This document shows, piece after piece, positions 1-64,000 of a stretch of 64,000 nt of DNA. The stretch is from Lunularia cruciata (lineage: Eukaryota > Streptophyta > Marchantiopsida > Lunulariales > Lunulariaceae): NCBI GenBank assembly GCA_948567375.1, contig OX419757.1:14832974-14896973 (forward strand), in the 5' to 3' direction. A program made the position numbers and the translations under genes. Within the stretch, counting starts at the first letter, position 1; every line of letters starts with the position of its first letter. A model generated the notes under the pieces. It was not told the origin of the DNA, searched no databases, and saw only the letters and a program-made list of their open reading frames with translations.

Positions 1-1050
1 GTTGATCAAATAGTTTGAGTTTTAGAATGTGTTTTAGAATGATCTGCCAAAGGGATTATCTTCTAATCATGGTATGCCTTTTAAGATTGAGCTATTACCA
101 AGGAGTAATATAATGAGTAAGCCAATCTATTGGCTCTCATCAAAGGAGTTGGAGGAGTTACAAACAAAACTTACGGAAATTTTATAGAAGGATTTCATAC
201 AACATAGTACATCTCCTTGGGGAGCACCGGTACTATTTGTTCCAAAGAAGGATGGAGGTACTATTTGTTCTGAAGAAGGATGGAGGACTTTGTTTATGTA
301 TTGATTACCAAGGGTTCAATAAATGAAGATTTCATAAAGAAACAATGAAGAATGCATATCCTTTGCCTTGAATTGATGACTTGCTTCACCAATTGAGTGG
401 AGTAAAATACTTCTTCATGTTGGATCTTTTTAGTGGTTATTGGTAAATCCCCATTGATAGGGAAGATGTGCAAAAGACTACCTTTTGCACAAGGTATGGA
501 ATTTTGAATGGAGAGTTCTACCTTTTGGGCTCACTTATGCTCCAACAATCTTCATGGGTCAGATGTATCGGGTGTTGGATGGACTATTGGATTGGTACAC
601 GGTGGTGTTCTTGGATGACATTTAAATTTATAGTAAGACAAAGGTGGAACACACAAATCACATGCAAGAAGTCCTAAGATTACTATGACAATGGAAGTTT
701 TACTACAAGAAGTCAAAGTGTGCCTTTTGGTAGAACAAAGTTACCTTCTTCAATCATAAGATCTCATTGGAAGGGATCAAGATGGAAGAGGAGAAAATCA
801 AGGCCATCACTAATTGGCCTACTCCAAAGGATGCTACAAAAGTATGGGCATTCAATGGATTGTTTAGTTTTTATTGACAATTCATCCACTATTATGCTCA
901 TATAGCTGCACCATTGATTGATCTCTTGGGAAAAAAACTTGAGCTTTCAGTGGACAAACAAGCACAAAGAAGCATTCAAGAAGCTGAAACATATGGTGTC
1001 TTCAAGACCCATTCTTCAACCATATATGATCCTCAACTACCTTGTGTGGT
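1..1050 (+). mobile_element. Chromovirus A (Ty3/gypsy), RT to RNase H start
   Basis: Fossil pol region of a Ty3/gypsy retrotransposon that enters from beyond the window. Translation shows typical reverse transcriptase landmarks: the STSPWGAPVLFVPKKDGG-type fingers segment near 200-260, an RT palm region, and an FLDDI active-site block near 605-625. The start of RNase H follows. It is broken in many places (of the order of ten), so this is an old copy. The same element resumes at 2952 and again at 18667, being split by alpha1 and by element B. The chromodomain at its far end (about 19790-19960) places it in the chromovirus clade. Confidence 0.85.
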
Positions 1051-2951
1051 TGTGACAACCCGGCAAATATCACTTTTGCGGTAATCGGGTAAGTAAAGTT
1101 CGTTCCCGCAGAGATACGAGTCAGAAATGTCCAAATACAAAGCAAAGTAACAATTTCAGTTCTTCTTGAGTTCTTCTTTAGTCTCTCAGGTAGAAACCAC
1201 ACCCAGAAGAGAGTAACAAGCACTGACTCGCAGTCTTGTCACAAATTAACACTCCATAATCACAACTCCATCAATTATTTCCAAACAATCTTGATTGTGA
1301 TGATTCAGGCTCTCCCAAAAATGGCACTTCACTGCAAAACGACTTCGCCTCAGAATTGTGTTCCACCCTTCCACTGAAGGCACAACTTCCTCGATCGAAA
1401 TTGCTTCATATCAACTTCGCACTGCACTCACAAATGCAGAATACTACCAACACTACAATTCCTCTCAGATCTGTCAAGGCATTGCTTCGATTGCACTTCA
1501 CTCAGGATCAAACACACAGAATGAAGATCAAGGCAGTGGAATCCAACATCCAACAAGCACTCTGACTTGCACTTCAAATTTCTCCAAACACTCACAAACA
1601 CAATTGCGAAATTGATACTCGGAATCAAGCTCAAGCAACGAGCACTGCTTCACAGCACTTCGCTTTATCTATTCTCAGAAATAATGAGCACTGAACAACA
1701 ATTTCCTACAAATGCCACTCTTAAATAGTGAAGCAATCGACAGTTCTAACAACTATACCGTTTCTACATCAACTGTTCTAACCTGCAGATCCGAAATGAC
1801 AATGCAACCTTTCATATCTGCCCCTTCAAATCTCAAATCGGTTACTAATCCGATCCGATGTCTACTTCTTCCTTGGCTTTCAACCCTGAACCCGAAGTAA
1901 TATTACTTCCTACTACTCTATCCTCGGGTTTCACATCTCCTACTTCCTCCACTAATTCTAACATTTCTCCTTCCTGATATGAAATTCCTATCATAGTTAA
2001 GCTTTCTAAATCTCTATCTCCCGACCAACTCTTCTCTAAAGTGTCAAATGTCAAATCTGAAGACACCTGCACTCCTATCTCTCTTACCTCGGGTTTAACT
2101 ACTATCAATTCCTTTACTAATTCTATTGTGTCATCATCAAGAATTGTAATTGAAACCATGAATAAACTATCTACACCTTCAATTTGTAATCCACTTTCTC
2201 CTAATCACTCATGTCACTAACCCGAAGACACTTATAGTCTGATCCTGCACTTCGGGTTTATTCACTACTGCTACTTCTCCTTCAATTCAGGTTCCATCTT
2301 CAATTAGAACTGAAATTGAAGTCATGTGTATCTTAACTATCTTCTTTCTCTACTCTAACTTCCTCTGATCCCTCTGGCAAAACTCCCAAAAACACCTTCA
2401 CTACACTCCGAAGTCCGGCTACCTCTGATTTAGTCATCTTCATCTTGAGGCGAAGTCTTTAGACCCGAAGTCATGTAAACCCGAAGTACGAAATCCGAAG
2501 TCACATTGACCTGAAGACACTTTGACTCGAAGTACACTTACTCCAGAAACTTCAAATGCTTGTAACTTCTTCTACAAACCTCCAAACTTTGCGATTTTGG
2601 TAGCAATGGAAAGCCCTGAACGAGACGCTTCCAACGAGATATATCACGCTTGTTGGACTTGTGTGCATTGAGATATGGCCCCCGCAAAAAATCCTGACTT
2701 GTAACTTCTATTTCTCCTTCGGGTTTGCACTCCTTAACGTTTGATCCAAGTTTTTCCCTTCTCTGACACGAAGTAAGCTTCTTCGGGTCTGATCCAGTCC
2801 AAGTCCTTCTTCCTCTTACATGAAATTGACTTCCTCGGGTCTGATCAAATCACAGGTTTGCACTCATTTCTTGTCCATTTGGTTTCAATTTGGTTTCAGC
2901 AAGGCATTTCTTCTTCTAAACTTGTCCAAAATGAAAAATGTGGGTACCACA
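1051..2951 (-). mobile_element. Alpha1: LTR-like insertion, short form, 5-bp TSD GTGGT
   Basis: A 1,901-bp segment beginning TGTGACAACCCGG and ending GGGTACCACA. It is flanked by GTGGT at 1046-1050 and at 2952-2956, and chromovirus A resumes after the right copy, so both ends are well defined. There is no primer site, gag or pol inside; it behaves like a solo LTR. The strand given is that of the coding relic: 1845-2159 on the minus strand encodes a tail resembling the C-terminus of the coiled-coil protein in alpha2 (shared motif DTLEKS). The part 2390-2560 holds a cluster of CCGAAGT-like motifs. Confidence 0.9.
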
Positions 2952-3520
2952 GTGGTTGATTCAATACTTCTAACTTTGCAATTGGAGCCGTGTTGCAATA
3001 GGAATTCCCAAATGGTAACATCCTATTGCCTTTGTGTCTCACAGACTAAATACAACAAAAAGGAGTTACTTTGCTCAAGATCAAGAACAACTAGCAATGG
3101 TATATGTGACCAAGGTATGGAGACATGATCTCTTTGGGAAACAAGTAATCATGCAAACTGATCACAAACCTTTGTTATATACATTATACTTGGAACACTT
3201 GAAGAGTCAACATCATTGATGGAAGGAACAACTACAATTGTTTGACATCAAACTTGAGTACAAACTCGGTTAGTTTCATATAATCCTTGATGCCCTATCT
3301 TAACAACCTGATTTGAAGTCTCTTCCTCCCATCACTACAACAATTACAATGGTATCAATTGATTCCAAAGTCTAAATTGAGTTTAAGACTACTTTACAAC
3401 AAGATCCTTGCTTTTAGATGGTACAAGGTCATCTTGTAGAATGTGCCAAGGAGTACAAAACCTTCTCTTTCAAGGAAGGTCTTCTACTTTTTGAGAACCA
3501 GATTTATGTTCCAGCCAAGG
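2952..3520 (+). mobile_element. Chromovirus A, RNase H and pol linker
   Basis: Continuation of element A after the alpha1 insertion. The 3034-3219 frame reads as the gypsy RNase H core (FGKQVIMQTDHKPLLYTL) and is followed by linker sequence with an ENQIYVP stretch near 3490-3515, which normally precedes the integrase zinc-binding region. The coding sequence then meets element B at the direct repeat CAAGGA. A similar sequence, undisturbed at this point, is found at 40062-40199, which supports the reading that B is an insertion here. Confidence 0.8.
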
Positions 3521-4172
3521 AAGTCATGCGTATATACATCACTACTCAACACATCACTGTCAATATCACACACTATAGAAGCACAACTCACACATAAGTC
3601 ATACATGGACTCTAAAGTGCCACAATAATCAGTTTGGTTACACAACTCAAATCACACTCAATCAGATCAATACTTGATCTATCACTCAATGATCTGCCAA
3701 CAATTGGGCATTGATTACAGTCAAGCCACATCCACTCTAGCTAAGAGACTCTAGGTGATGCTTGCCAAATTTCTGTCCACTCTAGCCAAGAACTCAAAGG
3801 CTCAACAATAGAGAAGTGAGCTCTTTAGAGCTGCACTCCCAAGGTATACTCTTGATTTTGACCTAGATTTCACACCAACGGTCCCATTGATGACACACCT
3901 AACGGTACAAATGGTGCAAATGACAATAGGCTCCACCATGTAGTTGGTACCTAAAACATGAAATTTGATTGACAAAAAGTAGTCTTTGAGTAATTGCCAA
4001 AATACCTCTAACTACTATCATTGCTACTCCAATGTTCAAGCAATCTAGATGCAAAGCTACAAATGGTGTGACAATTGTTGTGCATATATACATTGCTACA
4101 TAACATACATTGCTATCAACATCAAACACTATAGAACTCACACATAAGTCATACATGGACTCTAAAGTGCCA
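3521..4172 (-). mobile_element. Element B, left (3') LTR remnant with internal repeat
   Basis: Bases 3631-4073 match 18226-18668 at about 85 percent by eye, so these are the two LTRs of B. Only part of the left LTR is recognisable. A segment of about 97 bp at 3527-3624 is repeated at 4078-4172; both copies end in AAGTGCCACA. The direct repeat CAAGGA occurs at 3516-3521 and at 18667-18672, consistent with target duplication around B. The high LTR divergence marks B as old. Exact LTR limits on this side are uncertain. Confidence 0.6.
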
Positions 4173-4187
4173 CAATTGCCCCCCTAG
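4173..4187 (-). other. Polypurine tract of element B
   Basis: On the minus strand the tract CTAGGGGGGCAAT abuts the left LTR end at 4172. This is the usual place and composition for the plus-strand primer of an LTR retrotransposon. Confidence 0.5.
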
Positions 4188-5745
4188 CTGGTGGTTAGGT
4201 CCCTCTAACTCTAGATAGCCATCTACTCCAAGTATATGGTATACCATAGTACCATCAATGTTTGGGAGGTGGCATGGTGCACAATTATGCATATGATCCT
4301 TCCAAACAACACCATCATGTCCTTCCAACACAAAGACTCCAAATGGAAAAACCTCATGCACTCTCAAGATAGTATGGCCTGTTGAAACATCAAGTGTCAT
4401 CAATGTTGTCTATTGTAGATATACATAGTCACCTAGATGAAATCAACAAATCGAGGGTCTATAACCTTCTCCTCAAATAGTAGCATAATGTAAGGTATCC
4501 TTATGCTGAGCAATTGTCAAGTTCTTATCACTCTCAAAAAGATCTCTACCCGTTGAGAATATGCGCTTACCCATATATCTGGATCATCCAAGTCCAAGAC
4601 TACAATAGAATCTTGATAAATGGCTACAAGTAAATCTAGATCTCATCCATAGAGTAGAAAGTATGGAGAGAAGGATGCTAAGGAGGCTTGCCGGCTGAAC
4701 CGGTAGCCCATGGCCAACCAAGGTAATTGGAGATCCCAATCTCCCAAGTGGCCTCTTTGCAATCCCCTCTTCACTATTTGAACCACTTTCTCTGCTAAGC
4801 CATCTGCATTAAAGTGATCTTGGGAGGTAGTTCAATGATCAATTAAAGCCTTGTCACACAAGACCTAAAACTCTCCCAAGAATTCTATATCATGATCAGT
4901 CAAAACCTCAACTTGTGCACCAAAATGATTGAGAACCTGATCCAAGAATGAGTAAGCTGTCCCTTCATTGGACCTATCAAGAAGTGCCACCAACTCAATC
5001 CACTTGGAAAAGTGCTCCACCATCACCAAAACATGCCAATTATATCTCACAATCAACGGTAAAGGTCCAGTGAAGTCCAAACTCCAACGGTAACCCAATC
5101 TCATAATCAATAATGGGTGTAATTATGGTGTAAGAGCATTGAATGATGCTCTAACTTGGTCACAAACCACACATCTGGCAACAAATTACTATACATTGGT
5201 CTACATACTGTGGCACCAATAATGATTATGGAGTAAGCTATATGTACAATTTACTCCAAAATGTCCTAGCTCCTCATGAGCATGACGGACCAACTATAGT
5301 ATTTGAGATGGAAGTGGTACTACTCTCACTCTACCATCCTCCCATACACTCAAAAGGTGTTTGCCCTCCAATCTGAACCACCTAACTCGCTGAAGGACAC
5401 GGTTTCTCTCCTTGGCCCCAACTGTGCCACCCACAACACCAATGTGAAGATAGTCCACCACTAAGACATCATCATGAAGATCTTGCTGAACTATACCACT
5501 ATCTCCAATCTTTGGATTTGTGACCTCAATAACTCCTCTTGTATGTGCTAAGAGAGATACCACTAAAGCCTTAGAAAATATACAAAGAAAGCTAGATGCA
5601 TGCCAACTTGGCACCATCTCCTCATTTGTCTCACCATGCCAATGTGCTCTGGTCTGATCTTGCTGGTTGGGATATGGTTTTCTATTCAAACCATCTGCAT
5701 CACGGTTCACCACTCCAGGTTTGTGAATAACCGCAAAATCATACT
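4188..5745 (-). pseudogene. Element B integrase
   Basis: Fossil Ty3/gypsy integrase on the minus strand. Around 4865-5110 the translation shows a catalytic-core start (RWSLDFTGPLP) and a second acidic block (LTDHDIEFLGEF). The far C-terminal part, near 4149-4403, contains CAPCHLPNIDG, a tail I associate with a plant gypsy lineage that lacks a chromodomain. The stretch 5294-5713 links integrase to RNase H. It is broken several times. No chromodomain was seen in B, which sets it apart from A, D and E. Confidence 0.75.
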
Positions 5746-5746
5746 C

Positions 5747-6085
5747 CTATAAAATTAGGGCCCATCGTGCAAGCTTTCTTGAAAGCTTGTCGGACTCCAT
5801 CAACCACTTTAGTGACTGATGATTAGTGATGAGAGTAAAGGGGTTACCAAATAGGTAACATAAAAAATGTGCTTCTGCCCAAACTGCTGCCAAGTACTCC
5901 CCCTCATATGAACTATACTTCACCTCCGCTGAATTGTTGGAGCGACTAGCATAGGCCACCACAAACTCCTTCCCCTCATCATCATGTTGAGTAAGCATTG
6001 CTCCAAGCCTCAACATACTCCAATCAGTGTGAACCTGAAATGGCCGTCCTTTGATCGGTCTCCTCAAAATAGGAGCAGATATCAA
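5747..6085 (-). pseudogene. Element B RNase H
   Basis: Minus-strand frame with the full gypsy RNase H pattern in order: FQVHTDWSMLRLGAML, then FVVAYASRS, then YSSYEGEYLAAVWA, then LITNHQSLKWLM. It lies directly upstream (in element direction) of integrase, as expected for gypsy gene order. This is one of the best-preserved parts of B. Confidence 0.85.
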
Positions 6086-6990
6086 CCTCTCCGTGAGCTC
6101 TACAAAAGCTCTCTCTTGCTCATCTCCTCAACACCACTCATGTGTAAGCTTAGTCAACTTTGTCAAGGCGTTGGCAATAGCACTAAATCCTCAAACATAT
6201 GGGCGATAGAAGTTCACCAACCCAAGGAATGCTCACACTCTACTCACATCCATAGGCCAAGGAATATGTGCAATAGCCTCCACTTTGGTATGTTGAACAC
6301 CAAGTCCTCTAGGGTAGATAGTGTGACCCAAATACTCAATCTGCTTGTGAAAGAACCTACACTTCATAGAATGTAATTTGAGTCCATGAGATCTCAACCT
6401 CTCAAACACCTCCAACAAATGTCTCTCATGCTCCTCCACAATAGTTCTATAGACCAAAATGTCATCAATATAGCACCCAGCAAAATCCAACCCAGCTAGG
6501 ATCCTATCCATGACCCTCTAGAACTCAGCACGAGCATTCTTTAACCTAGATGGTAAGAACCTCCATTGATATAACACATCCTTGCTGTGAGGATCAATAG
6601 CCTTGAATGCTATCTTGGACTTAACCTCCTCTTTGATTGGCAACTGGTGATATCCTTCTTGAAGATCCAAAGTATTGAAGACCTTTGCATGCTCAATTGT
6701 TTCAAAGATCTCCTCCGGTGTAGGCGTGGCATACCAATTAGCCCTAGTCTATTTGTTGATAGGAAAATTATCTCCACACATCTGTCTAATTGTGTAGTTT
6801 CCATGCATATCCTTCTTGGTTGGCATCACTATCACTGATGCATACTCTCCATGTGAAATCTCTACCAAACTAGCCTCAAAAAGGTCACTACTCCAGCTCT
6901 GAATCAATGTACTCTCCATATCACTATATTGATAAGGACGTCAGAAAACTGATGTATTACTAGTCAGCTCAATCCAAATACCAGGTCCTT
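6086..6990 (-). pseudogene. Element B reverse transcriptase
   Basis: Minus-strand fossil RT. The active-site block reads AGCYIDDILVY (about 6430-6485), followed by the thumb segment HSMKCRFFHKQIEYLGH. Upstream, toward 6600-6990, the palm and fingers are recognisable but interrupted several times. Order MTase - RT - RNase H - integrase is clear on this strand. Confidence 0.8.
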
Positions 6991-7790
6991 TTAGAGCACC
7001 CAAATCCTTCATACTGAAGGCAAAACAACTCATGGAGCTCCTAAAGAACCTCCAACTCTTTCTCTTTCCTCTCTTGTAAGCTTAGGTCCACGATTTGGCT
7101 CCCAAGTATCCTCTATAACTGTAGTAGGAGTGGAAGATGTGCTGATTGGCTGCTACACTAGACCCTTGGGAGCAATAGTGTCATGCTCCCAAGCACTAGA
7201 GGTCCCAACCTCAGTGTGAAAAACTCCCTCTACTCTGGCTGCAAGCTCCATACGTCCTCTAGCTACATCTCAAGTAGACCAAGAGTGTAATCCAAGTAGC
7301 CCACGCTCACTTAGATGGACTCCAAGTAGACCACTCTCCCTAGTAGCCATTGGCTATGTCCCATGAATACCTTGTCCACTTGATCCATTGCATCCCAACA
7401 TGTACTTAAATTGTCTCAATAGGCACAAGGCTCACAAGTGTCCAAGTGATGATACCTATCAAGTGCATCCTACACTACTTTGCCAGCAAGGCTTACAATC
7501 CAAGTCAAACAATTTAGGTCCATAGCTTGACCTAACACCTGATGCTTGCATGCCTCTTACACTACTAAAACAACAATGATACCAATGAAAAAGCCCATTG
7601 CCCACTCTCTCTCATTAGTGTTGGGCTCCACCAATTGCTATAATTGTGAGTTCCAAACCAGTCTAGGACCTCCTTCTTGAAAAGCATGAGAGCCTGGGAA
7701 ACTCATGAGTGTAGGAAAAGCATCTTTAGGTTGTCCAACTAGGTTCACCACTGCCATAGGTGACCTATCAACCACTACCACCATCTGAGA
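6991..7790 (-). other. Element B linker between methyltransferase-like domain and RT
   Basis: Element B sequence with no domain I can name. It lies between the C-terminal part of the methyltransferase-like region and the RT fingers. In a cytosine methyltransferase this is where the target-recognition region and motifs IX-X would be expected, but I cannot identify them in the degraded sequence. Confidence 0.4.
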
Positions 7791-8142
7791 CTAATGCTCA
7801 ACATCCAAGATGTCATCAATAATGATGTGGTCTAGTCGTTGAATCCCATCATAAGCGCACTGTAGAACTTCTCTAGGTAAGAGGTTTGTCCACCAAAGAT
7901 GAAGACAATGAGCCCGTGATCCCACTCTAGCTGCATCTAACAATATAGCAGGTCCCATCCAAGAATAGACCTGATGTGTACTTGCCACCACTTTGGTAAT
8001 AGAATCACCCATCAAAGGAATGTTCTCCAAAATGTAAGTTGGAAAAATAGATTGATGAACTTGGAGATGTCGTAGTATCCATAACATCTCCCAAAACACA
8101 CCAGAACAAGGATCTTGAAGACCCAAACCCTAACCAACACAT
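7791..8142 (-). pseudogene. Element B: C5 DNA methyltransferase-like domain, motifs VI-VIII
   Basis: Minus-strand frame of about 111 residues. It contains PTYILENIPLMGDS (about 8000-8036), matching the ENV-type motif VI of cytosine-5 DNA methyltransferases. It then shows ILLDAARVGSRAHCLHLWW (about 7880-7945), matching the motif VIII region, where DNMT3 and DRM enzymes have an AHR..R.(F/W)W(G/T)NL pattern. The other half of the domain, with motifs I, II and IV, lies at 10384-10870 on the same strand, separated by the 2.2 kb insertion. The position between protease and RT shows that it belongs to element B. It is degraded and treated as a fossil. Confidence 0.75.
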
Positions 8143-10383
8143 TGTCGTGTTGTGGTTTGCGTAGCCTGTAAAAAAGTGACTTATTAGTTTTATCTCCACA
8201 TTAGTGGGGTAGGTTGTTTGCTAGATCCACCGGATGAGATGCTGCTAGGTGAGAAATCTTTGTACATGTATGTGATTGGCCACATGGGTTACAAACTTAT
8301 CATGTTTGAGGGCTCTGATGAATAAAGATGAGGGCAAGTGGAGAGACAAGGGAGTGTTTTAGTCGAGGAGTCTCGAGGGGGAGGAGGACCTTGGGAGTGA
8401 GAGTTGTAGTAGTGCGTGAGTGGTAGAGCATCAGAGGAAGCAATTGAGCATGAGATGTCCCATGCTACCAATCTTCCACTCCCAAATCCTTTTCTCATCA
8501 AGCTTTAGATTTTGCACCATGATGGCTTATGGGACTGTTGGTGGCACGTTTTCGGGTGGTATTTGTGGAGTCGGTGACCAGAAACCTGGATCCTATTGTC
8601 CTTCTGGTGCTTACTTATGAGCATGTCTGGGATTTGAAAATATATGTACTTCTATAGTTGGGGAATGCCTAAATTTTTGCTCATAAGCTTCAAGGTGGAG
8701 TTGTGGGGTCCATTTGTCAAAAAGTAAAAAGATTAAAGGACAAATATGCAAGAGATTGGGTCCCAATAGAGAAGGCTGGAGTTTTTTGACCATTGAGGGA
8801 GTTTGGGAAGGCCATTTGGGGAACAAAGGACATGGTTGGAAAGATGAGCTGACATGACAAAATTTGAAGATATAAATCACACAATTTAAGCTAATTCTAA
8901 GAGGGATATGATAGATTGAATGAAGGGGGGTAAAATTCATACCCAAGAGCACAAAGTATGCAATTGAGGAAGCTTCTTGAAACATTTTTACCATCTGTTA
9001 GTGGGATTGGAGAGTAGACAAAGTGCTTACAGTACTTAGCACAAGAAATTTTAGTTCTAGATCAATCTCAAATCAGATCTGGTTGATTAAAGTTGAAGCT
9101 TTTGAGGTGTAAGGTGATGGAGAAGAGCTAATGATCAGGTTTGGAGTTTTGGCCACTCCCCAAGTTGTGGATCGAGATACCTTATGAAAATTAATAGTCT
9201 TGTTGTTGGTTAAAGTTTGCATCTTTGGGTGAAGGTTTCATGTGAATTCTTCAAATAGAGAATTTAGGGTCTTGGATCAAATACATCTGGGTCTATAGAG
9301 CTCACAAGTTAGTCTAGCTCAGAAATTGATCCATATCTAAAGATTGGGGTTGGATTAGGCCCTCAAACTTTACAAAGTGTTAACCAAGAGCACGACCAGC
9401 TATTGCGAAAAATTTGGTTGGCTTTGGGCTCATAGAGAGTGAGATCTGATTCAACAAGTTTTATTGAAAAGATTGTCATAAGCTCGGATGAGCATTTCTT
9501 TCTTCAATCCTAATTGAATATCAATTCTCTTACTTCTGTGACTATGATTGAGAGTTTAGATTTCCATAGTGTTTTTTGAGGATCAAGTACACATCTGATT
9601 TAGAAATCAGGGGAAAGTTGGCAAGAACCAGGGGCAAAACCCTAAAAAGGGGATTTCAAAATTAGGGTGAGAGTTGCAAAAACCTGGCAAACTTTGAGAG
9701 CTTGTCAGGGGAGTTTTAGTAATATTATTGAAGTCTTTTTTATATCATTGGAAAGGTTATCTCACAGGCTTTCCATTGAATCCTAGAATATTTGAATCCA
9801 AGCTATACATGAAGAGTTATGTTCATATGAGTTGTGCATAGTTTTCCCTATCAAGAAGACATAGGAAATCTCCACATGGAGTAGGAATTTGTTGAGATCT
9901 GAAGTACAACTTGGAGGAGACTTGGAGTACAGGTAGAAATTAGCTTGATGATAGAGCACGGAGGCTCTGAAGCTCTTTTCTGACCAAAAAGCATAGAGAG
10001 TTATTGCCCCATTCCTGTGATTGGATCCTCTCTATGCTTGCATGCTTGTTTGTACGCCCAGTTGGTTTGGATTGGTGTGCGAGTGTTGCACTTCGGTTCT
10101 TTGCTTCTAGGAGGGCTGTGTATTTCTCCTTGGTAATGTTGGAAGTGATGACCAACAGACCAAAAGTGCATGTTGTGATGACATGTTAGGTTGCCCATCA
10201 CTACCCTACTCGATAGCAAGAACATGAGTTACAAGAGTGGAGGGTTCTTACTATTAGGCAACATGTGTGTTTAGACGAGTAGTTATAGGTTTACCTTTAG
10301 CATCTAATTTTTAATCTCCACAACTAGGCACCTTGTGTGTTCCCAAAAAGAGAAAAGAAAATATGACAATATGTATGTCCCTA
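8143..10383. mobile_element. 2.2 kb insertion inside the methyltransferase-like domain (probable solo LTR)
   Basis: This 2,241-bp stretch separates two halves of one protein domain and shares no coding similarity with B. It begins TGTCGTGTTGTGG and ends GTATGTCCCTA, with ACAT on both sides (8139-8142 and 10384-10387), compatible with a short target duplication. No gag, pol, primer site or long reading frame was recognised, so a solo LTR of an unidentified family is the best reading. The ends are not a perfect TG..CA pair and the duplication is only 4 bp, so the classification is tentative. Confidence 0.45.
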
Positions 10384-10870
10384 ACATGGCCATCCAAAAA
10401 TCACCAAATGAATAGGCTCATGTTGCTCCAAATCATGCACCCCCAACAAAGAAATGTCTGCTGGTAGGGCCTTCTGGTAACCTCTAATGGCTGATATTGG
10501 TAATAACTTAGGATACCAATAGGCCAAGTGTGCCACATGATGGAGAGACTCACCTAAAAGTCTCATCTCTCTCCACATACAAGTACCCTTGTACTTGTAT
10601 ACCTGCTTGTAATATCGTAGCTAGTCCATTGGTAATCCCACCAAACAACTCCAATAGACATACCTCCTCCATTGGATACTACCAAGCAATCAGTATGGTA
10701 TCCAGAGGTATCAAGGTAATTGACTCTAGAGGCTCATCCTCACACTCATCTCCTAGTGGTGCAAAGGAAGGCTCCACTCCAAGCTTGCTGCACCAACCAA
10801 TTTGCATACTACTGCAATGCCTCCTCTGAACTCCACAAAGGAACATCCAAGGTAGATGCAACAATCCCAC
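10384..10870 (-). pseudogene. Element B: C5 DNA methyltransferase-like domain, motifs I, II and IV
   Basis: On the minus strand, 10620-10658 reads LLELFGGITNGLA, which has the FxGxG-type S-adenosylmethionine loop of motif I. At about 10566-10587 follows YLYVERD, matching motif II. At 10384-10400 comes FGWPC, matching the catalytic Pro-Cys of motif IV. These precede ENIP (motif VI) and the AHC..LWW block (motif VIII) at 7791-8142, so the order I-II-IV-VI-VIII is canonical rather than permuted as in plant DRM enzymes. Cytosine methyltransferases inside retrotransposons have been described in dinoflagellates and a charophyte alga; a land-plant gypsy example would be notable. It is a broken fossil. 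Confidence 0.75.
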
Positions 10871-10897
10871 TTGTACTCCAAATCCAAGTGACCTCCT

Positions 10898-11743
10898 CTA
10901 GTACTGGAGTATCCTTTGCATGGGCGTTCGTCTCCAATAACCCAGGCTAAGTAATAGAACCACTAAAAGTTGAAAGTAAAGCCGCCATGGTCCCAGACTA
11001 TAATGAGCCAAGACTGCCACTATTGAATCATATTGGTAGGCAACATACTCGTCCCTCACCAGATGCCAACCTGGTCTATAGGAGGCTATTTCTTCCCAAT
11101 AGTTGATATTGAAACCCATGGGGTATAACATTGCTCCTCTAACTAGCACATCATATGACTCAACTATTGTCACAATAGCTTGAGCTCTCACCACCAAGCT
11201 ATCAGTCGGGTGACCAAGCTAAACCTGGACAACAAGCTCCCCATGTGTGATGTACTGTGATGAACCAACACCTAGAGATATTTGGATCTGAAATGGACAT
11301 CTCTCCACATTGATCTTCCTTAACCCTAGACCAACAACTGCAACCTTCCTCAACATAAGGGGTTGTACATTAGAGTCAAGTAAGACCCTTTGTGGTGTAT
11401 AGACCTTCCTTGAAGGTCCCACCAAACAAAAAATCCCCATATAGTTATCCAATAGGACAACACTAGGTGTAAACCACGCTCATTCAAAGGCCGGTAACTC
11501 CTCCAATCTAACTACTATTGCTTGCCATAAACCATTGGTCATTGAGCGGATCCCATGCTCCTCAACAAAGTCAACACCACTATCAACCACCTTTTTTCTA
11601 GTAGTAGCAACCACATCATCCCTACCCTCACAAAGCGTGGCAACCAACCAAAACATTGGGGTTGGGTCAACTCCCAATGGAAACATGTCACTAGTTGAAA
11701 ACAAAGGGCAATGCATAATCAACTGAGCCGCCCTCAACATCAT
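10898..11743 (-). pseudogene. Element B retropepsin region
   Basis: Minus-strand fossil. The frame at 11219-11452 contains RVLLDSNVQPLML, a degraded retroviral-type aspartic protease active-site region. It is followed by ITHGELVVQV and, at 10898-11197, by VRGAMLYPMGFNINYWEE. The upstream frame at 11480-11743 (TPMFWLVATLCEGRDDVV) appears to be the segment linking gag to the protease. Gene order is therefore gag - protease - methyltransferase-like - RT - RNase H - integrase. Confidence 0.65.
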
Positions 11744-13400
11744 GCTCGACTCAGTCTATGTAGTAGCAGATGGTTGACTAGCAAGTGGTCCATCATGCAC
11801 CCCATCACTACCTACCACACTTGCACTAGGACGTCTAGGAACCATGGATGTTGTTTGAAATACCTCAAAGAGTGTGAAAGATTGGAGAAGTCTAACATGT
11901 CTCTTGACCTCTCCTCTTTGTGGTTCCAACTCCATTGATGCTCCTCTAGGCTCTGGAGCATATTGCACTCCTAGTCACTACTATAGATGCATCCACCTGT
12001 GCTGCTCCCCACATGAAGTTCAAAGCATCTCTATCACTAGCATATAAGGTGGAAGCCTCATCATCCAAATCTGATCTCCTTTGAGCAATGGCCATACTAG
12101 CCAATCTTTGGTCCAATTGCTCAATCCAAGTAGCCATAGTTGTATCAAAAGTAAGGGCAGGTATTGCACCCCTACTAGGTGTAGATCCTCTACCACAACC
12201 TCTACCACCTCGTCGTCCATGAACTAGAGCTCCTCTACTATCTGCAATAGCAGCCCTACCACTCAGTAACTCTGGATGTAGGTCAAAGCACCAATCACTA
12301 GTGTGACCAAATATGTGGCAATGCTTACACTACCTCTGTGTTGGTAATGATGCACCAAAGGTATCAAGTTTGCTGCCCTGAGTGCACTCTCTCTTGTGAT
12401 GAGGTCCACCACAAGTCCAACAAGCAACACCACTACTCACTGGTTGTTGTTGACCCAAAAATGAAGGTAAGGGTCTAACTACAATAGGCCCTCCACTCGC
12501 TCCATAGGACCTAGGCTGTCCATCCATCCTAACCAATTGGATGTTGGTGCACTCTGCTACACTATAGAAGAAGTCACAGATGTGGATGAGGTCTCCCTAC
12601 CAAATCCAAATGTCACCACTTGCTCCACCACCATGTTGCACTCAATATGCTCAACCAAACCAAGGATCACTGCCAAAGTAGGTGAAGTAGCTTGTGACAA
12701 CATAGCATCACAAACTCTATGTTGCAACTCCCTATCCAATATCCCATACCAAAACTAGACTGCTTGGGCCTCAATAACTCCCTAAGTGAAACTGATCAAC
12801 TGCCTCATGCGAGTGTATGCCTTGTGTAGGCTCTCTCCAGCCTTTTGTTGGAACTCTTGCATGCTCCTCAACTTGTCAATCCGTACTCCATGGTAGTTCT
12901 ACCTCAAACACTAAAAGAATTCCACCATGGGGTTAAACCACAATACTATACCACCTCTTGTAGCGGTACCTCCACTCGTAGTAGCACTATCTCCAGTTAG
13001 TGCACCTCCACTAGCTCCACCAATGCTACTTGAGATAGAACTTGTGAGTACAATAGATCTACCCCTAGAAAATGAGCTAAAGTAATGGAGATATAGTTTG
13101 GAGACCAATACTATCTCCGTAGCTTGATCTCCTCCAAGTGAGCTCTCTTGAACTCATGGTAGTTGTCCATCGGTGGACCTTCCAAATGCTGAAACAAGCA
13201 CTTTCATGCCATGAAGGGTGTGAACAAAATTAGGTTCCACATCTACTATAAATCACATCAACTATCAAACTTCTAGATGAAGTCATCTAACTCAATGGTA
13301 CCCACTATACCAAATTACGCTTGGGACCTTTGGAGGCCCCATAAATCTAGTCCATGACCCACAATAACGATGTAGACACAACAAGTGCACTCTCAACTAG
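11744..13400 (-). pseudogene. Element B gag with zinc knuckle
   Basis: Minus-strand fossil gag. A zinc knuckle, CWTCGGPHHKREC, is visible at about 12375-12425 (C-x2-C-x3-H-x4-C). Upstream parts of the polyprotein (12557-13108) include Ser/Thr/Gly-rich stretches and a segment like IVLWFNPMVEFF. The region is broken several times. The knuckle and its position between leader and protease support the gag call. Confidence 0.65.
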
Positions 13401-13980
13401 GTCAGCTCCTATGTCAAACTCCAACTTAGAGTCAATCTCCTCCCTCACTGGGACCTAAGATACAAGCTGATATTGAGTGCCACTCCAAGTAAACCCACTA
13501 CATACTACAATGATATCTCCTCCAAAATCCCCAAAGAGCTTCATCGTGACAAAGTAACCAAGAATTGCAACCCGCAATTGTAACCTCCACGGGTACTCCA
13601 CCAAGTGCCAACACCTCCAAGTGCCAACACCACCAACTAAATGTCACTGAGTAATGTAGCTCTAACTACAACAACCACACTAGGGGAAAGGGCAACTTGT
13701 AACCTGCCATCACAACATGCACTCTCACGGTCTACAAGTCATCACTTCTTGCCTCACCAAAGAGAAACATAGATAGCCTAATTGGTCATCACTCCAGCCT
13801 CGCTACCGAGAGCACACTAGAGCACCAATGCTCTAAATTTAGTGCACCTCACACAAGCACAATGCACAAACAAGAAGTAGAGAATGGAGGGAGTCCAATC
13901 ACAAGAAGTCTAAACAAAAACCCTCCATCTTGTAAAGCAACACCGGACTGACTCTGCCATCATTTGGCATTTGATATAAT
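13401..13980 (-). other. Element B leader with primer-site region
   Basis: Noncoding leader between gag and the right LTR. Bases 13680-13980 are similar to 61095-61398, and both end in TTTGGCATTTGATATAAT. That boundary is where the LTR of B begins, so the last ~20 bases (ATATCAAATGCC on the minus strand) are the likely primer-binding region. I could not assign the tRNA. Confidence 0.55.
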
Positions 13981-13987
13981 TGGAAGA
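13981..13987 (-). mobile_element. Element B right (5') LTR, outer end
   Basis: TGGAAGA, the first bases of the right LTR in plus orientation; GAAGA is duplicated at 17743-17747, where the LTR resumes after alpha2. Confidence 0.65.
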
Positions 13988-14900
13988 TGTGACAACCCAA
14001 AAAATATCACTTTTGTGGTAATCGGGTAAGTAAAGTTTGTTCCCGTAGAGATACAAGTCAAAAATTACCAAATACAAAGTCAAATAGTAACATGTAGTTC
14101 TTCTTGATTTCTTCTTTAATCTCTCAGGTAGAAACTAAACCTAGAAGAGAGTAACAAGCATTGATCCGTAGTCTTGTCACAAATTAACACTTTGTAATCA
14201 CAACTCCATCAAATATTTCCAAACAATCTTGATTGTGATGATTCAGGCTCTCCCGAAAACGGCACTTCATTGCAAAATGACTTTGCCTCAGAATTGTGTT
14301 CCACCCCTCCATTGAAGGCACAACTTCCTCAATCAAAATTGCTTCACATCAACTTTGCTTTGCACTCACAAATGTAGAATACTACCAACACTACAATTCC
14401 TCTCAGATCTGTCAAGGCATTGCTTCGATTGCACTTCACTCAAGATCAAACACACAGAATGAAGATCAAGGCTACGGAATCCAACATCCAACAAGCACAC
14501 TGACTTGCACTTCAAATTTCTCCACACACTCACAAACATAGACACAAAGTTGATACTCAGAATCAAGCTTAAGCGATGAGCACTATTTTATAGCACTTCG
14601 CTTTATCTATTCTCAGAAATAGTGAGCACTAAACAACATGATACTACAAATGCCACTCTTAAATAGTGAAGCAATCAACAGTTATCTTCCTAATGCACCT
14701 CTTCCTAACAACTCTACAAACCTGTAGATCCAAAACGACAATGCATCTCTTCATATCTGCTTATTCAAATCTCAAATCGGTTACTAATCCGATCCGATGT
14801 CTACTTCTTCCTCGGCTTTCAAACCCGATCCCAAAGTAATTTTACTTCCTACTACTCTGTCCTCATGTTTCACAACTACTAAGTCTTCTACTAAATCTAA

Positions 14901-15716
14901 CTATTCCCTTTCCTGATCTGAAATTTCACTAGTGGGTAATCTATCTAACTCTTTATCTCCCAACCCACTCTTCTCTAATGTCTCCACTGGTAACTCTGAA
15001 GACATTTGCACTCCTACTTCATCTACTTTGGGTTTGGCTCTAGCGTCTTTCCGAAGTTTGTCTATATCTAATTTCACTAAGTCTAATCTAATTGCGATAT
15101 TATCTTCTACCTCTAGTATTTTCCTATCTACATGAGTCCTGAGACTAATCAACAGTGTGTTCAAATCTGTGTCCTTCGCCTGTCTCCTCCTTGTCTCCTG
15201 CACCAATAACTTCAACTTGTGCAGCCACGTCTCTTCAATCTGAATGCTAGCCTCTGTACTTAACATCACGTTCATTCTGAGGAAGATCTCCTTCAATGGC
15301 TCCAATCTCATCTTCCTTTCATGCTCCCGATCTGCAAGCCAATCCTCTCTGTACATTGCCAATTCCGCTTCAAACTCGGCTTTCACCGTTTCTTTCTCCT
15401 TCTCCTTCTGCTCAATCTTCTCCTCTTGATTACGAAGTAACTCTCGTAATCTCTCTTCTTCCCTATATCGTAATGCCAACTCCCTTTGCCAAAGTTGCTT
15501 CTTCTCTTCTACACTCTCCATCACTCTATCAAGCTCTTGTTCCTTCATTGCTACCCTCGCCATAGCATAGATAAGTTCTAATCTTGAATCAACAAACTGT
15601 TGCTTCAAGATTTCATACTCTGCTACTTGTCTTTCCCTTGCTATGCCACTCTTCTTAACAAGTTCCTCTTGATACATCACTTCTCTCTTCAAGTCTTCAA
15701 TTACTTGACCCTGCAC
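14901..15716 (-). pseudogene. Alpha2 coiled-coil protein, C-terminal part
   Basis: A 271-residue frame almost wholly helical and charged, with long heptad-like stretches such as EEERLRELLRNQEEKIEQKE, indicating an extended coiled coil over roughly residues 1-200. The tail (VQMSSELPVETLEKSG, then DKELDRLPTS) is also present in the short alpha elements. I recognise no enzyme motif and no known family. Its recurrence in transposed copies shows that it belongs to the element, not to the host locus. Confidence 0.7.
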
Positions 15717-15755
15717 TACTGCCTCCCCTCGTAGTACTTCCCTTTCCTCCTCACC

Positions 15756-16664
15756 TCAGGTTATAATCTTCTTCAACCCCGAGTTCTCTTCTTCTAATCT
15801 TGATAACACCTGCAAGACAGTCTTCACCTCTAGACATGTCGACTGCATCTCCTTCTTCCTGAGCTCCAATTTCACCAACAATGGACACACAATCTCCCGC
15901 AAGTACTCCACTCCATTGCTCGCAACTACTTCCTCATTCATAGCAATCTCCTTCCTTACTTCTTGTTCACCCGATACTCGCCTTTGTCTCTGCAGTCTTT
16001 GTATCAGAATCGACGCCTCACTCCCCGAGCTTTCATTCACTTCTTCCTTTGCCTTACTTGGACCCGCTTCACACTTCACCTTGTGTCTTGAACAAACTCC
16101 TCTTTGGATTGCAGACTTCTTCTCCTCGACCTTAGGTATCTTGTCCTCCAACTTCTCATTATCTTCTAGCTCGAGCTCCACTCGAACTTCTTCTTCTTCT
16201 ACCGTAGTGGCTGATACCGACGTCATCTCTCCACCTTCATCATTGTTGCTACTTGTATCTCCACTTTGCAGCGTAAGCTCCGGTTCTTCCTTGCGTTCCG
16301 AGTCTTCGTCTTCTGATGCAATCACCACCATGCCTCTCCTCGGGTTTCCTCTCCTAGTCTTTTGAGGTCTTGTCTTGTGTTTGGCTTCTCCTTGCCAACT
16401 CCGCTTCTTCAACTTTGGAGTACTCACTTCTATCTCTACGCTCTTCCCCGTCTTTGCGTAGTACTCATCCGTGCTCCGGATTTGAAGAATGTATTGTTGC
16501 TCTTCCACATCGACTTCTCTTCTCAAGTCGAGATGGAAGTGAGACACCATTTGATTTTGCTCCGCCAAGTTGAGAAAATTCAACCCAAGGTAAAAGTGTG
16601 CTGCAAATGGCACGATGTAATGTGGAGGCGACTTATCCTGCAAATTCCACACCATTTGTCTCAT
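15756..16664 (-). pseudogene. Alpha2 protein, central part with acidic linker
   Basis: A 302-residue frame. Residues 1-90 are a mixed hydrophobic region (MRQMVWNLQDKSPPHYIVPF, then LRREVDVEEQQYILQIRSTD) that is conserved in alpha4 and may be a folded domain. Residues 90-210 are a Lys/Arg then Glu/Asp/Ser-rich low-complexity linker (EEPELTLQSGDTSS). Residues 230-302 begin the coiled coil. No family assigned; gag-like and captured-host-gene origins both remain possible. Confidence 0.65.
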
Positions 16665-16685
16665 TCTTCCATGGAAGCACCTCGC

Positions 16686-17327
16686 CTAGTTGATCGGTTC
16701 TCTTGCAAATAGCTTATGGAAGAACACCACTTGGTGTTTCATCACATAAGTTGTTCTCTTTGGCTTCAAGATCGCCATGAGAGCACTCACGATCCCTCTC
16801 TTCATTGGATCCTTGTAACTCTCAACCTTATACCCATTCTTTGTTCTCTTTGAAGAGAGAGCATCTCTCACTTCTTGAGTCTCTTCTGCTACTTCTCCCT
16901 TACCCAAGAATGTGGCACCCTGCTCTATGCCTGCTTCTCTCTTGAGTACTAATCTCCAATCTGACTCTGTCCAGCAAGCCAGATTTCCTTTCTTCCCCTC
17001 TTCCTCGGGGCCATCAAGACACTTGCTCTCGATTATCTCGGTCATGAAGCCTGGAAAACTGACATTCTAGTTCCATGCCAAGAACGTAATCCAAAGTCGG
17101 CTGAAGACTTTGATTCTTGCGATCACGTCTAGTCTCCGAATTGCATGATTCCTCACTGCAAATTTGGAGTTCTTCTTTCCTCCTCCCATCTCTCCTACTT
17201 TCTCAATGTCTCTCGGTTTCACTCTCTCAACTTCTCCTCTACATACTAGCGCATCTTCAACTCTATTTCCCTTCCCACAATCACCTGCAGGCGGACTTCT
17301 CAACAACAAAGGAAAATTGCTCGACAT
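16686..17327 (-). pseudogene. Alpha2 protein, N-terminal part
   Basis: Two frames (17327-17067 and 17045-16686) that begin MSSNFPLLLRSPPAGD and continue with KKNSKFAVRNHAIRRLDVIA, then GIVSALMAILKPKRTTYVMK and FFHKLFAREPIN. The same sequence order is found in alpha4 at 34967-35600. The first ATG lies about 415 bases inside the element end, which is a plausible leader. Function unknown. Confidence 0.6.
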
Positions 17328-17742
17328 TGCTTTGTCGTGAGCCCAATTTTTATAGAGTCACGCTTTCTTTGTCTCTCTTCAATTTGAGTTTCTACCAAGA
17401 AATCACACCTCTTGCATGCGCCTATCATTGTCAATCGTACTTCACACTTATGGGCCTCTGGTTTTGAACGGTCCCTTCTTGAATTTCTTGCCCCGATGAA
17501 AGGTTGTTAGACTGTCTTTGCCTCGGGTTGAGCTCCCCCCGATACAAAGATTCCTTACTTTGGGTTGTATGCTGACAGGGCATTTCTGAGTACTTTGCCT
17601 TATGACCCAAAGTCACTTTACTTCGGGTTTCATCCCAAAGACTCTTTTCTTCACCTTCTTTGGCCATACAGGCGTAATCCGACTTCTCTATACACTTCTT
17701 CTTCTTTATTTTGAAAATAAAAATAAAAATGTGGGTACCATA

Positions 17743-18666
17743 GAAGACCTATCTACTATCCTAAGTTAGCGGATCATTGGAGAATGTGATCAAAGTTCTT
17801 CTCACCAAAATCTGACATAAACCCTTCACAAAATCTGACATAAATCTGACATAAATCCCTAAATTTGGTTGACTGCTAAATCCATTGCTAACTCTTCACT
17901 CGAGCCAAATTGGAAAAGTTGGTTTTATCCAATCTCTAATTCATGGGAGTGGGTTCCCAACTCCACCTTCATTTTCACTTTCTAAGCTCAACTTGCACTA
18001 GATAGGTCTTATGTTCACCTCTTGAGCTCAAAATCACAACTACCATTTGAAATGGATTCTCTTTGGCTCCAAATTTGGCCAACACTTTTGCACACAGTCA
18101 GTCCCAAGGAAATCAGAACTGCAATCTAGGTACCACAATCCACCGGCCTTGGAGATACTACCACCACCACCACTCTTAGTTCCTACACTCGATTTCCCTC
18201 CTACTCTCACTTCTCTATTGTAATCAATTCAGTTATACAACTTGAATCACACTCAATAAGATCAGTACTTGATCTATTACCCAATGATCTACCAGAAATT
18301 AGGCACTAATTATAGTCAAGCCACACCCACTCTAGATGAGAGACTCTAGGTGATGCTTGTCGGCTTTCTGTCCACTCTAGCCAAGAACTCAAAGGCTAAA
18401 CAATAGAGAAGTGAGCTCTCTGGAGCTACACTTCCAAGGAATACTCCTGATTTTGCCCTAGGTCTCATACCAATGGTCCCATTGAAGGCACACCTGATGG
18501 TGCAAATGGTGCAAGTGATAGTGTGCCCCACCATGTAGTTAGTACACAAAACATGAAATCTGGCTAACAAAGAGTAGTCTTCGAGTTACTGCCAAAATAC
18601 CTCTAACTACTATTAGGGCTACTCTAGTGTTTGAGCAATCTAGATATGAAGCTACAAATGGCATGA
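17743..18666 (-). mobile_element. Element B right (5') LTR, main part
   Basis: Continuation of the right LTR after alpha2. The right part, from 18226, matches the left LTR remnant at 3631-4073 at about 85 percent by eye. The LTR ends at the direct repeat CAAGGA (18667-18672), after which chromovirus A resumes. A short (ACC)n-like run occurs near 18160-18175. Confidence 0.65.
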
Positions 18667-20006
18667 CAAGGATGATCTTTGACTTGTGCACCTCTAAGAA
18701 GCCCATGACTTACCAATTGCTAGTCACATGGGTGTGGACAAGACCTTGGGTATACTTCAATGCCAATGGTGGTGACCAACATGACACAAGATGTTCAAGA
18801 GTTTGTTCAATTATATGAGAGCTACCAACCCAAAAAAGCTAGAAACTAGAAACCAAGTGGACCCCTTCAACCACTCCCCATTCCATATGCTTGATAGGAA
18901 CACATGAGCTTGGATCTCATCACGTCTTTGCCCAAGATGAAGCAAGGTCACACAAAATGGTGATGTTTATGGATAAGCTTAGTAATCAAATCCATTGGCA
19001 CCAACCTTTCATACCATGGATGCTCTAACATTGGCATAGATCTACTTCAACAACATCTTCAAGCATCATGGTATGCTTTGTGTACTCATCTCCGACCGTG
19101 ATCCTCAATTCATTGGGAAATTTTGGTAAGCACTCTTCTAGATACTTGGCACAAAGCTTGCTTTATCCATCGCCTATCATCCTCAAATTGATGGAAAAAT
19201 TGAATGTGCAAATCGCACCTTGGAAGATATGCTTCATGTCTTAGTCAATATCCACCGTACCAATTAGGATGAACGTCTTGTAGCTTTGGAGTTTGCATAC
19301 AATAATTCCAAGTAGGCAAGCATTGGATTCTCTCCTTTCTTCCTCAATTTTGGCTAAGATCCACTTGTTCTAGATTCCCTTCTTACTCCTTCTCCATCTC
19401 ATGTCCCTCATACTTCCGCCTTCTTGACCACCATATCCCAATCCCTCCAACAAGCCATATCTCATCTCCTTGTTGCTCAAAATCAACAAAAAAAATATGC
19501 AGACCTCCATTATTGTGATTTCACATTTCAAGTCAATGATAAGGTCATGCTTTCCTCTAGTAACCTACTCCTCTCACTGGATACCCAAGTTAATAAACTT
19601 GCCCCAATTGGATAGGACTCGGTGAAGTTGCCCAAATCATCTCTCATGTTGTTTATCAACTTGCCTTGCCTTGTCATATGTGTATCCACCCTATCTTTCA
19701 TATTTCCAAGCTGAAACCCTTTGTTCCTAACCCATCTTCTTTTTCTTCTTGTGTCCAACCTCCTCCTCCTCCTCCTCCTGTCCCTATCAATGATCGTGAG
19801 GAGTACAAAGTTGATTGTCTCCTTGCACATCACCACATTCAACAAGGCCACCAACAACATATGGAGTATAAGGTCTTTTGGAAGGGTATCCCCTTCATGA
19901 TGCCACATGGGAACCTCTCTCTCATCTCTAGATTTCACAAATGGCCATCTAGGAGTTTGAAGCTCCAATGGCAACAAGGACGTCACCAACTAATGGTAGG
20001 GGAATA
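18667..20006 (+). mobile_element. Chromovirus A, integrase and chromodomain
   Basis: Final coding part of element A. Integrase sequence runs from the residue of the zinc-binding region (18667 on) to about 19600 and is heavily broken. At 19790-19960 the plus strand encodes a chromodomain: EEYKVDCLLAHHHIQQGH then MEYKVFWKGIPF, the usual (Y)KVxWKG(Y)P core. That marks A as a chromovirus; the family chromodomain is thought to direct integration to heterochromatin. A proline run (PPPPPPP) precedes it. The purine tract GGTAGGGGAA near 19996-20004 is the likely polypurine tract. Confidence 0.75.
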
Positions 20007-20139
20007 TGTAACAATGTAGAGTTTAGCAAGAGAGTTAGTTAGGACTAACAAAGTAGCAAATAAGCTGAATTAGCATAGAATATTCTAGAAGTATCTAGGA
20101 AGCTTCTTGGGAAGTTTCTCGGCTAGCTTAGCTTGCACA
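20007..20139 (+). mobile_element. Chromovirus A, start of 3' LTR
   Basis: Begins TGTAACAATG just after the purine tract and runs until the LTR of element D at 20140. The rest of this LTR was not found in the window. Confidence 0.45.
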
Positions 20140-20700
20140 TGTAATACTCCAAGGACAAGAGAACTCTACAAGAGAGGAAACACGAGTTTCACAATATTGA
20201 TGTGCATTTGCTCTTTATTATATATCAAGAGGACCCCCCCCCCCCAAAGAAGCTCTACCCTTGGATCAGATGCATGGATTGGTGACATGTAAGCAAGCTC
20301 CACCTTAGGTTAGTTTCCTGGATGGGTGATATGTCAGTCCTTGTTCTACTAGTTCATCATATAGGTTTGACCAAAGGGAATCTTCTTGTAGGAAGCTCAA
20401 AATCATGTAGGTGAGGTACTATTGGAAAGCTCTTGATGAGACAAATCATGGGAGGAAGAAGGTATGGTTTTTTCCAAAGGAGGGAAAATCTTGCTATTTT
20501 TGAGGCCTAATTCATCCATTTACGCCTCCAAAATTAGCTCTAGAGTTTTTAGGCTATTTTTGATTTTTGCCCTTTTAGTAGGAGTACTCTTTTGGTGATG
20601 CCTCTATCTGATCTAGTTAGCCCATCATACACAACGTCCTTCTAGATATTACCAAGCTAATTTTCACCTCTAGATAATCTATCTAGCTATTGGTATTACA
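20140..20700 (-). mobile_element. Element D, left (3') LTR
   Basis: Starts TGTAATACTCCAAGG and ends TTGGTATTACA, matching the LTR of E at 60356-61094 and, inverted, the solo LTR at 61402-62127. It contains a run of 12 C at 20234-20245. Because D is on the minus strand this is its 3' LTR; it lies within the 3' LTR of chromovirus A. Confidence 0.8.
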
Positions 20701-20713
20701 AACCTCTCTTTTT
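20701..20713 (-). other. Polypurine tract of element D
   Basis: On the minus strand AAAAAGAGAGGTT abuts the LTR end at 20700, as expected for the plus-strand primer site. Confidence 0.5.
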
Positions 20714-22737
20714 AAGATGCAATGTCCTCATTGCAAAGTTGTTGCTCAGAAGATTGAACTAACAATGGTGAGTTGGTCAAGTTGGCTATTGGCTCCCATG
20801 TTGCCTCATATAGTGGGTACCCTTTCCAATGTACAAGATATTGCACACAACGATGGCTAGTGCCACAGGTGCATTTATGGAGAATATGTTCTTCATATTC
20901 CTTTGTGTCATCAATGATGGTTGGGCAAGGTCAACTTTCTTGGATGGAAGAAAAGTAGGGCAGTCAACGTGCATATTTGCATAGTAAGGAAACATGAAAT
21001 ACTGGATGGATCTTTATGTATGACAGTAGCTTGAAGTGATAGGCCACAGCATTGATTCAATGAAGAATAGAGAAAGGTCCAATAAAATGAGGTTTGAGCT
21101 TATGAGGGTCAACTAACTTGAGGTTGGTAGTTGACAGCTAGACTTGATCTCCAACTTTGAGTTCCATATGTTGGCAGTGTGCATCTACATATTGCTTCTG
21201 CCAATTTTGGGCTATTTGCAACATGTGATTGGCGTTCTCCATACCTTGTTGGATTTTATACGCAAAAGTGTTGATAATGTCAACCTTGGTAGCCATCATA
21301 TGGACCTTCATCAAGCTTGAAGGTGTGAAAGGATGCTCTCCATACATGACAAAGAATAGTGTGACTTGTGTGGAGGCATTCATGGAAGTGCTATGTGCAA
21401 ATTCTACCAATGGGAGTAAGGTGTCTCACCTCTCTTTCATCCAAAGTAAAGCCTTAGAGCATGTCCTCAATAGTGCAATTTGCCTCTCTATTTTTCCATT
21501 GGTCTATGGATGGTAAGTTGTGGATATGGCCAAATTGGTTTTAAGGAACCCAAAGGGTGTTCTCCAAAACAAACTAGTGAATTGAGTGCCTCTATTTGTG
21601 ATGAGTATTCAAGACAAGCCATCATGGGAGAAGACTGCAATTAAGCTAGTTGTGGTGCAATCACATCCTTGGTGGTAGGATGCATATGAATGATTTTGCT
21701 GAGTTGGTCAACAAAGACTACAATGGAATCAAACCCAAAGGTGGTCTTGGGCAATTCACAAACCAGATCCATGCTTACTTGTTCCCAATGTTGTGTAGGA
21801 GTGGGAAGACGTTGGAGGAGTCCTACAGGAGCTTGATTAGAAGCCTTATTTTGTTGATAGAGTAGGTAGCTCCAAACATATTCCATCACATCATTGCTCA
21901 TCTTGTACCAATAGTAGTGGCATTTGATTGCATCCAAGGTCTTGTCCACTCCAACATGACCTATAATGGCAAAATCATGACATTTTGCTAGGATGGTGGT
22001 TCTTAGATCCGGATCCATAACTTGCCATCACGGGAGGTGAGTCCTTGGGTGTTGGTGATGCCTTTGAATGATTGAGCACCTATACTTTGTGGATCAATTT
22101 TTTTAGCAACAAGAATTCTTGGCCAAAAGTCAAGGTTCATCTTGACTTCCATCACCAAATTCTTTACCATTGGCATCCAAGTGAATGCATCTACAAGTTG
22201 CTTCTTGCATTCCACATATCTGATTGTCATGTTGAATTTTTTTCTCCACTTTGCTCATCAAATCTATGGACAAGAAAGATCGTTTTGTGTCTCAAGGTAG
22301 ACTAGAGGTTTGTGGTCTATCTCTATCACAAATCCTTTTCACCCAGATAGTGTTTTCAATGCTTGGTTGCAAGGAAAATGGCCAGCTTTTCTCGTGCGGT
22401 GGTGTGATAGTTGCATTTTATTGTAATAATTTATGAGAAAAATATATAATTTGGTGTCATCCATCTTATTATTCTTCTTGTAGGACTTCTCTTATTTCTA
22501 CACTTGACTCATCCATAGCCATCTTGATTGGATGTTTTTGGTCATACCATTTCAGATTGGTGCATTTAGTAATGTGTCTTTCAATTTTTGAAAGGCCAAT
22601 TTTTATGCAGTTCTCCATATCAACTTCTTCCCCTTGTCCAATAGTGCTATCAAAGGCTATGCAATCTTAGAGAAGTCCTCAAAAAATTGACAATAAAACC
22701 TCATCAATCCCAAGAAACTCTTAAGTTGAGTTTGATA
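20714..22737 (-). mobile_element. Element D (chromovirus): chromodomain, integrase, RNase H
   Basis: Fossil minus-strand gypsy pol. At 20775-20900 the translation shows a chromodomain (VQYLVHWKGYPL then ATWEPIANL). The 21138-21410 and 21641-22018 frames are integrase: the latter holds the zinc-binding region (ILAKCHDFAIIGHVGVDKTL), core start SMDLVCELPKTTFG and VFVDQLSKIIHMHP. RNase H follows at about 22030-22640. It is broken several times and stops at the C1 LTR. It is a second copy of the family of E, with which it overlaps for about 0.85 kb, so the two are separate insertions rather than halves of one. Confidence 0.8.
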
Positions 22738-23406
22738 TATAATACCCATTTGTGCATGTGTGTGGTATTGTGATATTTAGCTTGGTATTACAAGTATTTG
22801 AGAGATATCATTTATATAGAAATAAAGGATGGTTCTATATCAGTCATGATTAGCTAGAGTTAGTCATAGCTAAGATATTGGGGACCTTACTTTAGAGGAA
22901 GTGGAAAATATGAGCACCATTATTTTGGATTCTAGTGTGTTGACTTGGTATTATTCCTAGGTGTTTGGCTTTGAGGAAAGAGTTGAGAACTCTTAGGCCC
23001 GTAAGCTTTTTTTTTTGGATTCTTCTATAGTCCAAGGATAGCCCATGTGAAGGAATCCTTGACTTAGTGGTTGGGTCAAGATAAGATCACATGCTTAGAG
23101 GAATATGCCCATGTGGATATTCCTGTATACTTTTTGACTTTACTTGACTTTTAGCCTAGTAACTTGAGTTATTATGGTAAATAGTATTTCACAAGTATAT
23201 AAATAGGGGTGAGGAGGTACTCATCATCCTTTCATTTACAACTATCTCTCTCTTATTGAGTTCTCTAGAGAGCAATGTCTTGAGTCTTGGAGTGTTAGCC
23301 TTGCAAGAGTATGATAGAGTTGGAGTTCTTTGCCTTCTTAGTCCATGGCGCACTACCATAATAGCCATCAAAGGTTCATCTTGAAAAATAGACAGGCCGG
23401 CTCACA
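22738..23406 (+). mobile_element. Element C1, 5' LTR
   Basis: A 669-bp LTR beginning TATAATACCCATTTGTGC and ending GGCCGGCTCACA. It belongs to family C, whose other LTRs begin TGTAACACCC (39023) or are found inverted (47677, 50205). A TATA-like stretch (GTATATAAATAGGGG, near 23193) lies about 210 bases before the LTR end and is a plausible promoter core. Confidence 0.85.
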
Positions 23407-23410
23407 TTTT

Positions 23411-23426
23411 TGGTTCCATTGCCAGG
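23411..23426 (+). other. Primer-binding site of element C1
   Basis: TGGTTCCATTGCCAGG lies four bases after the LTR. It resembles the TGGCGCCGTTGCCGGG site used by Athila/Tat-type plant elements (tRNA-Asp primer), which supports placing family C near that clade. Confidence 0.55.
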
Positions 23427-24960
23427 ACCTCTCCATAAGGCAAGATAATGTTCTGCATACAATTCTATATTAGACAGAAGGAGGCTATGAGAGCTCACTT
23501 GGAGAGAACATTAGGAGAGGAGAGGGTTGAACTTATGTTAGAGAACCAAGACCCATTTTTATACCCTATAGTTCATTATGATGTCTTTGAGGTGATTTTT
23601 CAGATCATGTACACATGAGCGGATTTGGAGAGATTGTGTGAGGTGGATTGCAGATGTTGTGGATTATGGTGATTTTGGGCAAAATCTCAAGTTTGAGATC
23701 TAGACTTGAAATCTCTACACATGATAGCTTAGGTTATCTTTCAGTTAGCACACTTGAAATTATTGTGAGAGCTACTATATGCATTGAGTTAGAATTTGTG
23801 AAAGTTGATAGGGTAAACTGCTCCCCTAACTACATGCTCTTTGGAAAATTGTATAGAGTCTTCCATTTCTTCAATTTTCAATGGATTTTTCAGAAATTTT
23901 CTTAAAAGATTCAGTTCATTTTATCCTACCTTTTGGGACAAAATTTTAAAACAGATCATTCTTGCATAGAGAGGTATGAGTTTTTAAAGTGAAGGGGGTG
24001 GTTTTTAGACCAAATATGAAAGATGAGTGCTGAATAGAAAGGTTCATAAGCCAAATGGCTCAATGAAAATATTTGAAATTTTTCAAGGAATGACAACCTA
24101 CAATTGTGATTAAGTGTGAAAATTTTTAGAGGAATGTGACATACCAGTTGAGAGATTTGAGTGACATTGTATAAAAAGTGTCAATTTTATAGAGTTGAGA
24201 TCTCATGCATGAGGAGTGTGAGAGCAACAAAAAGCATGTTTGAGTGTTTAGACTGATCTTGGGAACATGGAGTGTAACCAAGAGTGAAAATTGAGGCTAT
24301 GCAAGGTTCCCCAAGGGTTTAAGGTGATTTTAGGGGTGGATTTGAGGAAAAGAGAGTTTAGAATAGAATTTGAAGAGAGCGTTGAGAGGATCCAAAAACC
24401 TATACCACTTGGAGGAAAGAGTGAGTCTAAGTTTTTTTATGTAGAGAGAAGGAACATAAGGCAAGTTCATGTCCATTGACCTTTGAAAGCAAGAGATTGA
24501 GGGAAAGGAGAGAAAAACTTGACTTGGTTTTGCATGTTGGACCTTCTGCACTAAGATTGGGAGGAAGGAGATCTAATTCCAAGGAGTTGTGTGAAGTTTG
24601 TGGAGTGGAAGGACTTCCAGAAGGACATTAGTGTAGTGGAGTAAAAATAATTTTGGAGACTTTGGTGAAAGATCTTGGAGAGAGTCTTAGTATAGCTATA
24701 AAAATACTACCACTTTCATCAACTAGTTCTCAAGATTAGTGATGGAGATAATCTTTCAACTTATGGAAACTATCCATGAGAGTTTAATTAATATGCACTC
24801 TAGGATTTGATCTTGCAATAGAAATCTTGGAGCAACTTGAACCTTTTATGTTCCTAAGGGTGGATTACACTCAAATAGTGTTAGACATGTATATACTATA
24901 CTAGTTATAGAATGAGAGAAAAGAAACAAGATTGAGAGAAAAGAGAAAGATATTGAGGGA
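23427..24960 (+). pseudogene. Element C1 leader with extra zinc-knuckle ORF
   Basis: Long leader between primer site and gag. Near 24291-24740 is a degraded version of the small protein better seen at 26838-27338 in C2 (shared FEESVERIQKP). The presence of the same frame in C1, C2 and C3 suggests a genuine extra gene of the family upstream of gag. Confidence 0.55.
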
Positions 24961-26004
24961 CTAAGATAGGGAGATCCAGGGTTTTGTTGGCAAGGATGGA
25001 GAAGATGTGGAAGTCTTTGTGAGAGACTTCAAGAGAGCTTGCATAGGAAACAATGAGAGGAGGAAGAATGAGTGGGCCTCATTATTACAAGATTTCTTTG
25101 AGGATGCAACACTTACATGGTATGAGTGAGAATACCAAAACAGAGAGAGGAGAGATAGGGAAGAAGAGTCTTGGGAGAGTTTGACTTCATCACTCATTGA
25201 AAACTTTCTTCCAAATAAGAGTTATGATAGATTGATGAGTGAGGTTACCTTTCTCAACCAAGGAGATGGAGAGAAAGTGAGAGTCTATGTTGAAAGAGTG
25301 GAGAAGTTAGAGTCCAGATTTTGCATTGTGTTGAAGAAGGGTGGAGATGATGTGGAGACAACTATGATTGGCATAGGGGCCATGCTCACCAATAATTTTA
25401 TGGGAGGGTTGAGACCACATATAAGAAGTAAGGTGAGATATGAAAAACCTTCTTCCAAGGTTGAAGCTATCAAGATTGCAATTCGTATGGATGAGAGTTT
25501 GGAAGGGGATGAGAATGATTTGGTGGTGAAGGAGGTTGTGCATCCTCTTCAAGGCTACAAGTATGTTAGAACTTCTGATACTTTGGTGGTAAGGGTTCCA
25601 CCACAAGTAATAGTTGCTCTAGTTCTTGCACCTCTACCAAAAGATCCACTTCAAACCATCACAGAACAACTTGCGGATCTCAAGATCAATGTGGTGTAAC
25701 TATGGGAGAAGAGAGAGGTAGATCAAAATGTAGGGAGAGGGCCTAGGAGTTATGGAAGTTACCCAAATAGGGGAGGCCAACCAACAAAAAATTTCAATGA
25801 GAGAAATTGTTTTGGTTGTTGAGGAAGAGGTCACATCCAAAGGAATTGCCCAAATTCCACTTACCATGGAAGAAGGGGTTATGAAGGAGCCAATAGAGGG
25901 AAAAAGGGAGGGAGTGAAACCCAAGTGCCTCCTAATCCAAACAAAGGGAAGATGATAGCATCCATAGATGTGGTTGAGAGCAAGTATGAGAAGGGAGAGT
26001 GCTC
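24961..26004 (+). pseudogene. Element C1 gag, N-terminal part
   Basis: Fossil gag, with DVEVFVRDFKRACIGNN-like start and the run FLNQGDGEKVRVYVERVEKL, IGIGAMLTNNFMGGLRPHI and KVEAIKIAIRMDESLEGDE (25181-25699). It stops where the LTR of C2 begins at 26005, so C2 (or a rearrangement involving it) lies within C1 gag. Confidence 0.75.
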
Positions 26005-26130
26005 TGTAACACCTATTTGTGCATGTGTGTGGTATTGTGATATTTAGCTTGGTATTACAAGTACTTAAAGGATATTATTTATATAGAGATAAGGATGATT
26101 CTATATTAGTCATGGTTGGCTAAAGTTCAT
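26005..26130 (+). mobile_element. Element C2, 5' LTR fragment
   Basis: Begins TGTAACACCTATTTGTGC, the family C LTR start. Only the first 125 bases or so are recognisable before family C leader sequence begins at about 26143. Confidence 0.75.
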
Positions 26131-27498
26131 CAAATAGGTTAAGAACCACGATCCATTTGTATACCCTATAGTTCATTATGATATCTTTGAGGTGATTTTG
26201 TACATCTTGTACACATGAGAGGAATTGGAGAGATTATGTGAGGTGGATTGCAGATGTTGTGGATTATGGTGATTTTGGATAAAATCTCAAGTTTGAAATC
26301 TAGACATGAATTTTCTACACATGAAAGCTTGGGTTATCTTTCAGTTATCACACTTCAAATTATTATGAGAGCTACTATGCGCACTGGGCTAGAAATTTTG
26401 AAAGTTGATAGGGTAAAGTGCTCCCACAACTGCATGCTCTCTGGAAAATTGTACAGAAATTTCCATTTCTTCAATTTTCAGTGAATTGTCCTGAAAATTT
26501 CCAAGAAAATTCAGTGCATTGTATCCTACCTGCTGCCACAAAAATTAGAGAGAGATCGTTCTTGTGCAGGGAGTTATAAGTTTTTGCAGTGAGGGGGTGG
26601 TTTTTAGACCAAATCTGAAATATGTGTACTGAATAGAAAGGTGTTTAGGCCAAATGGCTCAATGAAAAGATCTGAAATTTTTCAGGGAGGGACACCCTAG
26701 AGTTTTGATCAAGTGTGAAAAATTTCAGAGGATTTTCAGATACTGGTTGGGATATTTGAGTGACATTGTGAGGAAGGGTCAATTTTGCAGAGTGGAGATC
26801 TCATGCATGAGGAGTTTGAGAGCAACAAAAAGCATGTTTGAGTGTTTATATTCATCTTGGGAACATGGAGGGTCATCAAGAGTGGAAATTGAGATTATGC
26901 AAGGTTCCCAAAGGTTTTGAGGTGATTGTAGGGGTGGATTTGAGGAAAAGAAAGTTTACAATAGAATTTGAAGAGAGTGTTGAGAGGATCCAAAAACCTA
27001 CACCACTTGGAAGAAAGAGTGAGTCTAAGTGCTTTCTATGTGGAGAAAAGGGACATAAGGCAAGTTCATGTCCATTGAGATTTGAGAGCAAGAGATTGAG
27101 GGAAAGGAGAGGCTTACTTGACTTGGGTTTGCATGTTGGATCTTCTTCACCAAGATTGGGAGGGAGAAGATCTAAGACCAAGGAGTTGTGTGAGGTTTGT
27201 GGAGTGGAAGGACTTCCAAAAGGACATGAGTGTAGTGGAGTAAAAGCACTTTTGGAGACTTTGGTGAAAGATCTTGGACAGAGTCTTAGTACAACTACAG
27301 AAATACTACCACCTTCATCAGCTAGTTCTCAAGATTAGTGATAGAGATAATCTTTCAACTAATGGATAAACTATCCATGAGAGTTAGATTAATATGCACT
27401 CTAGGATTTGATGTTGCTATAGAAATCTTGGAGCAACTTGAACCTTTTGTGTTCCCTAGAGTGGATCATACTCAGATGGTGTTAGTCATATATATACT
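26131..27498 (+). pseudogene. Element C2 leader and extra zinc-knuckle ORF
   Basis: The frame 26838-27338 (166 residues) reads through without a break. Residues 1-60 give WKLRLCKVPKGFEVIVGVDL and FEESVERIQKPTPLG; residues 65-80 hold a CCHC knuckle, CFLCGEKGHKASSC (C-x2-C-x4-H-x4-C); residues 120-135 have a second Cys/His cluster, CEVCGVEGLPKGHEC. It is distinct from the gag knuckle of the same element at about 28560-28610. Likely a nucleic-acid-binding accessory protein; similarity to the zinc-knuckle proteins of plant LINEs is possible but unproven. Relatives lie at 24291-24740 and, on the minus strand, 44395-44839. Confidence 0.65.
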
Positions 27499-27672
27499 CT
27501 ATTAGTAATAGAGGAAAAAAGGCGACCGCATAAGAAAAATGAAGGATAGGAAGACCCCATCAAGCCGTACAAGGGAGAGACAAAAAAGGTAACATGGAGC
27601 TAAGCCCCAATAGAGTCTGTATGAGAAATCTGCCCTACCGCACCTAAGATATCCGAGCTATTAGTAATAGAG
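27499..27672 (-). mobile_element. SINE-like insertion with 15-bp target duplication
   Basis: CTATTAGTAATAGAG occurs exactly at 27499-27513 and at 27658-27672, enclosing 144 bases (27514-27657) that are absent from the matching positions in C1 (about 24890) and C3 (about 44230). A 15-bp duplication is typical of target-primed reverse transcription, not of LTR or most DNA elements. Read on the minus strand the insert ends in a T-run (GTCGCCTTTTTTC), like Au-type plant SINEs that end in short T tracts. It is richer in GC than its surroundings. Pol III boxes are not clear, so it may be 5'-truncated. Confidence 0.65.
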
Positions 27673-29025
27673 TGAGAGAAAAAAAAAATTGAGAGAAAAG
27701 AAAGATAGTGAGGGATTAAGATTGGAAAACTTCCGGTTTTCTTTGGCAAGGATGGAGAAGATGTGGAGGCCTTTGTGAGAGACTTCAAGAGAGCTTGCAT
27801 AGGAAAAAATGAGAGGAGGAAGAATGAGTGGGCCTCATTATTACCTGATTTCTTTGAGGATGCAACATTTACATGGTATGAGTCAGAATACCAAAAGAGA
27901 GAGAGGAGAGATGGGGAAGAGGAGTCTTGGGAGACTTTGACTTCATCACTCATTGAGAACTTCCTTCTTGATGAGTGTTATGAGAGATTGATGAGTGAAG
28001 TTACATTTCTCAAGCAAGGAGATGGAGAGAAAGTGAGAATCTATGTGGAAAGAGTGGAAAAGTTATAGTCTACATTTTGCATAGTGTTGAGGAAGGGTAG
28101 GGATGATGTGGAGACTACAATGATTGGCATAGGGGCCATGCTCACCAAGAATTTTGTGGGAGGGTTGAGACCACAAATTAGAAGCAAGGTGAGATATGAG
28201 AAACCTTTTTCCAAGGTTGAAGCTATCAAGATCGCAATTCGTATGGAGGAGAGTTTGGAAGAGGATGAGAGTGATTTGGTGGTGAAGGAGGTTGTGCATC
28301 CTCCTCAAGGCTACAAGTATGGTGGAACTTCTGATACTTTAGTGACAAGGGTTGCACCACAAGTAGTAGTTGCTCCAATTCTTGCACCTCCACCAAAGGA
28401 TCCACTTCAAACCATCACAGAACAACTTACGGATCTCAAGATCAATGTGGTGCAACTATGGGAGAAGAGACAAGTGGATCAAAATGTAGGGAGAGGGCCT
28501 AGGATTTATGGAAACTATTCATATAGAGGAGGTCAACCAGCCAATAATTTCAATGATAGAAATTGTTTTGGTTGTGGAGGAAGAGGCCATATCCAAAGGA
28601 ATTGGCCAAACTCCACGTACCATGGAGGAAGGGGTTATGAGGGAGCCAATAGAGGGAAAGAGGGAGGGAGTGAAACCCAAGTGGCTCCTAATCCAAACAA
28701 AGGTAAGGGGATAGCATCCATAGATGTGGTTGAAAGCAAGTATGAGAAGGGAGAGTGCTCAATTTCCAAGGGTCTTAATTTGGAGCTTTTGGCACAAGAG
28801 AAGAAGAGAGCTCGTTTTGCAGAGGATGTTCACTCTTCTCAAGGATTTACTCCAAGCAAGGATACTACTATGTCTACTAAGAGCACTTGCACCTCAAAAC
28901 CATCAACAACAAAGACTCCAAGGAAGAAGTTGGGGATAGAGGATTTCTTGATTTCAAAGCAACAATGGAACTACAATGTGTTGGAGGATGTTTGTAGCCA
29001 CAAGGCTAACATCACAGTGGGCTAA
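27673..29025 (+). pseudogene. Element C2 gag
   Basis: Fossil gag in good condition, only a few breaks. The order is ACIGKNERRKNEWASLLPDF, then YVERVEKL, then GIGAMLTKNFVGGLRPQIRS, then a CCHC-type knuckle (CFGCGGRGHIQRN, near 28565-28605) flanked by Gly/Asn-rich sequence. The C-terminal third includes KGLNLELLAQEKKRARFAED and a Thr/Ser-rich segment. The full-length counterpart is seen in C3 (42921-44168, 415 residues). Confidence 0.85.
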
Positions 29026-29473
29026 GTGATTGCTTTGAACCCTACCTTGAGAAAAGAGCTTAGAGGTGGTTTGAGTTTTACAAGGAGAAAGACAAAGAAG
29101 AAGGCAAAAGCTCCAGTATCAATGCGGGTGGTGGATGCCAAGCCAGCACCATGGGAGGCTTGTGAATATGCCTCCAAGATTGATGTGAGAGTGAATGGTC
29201 ACAACATCAAGGATGCATTGGTTGATGGAGGATCAGCAGTAAATGCCATGTCAGAAAGGTTGATGAAGAAGTTGGGTATGATACCCTCAAGACCTTCAAC
29301 ATTTGTGGTGAGCATGGCAAACAAGCAACAAGTTTGACTAGTAGGGGTGATGGATAAGGTGGTAGTTTCAGTTATGGGAGTTCAAAATCTCATGACTTTC
29401 CAAGTCTTGAAGGATTCAAGCTATGACTTACTTCTTGGGAGGCTATGGTTGAGAGCAGCACGCACAATTGATG
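29026..29473 (+). pseudogene. Element C2 retropepsin
   Basis: Aspartic protease region with IKDALVDGGSAVNAMSERLM (about 29209-29270), a DxG-type active site, followed by KKLGMIPSRPSTFVVSMANK and the flap-to-C-terminal part DSSYDLLLGRLWLRAA. It lies between gag and RT, as in gypsy elements. Confidence 0.8.
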
Positions 29474-29989
29474 GATGGCACAAAGGGTACTTGAGGATTG
29501 GGCCATCAAACCATAGAGTCACAGTTCTTGTGACTAACACCACTAACACTTCACATTCAGATGCACCATCTTCTGCTTATTGGGAATCAGATTCTGAAGA
29601 AGGAGCTTCAGGTGTGGACACAAGCATGGAAGAGGAGATCTCCACGGAAGAGGATGAATCTGAATCTGATTCAGATGTGTATCCTTTGTGTGCTATGGAT
29701 TTTGCACCTAAGCCAGAGGTTTTGAAGGACCCAGATAAATCACTATTGACACTTGAGGAGGTAGAGAGAAGGTTATCTACCCTCAAGTATGGTCCAAATG
29801 TTACCAAGGAGGAGAAGGTGAGATTTGAGGAGATTTTTTGCAAGTTCATCCATGTGTCTGCTTTTAGTTACAAGGATTTGAAGGAAGTCACCTTGGAGGA
29901 ACACAAGAGAGAGGTGGAGTCACATGCAAGACCAATCCACCAAAAGCAATGTCACATTAGCAACTTCACAACCAAAGATATTGGTGGGC
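29474..29989 (+). repeat. C2 protease-RT linker, tandem unit 1
   Basis: First of three copies of a ~508-bp segment coding for an acidic linker (STEEDESESDSDVYPLCAM). It ends with CTTCACAACCAAAGATATTG (29964 on), which is inverted compared with the normal order seen at 32613-32635. Alpha3 is inserted at its end. Confidence 0.75.
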
Positions 29990-31602
29990 TGTGGTACCCA
30001 CATTTTTCATTTTGGACGAGTTTAGAAGAAGAAATGTAGTGTTGAAACCAAATTGAAAGCAAATGGAGAAGAAATGAGTGCAAACTTGTGATTTGATCAG
30101 ACCCGAGGAAGTTGACTTCATGTAAGAGGAAGAAGGGCTCGGTTTGGATCAGACCCAAAGAAGCTTACTTTGTGTCAAAGGAGGGAAAAACTTGGATCAA
30201 ACGTTAAGGAGTGCAGACGCCAAGGAGAAATAGAAGTTGCAAGTCAGGATTCTTGCGGGGACCATATCTTAGTGACCACAACTCCAAATCAAGCGTGTTA
30301 TATCTTGTTGGAAGCGTCTCATTCAGGGCTTTCTATTTCCACCAAAATTGCGAAGTTTAGAGGTCTGTAGAAGTGGTTACAAGCATTTGAAGTTTTTGGA
30401 GTAGATGTACTTCGGGTCAAAGTGTCTTCGGGTTAATAACATGAGTGATTAGGGGAAAGTGGGTTACAAATTGAAGGTGTAGATAGTGTACTCATGCTTT
30501 CAATTACAATTCTTGATGAGGATATAGTAGAATTAGCAAAAGAATTGATAATAGTTAGACTTGAGGTAAGAGAGATAGGAGTGTAGGTGTCTTCGGATTT
30601 GACATTTGACACTTTAGAGAAGAGTGGGTCTGGAGATAAGGAGTTAGATAGATTACCCACTAGTGGAATTTCAGATAGGGAAAGAGAATTGCTAGATCTG
30701 GTAGGAGAAGTAGAAGATACAAAACCCGAGGACAGAGTAGTAGGAAGTACGATTACTTCGGATTCGGGTTTGAAAGCCGAGGATGAAGTAGACATCGGAT
30801 CGGAGTAGTAACAGATTTGAGATTTGAAGAGGCAGATATGAAGAGGTGCATTGTCATTTCGGATCTACAGGTTAGAACAGTTGTTGTAGAACGGTATAGT
30901 TGTTAGAATTGTTGATTGCTTCACTATTTAAGAGTGGTATTCACAGAGAAATGTTGTTCAGTGCTCATAATTTTTGAGAATAGATAAAGCAAAGTGTTGT
31001 GAAGTAGTGCTCGTCGCTTGAGCTTGATTCCAAGTATCAACTTTGTGATTGTGTTTGTGAGTGTTTGGAGAAATTTGAAGTGCAAGTCAGAGTGCTTGTT
31101 GGATGTTGGATTCCACAGCCTTGATCTTCATTCTGTGTGTTTGATCCTGAGTGAAGTGCAATCGGAGCAATGCCTTGACAGATCTGAGAGGAATTATAGT
31201 GTTGGTAGTATTTTCCATTTGTGAGTGCAGTGCTAAGTTGATGTGAAGCAATTTTGATCAAGGAAGTTGTGCCTTTAGTGGAGGGGTGGAACACAATTTT
31301 GAGGCAAAGTCGTTTTGTAGTGAAGTGCCGTTTTTGGGAGAGCCTGAATCATCACAATCAAGATTGTTTGGAAAGATTTGAAAGAGTTGTGATTATGGAG
31401 TGTTAATTTGTGACAAGATTGCGAGTCAGTACTTGTTACTCTCTTCTGGGTGTGGTTTCTACCTGAGAGATTAAAGATGCAACCAAGAAGAACTACATGT
31501 TACTATTTGACTTTGTATTTGGACATTTCTGACTCGTATCTCTACGGGAACGAACTTTACTTACCTAATTATCGCAAAAGTGATATTTGCCGGGTTGTCA
31601 CA
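29990..31602 (+). mobile_element. Alpha3: LTR-like insertion, short form, TSD TGGGC
   Basis: A 1,613-bp segment with ends TGTGGTACCCAC and GGGTTGTCACA, flanked by TGGGC at 29985-29989 and 31603-31607. It is the inverse orientation of alpha1. It carries the same coding relic on the plus strand (30587-30808: DTLEKSGSGDKELDRLPTSG) but none of the N-terminal or central part found in alpha2 and alpha4. Confidence 0.9.
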
Positions 31603-31618
31603 TGGGCACCAATATATT

Positions 31619-32612
31619 GGTGGAACAAAGGGTACTTGAAGATTGGACCATCAAACCATAGAGTCATAGTTCCTGTGACTAACACCACACACACTTCACA
31701 TTTAGATACACCATCTTCTGATTATTGGGAATCAAATTTTGAAAAAGGGGCTTCAAGTGTAGATACAAGCATGAAGGAGGAGACTTCCACGGAGGAGGAT
31801 GAATCTGAATCTGATTCAGATGTGTATCCTTTGTGTGCTATGAATTTTGCGCCTAAGCAAAAGGTTTTGAAGGACCTAGATAAATCACCATTGACACCTG
31901 AGGAGGTAGAGAGAAGGTTATCTACCCTCAAGTATGGTCCAAATTTACTAAGGATAAGAAGGTGAGATTTGAGGAGATTTTTTGCAAGTTCATCCATGTA
32001 TTTGCTTTTAGTTATAAGGATTTGAAGGAAGTCACCTTGGAGGAGCACAAGATAGAGGTGGAGTCACATGCAAGACCAATCCGCCAAAAGCAATGTCACA
32101 TTAGCAACTTCACAACCAAAGATATTGGTGGAACAAAGGGTACTTGAAGATTGGACCATCAAACCATAGAGTCATAGTTTGTGTGACTAACACCACCCAT
32201 TCTTCATATTTAGATACACCATCTTTTGATTATTGGGAATCAGATTTTGAAGAAGGAGCTTCAGATGTAGATACAAGCATGGAAGAGGAGACTTCCACGG
32301 AGGAGGATGAATCTGAATCTGATTCAGATGTGTATCCTTTGTGTGCTATGAATTTTGCACCTAAGCAAAAGTTTTTGAAGGACCTAGATAAATCACCATT
32401 GACACCTGAGGAGGTAGAGAGAAGTTTATCTACCCTCAAGTATGGTCCAAATTTATTAAGGAGGAGAAGGTGAGATTTAAGGAGATTTTTTGCAAGTTCA
32501 TCCATGTATCTGCTTTTAGTTACAAGGATTTGAAGGAAGTCACCTTGGAGGAGCACAAGATAGAGGTGGAGTCACATGCAAGACCAATCCACCAAAACCA
32601 ATGCCGCATTAG
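31619..32612 (+). repeat. C2 linker, tandem units 2 and 3 (period about 508 bp)
   Basis: Unit 2 begins GGTGGAACAAAGGGTACTTG at 31619 and unit 3 begins with the same bases at 32127. The units are highly similar, more so to one another than to unit 1, suggesting a recent duplication. Both encode STEEDESESDSDVYPLCAMN. C3 and C5 carry a single copy of the segment, so the tandem array is specific to C2. Confidence 0.85.
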
Positions 32613-33535
32613 CCCACCAATATCTTTGGTTGTGAAAGAGGAGATTGATAAGCTCAAGTACGTTGGATTTATCTTTGAAGTAGAGAATTCAGAATGGGTG
32701 TCTCTAATTGCCATTGTGAAGAAAATGAATGGTAAGCTTGGGTATGTATGGATTACAAGAAGCTCAATGTTGTTACCAAGAAGGACTACTACCCATTACC
32801 ATTCATTGATGAGATCTTGGAGGAGGTTGCAGGTCATGAGAGGTACAGTTTTGGAGATGGTTATAGTGGATATAACCAAATCAAGATTGCACTAGAGCAT
32901 CAACAACTCACCACGTCACCACACCTTGGGGAATGTATGCTTTCAAGGTCATGCCTTTTGGGCTTTGCAATGCTCCAGCCACATTCCAGCAGTTTATGAA
33001 CAAGGTATTTGAACCTTTCATTTGGGAAATCTGTGAGAGACTTCATTGATGACTTTGTATCTATGGGAGCAAGGAGGAGCACTTTGATCACCTAATCAAG
33101 GTCTTGCAATGCTTGGATGAGGCAAATGCATCACTCAACCCAGAAAAGTGCATTTTTGGATGTGAAGAAGGTCTACTTTTGGGGTACATCATCTCCAAGG
33201 ATGGAATAGCAATTGATCTTGAGAAGGTGAGGAAAATCTCAGACCTTCCATTCCCTTCAAGCTTGGCAAAGTTACGCCAATTCTTGGGGATGGATGTGTA
33301 CTATAGGAGGTTCATCTTCTCATTTTCCAACAAGGCTTATGCATTGACCATCTACATGAAGAAGGGTGTAGATTACATGGTGATTTTGGAGGACAAGGAG
33401 GCTCTCAAAGCTTTTGAGGAGCTCAAGCAATCCCTTGTTGTAGCTCCAATTCTTGCTAAACCTGATTGGAGTAAGCTTTTCATCCTCTACACTGATGCTT
33501 CTAATGTAGCTATAGGATGCACTGTTAGTCAATAA
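32613..33535 (+). pseudogene. Element C2 reverse transcriptase
   Basis: Fossil RT. It begins PPISLVVKEEIDKLKYVGFI, continues with the YKKLNVVTKKDYYPLPFIDE fingers/palm block, and ends with CIFGCEEGLLLGYIISKDGI and LRQFLGMDVYYRRFI. It has several breaks. The intact-looking counterpart of the thumb and connection is in C5 (52178-53101). Confidence 0.85.
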
Positions 33536-33976
33536 GACCAAGATGGGCATGATCATCCAATAGTTTATGCTAGTAGGCAGATGGTTTCAATAGAAAATAA
33601 CTACTCTGTCAAGGAGAGAGAAAGGTTGGTAGTGATCTTTGGTCTCAAGAAGTTTAGACACTACTTGATTGGAGGGAAAGCTACCATTGTCATGGATCAC
33701 AAGGCTTTGAAGTACATCTTCAACAAGCCTAATGTTGAAGGGAGACTAGCAAGGTGGATGATACTCTTGTCTGAGTATGATTACACCATTGAAGATAGGC
33801 CAGGAAAAAAACATGTAAATGCTGATTTGTTATCTAGAGCCTATGATCATGATGGAGATGAGCCAGTGGATGATTCCTTATCAGATGAGGAGCTCATGGC
33901 AATCTTAGTCACTCAAGAGGTTCTAATGGAGTACAAGGAGATTGTGGATTTTGTGACAAGAGGTAACTATCCATAA
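33536..33976 (+). pseudogene. Element C2 RNase H
   Basis: RNase H in good order: upstream LFILYTDASNVAIGCT, then YSVKERERLVVIFGLKKFRH, then TIVMDHKALKYIFNKPNVEG and the closing KKHVNADLLSRA. It sits directly between RT and integrase. Confidence 0.85.
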
Positions 33977-34554
33977 GGGATGCATGCTAGGGAGAGGAAG
34001 GCCATTGCAGCAAGATCTAGACCTTATACAATGGTGGAGGATATTCTTTTTCACCAAGGAGCAGATGGTCTACTTCAAAGAGAAGTGGGTAAGGAAGAGT
34101 CTATCCTACTTATAAAGGAGTTTCATGAAGGTTTGTGTGTGGAGGATACTTTGCAGGAAAGGTGATTGCTTTCAAGATTCTAGATGCAAGTTACCATTGG
34201 AGAGTGATTTTCAAGGATTGTCTTGATTATTGCAAAACTTGTCATGTTTGTCAAGCTTTTGCTAGGAAGTCTACATCCACTCCACCACTTAGATCAATTC
34301 CATTGCTAGGACCTTTTGAGAAGTGGGGAATTGATTTTGTAGGTCCTCTCAATAGAACACCAAGAACAATCGGTACATTGTTGTAGTTGTTGATTATCTT
34401 ACCAAGTGGGTTGAGGCTAGACTATTGAGGGACAAGAATGAAGTTGGTAGATTTCTTTATGAACGCATTATCACTAGATTTGAATGCTCTTTGGAGTTGG
34501 TTTTTGATAAAGGAGGAGAGTTTACAAGAAGCATTACTACAGCCATGCTACAAC
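33977..34554 (+). pseudogene. Element C2 integrase, N-terminal part
   Basis: Zinc-binding region with YHWRVIFKDCLDYCKTCHVC, then the catalytic-core start EKWGIDFVGPLNR. The element is interrupted by alpha4 at 34555 within the core, and integrase sequence resumes at 38335. Confidence 0.85.
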
Positions 34555-37500
34555 TGTGGTACCCACATTTTTTGTTTTTTTCAAAATAAAGAAGAAGAAG
34601 TGTATAGAGAAGTCGGATTGCGCCTGTCTGGCCAAAGAAGGCAAAGAAAAGAGTCTTTGGGATGAAACCCGAAGTAAAGTGACTTTGGGTCATAAGGTGA
34701 AGTACTCGGAGATGCCTTGTCAGCATACAATCCGAAGTAAGGAGTCTTTGTATTGGGGGAGCTCAACCCAAGGCAAAGTCTGTCTAACACCTTCCGTTGG
34801 GGCGAGAAATTCAAGAAAGGACCGTTCAAAAACCAGCGGCCCATACGCGCAAAGTATGATTGACAGTGATAGGTGTATGCAAGAGGTGTGATTTCTTGGT
34901 AGAAACTCAAAGTGAAGAGAGATGAAGAAAGTGCAACTTTATAAAAATTGAGCTTGCAACAAAGCAATGTCAAGCAATTTTCCTTCGCCATTGAGAAGTC
35001 ATCCTTTAGGTGATCGTGGGAAGGAAAATAGAGTTGGCGACGCGCTAGTGTGTAAGGGAGAAGTTGCAAGAGTGAAACCGAGAGACAGTGAGAAAGCAGG
35101 AGAGATGGGAGGAGGAAAGAAGAACTCCAAATTTGTAGTGAGGAATCATGCAATTCAAAGCTTAGATGTAATTGCAAGAATAGAAGTCTTGAGCCGACTT
35201 CGGATTACATTCTTGGCATGGAACTAGAATGTTAGTTTTCTAGGTTTCATGACTGAGATCATCAAGAGCAAGTGTCTCAATGGACCCCAAGGAAGAAGGG
35301 AAGAGAGGAAATCTGGCTAGCTGGACAAAGTCGGATTGGAAATTAGTACTCGAGAAGGAAGCAGGCACGGAGCAGGGTGCCACATTCTTGGGGAAGGGAG
35401 AGATAGCCGGGGAAACCCAAGAAGTGAGGGATGCATTCTTGTCAAAGCGGACAAAGAATAGGTCCAAGTGGAGAGCTACAAAGATCCTATCAAGAGGGGA
35501 ATTGTGAGTGCTCTGATGGCAATCTTGAAGCCGGAGAGAACAACCTATGTGATGAAACACCAAGCGGTGTTCTTTCACAAATTGTTTGCAGGAGAACCAA
35601 TTAATTCGGCGAGGTGTTTCCATGGGAGAATGCAACAAATGGTGTGGAATCTACAAGATAAATTGCCTCCACATTACATCGTGCCGTTTGCAGCTCATTT
35701 CTACTTCGGGTTGAATTTGCTGAACTTGGCGGAGCAAACTCAGATGGTGTCACATTTCCATCCTGATTTGAGAAGGGAAGTCGTTGTAGAGGAGTAGCAG
35801 TACATCTTACAAATCAGAAGCACCGACAAGTACTACAAGAAGACGGGGAAGAATGTGGAGATAAAAGTGAATATTCCAAAATTGAAGAAGCGAAGTCGGC
35901 AAAGCAAAGTCGGCAAGGCAAAGCCGAAGACAAGACAAGACCTCGGAAGACCAGGAGAGGAAACCCGAGGTGAGGCATGGTAGTGATCGAGTCGGAAGAT
36001 GAAGACTCGGAAGGTGAAGCCGAGTGCAAGACCAAAGACTCGGAACACGAGGAGGAGCCTGAGCTAACGCTACAGAGTGGAGATACGAGTAGCGACAGCG
36101 ATGAAGGAGGAGAAATGACATTGGGGCCAGCTGCTGCAAAGGAGGAGGAAGAAGTGTAGGCAGAGACTGAGGCCGAGGACAACACAAAGTTGGAAGATGA
36201 GGTACCCGAGGCTGAAGAGAAGAAGATTGCAGTTCAGAGGGGAGTCCGCTTGAGACGTAGGGCAAAGTGTGATGCAGGTCCAAGTAACATGAAAGAAGAA
36301 ATAAACAAAAGCTCAAGAAGCAAGGCGTCTGTTCCGATACGAAGACTGCAGAGAAGAAGGTGAGTATTGGATGAACACGAAGTACAAAGAGAAGTTGCTA
36401 CGCAAGAGGAGGTAGTAGTGAGCGATGGAATCGAGTACCTGCGGGAGGTGGTGTGTCCTTTGTTGGTGAAGTTAGAACACAAGAAGAAGCAGATGCAATC
36501 AAAGTGTCCGGAGGTGAAGACTGTGTTGCAAGTCTTAGCGCGGTTAGAAGAAGAGAACTCGGAGTTGAAGAAAATCATAACCCAAGGAGAGGAGGAAAGT
36601 GAAGTACTGCGAGCGGAGGCAATAGTAAAGACTCAGGTAATTGAAGACCTGAAGAGAGAATTGAGATATCGAGAAGAGCTCGTTAAGAAGAGTGACATAG
36701 CAAGGGAAAGGCAAGTAGCAAAATATGAGATCTTGAAGCAACAGTTTGCTGATTCAAGAGTAGAACTTATCCATGCTATGGTGAGAGTAGCAGCAAAGGA
36801 TCAAGAGCTCAATAGGGTGATGTAGAGTGTAGACGAGAAGAAGCAGCTCTGGCAAAGAGAGAGTTAGCAGCACGATATAGGGAAGAAGAAAGATTACAAG
36901 AGTTACTTCATAATCAGGAGGAGAAGGTTGTACAGAAGGAGAAGGAGAAGGAAATGGTGAAAGCCGAGTTTGAAGTAGAGTTGGCAATGTACATGGAGGA
37001 TTGGCTTGCAGATTGAGAGTGAGAAAGGAAGATGCGATTGGAGCCATTGAAGGAGATAGTCCTCAGGATGAACGCAATGCTGAGTACATAAGCCAATGTT
37101 CAAATTGAAGAAACGCGGCTGCACGAGTTGAAATTGTTGATGCAAGAGACGAGGCAAAGACAAGCAAAAGATAGAGATTTGAACGCGCTGCTGATAAGTC
37201 TCAAGACTTGTGTAGATAGGAAGATCTTAGAGGTAGAAGACAATATTGTGATTAGATTAGATTTAGTGAAATTAGAGATAGATAAACTTTGGAAGGATGT
37301 TAGAGCCAAACCCCAAAGTAGATAACATAGGAGTGCAGATGTCTTCGGAGTTACCATCAGAGGCATTAGAGAAGAGTGGGTCGAGAGATAAAGGATTAGA
37401 AGGGTTACCCACTAGTGGAATTTGAGATCAGAGAATTGATGGATCTGGTAGAAGAAGTAGAAGATATGAAACCCGAGGACAGAGTAGTAGGAAGTAAAAT

Positions 37501-38334
37501 TACTTCGGGATCGGGTTTGAAAGCCAATGACAAAGTAGACATCGGATCGGATTAGTAATAGTTTTGAGATATGAAGAGGTGCATTATTATTTTGGATTTG
37601 CAGGTTAGAAAAGTTGTTGTAGAACGGTATAGTTGTTAGAACTGTCGAGTTGTTCACTACTTAAGAGTGGCATTCGCAGCAAATGTTGTTCAGTGCTCAT
37701 AATTTTTGAGAATAGATAAAGCAAAGTGTTGTGAAGCAGTGCTTGTCTTTTGAGCTTGATTCTGAGTATCAAATTTGTGATTGTGTTTGTGAGTGTTTGA
37801 AGAAATTTGAAGTGCAAGTCAGAGTGCTTGTTGGATGTTGGATTCCATAGCCTTGATCTTCATTCTATGTGTTTGATCCTGAGTGAAGTGCAATCGAAGC
37901 AATGCCTTGACATATCTGAGAGGAATTGTAGTGTTGGTAGTATTCTGCATTTGTGAGTGCAGTGCAAAGTTGATGTGAAGCAATTTTGATCCAGGAAGTT
38001 GTGCCTTCAGTGGAAGGGTGGAATGCAATTTTGAGGTGAAGTTGTTTTGCATTGAAGTGCCATTTTTGGGAGAGCCTGAATCATCACAATCAAGATTGTT
38101 TGGAAAAAATTGAAGGAGTTGTGATTAAGGAGTGTGAATTTGTGACAAGACTATGGATCAGTGCTTGTTACTCTCTTTTAGGTGTGGTTTCTACCTGAGA
38201 GATTAAAGACGCAACATAGAAGAACTACATGTTACTATTTGACTTTGTATTTGGGCATTTCTGACTCGTATCTCTGCGGGAACGAACTCTACTTACCCGA
38301 TTACCGCAAAAGTGATATTTTCCAAGTTGTCACA
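34555..38334 (+). mobile_element. Alpha4: long coding alpha element, TSD ACAAC
   Basis: A 3,780-bp insertion with ends TGTGGTACCCACATTT and AAGTTGTCACA, flanked by ACAAC at 34550-34554 and 38335-38339; the integrase of C2 continues across it. The plus strand carries the same coding series as alpha2: N-terminal part (34967-35227), middle (35280-35797), acidic linker (about 35960-36180), coiled coil (36367-37325). This copy has more breaks than alpha2 (roughly ten). Terminal bases share TGTG..ACCC on both inverted ends, but there is no long terminal inverted repeat. Confidence 0.9.
34967..37330 (+). pseudogene. Alpha4 coiled-coil protein relic
   Basis: Frames in succession encode MSSNFPSPLRSHPLGDRGKE, KKNSKFVVRNHAIQSLDVIA, GIVSALMAILKPERTTYVMK, HYIVPFAAHFYFGLNLLNLA, an acidic linker, and a long coiled coil (EVQREVATQEEVVVSDGIEY to KILEVEDNIVIRLDLVKLEI). 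The order and spacing follow alpha2. No enzymatic motif is visible. The protein could be a structural or nucleic-acid-associated product of the element or a captured host gene. Confidence 0.65.
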
Positions 38335-39008
38335 ACAACATTTCTCTTTCACACATAGAGTAACTACTTCCCATAAGCCAAATCCCAATGGCTTGGCAGA
38401 GAGAACCAATCAGACCTTGTGCATGATGTTGGCCAAAGATGCAGAAATGGAGGAGGAAAAACATCATTTGGACAAGAGGATTCATGCAGTTTTGTGGGAG
38501 TATAGGACAACCATGAAGACTTCAACCAGATATTGTCCATTTCAATTGGTATATGGTATTGAGTCTACCTTACCTATTAACTTTGATCTTCCTACCTTCC
38601 AAAGCATTCATAGGAGATTGAAGAAAGCTCAAGGAGGTGATGCAAAGAAGTCAAGGAAGGAATAACTCATGGAGTTGGAAGAGGCAAGAGCAGTTGCTAT
38701 GGTTTGAGTGGAGCAAGCCCAAAGGAAACAAAAGGAGAGTTGTGACAAGAGACAAGGCAAGAAGAAGGTGGTGCCTTTCATAGAAGGTAATTGGGTAATG
38801 TTGTTTGATTCTATTTGACTCAAGAGAGTGCAAAGGAAGTTTTGCCTAAGTACTTTGGACCTTTCATAGTGGAGAAGGTGTGGGGCAATTAAACTTATGA
38901 TCTGAAGGAGTTGGGAGGAAGACACTTTGATAAGATTAACTAATGATAAGTTGAAAATGTATCATAAAAGGTAGAGAGACCTTCACTTTGAGGACAAAGT
39001 GAAAACTT
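38335..39008 (+). pseudogene. Element C2 integrase, C-terminal part
   Basis: Resumes with the core end NGLAERTNQTLCMMLAKDAE, which includes the third acidic position region, and WEYRTTMKTSTRYCPFQLVY. The downstream part, to about 38935, corresponds to the GPF-type module seen better in C5 at 50992-51204. No chromodomain follows. Confidence 0.8.
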
Positions 39009-39022
39009 AGTCTGGGGGTAAA
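39009..39022 (+). other. Polypurine tract of element C2
   Basis: AGTCTGGGGGTAAA lies immediately before the 3' LTR. The G-rich tract is typical for plus-strand priming; the same sequence is found inverted at 50891-50905 in C5. Confidence 0.7.
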
Positions 39023-39737
39023 TGTAACACCCATTTGTGCATGTGTGTGGTATTATGATATTTAGCTTGGTAGTACAAGTAATTGAGAGATATTATTTAT
39101 ATAGAGATAAATGATGGTTCTACATTAGTCATGATTAGCTAAAGTTAGTCATAGCTAAGATAGAGGGGGCCTTACTTTAGAGGAAGTGGAAAAGATGAGC
39201 ACTACTATATTGGATTCTAGTGTGTTGACTTGGTATTATTCCTATGAGTTTGGCTTTGAGGAAAGAGTTGAGAACTCTTGTGCCCGCAAGCCTTTTTGTT
39301 TTGGATTCTTCTATAGTCCAAGGATAGCCCATGTGAAGGAATCCTTGACTTAGTGGTTGGGTCAAGATAAGATCACATGCTAGTGGAAGATGCCCATGTG
39401 AATGGATATTCCTTTCTAATTTTTGACTATACTTGACTTTTAGTCTAGTAACTTGAGTTACTACGGTAATTAGTAACTTGAGTTACTGCGGTAATTAGTA
39501 ACTTTGGTTCATAACTATTTCACAAGTATATAAACAGGGGGTGAGGAGGTACTCATCATCCTTTCATTTGCAACTATCTCTCTCTTTTTGAGTTCTCTAG
39601 TGAGCAATGTCTTGAGTCTTGGAGTGTTAGCCTTGAGGAGTATGATGGAGTTGGGGTTCCTTGCCTTTTTAGTCCATGGTGCGCTACCATAATAGCTATT
39701 AGAGGTTCATCTTGAATGAGAGACAGGCCGGCTCACA
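39023..39737 (+). mobile_element. Element C2, 3' LTR
   Basis: A 715-bp complete family C LTR, from TGTAACACCCATTTGTGC to GGCCGGCTCACA. It includes a short local duplication of AACTTGAGTTACT(A/G)CGGTAATTAGT near 39458-39500. The flank after it does not match the flank of the 5' fragment at 26005, so the locus was rearranged after insertion. Confidence 0.85.
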
Positions 39738-40061
39738 AGACTAACTCTCCTGACCTCCTCTCTACACACCAGCGCGTCTCCGACTACCCTTCCCTTCCCA
39801 CGATCTCCCGCATGACAACTTCTTAACGGTGATGGAAAATTACTTATCATCACTTTGTCTCTAGCCCAAATTTTATAGTAGAGTGCTTCCTCCATCTCTC
39901 TTCACTTCAGATTTCTACCAAGAAATCACACCTTCTTCATGCTCTTGTCATTGTAAATTTCCTCCCATCAATAGGCCAGCCATTTTTGTGCACGATACCT
40001 TCTTGAATGTCCAACCCCAAAGGAAAGTTGTTACACTATCCTCGCCTTGGATTGAGCACCC
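39738..40061 (-). mobile_element. Alpha long-form fragment
   Basis: Similar to alpha2 about 17230-17540 in the same orientation (CACCAGCGCGTCTC and ACCAAGAAATCACACC landmarks). No ends or target duplication. Part of a mosaic of fragments between C2 and C3. Confidence 0.65.
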
Positions 40062-40199
40062 CCAAGATGGTACAAGGTCATCTTGCATTATGCTTCAAGG
40101 AGTACAACACCTTCTCCTTCAAGGATAGCTTCTATTTTTTGAGAATCGGATTTATGTTCCAACCAAGGGTGAGCTCCAACTTGTGCACCTCCAAAGATT
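40062..40199 (+). mobile_element. Chromovirus A-like pol fragment
   Basis: Similar to 3417-3520 of element A and running on into sequence that matches A after 18670 (ACTTGTGCACCTC), so it shows the uninterrupted state of the site where B is inserted in A. Confidence 0.65.
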
Positions 40200-40441
40200 A
40201 GTAACTTTGGTACATAATTATTTCACAAGTATATAAACAAGGAGTGAGGAGGTACTCATCATCCTTTCATTTGCAACTATCTCTCTCTCTCATTGAGTTC
40301 TCTAGTGAGTAATGTCTTGAGTCTTGGAGTGTTAGCCTTGAGGAGTATGATGGAGTTGGGGTTCCTTGCCTTTTTAGTCCATGGTGCGCTACCATAATAG
40401 CCATCAGAGGTTCATCTTGAGTGAAAGATAGGCCGGCTCAC
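40200..40441 (+). mobile_element. Family C LTR fragment
   Basis: The last ~240 bases of a family C LTR, including GTATATAAACAAGG and the end GGCCGGCTCACA. Very similar to the end of the LTR at 39023-39737. Confidence 0.75.
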
Positions 40442-41248
40442 AGAGCAAAGGGTAACAATTTTGAGATTTGAAGAGGCAAATATGAAGAGGTGCATTGTCA
40501 TTTTGGATTTGCAGATAAGAAAAGTTATTGTAGAATAGTATAGTTGTTAGTAGTTTTTGTTTGCTTCACTATTTGAAGGGAGCATTCATAGTCATATGTT
40601 GTTCAGTGCTCATAATTTGTGAGAATAGATAAAGCAAAGTGTTGTGAAGTAGTGCTTGTCGCTTGAGCTTAATTCCAAGTATCAATTATGTGCTTGTGTT
40701 TGTGAGTGTGTGGAGAATTTTGAAGTGCAAGTTAGTGTTTTTGTTGAATGTTGGATTCCACATCCTTGATCTTTACTCTGTGTGTTTGATCTTGAGTGAA
40801 GTGCAATTGGAGCAATGCCTTGATAGGTCTGAGAGGAATTGTAGTGTTGGTAGTATTTTGCATTTGTGAGTGCAGCACAAAGTTGATGTGAAGCAATTTT
40901 GATCAAGGAAGTTGTGCCTTTAGTGGAAGGGTGGAATACAATTCTGAGGTGAAGTTGTCTTACAGTGAAGTGTCATTTTTAGGAGAGACTGAATCATCAT
41001 AATCAAGATTTTTTGGAAAGATTTGATGGAGTTGTGATTATGGGTGATAAATTGTTGTGATGAGACTATGAGTCAGTGCTTGTTACTCTCTTCTGGGTGT
41101 AGTTGCTACTTGAGAGATTAAAGAAGAACCCAAGAAGAACTAAAGTTGTTACTTTGCTTTGTATTTGACCAATTCTGACTAGTATCTCTAAGGGAACAAA
41201 CTTTACTTACCTGATTACCGCAAAAGCAATATTTGCCGGGTTGTCATA
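40442..41248 (+). mobile_element. Alpha5: partial alpha element
   Basis: From about 40449 it matches the right-hand ~800 bases of alpha3 and alpha6 and ends GCCGGGTTGTCATA. The left part is absent and no target duplication was found. Confidence 0.7.
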
Positions 41249-42180
41249 AATTGACATAACTTTGTCGTGCTTGAAGGGAATGGAAGGTCTAAGCTTTTCC
41301 TCACCTTCTCAAGATCAACTACTATTCCATCCTTGGAGATGATGTGCACCAAAAGTAGACCTACTTCACATCCAAAAATGCACTTCTTTGAGTGCATTTT
41401 TGGTGATGTTGAGTGATGCATTTGTCTCATCTAAACATTGCAAGACCTTGATTAGGTGCTTGAAGTGCTCCTCCTTGCTCCCATAGACACAAAATTCATC
41501 AATAAAGTCTCTCACAAATTTCCCAATGAAAGGTTCAAATACCTTGTTCATGAACCATTGGAATATGGCTGGAGCATTGCAAAGCCCAAAAGGCATGACC
41601 TTGAAAGCGTTAGTTCCCCAAGGTATGGTGAATGTGATGAGTTGTTGGTGCTCTGGTGCAACCTTGATTTGGTTATACACACTATTACCATCTCCAAAAT
41701 TGTACCTCTCATGACCTGCAACCTCCTCCAAGATCTTATCAATGAATGGTAAAGGGTAATAGTCCTTCTTAGTAACAACATTAGGCTTCTTGTAATCCAC
41801 ACATACCCAAAGCTTGCCATTCTTTTTCTTCATAATCACAATGGGAGACACTCATTCCAAATTCTCCACCTCAAAGATAAATCCGGCTTCCTTGAGCTTA
41901 TCAATCTCCTCCTTCACCACCAAAGATATTGGTGTGCTACTACAACGTTGCTTTTGGCGGACTGGTCTTGCATGTGACTCCACCCCAATCTTGTACTCCT
42001 CCAAGGTGACTTCCTTCAAATCCTTGTAACTAAAAGCAAACACATGGATGAACTTGCGGAAAATCTCCTCAAATCTCACCTTCTCCTCCTTGGTAACATT
42101 TGGACCATAATTGAGAGTAGATTACCTCCTTTCTATCTCTTCAAGTGTCAATGGTGATTTATTTGGGTCCTTCAAAACCT
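41249..42180 (-). pseudogene. Element C3 reverse transcriptase
   Basis: Minus-strand fossil. The frame 41366-41851 contains VCVDYKKPNVVTKKDYYPLP, then [34 protein letters not shown] and FIDEFCVYGSKEEH (active-site region). At 41852-42079 lies the linker before it (FAFSYKDLKEVTLEEYK). The element ends at the left where it meets alpha5; no RNase H or integrase is found for this copy. Confidence 0.85.
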
Positions 42181-42915
42181 CTAGCTTAGGTGCAAAATCC
42201 AAAGCATACAAGGAATACACATGAATTAAATTCAGATTTATCCTCCTCAGTGGAAGTCTCCTCCTCCATGCTTGTGTCCACATCTGAAGCTCCTTCTTCT
42301 AAATTTGATACCCAATAATTAGAAGATGGTGTATCTGAATGTGAAGTGTTGGTGGTGTTAGTGACTAGAATTGTGACTCTATGGTTTAATAGCCCAATCC
42401 TCAAGTACCTTTTTTGCCATTGTTCAGTTGTGTGTGCTGCCCTCAACCATGGCCTCTCAAGAAGTAAAGCATAGCTTGAATCCTTCAAGACTTGGAAAGT
42501 CATGAGATTTTTAACTCTCATAATTGAAACTACCATCACCCCTATTGGTCAAACTTGTTGCTTGTTTGCCATGCTCACCATAAATGTCAAAGGGCTAGAT
42601 GGTATCATACCCAACTTCTTCATCAACCTTTCTACCATGGCATTCACTATTGATCTCCTATCAACCAATGCATCATTGATGTTGTGACCATTCACTCTCA
42701 CATCAATCTTGGAGGCATATTCACAAGCCTTCCATGGTGTTGGTTTGGCATCCACCACCCCCATTGATACTAGAGCTTTTACCTTCTTCTTCCTCTTGCT
42801 CCTTGTAGAACTTAAACCACCTCTATGCTCCTTTCACAAGGTATAATTCAAAGCAATCAATTAGCCCATTGTGATGTTAGCCTTGTGACTACCAACATCC
42901 TCCAAGACATTGAAG
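42181..42915 (-). pseudogene. Element C3 retropepsin and linker
   Basis: Minus strand. The frame 42549-42764 has INDALVDRRSIVNAMVERLM, the protease active-site region, and 42186-42539 has the C-terminal part DSSYALLLERPWLRAAHT with the acidic linker STEEDKSE. Counterpart of 29026-29989 in C2. Confidence 0.75.
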
Positions 42916-42920
42916 TTACA

Positions 42921-44168
42921 TTATTGCTTTGAGATCAAGAAGTCTTCTATCCCCAACTTATTCCTTGGAGTCTTTGTTGTTAATGGTGTTGAAGTGCTTG
43001 TGCAAGTGCTCCTAGTACACATAGGACTATCTTGGCTAGGAGTAAATCTTTGAGAAGAGTGCACATCCTCTACAAAACAAACTCTCTTCTTCTCTTGTGC
43101 CAAAAGATCCAAATTAAGACCCTTGGACTTTGAGCACTCTCTCTTCTCATACTTGCTCTCAATGACATCTATAGATGCTATCCTCTTACCTTTGTTTGAA
43201 CTAGGAGGCACTTGGGTTTCAATTCCCTCTTTCCCTCTATAAGCTCCTTCATAACTCCTTCCTCCATGGTTTGTGGAATTTGGGCACTTCCTTTGGAGGT
43301 GACCTCTTCCTCCACAACCAAAACAATTTCTCTCATTGAAATTGTTGGTTTGTTGGCCTCCTCTATATGGATAACTTCCATAATTCCTAGATCCCCTCCC
43401 AACATTCTGAGCCATACCTCTCTTCTCCCGTAGTTGCACCACATTGATCTTGAGATTTGCAAGTTGTTCTATGCTGGTTTGAAGTGGATCCTTTGATGGA
43501 GGTGCAAGAACTAGGGCAACTACTACTTGTGGTGCAACCCTTGCCACCAAAGTATCAGAAGTTCCACCATACTTGTAGCCTTGAGGAGGATGCACAACCT
43601 CCTTCACCACCAAATTACTCTCATCCTCGTCCAAACTCTCCTCCATATGAATTTTGATCTTGATAGCTTCAACCTTGGAAGAAGATTTCTCATATCTCAC
43701 CTTGCTTTTAATTTGTGGTCTCAACCTTCCCACAAAATTCTTGGTGAGCATACCTCCTATTCCAATCATAGTAGTCTCTACATCATCCACACCCTTCCTC
43801 AACACTATGAAAAATCTGGACTCTAACTTTTCCACTCTTTTCATATAGACTCTCATTTTCTCTCCATCTCCTTGCTTGAGAAAGGTAACCTCACTCATAA
43901 ATATTTCATAACTCTCATCTAGAAGAAAGTTCTCAATGAGTGTTGAAGTCAAATTCTCCCAAGACTCTTCTTCTCCATCTCTCTTCTCTCTCTTTTGGTA
44001 TTCTAACTCATACCATGTAAGTTCTGCATCCTCAAAGAAATCTGCTAATAATGAGGCCCACTCATTCTTCTTCCTCTCATTGTTTCCTATGCAAGCTCTC
44101 TTGAAGTCTCTCACAAAGACCTCCACATCTTCTCTATCTTTGCCAAAGAAAACTGGAAGTTTCCTCAT
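42921..44168 (-). pseudogene. Element C3 gag, longest uninterrupted copy
   Basis: A 415-residue open frame, the best gag in the window. It begins MRKLPVFFGKDREDVEVFVR; residues 1-190 are the helical capsid-like region (WASLLADFFEDAELTWYELE, LKQGDGEKMRVYMKRVEKLE). Around residue 280-295 is a zinc knuckle CFGCGGRGHLQRKC (C-x2-C-x4-H-x4-C) in a Gly/Asn-rich setting. The C-terminal third is Lys/Ser/Thr-rich and ends GIEDFLISKQ. The start is chosen at the first ATG, which aligns with the start of similarity in C1 and C2. The element as a whole is broken. Confidence 0.85.
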
Positions 44169-44999
44169 CTTAATCCCTCACTATCTTTCTTTTCTCTCAA
44201 TTTTTTATTCTTTTTTCTTTTCTTACTCTATAACTAATAGAGTATATACATGACTAACACCATTTGAGAGTAATCCACTCTAGGGAACACAAAAGGTTCA
44301 GATTGCTCAAAGATTTCTAGCGACATCAAATCCTAGAGTGCATATTAATGGAACTCTCATGGATAGTTTATCCATAAGTTGAAAATTATCTCCATTACTC
44401 ATCTTGAGAACTAGCTGATGAAGATGGTAGCATTCTTGTAGTTGTATTTAGACTCTCTCCAAGATCCTTCACCAAAGTCTCCAAAAGTGATTTTACTCCA
44501 CTACACTCATGTCCTTTTGGAAGTCTTTCCACTCCACAAACCTCACACAACTCCTTGGTCTTAGATCTTCTCCCTCCCAATCTTGGTGAAGAAGGTCCAA
44601 CATGCAAACCCAAGTCAAGTAAGCCTCTCCTTTCCCTTGATCTCTTGCTCTCAAAGGTCAATAGATATGAACTTGCCTTATGTCCATTCTCTCCACATAG
44701 AAAGCACTTAGACTTACTGTTTCTTCCAAGTGGTGTAGGTTTTTGGATCATCTCAACACTCTCTTCAAATTCTATTCTAAACTCTCTTTTTCTCAAATCC
44801 ACCCCTACAATAACCTCAATTTTGGGGAACCTTGCATAGCCTCAATTTCCACTCTTTGTGACCCTTCATGTTCCTAAGAGGAGTCTAAATACTCAAACAT
44901 GCTTTTGTTGCTCTCACACTCCTCATCCATGAGATCAAAACTCTATAGAATTGATCCTTCCTCACAATGTCATTCAAATTTCTCAACTTGTATGTCACA
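44169..44999 (-). pseudogene. Element C3 leader with extra zinc-knuckle ORF
   Basis: The minus-strand frame 44395-44802 (135 residues) includes FEESVEMIQKPTPLG, the knuckle CFLCGENGHKASS and the second cluster CEVCGVERLPKGHEC. It is the third copy of the extra upstream gene of family C. The same leader continues at 46950 beyond alpha6. Confidence 0.65.
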
Positions 45000-46949
45000 T
45001 GTGGTACCCACATTTTTCATTTTGGACGAGTTTTGAAGAAGAAGTGCCTTGTTGAAACCAAATTGAAACCAAATACAGAAGAAATGAGTGAAAACTTGTG
45101 TGTTGATCAAGCCTAAACTTGTGTTTTGATCAAGCCTGAGGAAGTCAACTTTGTGTTGGAAGAAGAATGACTCGGATTGGATCAAACCTCAAAAAAGCTT
45201 ACTTTGTATCAGAGAAGGAAAACCTCGGATCAGATGCCTAAGGAGGGCAGACCTGAAGGAGGAATGGAAATTGAAGGTCAGGATTCTTGCGGGGGCTGTA
45301 TCTCAATTAAAAAAGATCCAAATCATGCTTGCTATATCTTGTTGGAAGCGTCTTGTTCATGGTTTTCCATTACCACCAGAATCATTGAGTTTGGAGGTCT
45401 GTAGCAGAAGTTACAAGAATTTGAAGTTTCTATAGTAGCTATACAAAGTAGTTGAAGGACTTCGGGTTGAGGTTCGTCGGGTTGGTGTCTTCTGGTCTTT
45501 GGACTTTGGACTTTAGGTTTACACAACTTTGGGTTAGAAGCTTCTTTGCCTCAAGACAAAGATTACTAGATTTGAGATAGTCGTACCTTGGAGTGCAGTG
45601 AAAGTGACTTTGGGAATCTTGCTAGAGGCCTTAGAGAAAGTTAGGATAGAGAAAAAAATAGATAGTTAGGATACCCATGACTTCAATTTTGAGTTGTAAT
45701 TGAAGATGAAATAGGAATTGAAGGAGAAGTAGGAGTAGTGAATAAACCCAAAGTGCAAGATCAGATAATAAGTGTCTTTGGGTCAATAGCATGAGTGATT
45801 AGGGGAAAGAGGGTTACAAATTGAAGGTGTAGATAGTGTACTCATGCTTTCAATTATAATTCTTGAGGAGTATATAGTAGAATTAGCAAAGGAATTGATA
45901 ATAGTTAGACCCAATGTTGTAGAAGTAGGAATTCAGGTGTCTTTGGACTTATTATTTGACACATTAGAGAAGAGTGGGTTGAGAGATAAGGAGTTAGATA
46001 GATTACCCACTAGTGGAATTGCAGATCAGGAAGGAGAAATATTAGAATTGGTAGAGGAATTAGGAGTTGTGAAACCCAAGGATAGAGTAGTGGTGAGTGA
46101 AGCTACTTCGGGATTGAAAACCGAGGAAGAGGTAGACATCGGATTGGAGTAGAAACAGATTTGAGATTTGAAGAGGCAGATATGAAGAGTTGTATTGTCA
46201 TTTTGGACTGCAGGTAGGAAGAGCTATTAGGAAGCGGTACATTAGGAAGATAATTGTCATTTGCTTCACTATTTAAGAGTGGCATTTGTAGTCTTATGTT
46301 GTTCAATGCTCATTATTTCTGAGAATAGATAAAGCAAAGTGTTGTGAAGTAGTGCTTGTTGCTTGAGCTTGATTCCGAGTATCAACATTGTGCTTATGTT
46401 TATGAGTGTGTGGAGAAATTTGAAGTGCAAATTAGTGTGCTTGTTGGATGTTGGATTCCATAGCCTTGATCTTCATTCTGTGTGTGTGATCCTGAGTGAA
46501 GTGCAATTGGAGCAATGCTTTGACATATCTGAGAGGAATTGTAGTGTTGGTAGTATTTTGCATTTGTGAGTGTAGCATGAAGTTGATGTGAAGCAATTTC
46601 AATCAAGGAAGTTGTGCCTTCAGTGGAGGGATGGAACACAATTCTGAGACGAAGTCATTTTGTAGTGAAGTGCCATTTTCGGGAGAGCCTAAATTTTCAC
46701 AATCAAGATTGTTTGGAAAGATTTGATGGAGTTGTGATTAAGTGTGACAAATTGTTGTGACAAGACTGCAAATCAATGCTTGTTACTCTCTTTTGGGTGT
46801 GATTTCTACCTGAGAGATTAAAGAAGAACTCAAGAAGAACTGAAGATTGTTACTTTGCTTTGTATTTGGACATTTCTGACTAGTATCTCTGCGGGAATGA
46901 ACTTTACTTACCCGATTACCGCAAAAGTGATATTTGCCAGGTTGTCACA
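45000..46949 (+). mobile_element. Alpha6: LTR-like insertion, short form, TSD TCACA
   Basis: A 1,950-bp segment with ends TGTGGTACCCAC and CAGGTTGTCACA, flanked by TCACA at 44995-44999 and 46950-46954. It lies in the leader of C3 in the opposite orientation. The coding relic 45844-46152 (DTLEKSGLRDKELDRLPTSG) matches alpha3 and the tail of alpha2. Its 5' portion (45280-45560) shows the ACTTCGGG-like motif series. Confidence 0.9.
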
Positions 46950-47676
46950 TCACAGTCCCCTAAAAATTTTCACACTTTACCACAACTCCAAGAAATCACT
47001 CCTTGAAAAATTTCAGATCTTTTCATTAAGCCATTTGGCCTAGGCACCTTTCTATTCAGCATACATATTTTAAATTTGGTCTGAAAACCACCCCCCTCAC
47101 TTTAAAAACTCATCCCTCCTTGCGCAAGAATTATCTTTCTCTAATTTTTGAGTCAATAGATAGAATAAAATGCACTGAATTTTCTTGAAAATTTTCAAGA
47201 CAATCCACTATAAATTGAAGAAATAGCAATCTCTCTACAATTTTCCAAAGAGCATGCAATTGTGAGAGCAATTTACTCTATCAACTTTCAAAAATTCTAG
47301 CTCATTGCGCATAGTAGCTCTCACAATACTTTCAAGTGTGATAACTGAAAGATAACCCAAGCTATCATATATATAATTTTCAAGTCCAGATTTTTAATTT
47401 GACATTTTGCCCAAAATCACCTTAACCCCAAAATCTGCAATCCACCTCACACAATCTTTCCAAATCCTCTCATGTGTACAAGATGTACAAAATCACCTCA
47501 AAGACATCATAATGAACTACAGGGTATACAAATTGGTCCATGTTCTCTTACATAATTTCAACCCCCTCCTTCCCTAAAGTTCTCTCCAAGTGAGCTCTCA
47601 TAGCCTCCTTCTGTATAAAATTATATGTGGAACATTATCTTGCCTTCTAGAGAGGTCCCAACAACAGAATCAAAAA
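46950..47676 (-). other. Element C3 leader and primer-site region
   Basis: Noncoding leader of C3, matching the C1 leader 23407-24130 in reverse. The primer-site region is at about 47653-47676 and is more diverged than in C1. Confidence 0.65.
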
Positions 47677-48362
47677 TATGAATCGGCCTGTCTCACTCAA
47701 GATGAACCTCTGATGGCTATTATGGTAGCGCACCATGGACTAAGAAGGCAAAGAACCTCAACTCCATCATACTCATCTAAGGCTAACACTCCAAGACTCA
47801 AGACATTGCTCACTAGAGAACTCAATGAGAGATATGGCTGCAAATGAAAGGATATTGAGTACTTCTTCACCCCTAGTTTACACACTTGTGAAATAGTTAT
47901 GCACCAAAGTTACTTTTTACCATAGTAACTCAAGTAACTAGGCTAAAAGTCAAGTAAAATCAAAAAGTATAAAGGAATATCTATCCACATGGGTATATTT
48001 CACTAACCATGTGATCTTATCTTGACCCAACTACTAAGTCAAGGATTCCTTCATATGGGCTATCCTTGGACTAGAGAAGAATCCAAAGCAAAAAGGCTTG
48101 CAGGCCCAAGAGTTCTCAACTCTTTCCTCAAAGCCAAACACTTAGGAATAACACCATGTCAACACACTAGACTCTAAAATAGTGGTGCTCATTTTTTCCA
48201 CTTACTCTAAAGTAAGGTCCCCTCTATCTTAGCTATGACTAACTTTAGCTCATTATGACTAATGTAGAACCATCCTTTATCTTTATAAATAATATCTCTC
48301 AAGTACTTGTTATACAAAGCTAAATATCACAATACCACACATATGCACAAATGGGTGTTAAA
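47677..48362 (-). mobile_element. Element C3, 5' LTR
   Basis: Family C LTR in reverse orientation, ending near CAAATGGGTGTTA. Because C3 is on the minus strand this is the 5' LTR; the 3' LTR is not present. Confidence 0.8.
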
Positions 48363-48489
48363 ATACGAGGATGGAAGTGATGAAGATGAGGAAGTAAGTA
48401 CCTACAGATTAGAACTTGAGCATGAAACTTTAGAAGATTGATGCCAAGGAAGCACGTATCTATGATACTGCTATCAAGGAGGAGAGACC
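48363..48489 (+). mobile_element. Element G, fragment before solo LTR C4
   Basis: Gypsy gag-protease junction sequence (TYRLELEHETLEDW-like reading), continuing at 49174 after solo LTR C4. Confidence 0.5.
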
Positions 48490-49173
48490 TATAACACCTA
48501 TGTGTGTGGTATTGTGATATTTAGCTTGGTATTACAAGTACTTGAGAGATATTATTTATATAGAGATAAAGGATGGTTCTATATTAGTCATGGTTAGCTA
48601 AAGTTAGTCATAGCTAAGATAGAGAGGATTTTACTTTAGAGGAAGTAGAAAAGATGAGCACCACTATTTTGGATTTTAGTGTGTTGACTTGGTATTATTC
48701 CTAGGTGTTTGGCTTTGAGGAAAAAGTTGAGAATTCTTGGGCCCGCAAGCCTTTTTGTTTTGGATTCTTCTTTAGTCCAAGGATAGCCCATGTGAAAGAA
48801 TCCTTGACTTAGTGGTTGGGTCAAGATAAGACCACATGCTTAGGGGAATATGCCCATGTGAATGGATATTCCTTTCTACTTTTTGACTTTACTTGACTTT
48901 TAGTCTAGTAACTTGAGTTACTACGGTAATTAGTAACTTTGGTACGTAACTATTTCACAAGTATATAAACAAGGGGTGAGGAGGTACTCATCATCCTTTC
49001 ATTTGCAACTATCTCTCTCTCATTGAGTTCTCTAGTGAGCAATGTCTTGAGTCTTGGAGTGTTAGCCTTGGAGGAGTATGATGGAGTTGGGGTTCCTTGC
49101 CTTCTTAGTCCATGGTGTGCTACCATAATAGCCATTAGAGGTTCATCCTGAGTGAGAGACAGGCTGGCTCACA
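48490..49173 (+). mobile_element. Solo LTR C4 with target duplication
   Basis: A 684-bp family C LTR (TATAACACC to GGCTGGCTCACA) with GACC on both sides (48486-48489 and 49174-49177). No internal region, and element G continues across it, so it is a solo LTR left by recombination. Confidence 0.8.
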
Positions 49174-50204
49174 GACCATTCATGCTAGTGTCTGAAGAAG
49201 TACAAGACTCCTTTTGGGCAAGAAGCTGCATTGAATGTGAGATTGAGATGCAAGGTGTGAAGCAGCCAATGAGAGCGTTGATTGACCTTGGATCTAAAGT
49301 TAACCTCATGTCAAGGACTATCTACAAAGAAGGTTGTTGGAAGGTGGATCGTGACATTGATTGGAAGGTAAACTTAGTGAACCAAACCAAGAATGCCTTG
49401 TGGGGAGCTTGTCTTGATGTTAAGATAAAGATAGGGAATGTCATAGAGTTGATCAATGTGTTTGTGCACAATACCTTGCCTTATTTTTTCATACTTGGGC
49501 AGCCTTTCATCACTCAGTTTAGGATGGAAATCAAGGTCTTAAATGATGGCACTCACATAGCAAAGGTTAGGAGTCATAACAAAGCAAGGATGGTACAGTT
49601 CCTTACTGTTTTGCCAAGCAGCAGGAGAGAGTTGAGAGATCCGGAAAAGCATACTAGAAGTTGGGGTTTCCACTATGCGCAAGGCAGGAAAGATGGAAGA
49701 ACAAGGCACCGTATATAGTATTCCACCATAGAAAATCAGTGAGAAGGATTTTTTTGATAGGACCTACATTGGAGTCCAGAAGGATAGGATTGTATGTTTT
49801 GTGCATGTGGAGAGCACACCAAAAGTTTTGCAGAAAAGAATGAGAAAGAAAGAGAAAATTCTGAAAAAAGCAAAAGCAATGGAAGAAAGGAAGGCTATCA
49901 TAGGGGTGTTGGAAGATCAAGGAGAAGGCAAGTCGGCCAAAGAGGTGATTGAGATAGGGGAGGGATTTTATGATCCACTTTCAAAATTGGTTCATGAAGT
50001 AGAGTGCGATACCAAGTACAAAATGGTAGACAAGAAGGTAATGACCCATTGCTATTCCATTATCATTGGATGCATTGGATTTGCTCCAAAGAACTCAAGA
50101 AGAACCAAGGTTGAGGAAGGTGGGGAATATTGATAATTCTTTTACGAAGGAAACCTTTGTGGAGCTTATAGTTGGAGGAGATGGTTTGCTCACGGAGGTT
50201 GAAC
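49174..50204 (+). pseudogene. Element G, retropepsin and pol start
   Basis: Plus-strand gypsy fossil, not of family C. The frame 49152-49718 gives CIECEIEMQGVKQPMRALID then a protease active-site region LGSKVNLMSRTIYK, and later TLPYFFILGQPFITQFRMEI, the typical GQPF block. The frame 49801-50133 reads LKKAKAMEERKAIIGVLEDQ and VECDTKYKMVDKKV, the linker before RT. It ends where the LTR of C5 begins; the rest of G was not found. A few breaks. Confidence 0.7.
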
Positions 50205-50890
50205 TTTGAGCAGGCCTGTCTCTCACTCAAGATGAACCTCTGATGGCTATTATGGTAGCGTACCATGGACTAAAAAGGCAAGGACCCCAACTCCATCATA
50301 CTCCTCTAAGGCTAATACTCCAAGACTCAAGACATTGCTCACTAGAGAACTCCATGAGAGAGATAGTTGCAAATGAAAGGATGATCAGTACCTCCTCACC
50401 CCTTGTTTATATACTTGTGAAATAGTTATGCACCAAATTTACTAATTACCATAGTAACTCAAGTTACTAGACTAAAAGTCAAGTAAAGTCAAAAATTATA
50501 AAGGAATATCCATTCACATAGGCATATTCCACTAGCATGTGATCTTATCTTGACCCAACCACTAAGTCAAGGATTCCTTCACATGGGCTATCCTTGGACT
50601 ATAGAAGAATCCAAAACAAAAAGGCTTGCAGGTCCAAGAGTTCTCAACTCTTTCCTCAAAGCCAAACACCTAGGAATAATACCAAGTCAACACACTAGAA
50701 TCCAAAATAGTGGTGCTCATCTTTTCCACTTCCTCTAAAGTAATGTCTCTTCTATCTTAGCTATGACTAACTTTAGCTAATCATGACTAATGTAGAACCA
50801 TCCTTTATCCTTATATAAATATGATCTCTCAAGTACTTGTAATACCAAGCCAAATATCACAATACCATACATGCACAAATGGGTATTACA
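50205..50890 (-). mobile_element. Element C5, 3' LTR
   Basis: Family C LTR in reverse (TTTGAGCAGGCCTGTCTC to GGGTATTACA), about 686 bp, followed at once by the reversed polypurine tract at 50891-50905. It is roughly 90 percent similar, by eye, to the partial 5' LTR at 56241-56685. Confidence 0.85.
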
Positions 50891-50905
50891 TTTACTCTTG
50901 GACTA

Positions 50906-52077
50906 AGTTTCACTTTGTCCTCAAAGTGAAGGTCTCTCTACCTGCTATGATATATCTTCGACTTATCATGGTGAATCCTATCAAAGTGTCTTCATCCCAA
51001 CTCCTTGAGATCATAAGTATAATTGCTCCACACCTTCTCCACTATGAAAGGTCCAAAGTACTTAGGCAAAAACTTCTTTTGTACTCTCTTGAATCCAATA
51101 GAATCAAGCAATATTACCCAATCATCTTCTTTGAAAGGCTCCACCTTCTTCTTGCCTTGCCTCTTGTCATAGCTCTCCTTTTGTTTCCTTTGGGCTTGCT
51201 CCACTCAAAGCATAGCAACTGCTCTTGCCTCTTTCAACTCCATGAGTTGATCCTTCCTTGACTTCTCTACATCACCTCCTTGTGCTTTCTTCAATCTCCT
51301 ATGAATGCTTTGGTAGGTAGGAAGCTAAAAGTGAATAGGTAAGGTAAACTCAATACCATATACCAATTGAAATGGAGAATACATGTGGAAGTCTTCATGG
51401 TTGTCCTATACTCCCACAAAACTGCATGAATCCTCTTGTCCCAATGATGTTTAGCACCTTCCATTTCTGCATCTTTGGCCAACATCATGCACAAGGTCTG
51501 ATTGGTTCTCTCTGCCAAGCCATTGGAATTAGGCTTATGGGATATAGTTACTCTATGTGTGATAGAGAAATGTTGTAGCATGGTTGTAGTAATGCTTCTT
51601 GTAAACTCTCCTCCTCCATCAGAAACTAACTCCAAAGGGCATCCAAACCTAATGATAATGCGTTCATAAACAAATCTCCCAACTTCATCTTCATTCTTGT
51701 CCCTCAATGGTCTAGCCTCAACCCACTTGGTAAGATAATCAGTAACTACAAAAATGTACCAATTGTTCCTTGGGGCTCTATTGAGAAGACCTACAAAATC
51801 AATTCTCCACTTCTCAAGAGGTCCTAACAATAGAATTGATCTAAGTGGTAGAGTGGATGTAGACTTTCTAGCAAAAGCTTGACAAGCATGAAAAGTTTTG
51901 CAATAATCAAGACAATCCTTGCAAATCCTTCTCCAATGGTAACCTGCATCTAGAATCTTGAAAGCAGTCACCTTTCCTGCAAAGTGTCCTCCACACACTA
52001 AACCTTCATGAAACTCCTTTATAATTAGAATAGACTCTTCCTTACCCACTACTCTTCAAAGTAGACCATCTGCTCCT
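50906..52077 (-). pseudogene. Element C5 integrase
   Basis: Minus strand. The frame 51291-52049 (252 residues) includes the zinc-binding region (YHWRRICKDCLDYCKTFHAC), the core with WRIDFVGLLNR and LVSDGGGEFTR, and NGLAERTNQTLCMMLAKDAE, so all three acidic blocks of a DDE integrase are visible. The C-terminal frame 50992-51204 shows LPKYFGPFIVEKVWSNYTYD, a GPF/Y module. No chromodomain, in keeping with an Athila/Tat-like placement. Confidence 0.85.
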
Positions 52078-53497
52078 TGGTGAAAAAGAATATCCTCCAC
52101 CATTGTGTAAGGTCTAGATCTTGTTGCAAAGGCCTTCCTCTCCCTAGCATGCATCCCTTTAGGAAAGTTACCTCTTGTCAAAAATCCACAGTCTCCTTGT
52201 ACACCATTGGAACCTCTTCAGTGACTGAGATTGTCATGAGCTCCTCATCTAGAAAGGAATCATCCACTAGCTCATCTCCATCATGATCATAGGCTCTAGA
52301 TAACAAATCAGCATTTGCATGTTTCTCTCTTGGCCTATCCTCAATGGTGTAGTCATACTCAGACAAGAGTATCATCCACCTTGCTAGTCTCCCTTCAACA
52401 TTAGGCTTGTTGAAGATGTACTTCAAAGCCTTGTGATCCGTGACAATGGTGGCTTTCCCTCCAATCAAGTAGTGTCTAAAATTCTTGAGACCAAAGATCA
52501 CTACCGACCCTTCTCTCTCCATGATAGAGTAGTTCTTTTCTACTGACACCATCTGCCTACTAGCATAAGCTATTGGATGATCATGCCCATCTTGGTCTAA
52601 TTGACTCAGAGTGCATCCTATAGCTACACTAGAAGCATTAGTGTAGAGGATGAAAGGCTTACTCCAATCAGGTTTAGCAAGAATTAGAGCTACAACAAGG
52701 GATTGCTTGAGCTCCTCAAAAGCTTTGAGAGCCTCCTTGTCCTCCAAAATCACCATGTAATCTACACCCTTCTTCATGTAGATGGTCAATGCATAAGCCT
52801 TGTTGGAAAATGAGAAGATGAACCTCTTATAGTACCCAACCATCGCCAAGATTTGGCATAACTTGGTCAAGCTTGAAGGGAATGGAAGGTCTGAGATTTT
52901 CCTCACCTTCTCAAGATCAACTGCTATTCCATCCTTGGAGATGATGTGCCCCAAAAGTAGACCTTCTTCACATCCAAAAATGCACTTCTCTGGGTTGAGT
53001 GATGCATTTGCCTCATCCAAGCATTGCAAGACCTTGATTAGGTGCTCAAAGTGCTCCCCCTTGCTCCCATAGACACAAAAGTCATCAATGAAGTCTCTCA
53101 TTAATTTACCAATGAAAGGTTAAAATACCTTGTTCATGAAACGTTGGAATGAGGTTGGAGCATTACAAAGCCCAAAAGAAATGACCTTGAAAGCATAAGT
53201 TCCCCAAGGTGTGGTGAACATGGTGAGTTGTTGATGCTCTAGTGCAATCTTGATTTGGTTATATCCACTATAACCATCTCCAAAATTGTACCTCTCATGA
53301 CCTGCAACCTCCTATAAGATCTCATCAATGAATGGTAATGGGTAGTAGTCCTTCTTCGTAACAACATTGAGCTTCTTGTAATCCACACATACCCAAAGCT
53401 TTCCATTCTTTTTCTTCACAATGACAATTGGAGACACCCATTCTAAATTCTCTTACTCAAAGATAAATCAAGCCCCCTTTTGCTTATCAATCTCCTC
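52078..53497 (-). pseudogene. Element C5 reverse transcriptase and RNase H
   Basis: Minus strand. The frame 52178-53101 (307 residues) reads from the RT active-site region (FIDDFCVYGSKGEH) through CIFGCEEGLLLGHIISKDGI to RNase H: HDHPIAYASRQMVSVEKNYS, TIVTDHKALKYIFNKPNVEG and KHANADLLSRAYDHDGDE. The N-terminal RT part lies at 53102-53497. Few breaks. It is the best pol region of family C here. Confidence 0.9.
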
Positions 53498-53545
53498 CTT
53501 CACAACCAAAGATATTGGTGCCCACCAATATCTTTGGTTGTGAAG
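53498..53545. repeat. Perfect 23-bp inverted repeat with 2-nt spacer
   Basis: CTTCACAACCAAAGATATTG (53498 on, arm to 53520), then CC, then the exact reverse complement at 53523-53545. It lies at the RT-linker boundary of C5. One arm is the normal sequence (compare 32613-32635), the other is the inverted form also seen at 29964-29986 and at the ends of the C2 tandem units. Confidence 0.9.
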
Positions 53546-55508
53546 TTGCTAATGTGACGTTGATTTTGGGGGATTGGTCTTGCATGTGACTCCACCTTTA
53601 TCTTTTGCTCCTCCAAGGTGACTTCCTTCAAATCCTTGTAACTAAAAGCAGATACATGGATGAACTTGCGGAAAATCTCCTCAAATCTCACCTTCTCCTT
53701 CTTGGTAACATTTGGACCATACTTGAGGGTAGATAACCTTCTCTCTACCTCCTCAAGTGTCAATGGTGATTTATCTGGGTCCTTCAAAACCTTTCGCTTA
53801 GGTGCAAAATTCATAGCACACAAAGGATACACATCTGAATCAGATTCAGATTCATCCTCCTCCGTGGAATTCTACTCTTCCATGCTTGTATCTACACCTA
53901 AAGCTCCTTCTTCAAAATCTGTTTCCCAATAATCAAAAGATGGTGTATCTAAATGTGAAGTGTTGGTGGTGTTAGTCACATGAACTATGACTCTATGGTT
54001 TGATGGCCCAATCTTCAAGTACCCTTTGTTCCATTGATCAATTGAGTGTGTTGCTCTCAACCATGGCCTCCCAAAAAGTAAGTCATAGCTTGAATCCTTC
54101 AAGACTTGGAAAGTCATGAGATTTTGAACTCCCATAACTGAAACTACCACCTTATCCATCACCCCTACTAGTCGAACTTGTTGCTTGTTTGCCATGCTCA
54201 CCACAAATATTGAAGGTCTTGAGGGTATCATACCCAACTTCTTCATCAACCTTTCTGACATGGCATTTACTACTGATCCTCCATCAACCAATGCATCCTT
54301 GATGTTGTGACCATTCACTCTCACATCAATCTTGGAGGCATATTCACAAGCCTCCCATGGTGCTAGCTTGGCATCCACCACTCCCATTGATATTGGATCT
54401 TTTGCCTTCTTCTTCCTCTTGCTCCTTGTAGAACTCAACCCACCTCTAAGCTCTTTTCTGAAGGTAGGGTTCAAAGCAATCAATTGGCCCATTATGATGT
54501 TAGCCTGGTGGCTACCATCATCTTCCAATACATTGTAGTTCCATTGTTGCTTTGAAATCAAGAAATCCTCCATCCCCAACTTCTTCCTTGGAGTCTTTGT
54601 TGTTGATGGTGTTGAGGTGCGAGTGCTCCTAGTAGACATAGGAGTATCCTTGCTTGGAGTAAATCCTTGAGAAGAGTGAACATTCTCTACAAAATGAGCT
54701 CTCTTCTTCTCTTGTGCCAAAAGCTCCAAATTAAGACCCTTGGAGTTTGAGCACTCTCCCTTCTCATACTTTCTCTCAACCACATCTATGGATGCTATCC
54801 CCTTACCTTTGATTGGATTAAAAGCCACTTGGGTTTCACTACCTCCCTCTTTCCCTGTATTGGCTACTCATAACCCCTTCCTCTATGGTAAGTGGAATTT
54901 AGGCAATTCCTTTGGATATGGCCTCTTCTTCCACAACCAAAACAATTTCTATCATTAAAATTATTGGCTGGTTGGCCTCCTCTTTATGGATAGTTTCCAT
55001 ATCTCCTAGGCTCTCTCCCTACATTCTGATCCACCTCTCTCTTCTCCCATAGTTGCACCATATTGATCTTGAGATTTGCAAGTTGTTCTGTGATGGTTTG
55101 AAGTGGATCCTTTGGTAGAGGTGTGAGAACAGGAGCAACTACTACTTGTGGTGCAACCCTTGCCAACAAATTATCAGAAGTTTCACCATACTTGTAGCCT
55201 TGAGGAGGATGCACGACCTCCTTCACCACCAAATCACTCTCATCTCCTTCCAAACTCTCCTCCATACGAATTGCAATCTTGATAGCTTCAACCTTGGAAG
55301 AAGGTTTCTCATATCTCACCTTGCTTCTTATTTGTGGTCTTAACCCTCCCACAAAATTCTTGGTGAGCATGGCCCCTATGCCAATCATAGTAGTCTCCAC
55401 ATCATCCCCACCCTTCCTCAACACTATGCAAAATCTGGACTCTAACTTTTCCACTCTTTCCACATAGACCCTCACTTTCTCTCCATCTCCTTGTTTGAGA
55501 AAGGTTAC
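53546..55508 (-). pseudogene. Element C5 gag, retropepsin and linker
   Basis: Minus strand. The linker is at 53500-53832 (MYPLCAMNFAPKRKVLKDPD). The frame 53872-54828 holds the C-terminal gag (KGLNLELLAQEKKRAHFVEN) joined to the protease (IKDALVDGGSVVNAMSERLM, then SSYDLLFGRPWLRATHSIDQ). The capsid-like gag is at 54984-55508 (LKQGDGEKVRVYVERVEKLE, IGIGAMLTKNFVGGLRPQIR). Few breaks. The N-terminus of gag meets alpha7 at 55509. Confidence 0.85.
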
Positions 55509-56240
55509 TGTGACAACCCAGCAAATATCACTTTTGCAGTAATTGGGTAAGTAAAGTTTGTGCCCATAGAGATACGATTCAGAAATGTCCAAATACAAAG
55601 TCAAAAGTCACAATGTAGTTCTTCTTGATTGCTTCTTTAATCTCTTAGGTAGAAACTACACCCAAAAGAGAGTAACAAGCTCACAATCTTGACAACTTGT
55701 CATGAATACACACACACATAATTACAACATAGCAAATTCTGTCCAAACAACTCTTGATTGTGATGATTCAGATTCTCTCGAAGACGGCACTTCACTACAA
55801 TGAACAATTTTGCCTCAGAATTGTGTTCCACCCCTCCCCTGAAGGCACAACTTCCTCAATCAAAATTGCTTCACATCAACTTCGTGCTGCACTCATAAAT
55901 GTAGAATACTACCAACACTACAATTCTTCTCAGATCTGTCAAGGCATTGCTCCGATGCACTTCACTTAGGATCAAACACACAGAATGAAGATCAAGGCTG
56001 CAGAATCCAACATCCACATTCACACTAACTTGCACTTCGGAATTCTCCACACACTCACAAACACAAACACAAAATTGACAATCGGAATTAAGCTCAAGCG
56101 ACGAGCACTAAAAACAACACTTCGCTTTATCTATCTTCAGAAATTTGAATACTAAACAACATAATACTACAAATGCTCCCCTTAAATACTAAAGCAAACG
56201 GTAGTTCTTCCTACCAATGCACTGCTTCCTAACATCTTTA
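55509..56240 (-). mobile_element. Alpha7: partial alpha element
   Basis: Begins TGTGACAACCCAGCAAATATC and matches the first ~730 bases of alpha1 and alpha2. It passes into a family C LTR fragment near 56240, so its other end and any target duplication are absent. Confidence 0.8.
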
Positions 56241-56685
56241 AGTCTAGTAACTCAAGTTACTAGACTAAAAGTCAAGTAAAGTCAAAAAGTAGAAAGGATA
56301 TCCATTCACATGGGCATATTCTCCTAAGTATGTGGTCTTATCTTGACCCAACCACTAAGTCAAGGATTCCTTCACATGGGCTATCCTTGGACTAAAGAAG
56401 AATCCAAAACAAAAGAGCTTGCGGGCCCAAGAGTTCTCAACTCTTTCCTCAAAGCCAAACACCTAGGAATAATACCAAGTCAACACATTAAAATCCAAAA
56501 TAGTGGTGCTCATCTTTTCTACTTCCTCTAAAGTAAGGTCCCCTCTATTTTAGCTATGACTAACTTTAGCTAACCATGACTAATATAGAACCATCCTTTA
56601 TCTCTATATAAATAATATCTCTTAAGTACTTGTAATACCAAGCTAAATATCACAATACCACACACATGCACAAAAGGGTGTTATA
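56241..56685 (-). mobile_element. Element C5, 5' LTR fragment
   Basis: Part of a family C LTR in reverse, ending AAAGGGTGTTATA at the junction with E. Likely the 5' LTR of C5; flanks at 50200 and 56686 do not match, so the locus is rearranged. Confidence 0.65.
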
Positions 56686-58087
56686 GGACGTAGTCCATCA
56701 CGTTGTTGCTCATCTTGGGCCAATAGTAATGGCATTGGACTGCATCCAAGGTCTTGTCCACTCTGACATGACTTGCAATGGCCAAATCATGACATTCCGC
56801 TAGAATGGTGGTGCGTAATTTTGGGACATTTGGGATCCATAATCTGCCATAATGAAAGGTGAGTCCTTGGGTACTGGTGATGCCTTTGAATGATTGCGCT
56901 TCTACAATCTGCAGATCAATTTTTGTAGTAGCCAAAATCTTTGGCCAGAATTCAGGGTTAATCTTAACCTCTGCCACCAAGTTGTTTGCCATTGGCATGC
57001 AGGTAAATGCATCTGCAAGTTGCTTGCTACCTTCCATGTAGGTGATTGACATGTTCAAGCATTGTCGCCACTCTGCCCACCAAATCTGGCGATGAGATAG
57101 ATCCTTCTACATCTCAAGGTAGACTAGAGGTTTGTGGTCTATCTCTACTACAAATGCCTTCTTGCCCAGATAGTGCTTCCAATGCTTGGTTGCCAGAACA
57201 AAGGCCAGCTCTTCTTGTTTGGTGGTGTGGTAGTTGCGCTCTGCCGGTAACAACTTTTGAGAGAAATATGCAATTGGATGCCATCTATCATGCCACTCTT
57301 TTTGTAGGACTGCTCCTATTGCTACGCCTGATGCATCTATAGCCAACTTGATTGGTCGTTTTGGGTCATACCACTTCAAGATTGGTGCATGTAGCAAGGC
57401 GGATTTCAATTCTTGAAAGGACAACTCTTGTGCAGTTCCCTATGTCCACTTCTTCCCCTTGCCAAGTAGTGCCATTAAAGGTTGTGCAACCTTGGAGAAG
57501 TCTTTGACAAATCTATGATAGAATCCCATCAACCCCAAGAAGCTCTTGAGTTGAGTCTGATCTTCTAGGGCATGGCATCTTTGAATGCCCTCTACACTTA
57601 CTCTATGTCCCAAGTAGTCTACTTCAGACTTGCCAAACTCGCACTTTGAAATTTTGGCATACAATCGATTCTGTCTTAGAATCTGGAGGACTTCTTGTAA
57701 ATGTTGTTTGTGTTCCGTCATTGTGCTACTATATACTAAGATATCATCCAAGAAGATAATAATAGACTTATCTAAGTATAGATGAAATATGTCATTCATT
57801 AGACTCATGAAATTGGAAGGTGCATTGGTGAGGCCAAAAGGCATAACAAGATACTCGAAGTGGCCATACTTGGTTTGAAAGGCAATTTTGTACACATCCT
57901 CCTCTGCAATTTGGATTTGATTGTAACCGCTCCGCAAGTCCAATTTGGTGAAGTATCTTGCTCCATGGAGTTGATCAAACAGGTCATCTTTGCGAGGTAA
58001 GGGGTATTTGTTCTTCACTATTTGTTGATTGAGACCTTGATAGTCAATGCACATGCGCATTGTACCATCCTTCTTCTTCACAAACAA
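56686..58087 (-). pseudogene. Element E (chromovirus): integrase start, RNase H, RT
   Basis: Minus-strand gypsy pol in fair condition. The frame 57440-58087 (215 residues) is [55 protein letters not shown] and [17 protein letters not shown], then [20 protein letters not shown] and [20 protein letters not shown]. RNase H is at 57107-57424 (PIKLAIDASGVAIGAVLQ, PIAYFSQKLLPAERNYHTTK). The 56681-57058 frame is the linker and integrase zinc-binding start. Same family as D, where a chromodomain is visible. Confidence 0.9.
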
Positions 58088-58560
58088 GACAGGAGCCCCA
58101 TATGGTGATATGCTAGGTTGGATGAACCTCTTCTACAGCATCTCCTCAATTTGAGTTTTACACTCCTCCAACTCATGAGGTGATAGGCAATATGGAGTTA
58201 ACCTCTCCTTAACCCCAATGATTGACCATTGGTGGGTTCTCACTACTTTCTTCCTCCAATCTACCATAGGGTTGTATAGCCCCATCCATGGCATGCCTAA
58301 GATTGCATCATAACAAGCTAATTGTATCACTTGCCACTCAATTGCTTCTTGATATTCTACTACAGATAGTGTAACCCATCTAGGTAATGATTCAATCCTC
58401 TCTGTTTGCCCGCCGTTATGCAACTCTACTTCTTCACTCCTATCCCTCTCTAGATTCATTCCCAATCTTATTGAAACAGAGCGAGATAAGAAATTCTCTG
58501 TTGCTCCCGGATCGATTAATACTCTCACTGATTGCCTTCTAGGACTCCATTCATGACAAT
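58088..58560 (-). pseudogene. Element E retropepsin
   Basis: Minus-strand frame 58133-58528 (131 residues): MRVLIDPGATENFLSRSVSI, an aspartic-protease active-site region of D-x-G-A type, followed by YDAILGMPWMGLYNPMVDWR, the Ile-Leu-Gly-Met-x-Trp block typical of chromovirus proteases. Confidence 0.85.
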
Positions 58561-59780
58561 CAGTTGTGAGGTTTCCTTTCGGGATCTTTGCATATTAATC
58601 TTCTTCCTTCCCTCGCTTCTATTCTTCCTTATTAAGCCAGTAAGGCCACAAGGTACATTTACTGGTGATCTTTGTTTTCCAAAGTGATTTCCACCTCCTC
58701 CTCTTCAATGCAACTCTCCATGTTGTTCAAAGATTGCATGTACAAAGGCCGAGGGCCTCTAGGGAAACGAGTGCGACAGTTGGTAGATATGTGCCCAATA
58801 TGGCCACAATTGTAATAATAGAGTTGTTTTCTTTGAGTTCCATCTCCTCGTGGGACTCCATCTCTTCATTCTTCTACCCGTCCACGCTCCCCTTGAAGCG
58901 AGCGTGCTCCTTGATCTTGAAATCAAAGGTTGCCCAATTCCATCGGTACTGTTCCACCCATGTGTGGCATTTTTGTCCAATAATGTTGAGGTAGAACTAC
59001 TCCTTCACCTCCACCCAATGCTCCTACTATTCTATATGCACAAGCAATGGCTTCAAATACCGTGCGAGGATTTTGCACCATGACTTCTTGGCAAATTCGC
59101 TCCTTTAACCCTTGTTTGAAATTGTCGAGAGCCTCTGCTGGACTCATGTTGGCTATTGCGACTTGTAGATCTAGAAATGCCTCCACATACTCTTGTACGC
59201 TATTCTTTTGTCTTAATCCCCATAGTCGGGTTCGAGCCATCTGCACATAATCCACCGATTGGAAATTCTTCAGCAATCCTTCTTGCATTGTTGTCCACGT
59301 GACCTCCCTTCTCTTTGCCAACATGGATTGTTCCCACGCATCATACCATGTGAGGGTTTTATTGGTCAAGTACCCACATGCAAACATGCTTGCAGCATGC
59401 TTCGTGATCTCTATTGAGAACAATCAGAAGTATTGATTCATTCTTGAGATCCAATTTTCCACTACTCCCATCATATGTTGCCCCTTGTAAGGCTCAATGT
59501 TGCAGGTCTTCTTCATCCGGAGTAGCAATGATCTACAAACCCTATCAAATTCATCGTTGATAGGGTTTGTAGGCACAGGTGCCTCTCCAAGTACTTCCGT
59601 CGTAGGTATTGGGTTTTGAGACGGCTTTTCTTCTTGCATGGCTTGATCGTTCCTAAGGATTTGCACTGACTTTGTAACGTCTCCATGGTCATCTTAATCT
59701 CTTGAAATTCATTCAACATCCCTTGCATTCCTTGCACCAGCTCTTGCAATTGCGGATCCATAATTCCTGCAACACTCAAT
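58561..59780 (-). pseudogene. Element E gag
   Basis: Minus strand. The frame 58923-59423 is the retrotransposon gag domain (GYLTNKTLTWYDAWEQSMLA, WTTMQEGLLKNFQSVDYVQM, VQEYVEAFLDLQVAIANMSP, FKQGLKERICQEVMVQNPRT). Near 58745-58800 is a zinc-knuckle region (NCGHIGHISTNC) followed by Arg/Pro-rich sequence. The N-terminus is at about 59424-59780. A few breaks. Confidence 0.85.
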
Positions 59781-60342
59781 TGCTAATGTCTACTTCAATA
59801 AAGAGTCAATATGATCACTCTAGAAGGCGCACGAACTACCATTGGGACCTCAGAAGCTATCACTTGTTGATAATACTCCTCGCCGAAACTCCTAACCACA
59901 AAATCTTTAAACATCACTTTCAGTCTCACTACATAACGGATTTCTACTTGAGTGTTGAAAGGGAGAGGATTTGGGACATTCATATCCATATTATCATAAT
60001 AGAATGTAGATTGTCAAATCCCACTCTCTGTCATATATCACCATAGGTTGAATCACCAAGTTTGGTGAGTTCATCACCTTATCCATGAATTCTGCGCCAA
60101 AGTGATAAACTAGCGATACCCTCATTTGCTCATACTGGATGTACATAACCTTGATGTGGAATGGATTTGGGAATGGAAAGCTAGGTGCGGGAAATTATCC
60201 TCTCGATGCATCCATCCCGTCTGCTCTCTAAAGTCCTTCCTAAGTCTAACAATTACTCTATGTTCTCCACCTCAAATTACTCAGTTTCAATAGTGCGTGC
60301 TCTTCAAAGAGGGATGATCCACTCTCTTGGACTAAGACACTT
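59781..60342 (-). other. Element E leader / upstream coding relic
   Basis: Between gag and primer site. The minus-strand frame 59795-59989 (VEIRYVVRLKVMFKDFVVRS) may be a relic of coding sequence; nothing else recognised. Confidence 0.4.
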
Positions 60343-60354
60343 GCTCTGATACCA
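60343..60354 (-). other. Primer-binding site of element E (initiator tRNA-Met)
   Basis: On the minus strand TGGTATCAGAGC, the standard complement of the 3' end of plant initiator tRNA-Met, one base from the LTR at 60356. Confidence 0.9.
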
Positions 60355-60355
60355 T

Positions 60356-61094
60356 TGTAATACTCCAAGGACAAGAGAAGAGAGAAAACACAGATTACAC
60401 ACTCAACATTCGGTGCCCCAAAGGAGCGCCTTCTCTTTATTATATAGACAAAGAGTATCTCCTCCAAGGAAGCTCCACCATAGGATTAGGCAGACAGATA
60501 AGTGACATGTCATTAAGCTCTACCCTTGGATTACTTACTTAGATGGGTGACATGTTGATCTAGGTCCTATCTGGTTGGTCAAACAAGCTTTGATTGGAGG
60601 GAATCTTTTAGGGAATCTTCTTGTAGGAGTCTCAAAATCACATGAGTAAGGTACCATTGGAAAGCTCTCGACGAGACAAACCAAGGAGGGAGGGAAGGCC
60701 AGCTTTTCCTCCATTGGGGGGGAGATTCAACACATTTTTGAGGTCTAATTCATCCGTTTAGGCCTCCAAAATTGCCTTCAAAGATTTTAGGCATATTTCG
60801 GTTCCTACTCTATTAGTAGAAGTCCCCTTTTGGTGATACCTCTTTCTGATTTGTTTAGTCCATCATGTGTAACATCCTTCCAGATGTTACCAAACCAATT
60901 CTCACCTTTAAATCATATGTCTAGCTATTGGTTCTAAGGTTCTCAAGTCTATTTTGGTTTCTGCTCTATTGGTAGAAGTACTCTTTTGGTGATAGTTTTA
61001 TTTGATCTATTTTGACCATCATGTATAACATCATTCTAGATGTTACCAAACCAAATTTCACATCTAGATCATATGGCTAGCTTGTGGTATTACA
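60356..61094 (-). mobile_element. Element E, 5' LTR
   Basis: A 739-bp LTR, TGTAATACTCCAAGG to TGGTATTACA. Related to the LTR of D and, inverted, to the solo LTR at 61402-62127. Within it the block TTTAGGC...GTTACCAAACCAATT is partly repeated (about 60770-60930 and 60950-61070). Confidence 0.9.
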
Positions 61095-61401
61095 CTAAGG
61101 GAAAAAGGGCGATATGTAATATACCATTACAACATGCACTCTCACAATCTAAAGGTCATCATTTCCTACCTCATTTGAGAGAAACATAGGTAATCTAACT
61201 TGTCATCGCTTTAGCCTCACTATCAAGAACACACTATAGCACCATTGTTCTAAATGTAAAGGCATCTCATAGAAACATGGTGCACAAACAAGAAATAGAC
61301 AATGGAGGAGGTCCAATCACAAGAAATCTAAATGATAGCACTCCATATCACAAATCTAAATTAAATTGACTCTACGACCATTTGGCATTTGATATAATAT
61401 G
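61095..61401 (-). mobile_element. Element B-like leader fragment
   Basis: Similar to 13680-13980, the leader of B, and ending at the same TTTGGCATTTGATATAAT boundary. It shows that a second B-type element was present here before E and the solo LTR were inserted. Confidence 0.65.
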
Positions 61402-62127
61402 TGTAATACCACAAGCTAGCCATATGATCTAGATGTGAAATTTGGTTTGGTAACATCTAGAATGATGTTATACATGATGGTCAAAATAGATCAGATAGAA
61501 GTATCACCAAAAGAGTACTTCTACTAATAGAACAGAAACCAAAATAGACTTGAGAACCTTAGAACCAATAGCTAGACATATGATTTAAAGGTGAGAATTG
61601 GTTTGGTAACATTTGGAAAGATGTTACACATGATGGACTCAATAGATCAGAAAGAGGTATCACCGAAAGGGGACTTCTACTAATAGAGTAGGAATCGAAA
61701 TATGCCTGAAATCTTTGAAGGCAATTTTAGAGGCCTAAACGGATGAATTAGGCCTCGAAAATGTGCAAAGTCCTCCCCTAATTAGGAGAGGAACCTCCTC
61801 CCTTGGTTTGTCTCATCGAGAGCTTTCCAATGGTACCTTACGTGATTTTGAGATTCCTATAGGAAGATTCCCTAAAAGATTCCCTTTGATCAAAGCTTGT
61901 TTGACCAACCAGATAGGACCTAGACTGACATGTCACCCATCCAAGTAAGTAATCCAAGGGTGGAGCTTGATGACATGTCACCTATCTGTATGCCTAATCC
62001 TATGGTGGAGCTTCCTTGGAGGAGATCCTCTTTGTCTATATAATAAAGAGAAGGTGCTCCTTTGGGGCACCAAATGTTGAGTGTGTAATCTGTATTTTCT
62101 CTCTTCTCTTGTCCTTGGAGTATTACA
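61402..62127 (+). mobile_element. Solo LTR of the D/E family, inverted relative to E, TSD ATATG
   Basis: TGTAATACCACAAGC to TTGGAGTATTACA, 726 bp, flanked by ATATG at 61397-61401 and 62128-62132. It is the reverse complement of the E LTR, roughly 90 percent similar by eye, with only 307 bases between the two. Confidence 0.9.
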
Positions 62128-62132
62128 ATATG

Positions 62133-63150
62133 ATACCTTTATTTGCCTTTTCAACTCTAGCAAACCTCAATTCAACTAGATGAGGCCTTTCTTCTTGCCA
62201 ATTTGAACCCTCTCCAAATAGAACAACCTTGACTAACTTGGCCACTAGCTCCATTCAAGACCTCTAAATGCTTATCCAATTGTGACCAACCTCAAATACC
62301 TACTCTAATTTGGGTTTGGCTTCCAAATAAGACTTCCATCAACTTTGGGTGACCTCTAGATGCCAAATTGACTCAAATTAAAGGGATGGAGACCTTCTTG
62401 TCTCTTCTTTCTTCTTGCCAATTCAAACCCTCTCTAAATAACCTAACCTTGACTAACTTGGCCACTAACTCCCTTGGAGACCTCCATATGCCTCTCTAAC
62501 TCTAGCTGACCTTAATTCAGCTAGATGAGGCCTTTCTTGCAAATCTAAACCCTCTCTAAACAAATTAACCTTGACTAACTCGGCCATTAACTCCATTTGA
62601 GACCTCTAAATGCCTCTCCAATTGTAGCCAACCTCTAATACTTGCTCTACTTTGGGGTTTGGCCTCCAAATCAGACTTCCATCAACTTTAGGCAATCTCT
62701 ATTATAGTTGGTTGACCTTTAGATGCCAAATTAACTCAAATTAAAGGAATGGAGACCTTCTTGTGTCTTTAGAATTTGCATCATTATGTTTTGGAATTGA
62801 GTAAAAAGAGCCTCAAAGAACCAATCTACCACAATTTTTCAAATCTATGTCTTCCAGCTCAAGCTTCATGGCTTGGAATCTCTTATGCTTCAAAATGAAA
62901 AAATTCAGCCAAATAAGCCCTTTCTTCTTGCCAATTCAAACCCTCCCTAAATGGGCTAAGCTTGACTAACTTGGCCACTAACTCCCTTCAAGACCTCCAT
63001 ATGCCTCTCCAACTCTAATTGACCTTAATTTACATCATTTTGTTTTGGAATTGAGTGATATCACTCCTCAAAGAACCAATATACCTCAATTTTGCAAATC
63101 TATCTCTTACAACTTAAGCAACATTTACTACTTGAAATCTTTTAATTATT
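62133..63150. repeat. Degenerate repeats (possible B-like LTR)
   Basis: Imperfect repeats of a few hundred bases. The block CTTGACTAACTTGGCCACTA recurs near 62230, 62450 and 62960 with a variant near 62570; CCAAATTGACTCAAATTAAA recurs near 62370 and 62735; TTTTGGAATTGAGT recurs near 62790 and 63045. It follows the B-like leader directly, so it may be the LTR of that element. No coding signal. Confidence 0.5.
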
Positions 63151-63445
63151 GTATTCTTGAATTCTTCCCTTGTTAAGATTAGAGCAACAAATTGTCATTG
63201 AGCTTGCTCTATTTGTAATTGCTAACATATTTTTACCACTCTATCTAATTGGCTCAAAGCTAAGAGTATTTGTCTTCATTCATCTAAAATAGCTTCAATA
63301 GTATTACACCTACAATCAATGCAATAAAGGATAAAGAAGATAGAATATGTACCAAATTTTGATGGAAATCATTAATAAGCAAAGCACTAAATACCTTGTC
63401 ATTGATGATCATCTTCACAATGGTGTAACAACTATAATAAGAATT
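63151..63445. other. AT-rich sequence, nothing recognised
   Basis: No reading frame, repeat or motif I can support. Confidence 0.3.
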
Positions 63446-63600
63446 TATATGATGAAGAAAAAGGAACTCAAAAGATGTGATACCTTCTTCTCATTGCTTA
63501 AATCCTCACCAACATTTGGCAAGTCCACCACCAAATCATTGAAAGCCTCAATGTTATTCTTGAGTCTTGGTGTACTACTCTTTTATCTTAAACTTCATTA
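63446..63600 (-). pseudogene. Possible copia-type gag fragment
   Basis: Minus-strand translation reads NNIEAFNDLVVDLPNVGEDL then SNEKKVSHLLSS, resembling the EFN.LV.DL...G..(D/E)..K...LL.SLP pattern of Ty1/copia gag. Short and isolated, so tentative. Confidence 0.35.
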
Positions 63601-63739
63601 GCTTCAATGAAATGTAGAGCCAATTTGATAGCTCAGTCCCTAAGATATTTTTGCTATAGAGTCTCAAAAGTTCATTGATATCATAAACATCTAAACATAC
63701 TTACAAATTGTACAACTTAGTAATTGTCAAATTGTAGCT

Positions 63740-64000
63740 ATTCACACAAAGATACATGTCCAAAGTGTTTAGATACAAAGAGTGATATCATGAATTTGTC
63801 CTTTAGTATTGCATGTTTAATCTCTTGAGCAAAGATAAGTCCTAGAAGAGTGCAAAGTCACTACAAAAGCACATCACATGAAATATAAATTCTAGTTCTC
63901 ATAATCATCAAAATAAATATGGAAATCTTGACCATGATGATTCATTCCAAAGGTGTCAATTCATTTTAAACAATTAATTCATAGTATTTGGCATCAAATA
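63740..64000. mobile_element. Possible diverged alpha-type end
   Basis: Weak similarity to the first ~270 bases of the alpha family: TTTAATCTCTTGAGC, then CCTAGAAGAGTGCAAAGTCA, then TCTTGACCATGATGATTCA, in the same order and spacing as alpha1 1165-1305. It runs off the window. Confidence 0.3.

Follow-up and report, generated by a model that had tools for sequence, protein, structure and literature searches.

Retrotransposons with their own cytosine methyltransferase

Plants silence transposons through cytosine methylation, and a mobile element equipped with a methyltransferase of the DNMT3 type turns this silencing weapon of its host into a part of its own. Such elements have been reported from dinoflagellates and a charophyte, as the first-pass annotation of the present locus had noted: the Pol protein of a gypsy element of Klebsormidium nitens (KnitGypsy-Dnmt3) carries a DNMT3, and so do dinoflagellate DIRS elements (PMC5890265). 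One of the latter, SymbioDIRS-Dnmt3, is reported there to methylate CG sites de novo in yeast; Marchantia is not mentioned in the main text of the paper (PMC5890265). According to the wording of a 2019 paper, such transposons do not occur in land plants, "such as tracheophytes" (PMC6338049). Retrotransposon DNMT3 in streptophytes is mentioned in another text, which cites a 2018 paper (PMC12344493). The main text of a survey of plant LTR retrotransposons (PMC6317226) contains no mention of a methyltransferase. Among the matches listed in our search of mostly open-access literature, there was no published description of such elements from bryophytes or from any other land plant.

The window analysed in this study, a 64-kb stretch of the Lunularia cruciata genome (64,000 nucleotides), very probably holds a decayed copy of a Ty3/gypsy family of liverworts and mosses, in which an unpermuted DNMT3-type C5 methyltransferase lies between protease and reverse transcriptase (RT). 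This family is a land-plant branch of the kind described in those dinoflagellates and that charophyte; here, too, a host tool for silencing mobile elements seems to have been acquired by one of them. Like KnitGypsy-Dnmt3, it is a multi-copy Ty3/gypsy family with an unpermuted DNMT3-type domain in Pol and with catalytic residues kept; compared by description, KnitGypsy-Dnmt3 differs in its charophyte host and its DIRS-like repeats, where the window element has an LTR-like pair (PMC5890265). SymbioDIRS-Dnmt3 and SymbioLINE-Dnmt of dinoflagellates are likewise retrotransposons with C5 methyltransferases, but they are DIRS and LINE elements rather than gypsy elements and live in distant hosts (PMC5890265). 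The bryophyte copies contradict the 2019 wording if "land plants" is read broadly, and the contradiction is limited to that reading (PMC6338049).

Structure of the element in the window

The element is a Ty3/gypsy LTR retrotransposon on the minus strand with its methyltransferase between protease and RT (Table 1). Proteins of its relatives are collinear with the window in tblastn alignments, in the order gag, protease region, spacer, methyltransferase, RT/RNase H and integrase, and the Ty3/gypsy arrangement of gag, protease, RT, RNase H and integrase is found in the window copy. Both the gypsy nature of the element and the position of the domain had been proposed from the sequence in the first-pass annotation, and both are borne out by the RVT_1 and RT_RNaseH matches of window pieces and by these collinear flanks.

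Table 1. Features of the methyltransferase-bearing element in the window.
Feature	Position	Strand	Basis
Candidate 5′ LTR, outer end undefined	18221..18669	-	449 bp matched to 3626-4074
Nested repeat between 5′ LTR and gag, foreign to the family	13988..17743		82% identical reverse-orientation copy at 34554-38334
gag region, decayed, CCHC-like knuckles	11964..13311	-	tblastn with Marchantia/Sphagnum proteins; knuckles by eye
Protease region	11063..11750	-	tblastn; active-site-like motif by eye
Spacer between protease and methyltransferase (LDVPLW in relatives)	10764..11063	-	tblastn; median identity 45.5%, n=16
Methyltransferase part 1 (motifs I, II/III, IV)	10372..10717	-	71.6 + 75.5 bits vs Marchantia P0126
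Insert splitting the methyltransferase, foreign to the family	8143..10368		2,226 bp; gap in alignment to relatives
Methyltransferase part 2 (ENIP = VI, RAHCLHLWW = VIII, on to IX-X-like end)	7485..8138	-	265 bits, 61% identity to P0126
RT + RNase H	5351..7072	-	RVT_1 5.9e-14, RT_RNaseH 1.1e-29; YIDD at 6461-6472
Integrase	4245..5116	-	rve E 1.1e-7; matches to P0144 + P0146
Candidate 3′ LTR, matched part	3626..4074	-	direct repeat of 18221-18669

Pfam support in the window pieces covers RT, RNase H and integrase, the rve score of the last (32.5 bits) lying just under the cut-off of 32.6. Long matches between the window and its relatives across RT and RNase H reach 56.0% identity for P0132, 64.2% for P0135 and 52.5% for P0147. 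The gag and protease pieces of the window match no Pfam family, and their assignment is based on similarity to the relatives and on motifs read by eye. The active-site-like LLDSGA of the relatives reads LLDSNV in the protease region of the window, and the one Pfam match for this region is a weak one to Asp_protease_2 in relative P0127, at E 0.0012 and below the curated cut-off. The two LTR-like repeats align gap-free in the same orientation with 379 of 449 bases identical (84%; K2P 0.181), and a G-run resembling a polypurine tract was recognized by eye just upstream of the 3626-4074 repeat. The exact LTR ends are not delimited, and the search for LTR features revealed no primer-binding site.

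The CpG observed/expected ratio (o/e) is 0.60 in the nested repeat compared with 0.16-0.19 in the element, which suggests that the repeat is younger than the element hosting it. Two long adjacent open reading frames (ORFs; 14901-15755 and 15756-16685) are present in this repeat, and they match no Pfam family. Together with a C[AT]G o/e of 0.61-0.63, the CpG values of the element are those to be expected if a plant transposon has long been methylated. In the window as a whole, CpG is depleted as well (o/e 0.23), and so is C[AT]G (o/e 0.52), a pattern that prolonged methylation at CG and CHG sites would be expected to leave.

The methyltransferase domain of the window copy

Read 5′ to 3′ on the minus strand, the domain begins with LLELFGG (10637-10657), YLYVERD (10565-10585) and FGWPC (10384-10398), and continues with ENIP (8016-8027) and RAHC (7905-7916), next to which LHLWW follows; in the usual nomenclature these are motifs I, II, IV, VI and VIII. 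The five motifs described in the first-pass annotation were therefore all located on the minus strand in canonical order, from 10657 down to 7905. The domain is wider than these five motifs, its part 2 continuing beyond motif VIII up to the domain end. Compared with whole bryophyte relatives, the methyltransferase pieces of the window show 61-64% identity and scores of up to 265 bits, in agreement with the internal C5 methyltransferase-like domain that had been claimed.

Part 1 consists of two high-scoring segment pairs (10717-10544 and 10548-10372) in different frames; since motifs I-II and motif IV fall in different frames, a frameshift lies near 10548. A stop codon immediately follows the Pro-Cys of FGWPC, and motifs VI and VIII are found about 2.3 kb beyond motif IV. 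The insert between the two parts ends in TGTC...GACA (TG...CA type; placed by eye) and is flanked by ATAT and ATGT, also read by eye, which may represent a target-site duplication of 4 bp in which one base differs. No long internal repeat was found within the insert (8143-10368).

With its frameshift, in-frame stops and the 2,226-bp insert within the methyltransferase, the window copy is dead. It is unable to encode the enzyme, so any effect on methylation, which the first-pass annotation had considered for the element and which fails for this copy, could be exerted only via intact relatives. A search against the C5 methyltransferase profile PF00145 had also been suggested. The three methyltransferase pieces of the window and one off-frame neighbour match no Pfam family, which for this copy is literally the outcome that the annotation had named as refuting its claim; the cause is their decay, since intact relatives do match PF00145.

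Relatives in liverworts and mosses

With the piece at 7791-8129 as query, 10 proteins with E <= 1 were obtained among 12 candidates, the best at 7e-40, with 57-65% identity. One relative, P0009, is a continuous protein of 176 residues that contains LDLFGGI, YLYVERD, GWPCQGH, ILENVP and SRAHRP in this order and matches PF00145 with E 2.8e-8 (34 bits, cut-off 22). A profile search yielded 405 proteins with E <= 1e-3 among 7994 candidates scored, and one Sphagnum troendelagicum record is among the matches listed (120 of 405). A search for long proteins recovered 26 relatives (E <= 0.01, among 6278 candidates), 19 of which are from Marchantia polymorpha, two from Sphagnum (S. troendelagicum and S. 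fallax) and two from Calypogeia fissa, alongside three further records. No relative was found in the viral and genome contig collections.

PF00145 was identified in six of the nine long relatives scanned, being absent at E <= 0.01 in P0133, P0144 and P0146, and in four of the 11 members of set A1. The gene model P0133 is without the PCQGH stretch, which is part of motif IV. P0132 and P0135 each combine PF00145, RVT_1 and RNase H, in this order, within one protein, and both have the KnitGypsy-type trait of a DNMT3-type domain within a gypsy Pol.

Judged by match midpoints, protease precedes the methyltransferase in all 23 proteins in which the two occur, RT comes after it in all seven that contain this pair, and six of the 26 long relatives have all three in order, which agrees with the place between protease and RT seen in the window. 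The long relatives were selected via the methyltransferase itself, and many are gene models, some of which skip parts; these counts are consequently silent on copies without the domain.

Some relatives among the matches listed carry the public-record name DNA (cytosine-5-)-methyltransferase, and element proteins of this kind can inflate counts of host methyltransferases in annotations. With multi-copy relatives in the model plant Marchantia polymorpha, what the element gains from its own methylase would become directly testable.

A PHD finger (PF00628, E 4.4e-9) is located after the integrase part of P0146 (Marchantia polymorpha Mp_7g09570), at residues 563-607. A PHD-like pattern occurs in one of the 149 relatives' proteins, and by eye the window copy has no room for a PHD finger between the integrase end and the G-run.

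Affiliation of the domain

Among methyltransferases of solved structure, DNMT3 is the closest to the domain of the relatives. A profile of 43 relatives retrieved 52 PDB sequences, the first 29 of which are DNMT3A/3B/3C (best E 6.4e-10), followed by DRM (4onj, E 0.0012), HaeIII, tRNA methyltransferase/DNMT2 and HhaI; no DNMT1 or CMT is named among the 52. With P0009 alone, DNMT3A/B/C again fill the first 29 of 44 places, and P0127 agrees (best E 3.6e-11). For the decayed window copy, the first piece retrieved 13 sequences, every one of them DNMT3A, at a best E of 0.56, which is not significant; no sequence was listed for the motif IV piece, and the six listed for the motif VI-VIII piece include no methyltransferase. 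The motif IX-X stretch aligns with the DNMT3A region at 3.3 bits, which is not significant alone. The domain shares its motif order with the DNMT3A/3B/3C catalytic domain, its best solved relatives by sequence, but lacks PWWP and ADD, lies within a polyprotein and has low overall identity to them.

The two AlphaFold2 models, of P0127 and P0021, reached mean pLDDT values of just 40.5 and 47.1, a low confidence. A Foldseek search with the P0021 model gave 18 matches at E <= 10, none of them at E <= 0.001 and no methyltransferase among them, an outcome that we regard as uninformative and not as evidence for another fold.

Capture of a plant DRM gene can be rejected. DRM proteins are the next-best solved relatives after DNMT3, but their motifs are permuted, with VI-X before I-IV, whereas motifs I-IV precede VI-X in both the window copy and its relatives. 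The alignments of DRM chains cover no more than motifs I-IV and lie close to the DRM C-terminal end. The unpermuted order rules out this origin, for the reason that the first-pass annotation had already given.

Conservation and possible function

The methyltransferase of the window copy is about as conserved as its RT and integrase. Median identities to the relatives, which leave out matches spanning two segments, are 62.1% for motifs I-II (n=17), 62.1% for III-IV (n=22) and 57.7% for VI-X (n=24), compared with 62.8% for RT (n=3), 66.2% for integrase (n=3) and 63.5% for the first gag part (n=14); they are 45.2% in the protease (n=6), 45.5% in the spacer (n=16) and 42.2% in the CCHC region (n=16). 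Regular expressions run over 149 relatives' proteins, and counted where the context was found, revealed the catalytic Cys of motif IV in 77 of 78 cases and the Glu-Asn of motif VI in 113 of 131; motif I was kept in 29 of 31 cases and motif VIII in 85 of 102. This pattern, which consists of protein identities rather than Ka/Ks values, fits selection on the domain in the source copies.

In intact relatives, the methyltransferase domain would be made as part of Gag-Pol and probably released by the element's own protease, and the freed domain may be a working DNA methylase of the de novo type. Its target would be DNA encountered as the element replicates and integrates, in all likelihood newly made cDNA or a fresh insertion of the element itself. 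The element might thereby set its own methylation, so that its activity is tuned or its new copies resemble host heterochromatin. We give catalytic activity in the intact relatives about an even chance, and a role in self-methylation appears doubtful, although conceivable.

Alternative explanations and origin

Chance resemblance of decayed sequence to the motifs has a negligible probability. The window's own pieces match no Pfam family and the DNMT3A matches of the first piece are not significant, as such a resemblance would have it; however, the methyltransferase part of P0126 scores 265, 75.5 and 71.6 bits at three places in the window, against a maximum of 25.8 bits (median 21.2) in 50 control windows shuffled in blocks of two bases, and natural proteins are matched at E down to 7e-40. 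Chance is excluded because the real scores lie so far above the shuffled maximum; the sole other match of this query in the window reaches 19.6 bits (E 8.4). It is also highly improbable that a fragment or retrocopy of a host DNMT3 gene landed in one element copy without becoming a family trait. Non-flowering plants do retain DNMT3 genes from which such a piece could derive (PMC6453930), but in three named genera the domain has one and the same position in gag-pol proteins of the element, and these proteins are matched by the window copy to either side of its methyltransferase. That the family keeps the domain as a structural, DNA-binding or decoy module that no longer methylates, for example by sequestering cofactors or partners of host methylases, is unlikely. 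KnitGypsy-Dnmt3, the sole gypsy-borne relative tested, produced no methylation in yeast, a result that its authors call inconclusive (PMC5890265), and the near-invariant catalytic Cys and the widely kept Glu-Asn of motif VI argue against a loss of function.

In a 40-row tree, 12 Marchantia rows stand on one side of a branch with support 100/98, and three named Sphagnum rows form a 15-row fork with 12 metagenome rows (81/78), which the window copy joins at 89/89 on a long branch and in no starred set. Taken alone, this position would plausibly fit an old moss copy, from Sphagnum or another genus. The root is unsure because the outgroup, a partial DNMT3A row, fills 43% of the columns and only seven of the 37 inner branches are starred. 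The tree suits inheritance within host lineages without proving such descent. A single gypsy lineage with a catalytically conserved DNMT3 may have existed since before the moss-liverwort split and been passed down within its hosts, a reading we put forward tentatively and at somewhat less than even chance; if true, land plants have long harboured a de novo DNA methylase that is mobile, propagates itself and is under its own selection. The same likelihood is given to a common origin of the bryophyte family and KnitGypsy-Dnmt3 through a single acquisition in an ancestral streptophyte; the alternatives are independent captures or a horizontal spread among bryophytes at a later time. The same type of domain sits in the Pol of a gypsy element in both (PMC5890265), and the Marchantia branch and the Sphagnum fork are as vertical descent would give. 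Against it, no Klebsormidium protein is present in the 26 long relatives or among the matches listed (120 of 405), the repeats of KnitGypsy-Dnmt3 are called DIRS-like (PMC5890265) whereas the window has an ordinary direct-repeat pair, and few inner branches of the tree are starred.

Five metagenome methyltransferase proteins (P0066, P0076, P0089, P0096 and P0097) form a clade of their own (100/99).

Other features of the window

No Rfam match and no ARAGORN gene (bacterial code) were obtained in the window. A second gypsy-like element is located at 57440-58594; read by eye, its RT ORF adjoins an apparent protease ORF directly and leaves no methyltransferase in between. Copies of a recurring repeat, about 0.7-1 kb long, have a common end point and end near 1051, 13988, 31602, 38334, 41246, 46949 and 55509; this is perhaps an LTR family with many nested or solo copies. 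A satellite-like cluster of short direct and inverted repeats extends over 60354-63119, and some of these repeats are related to the sequence at 20140-20694.
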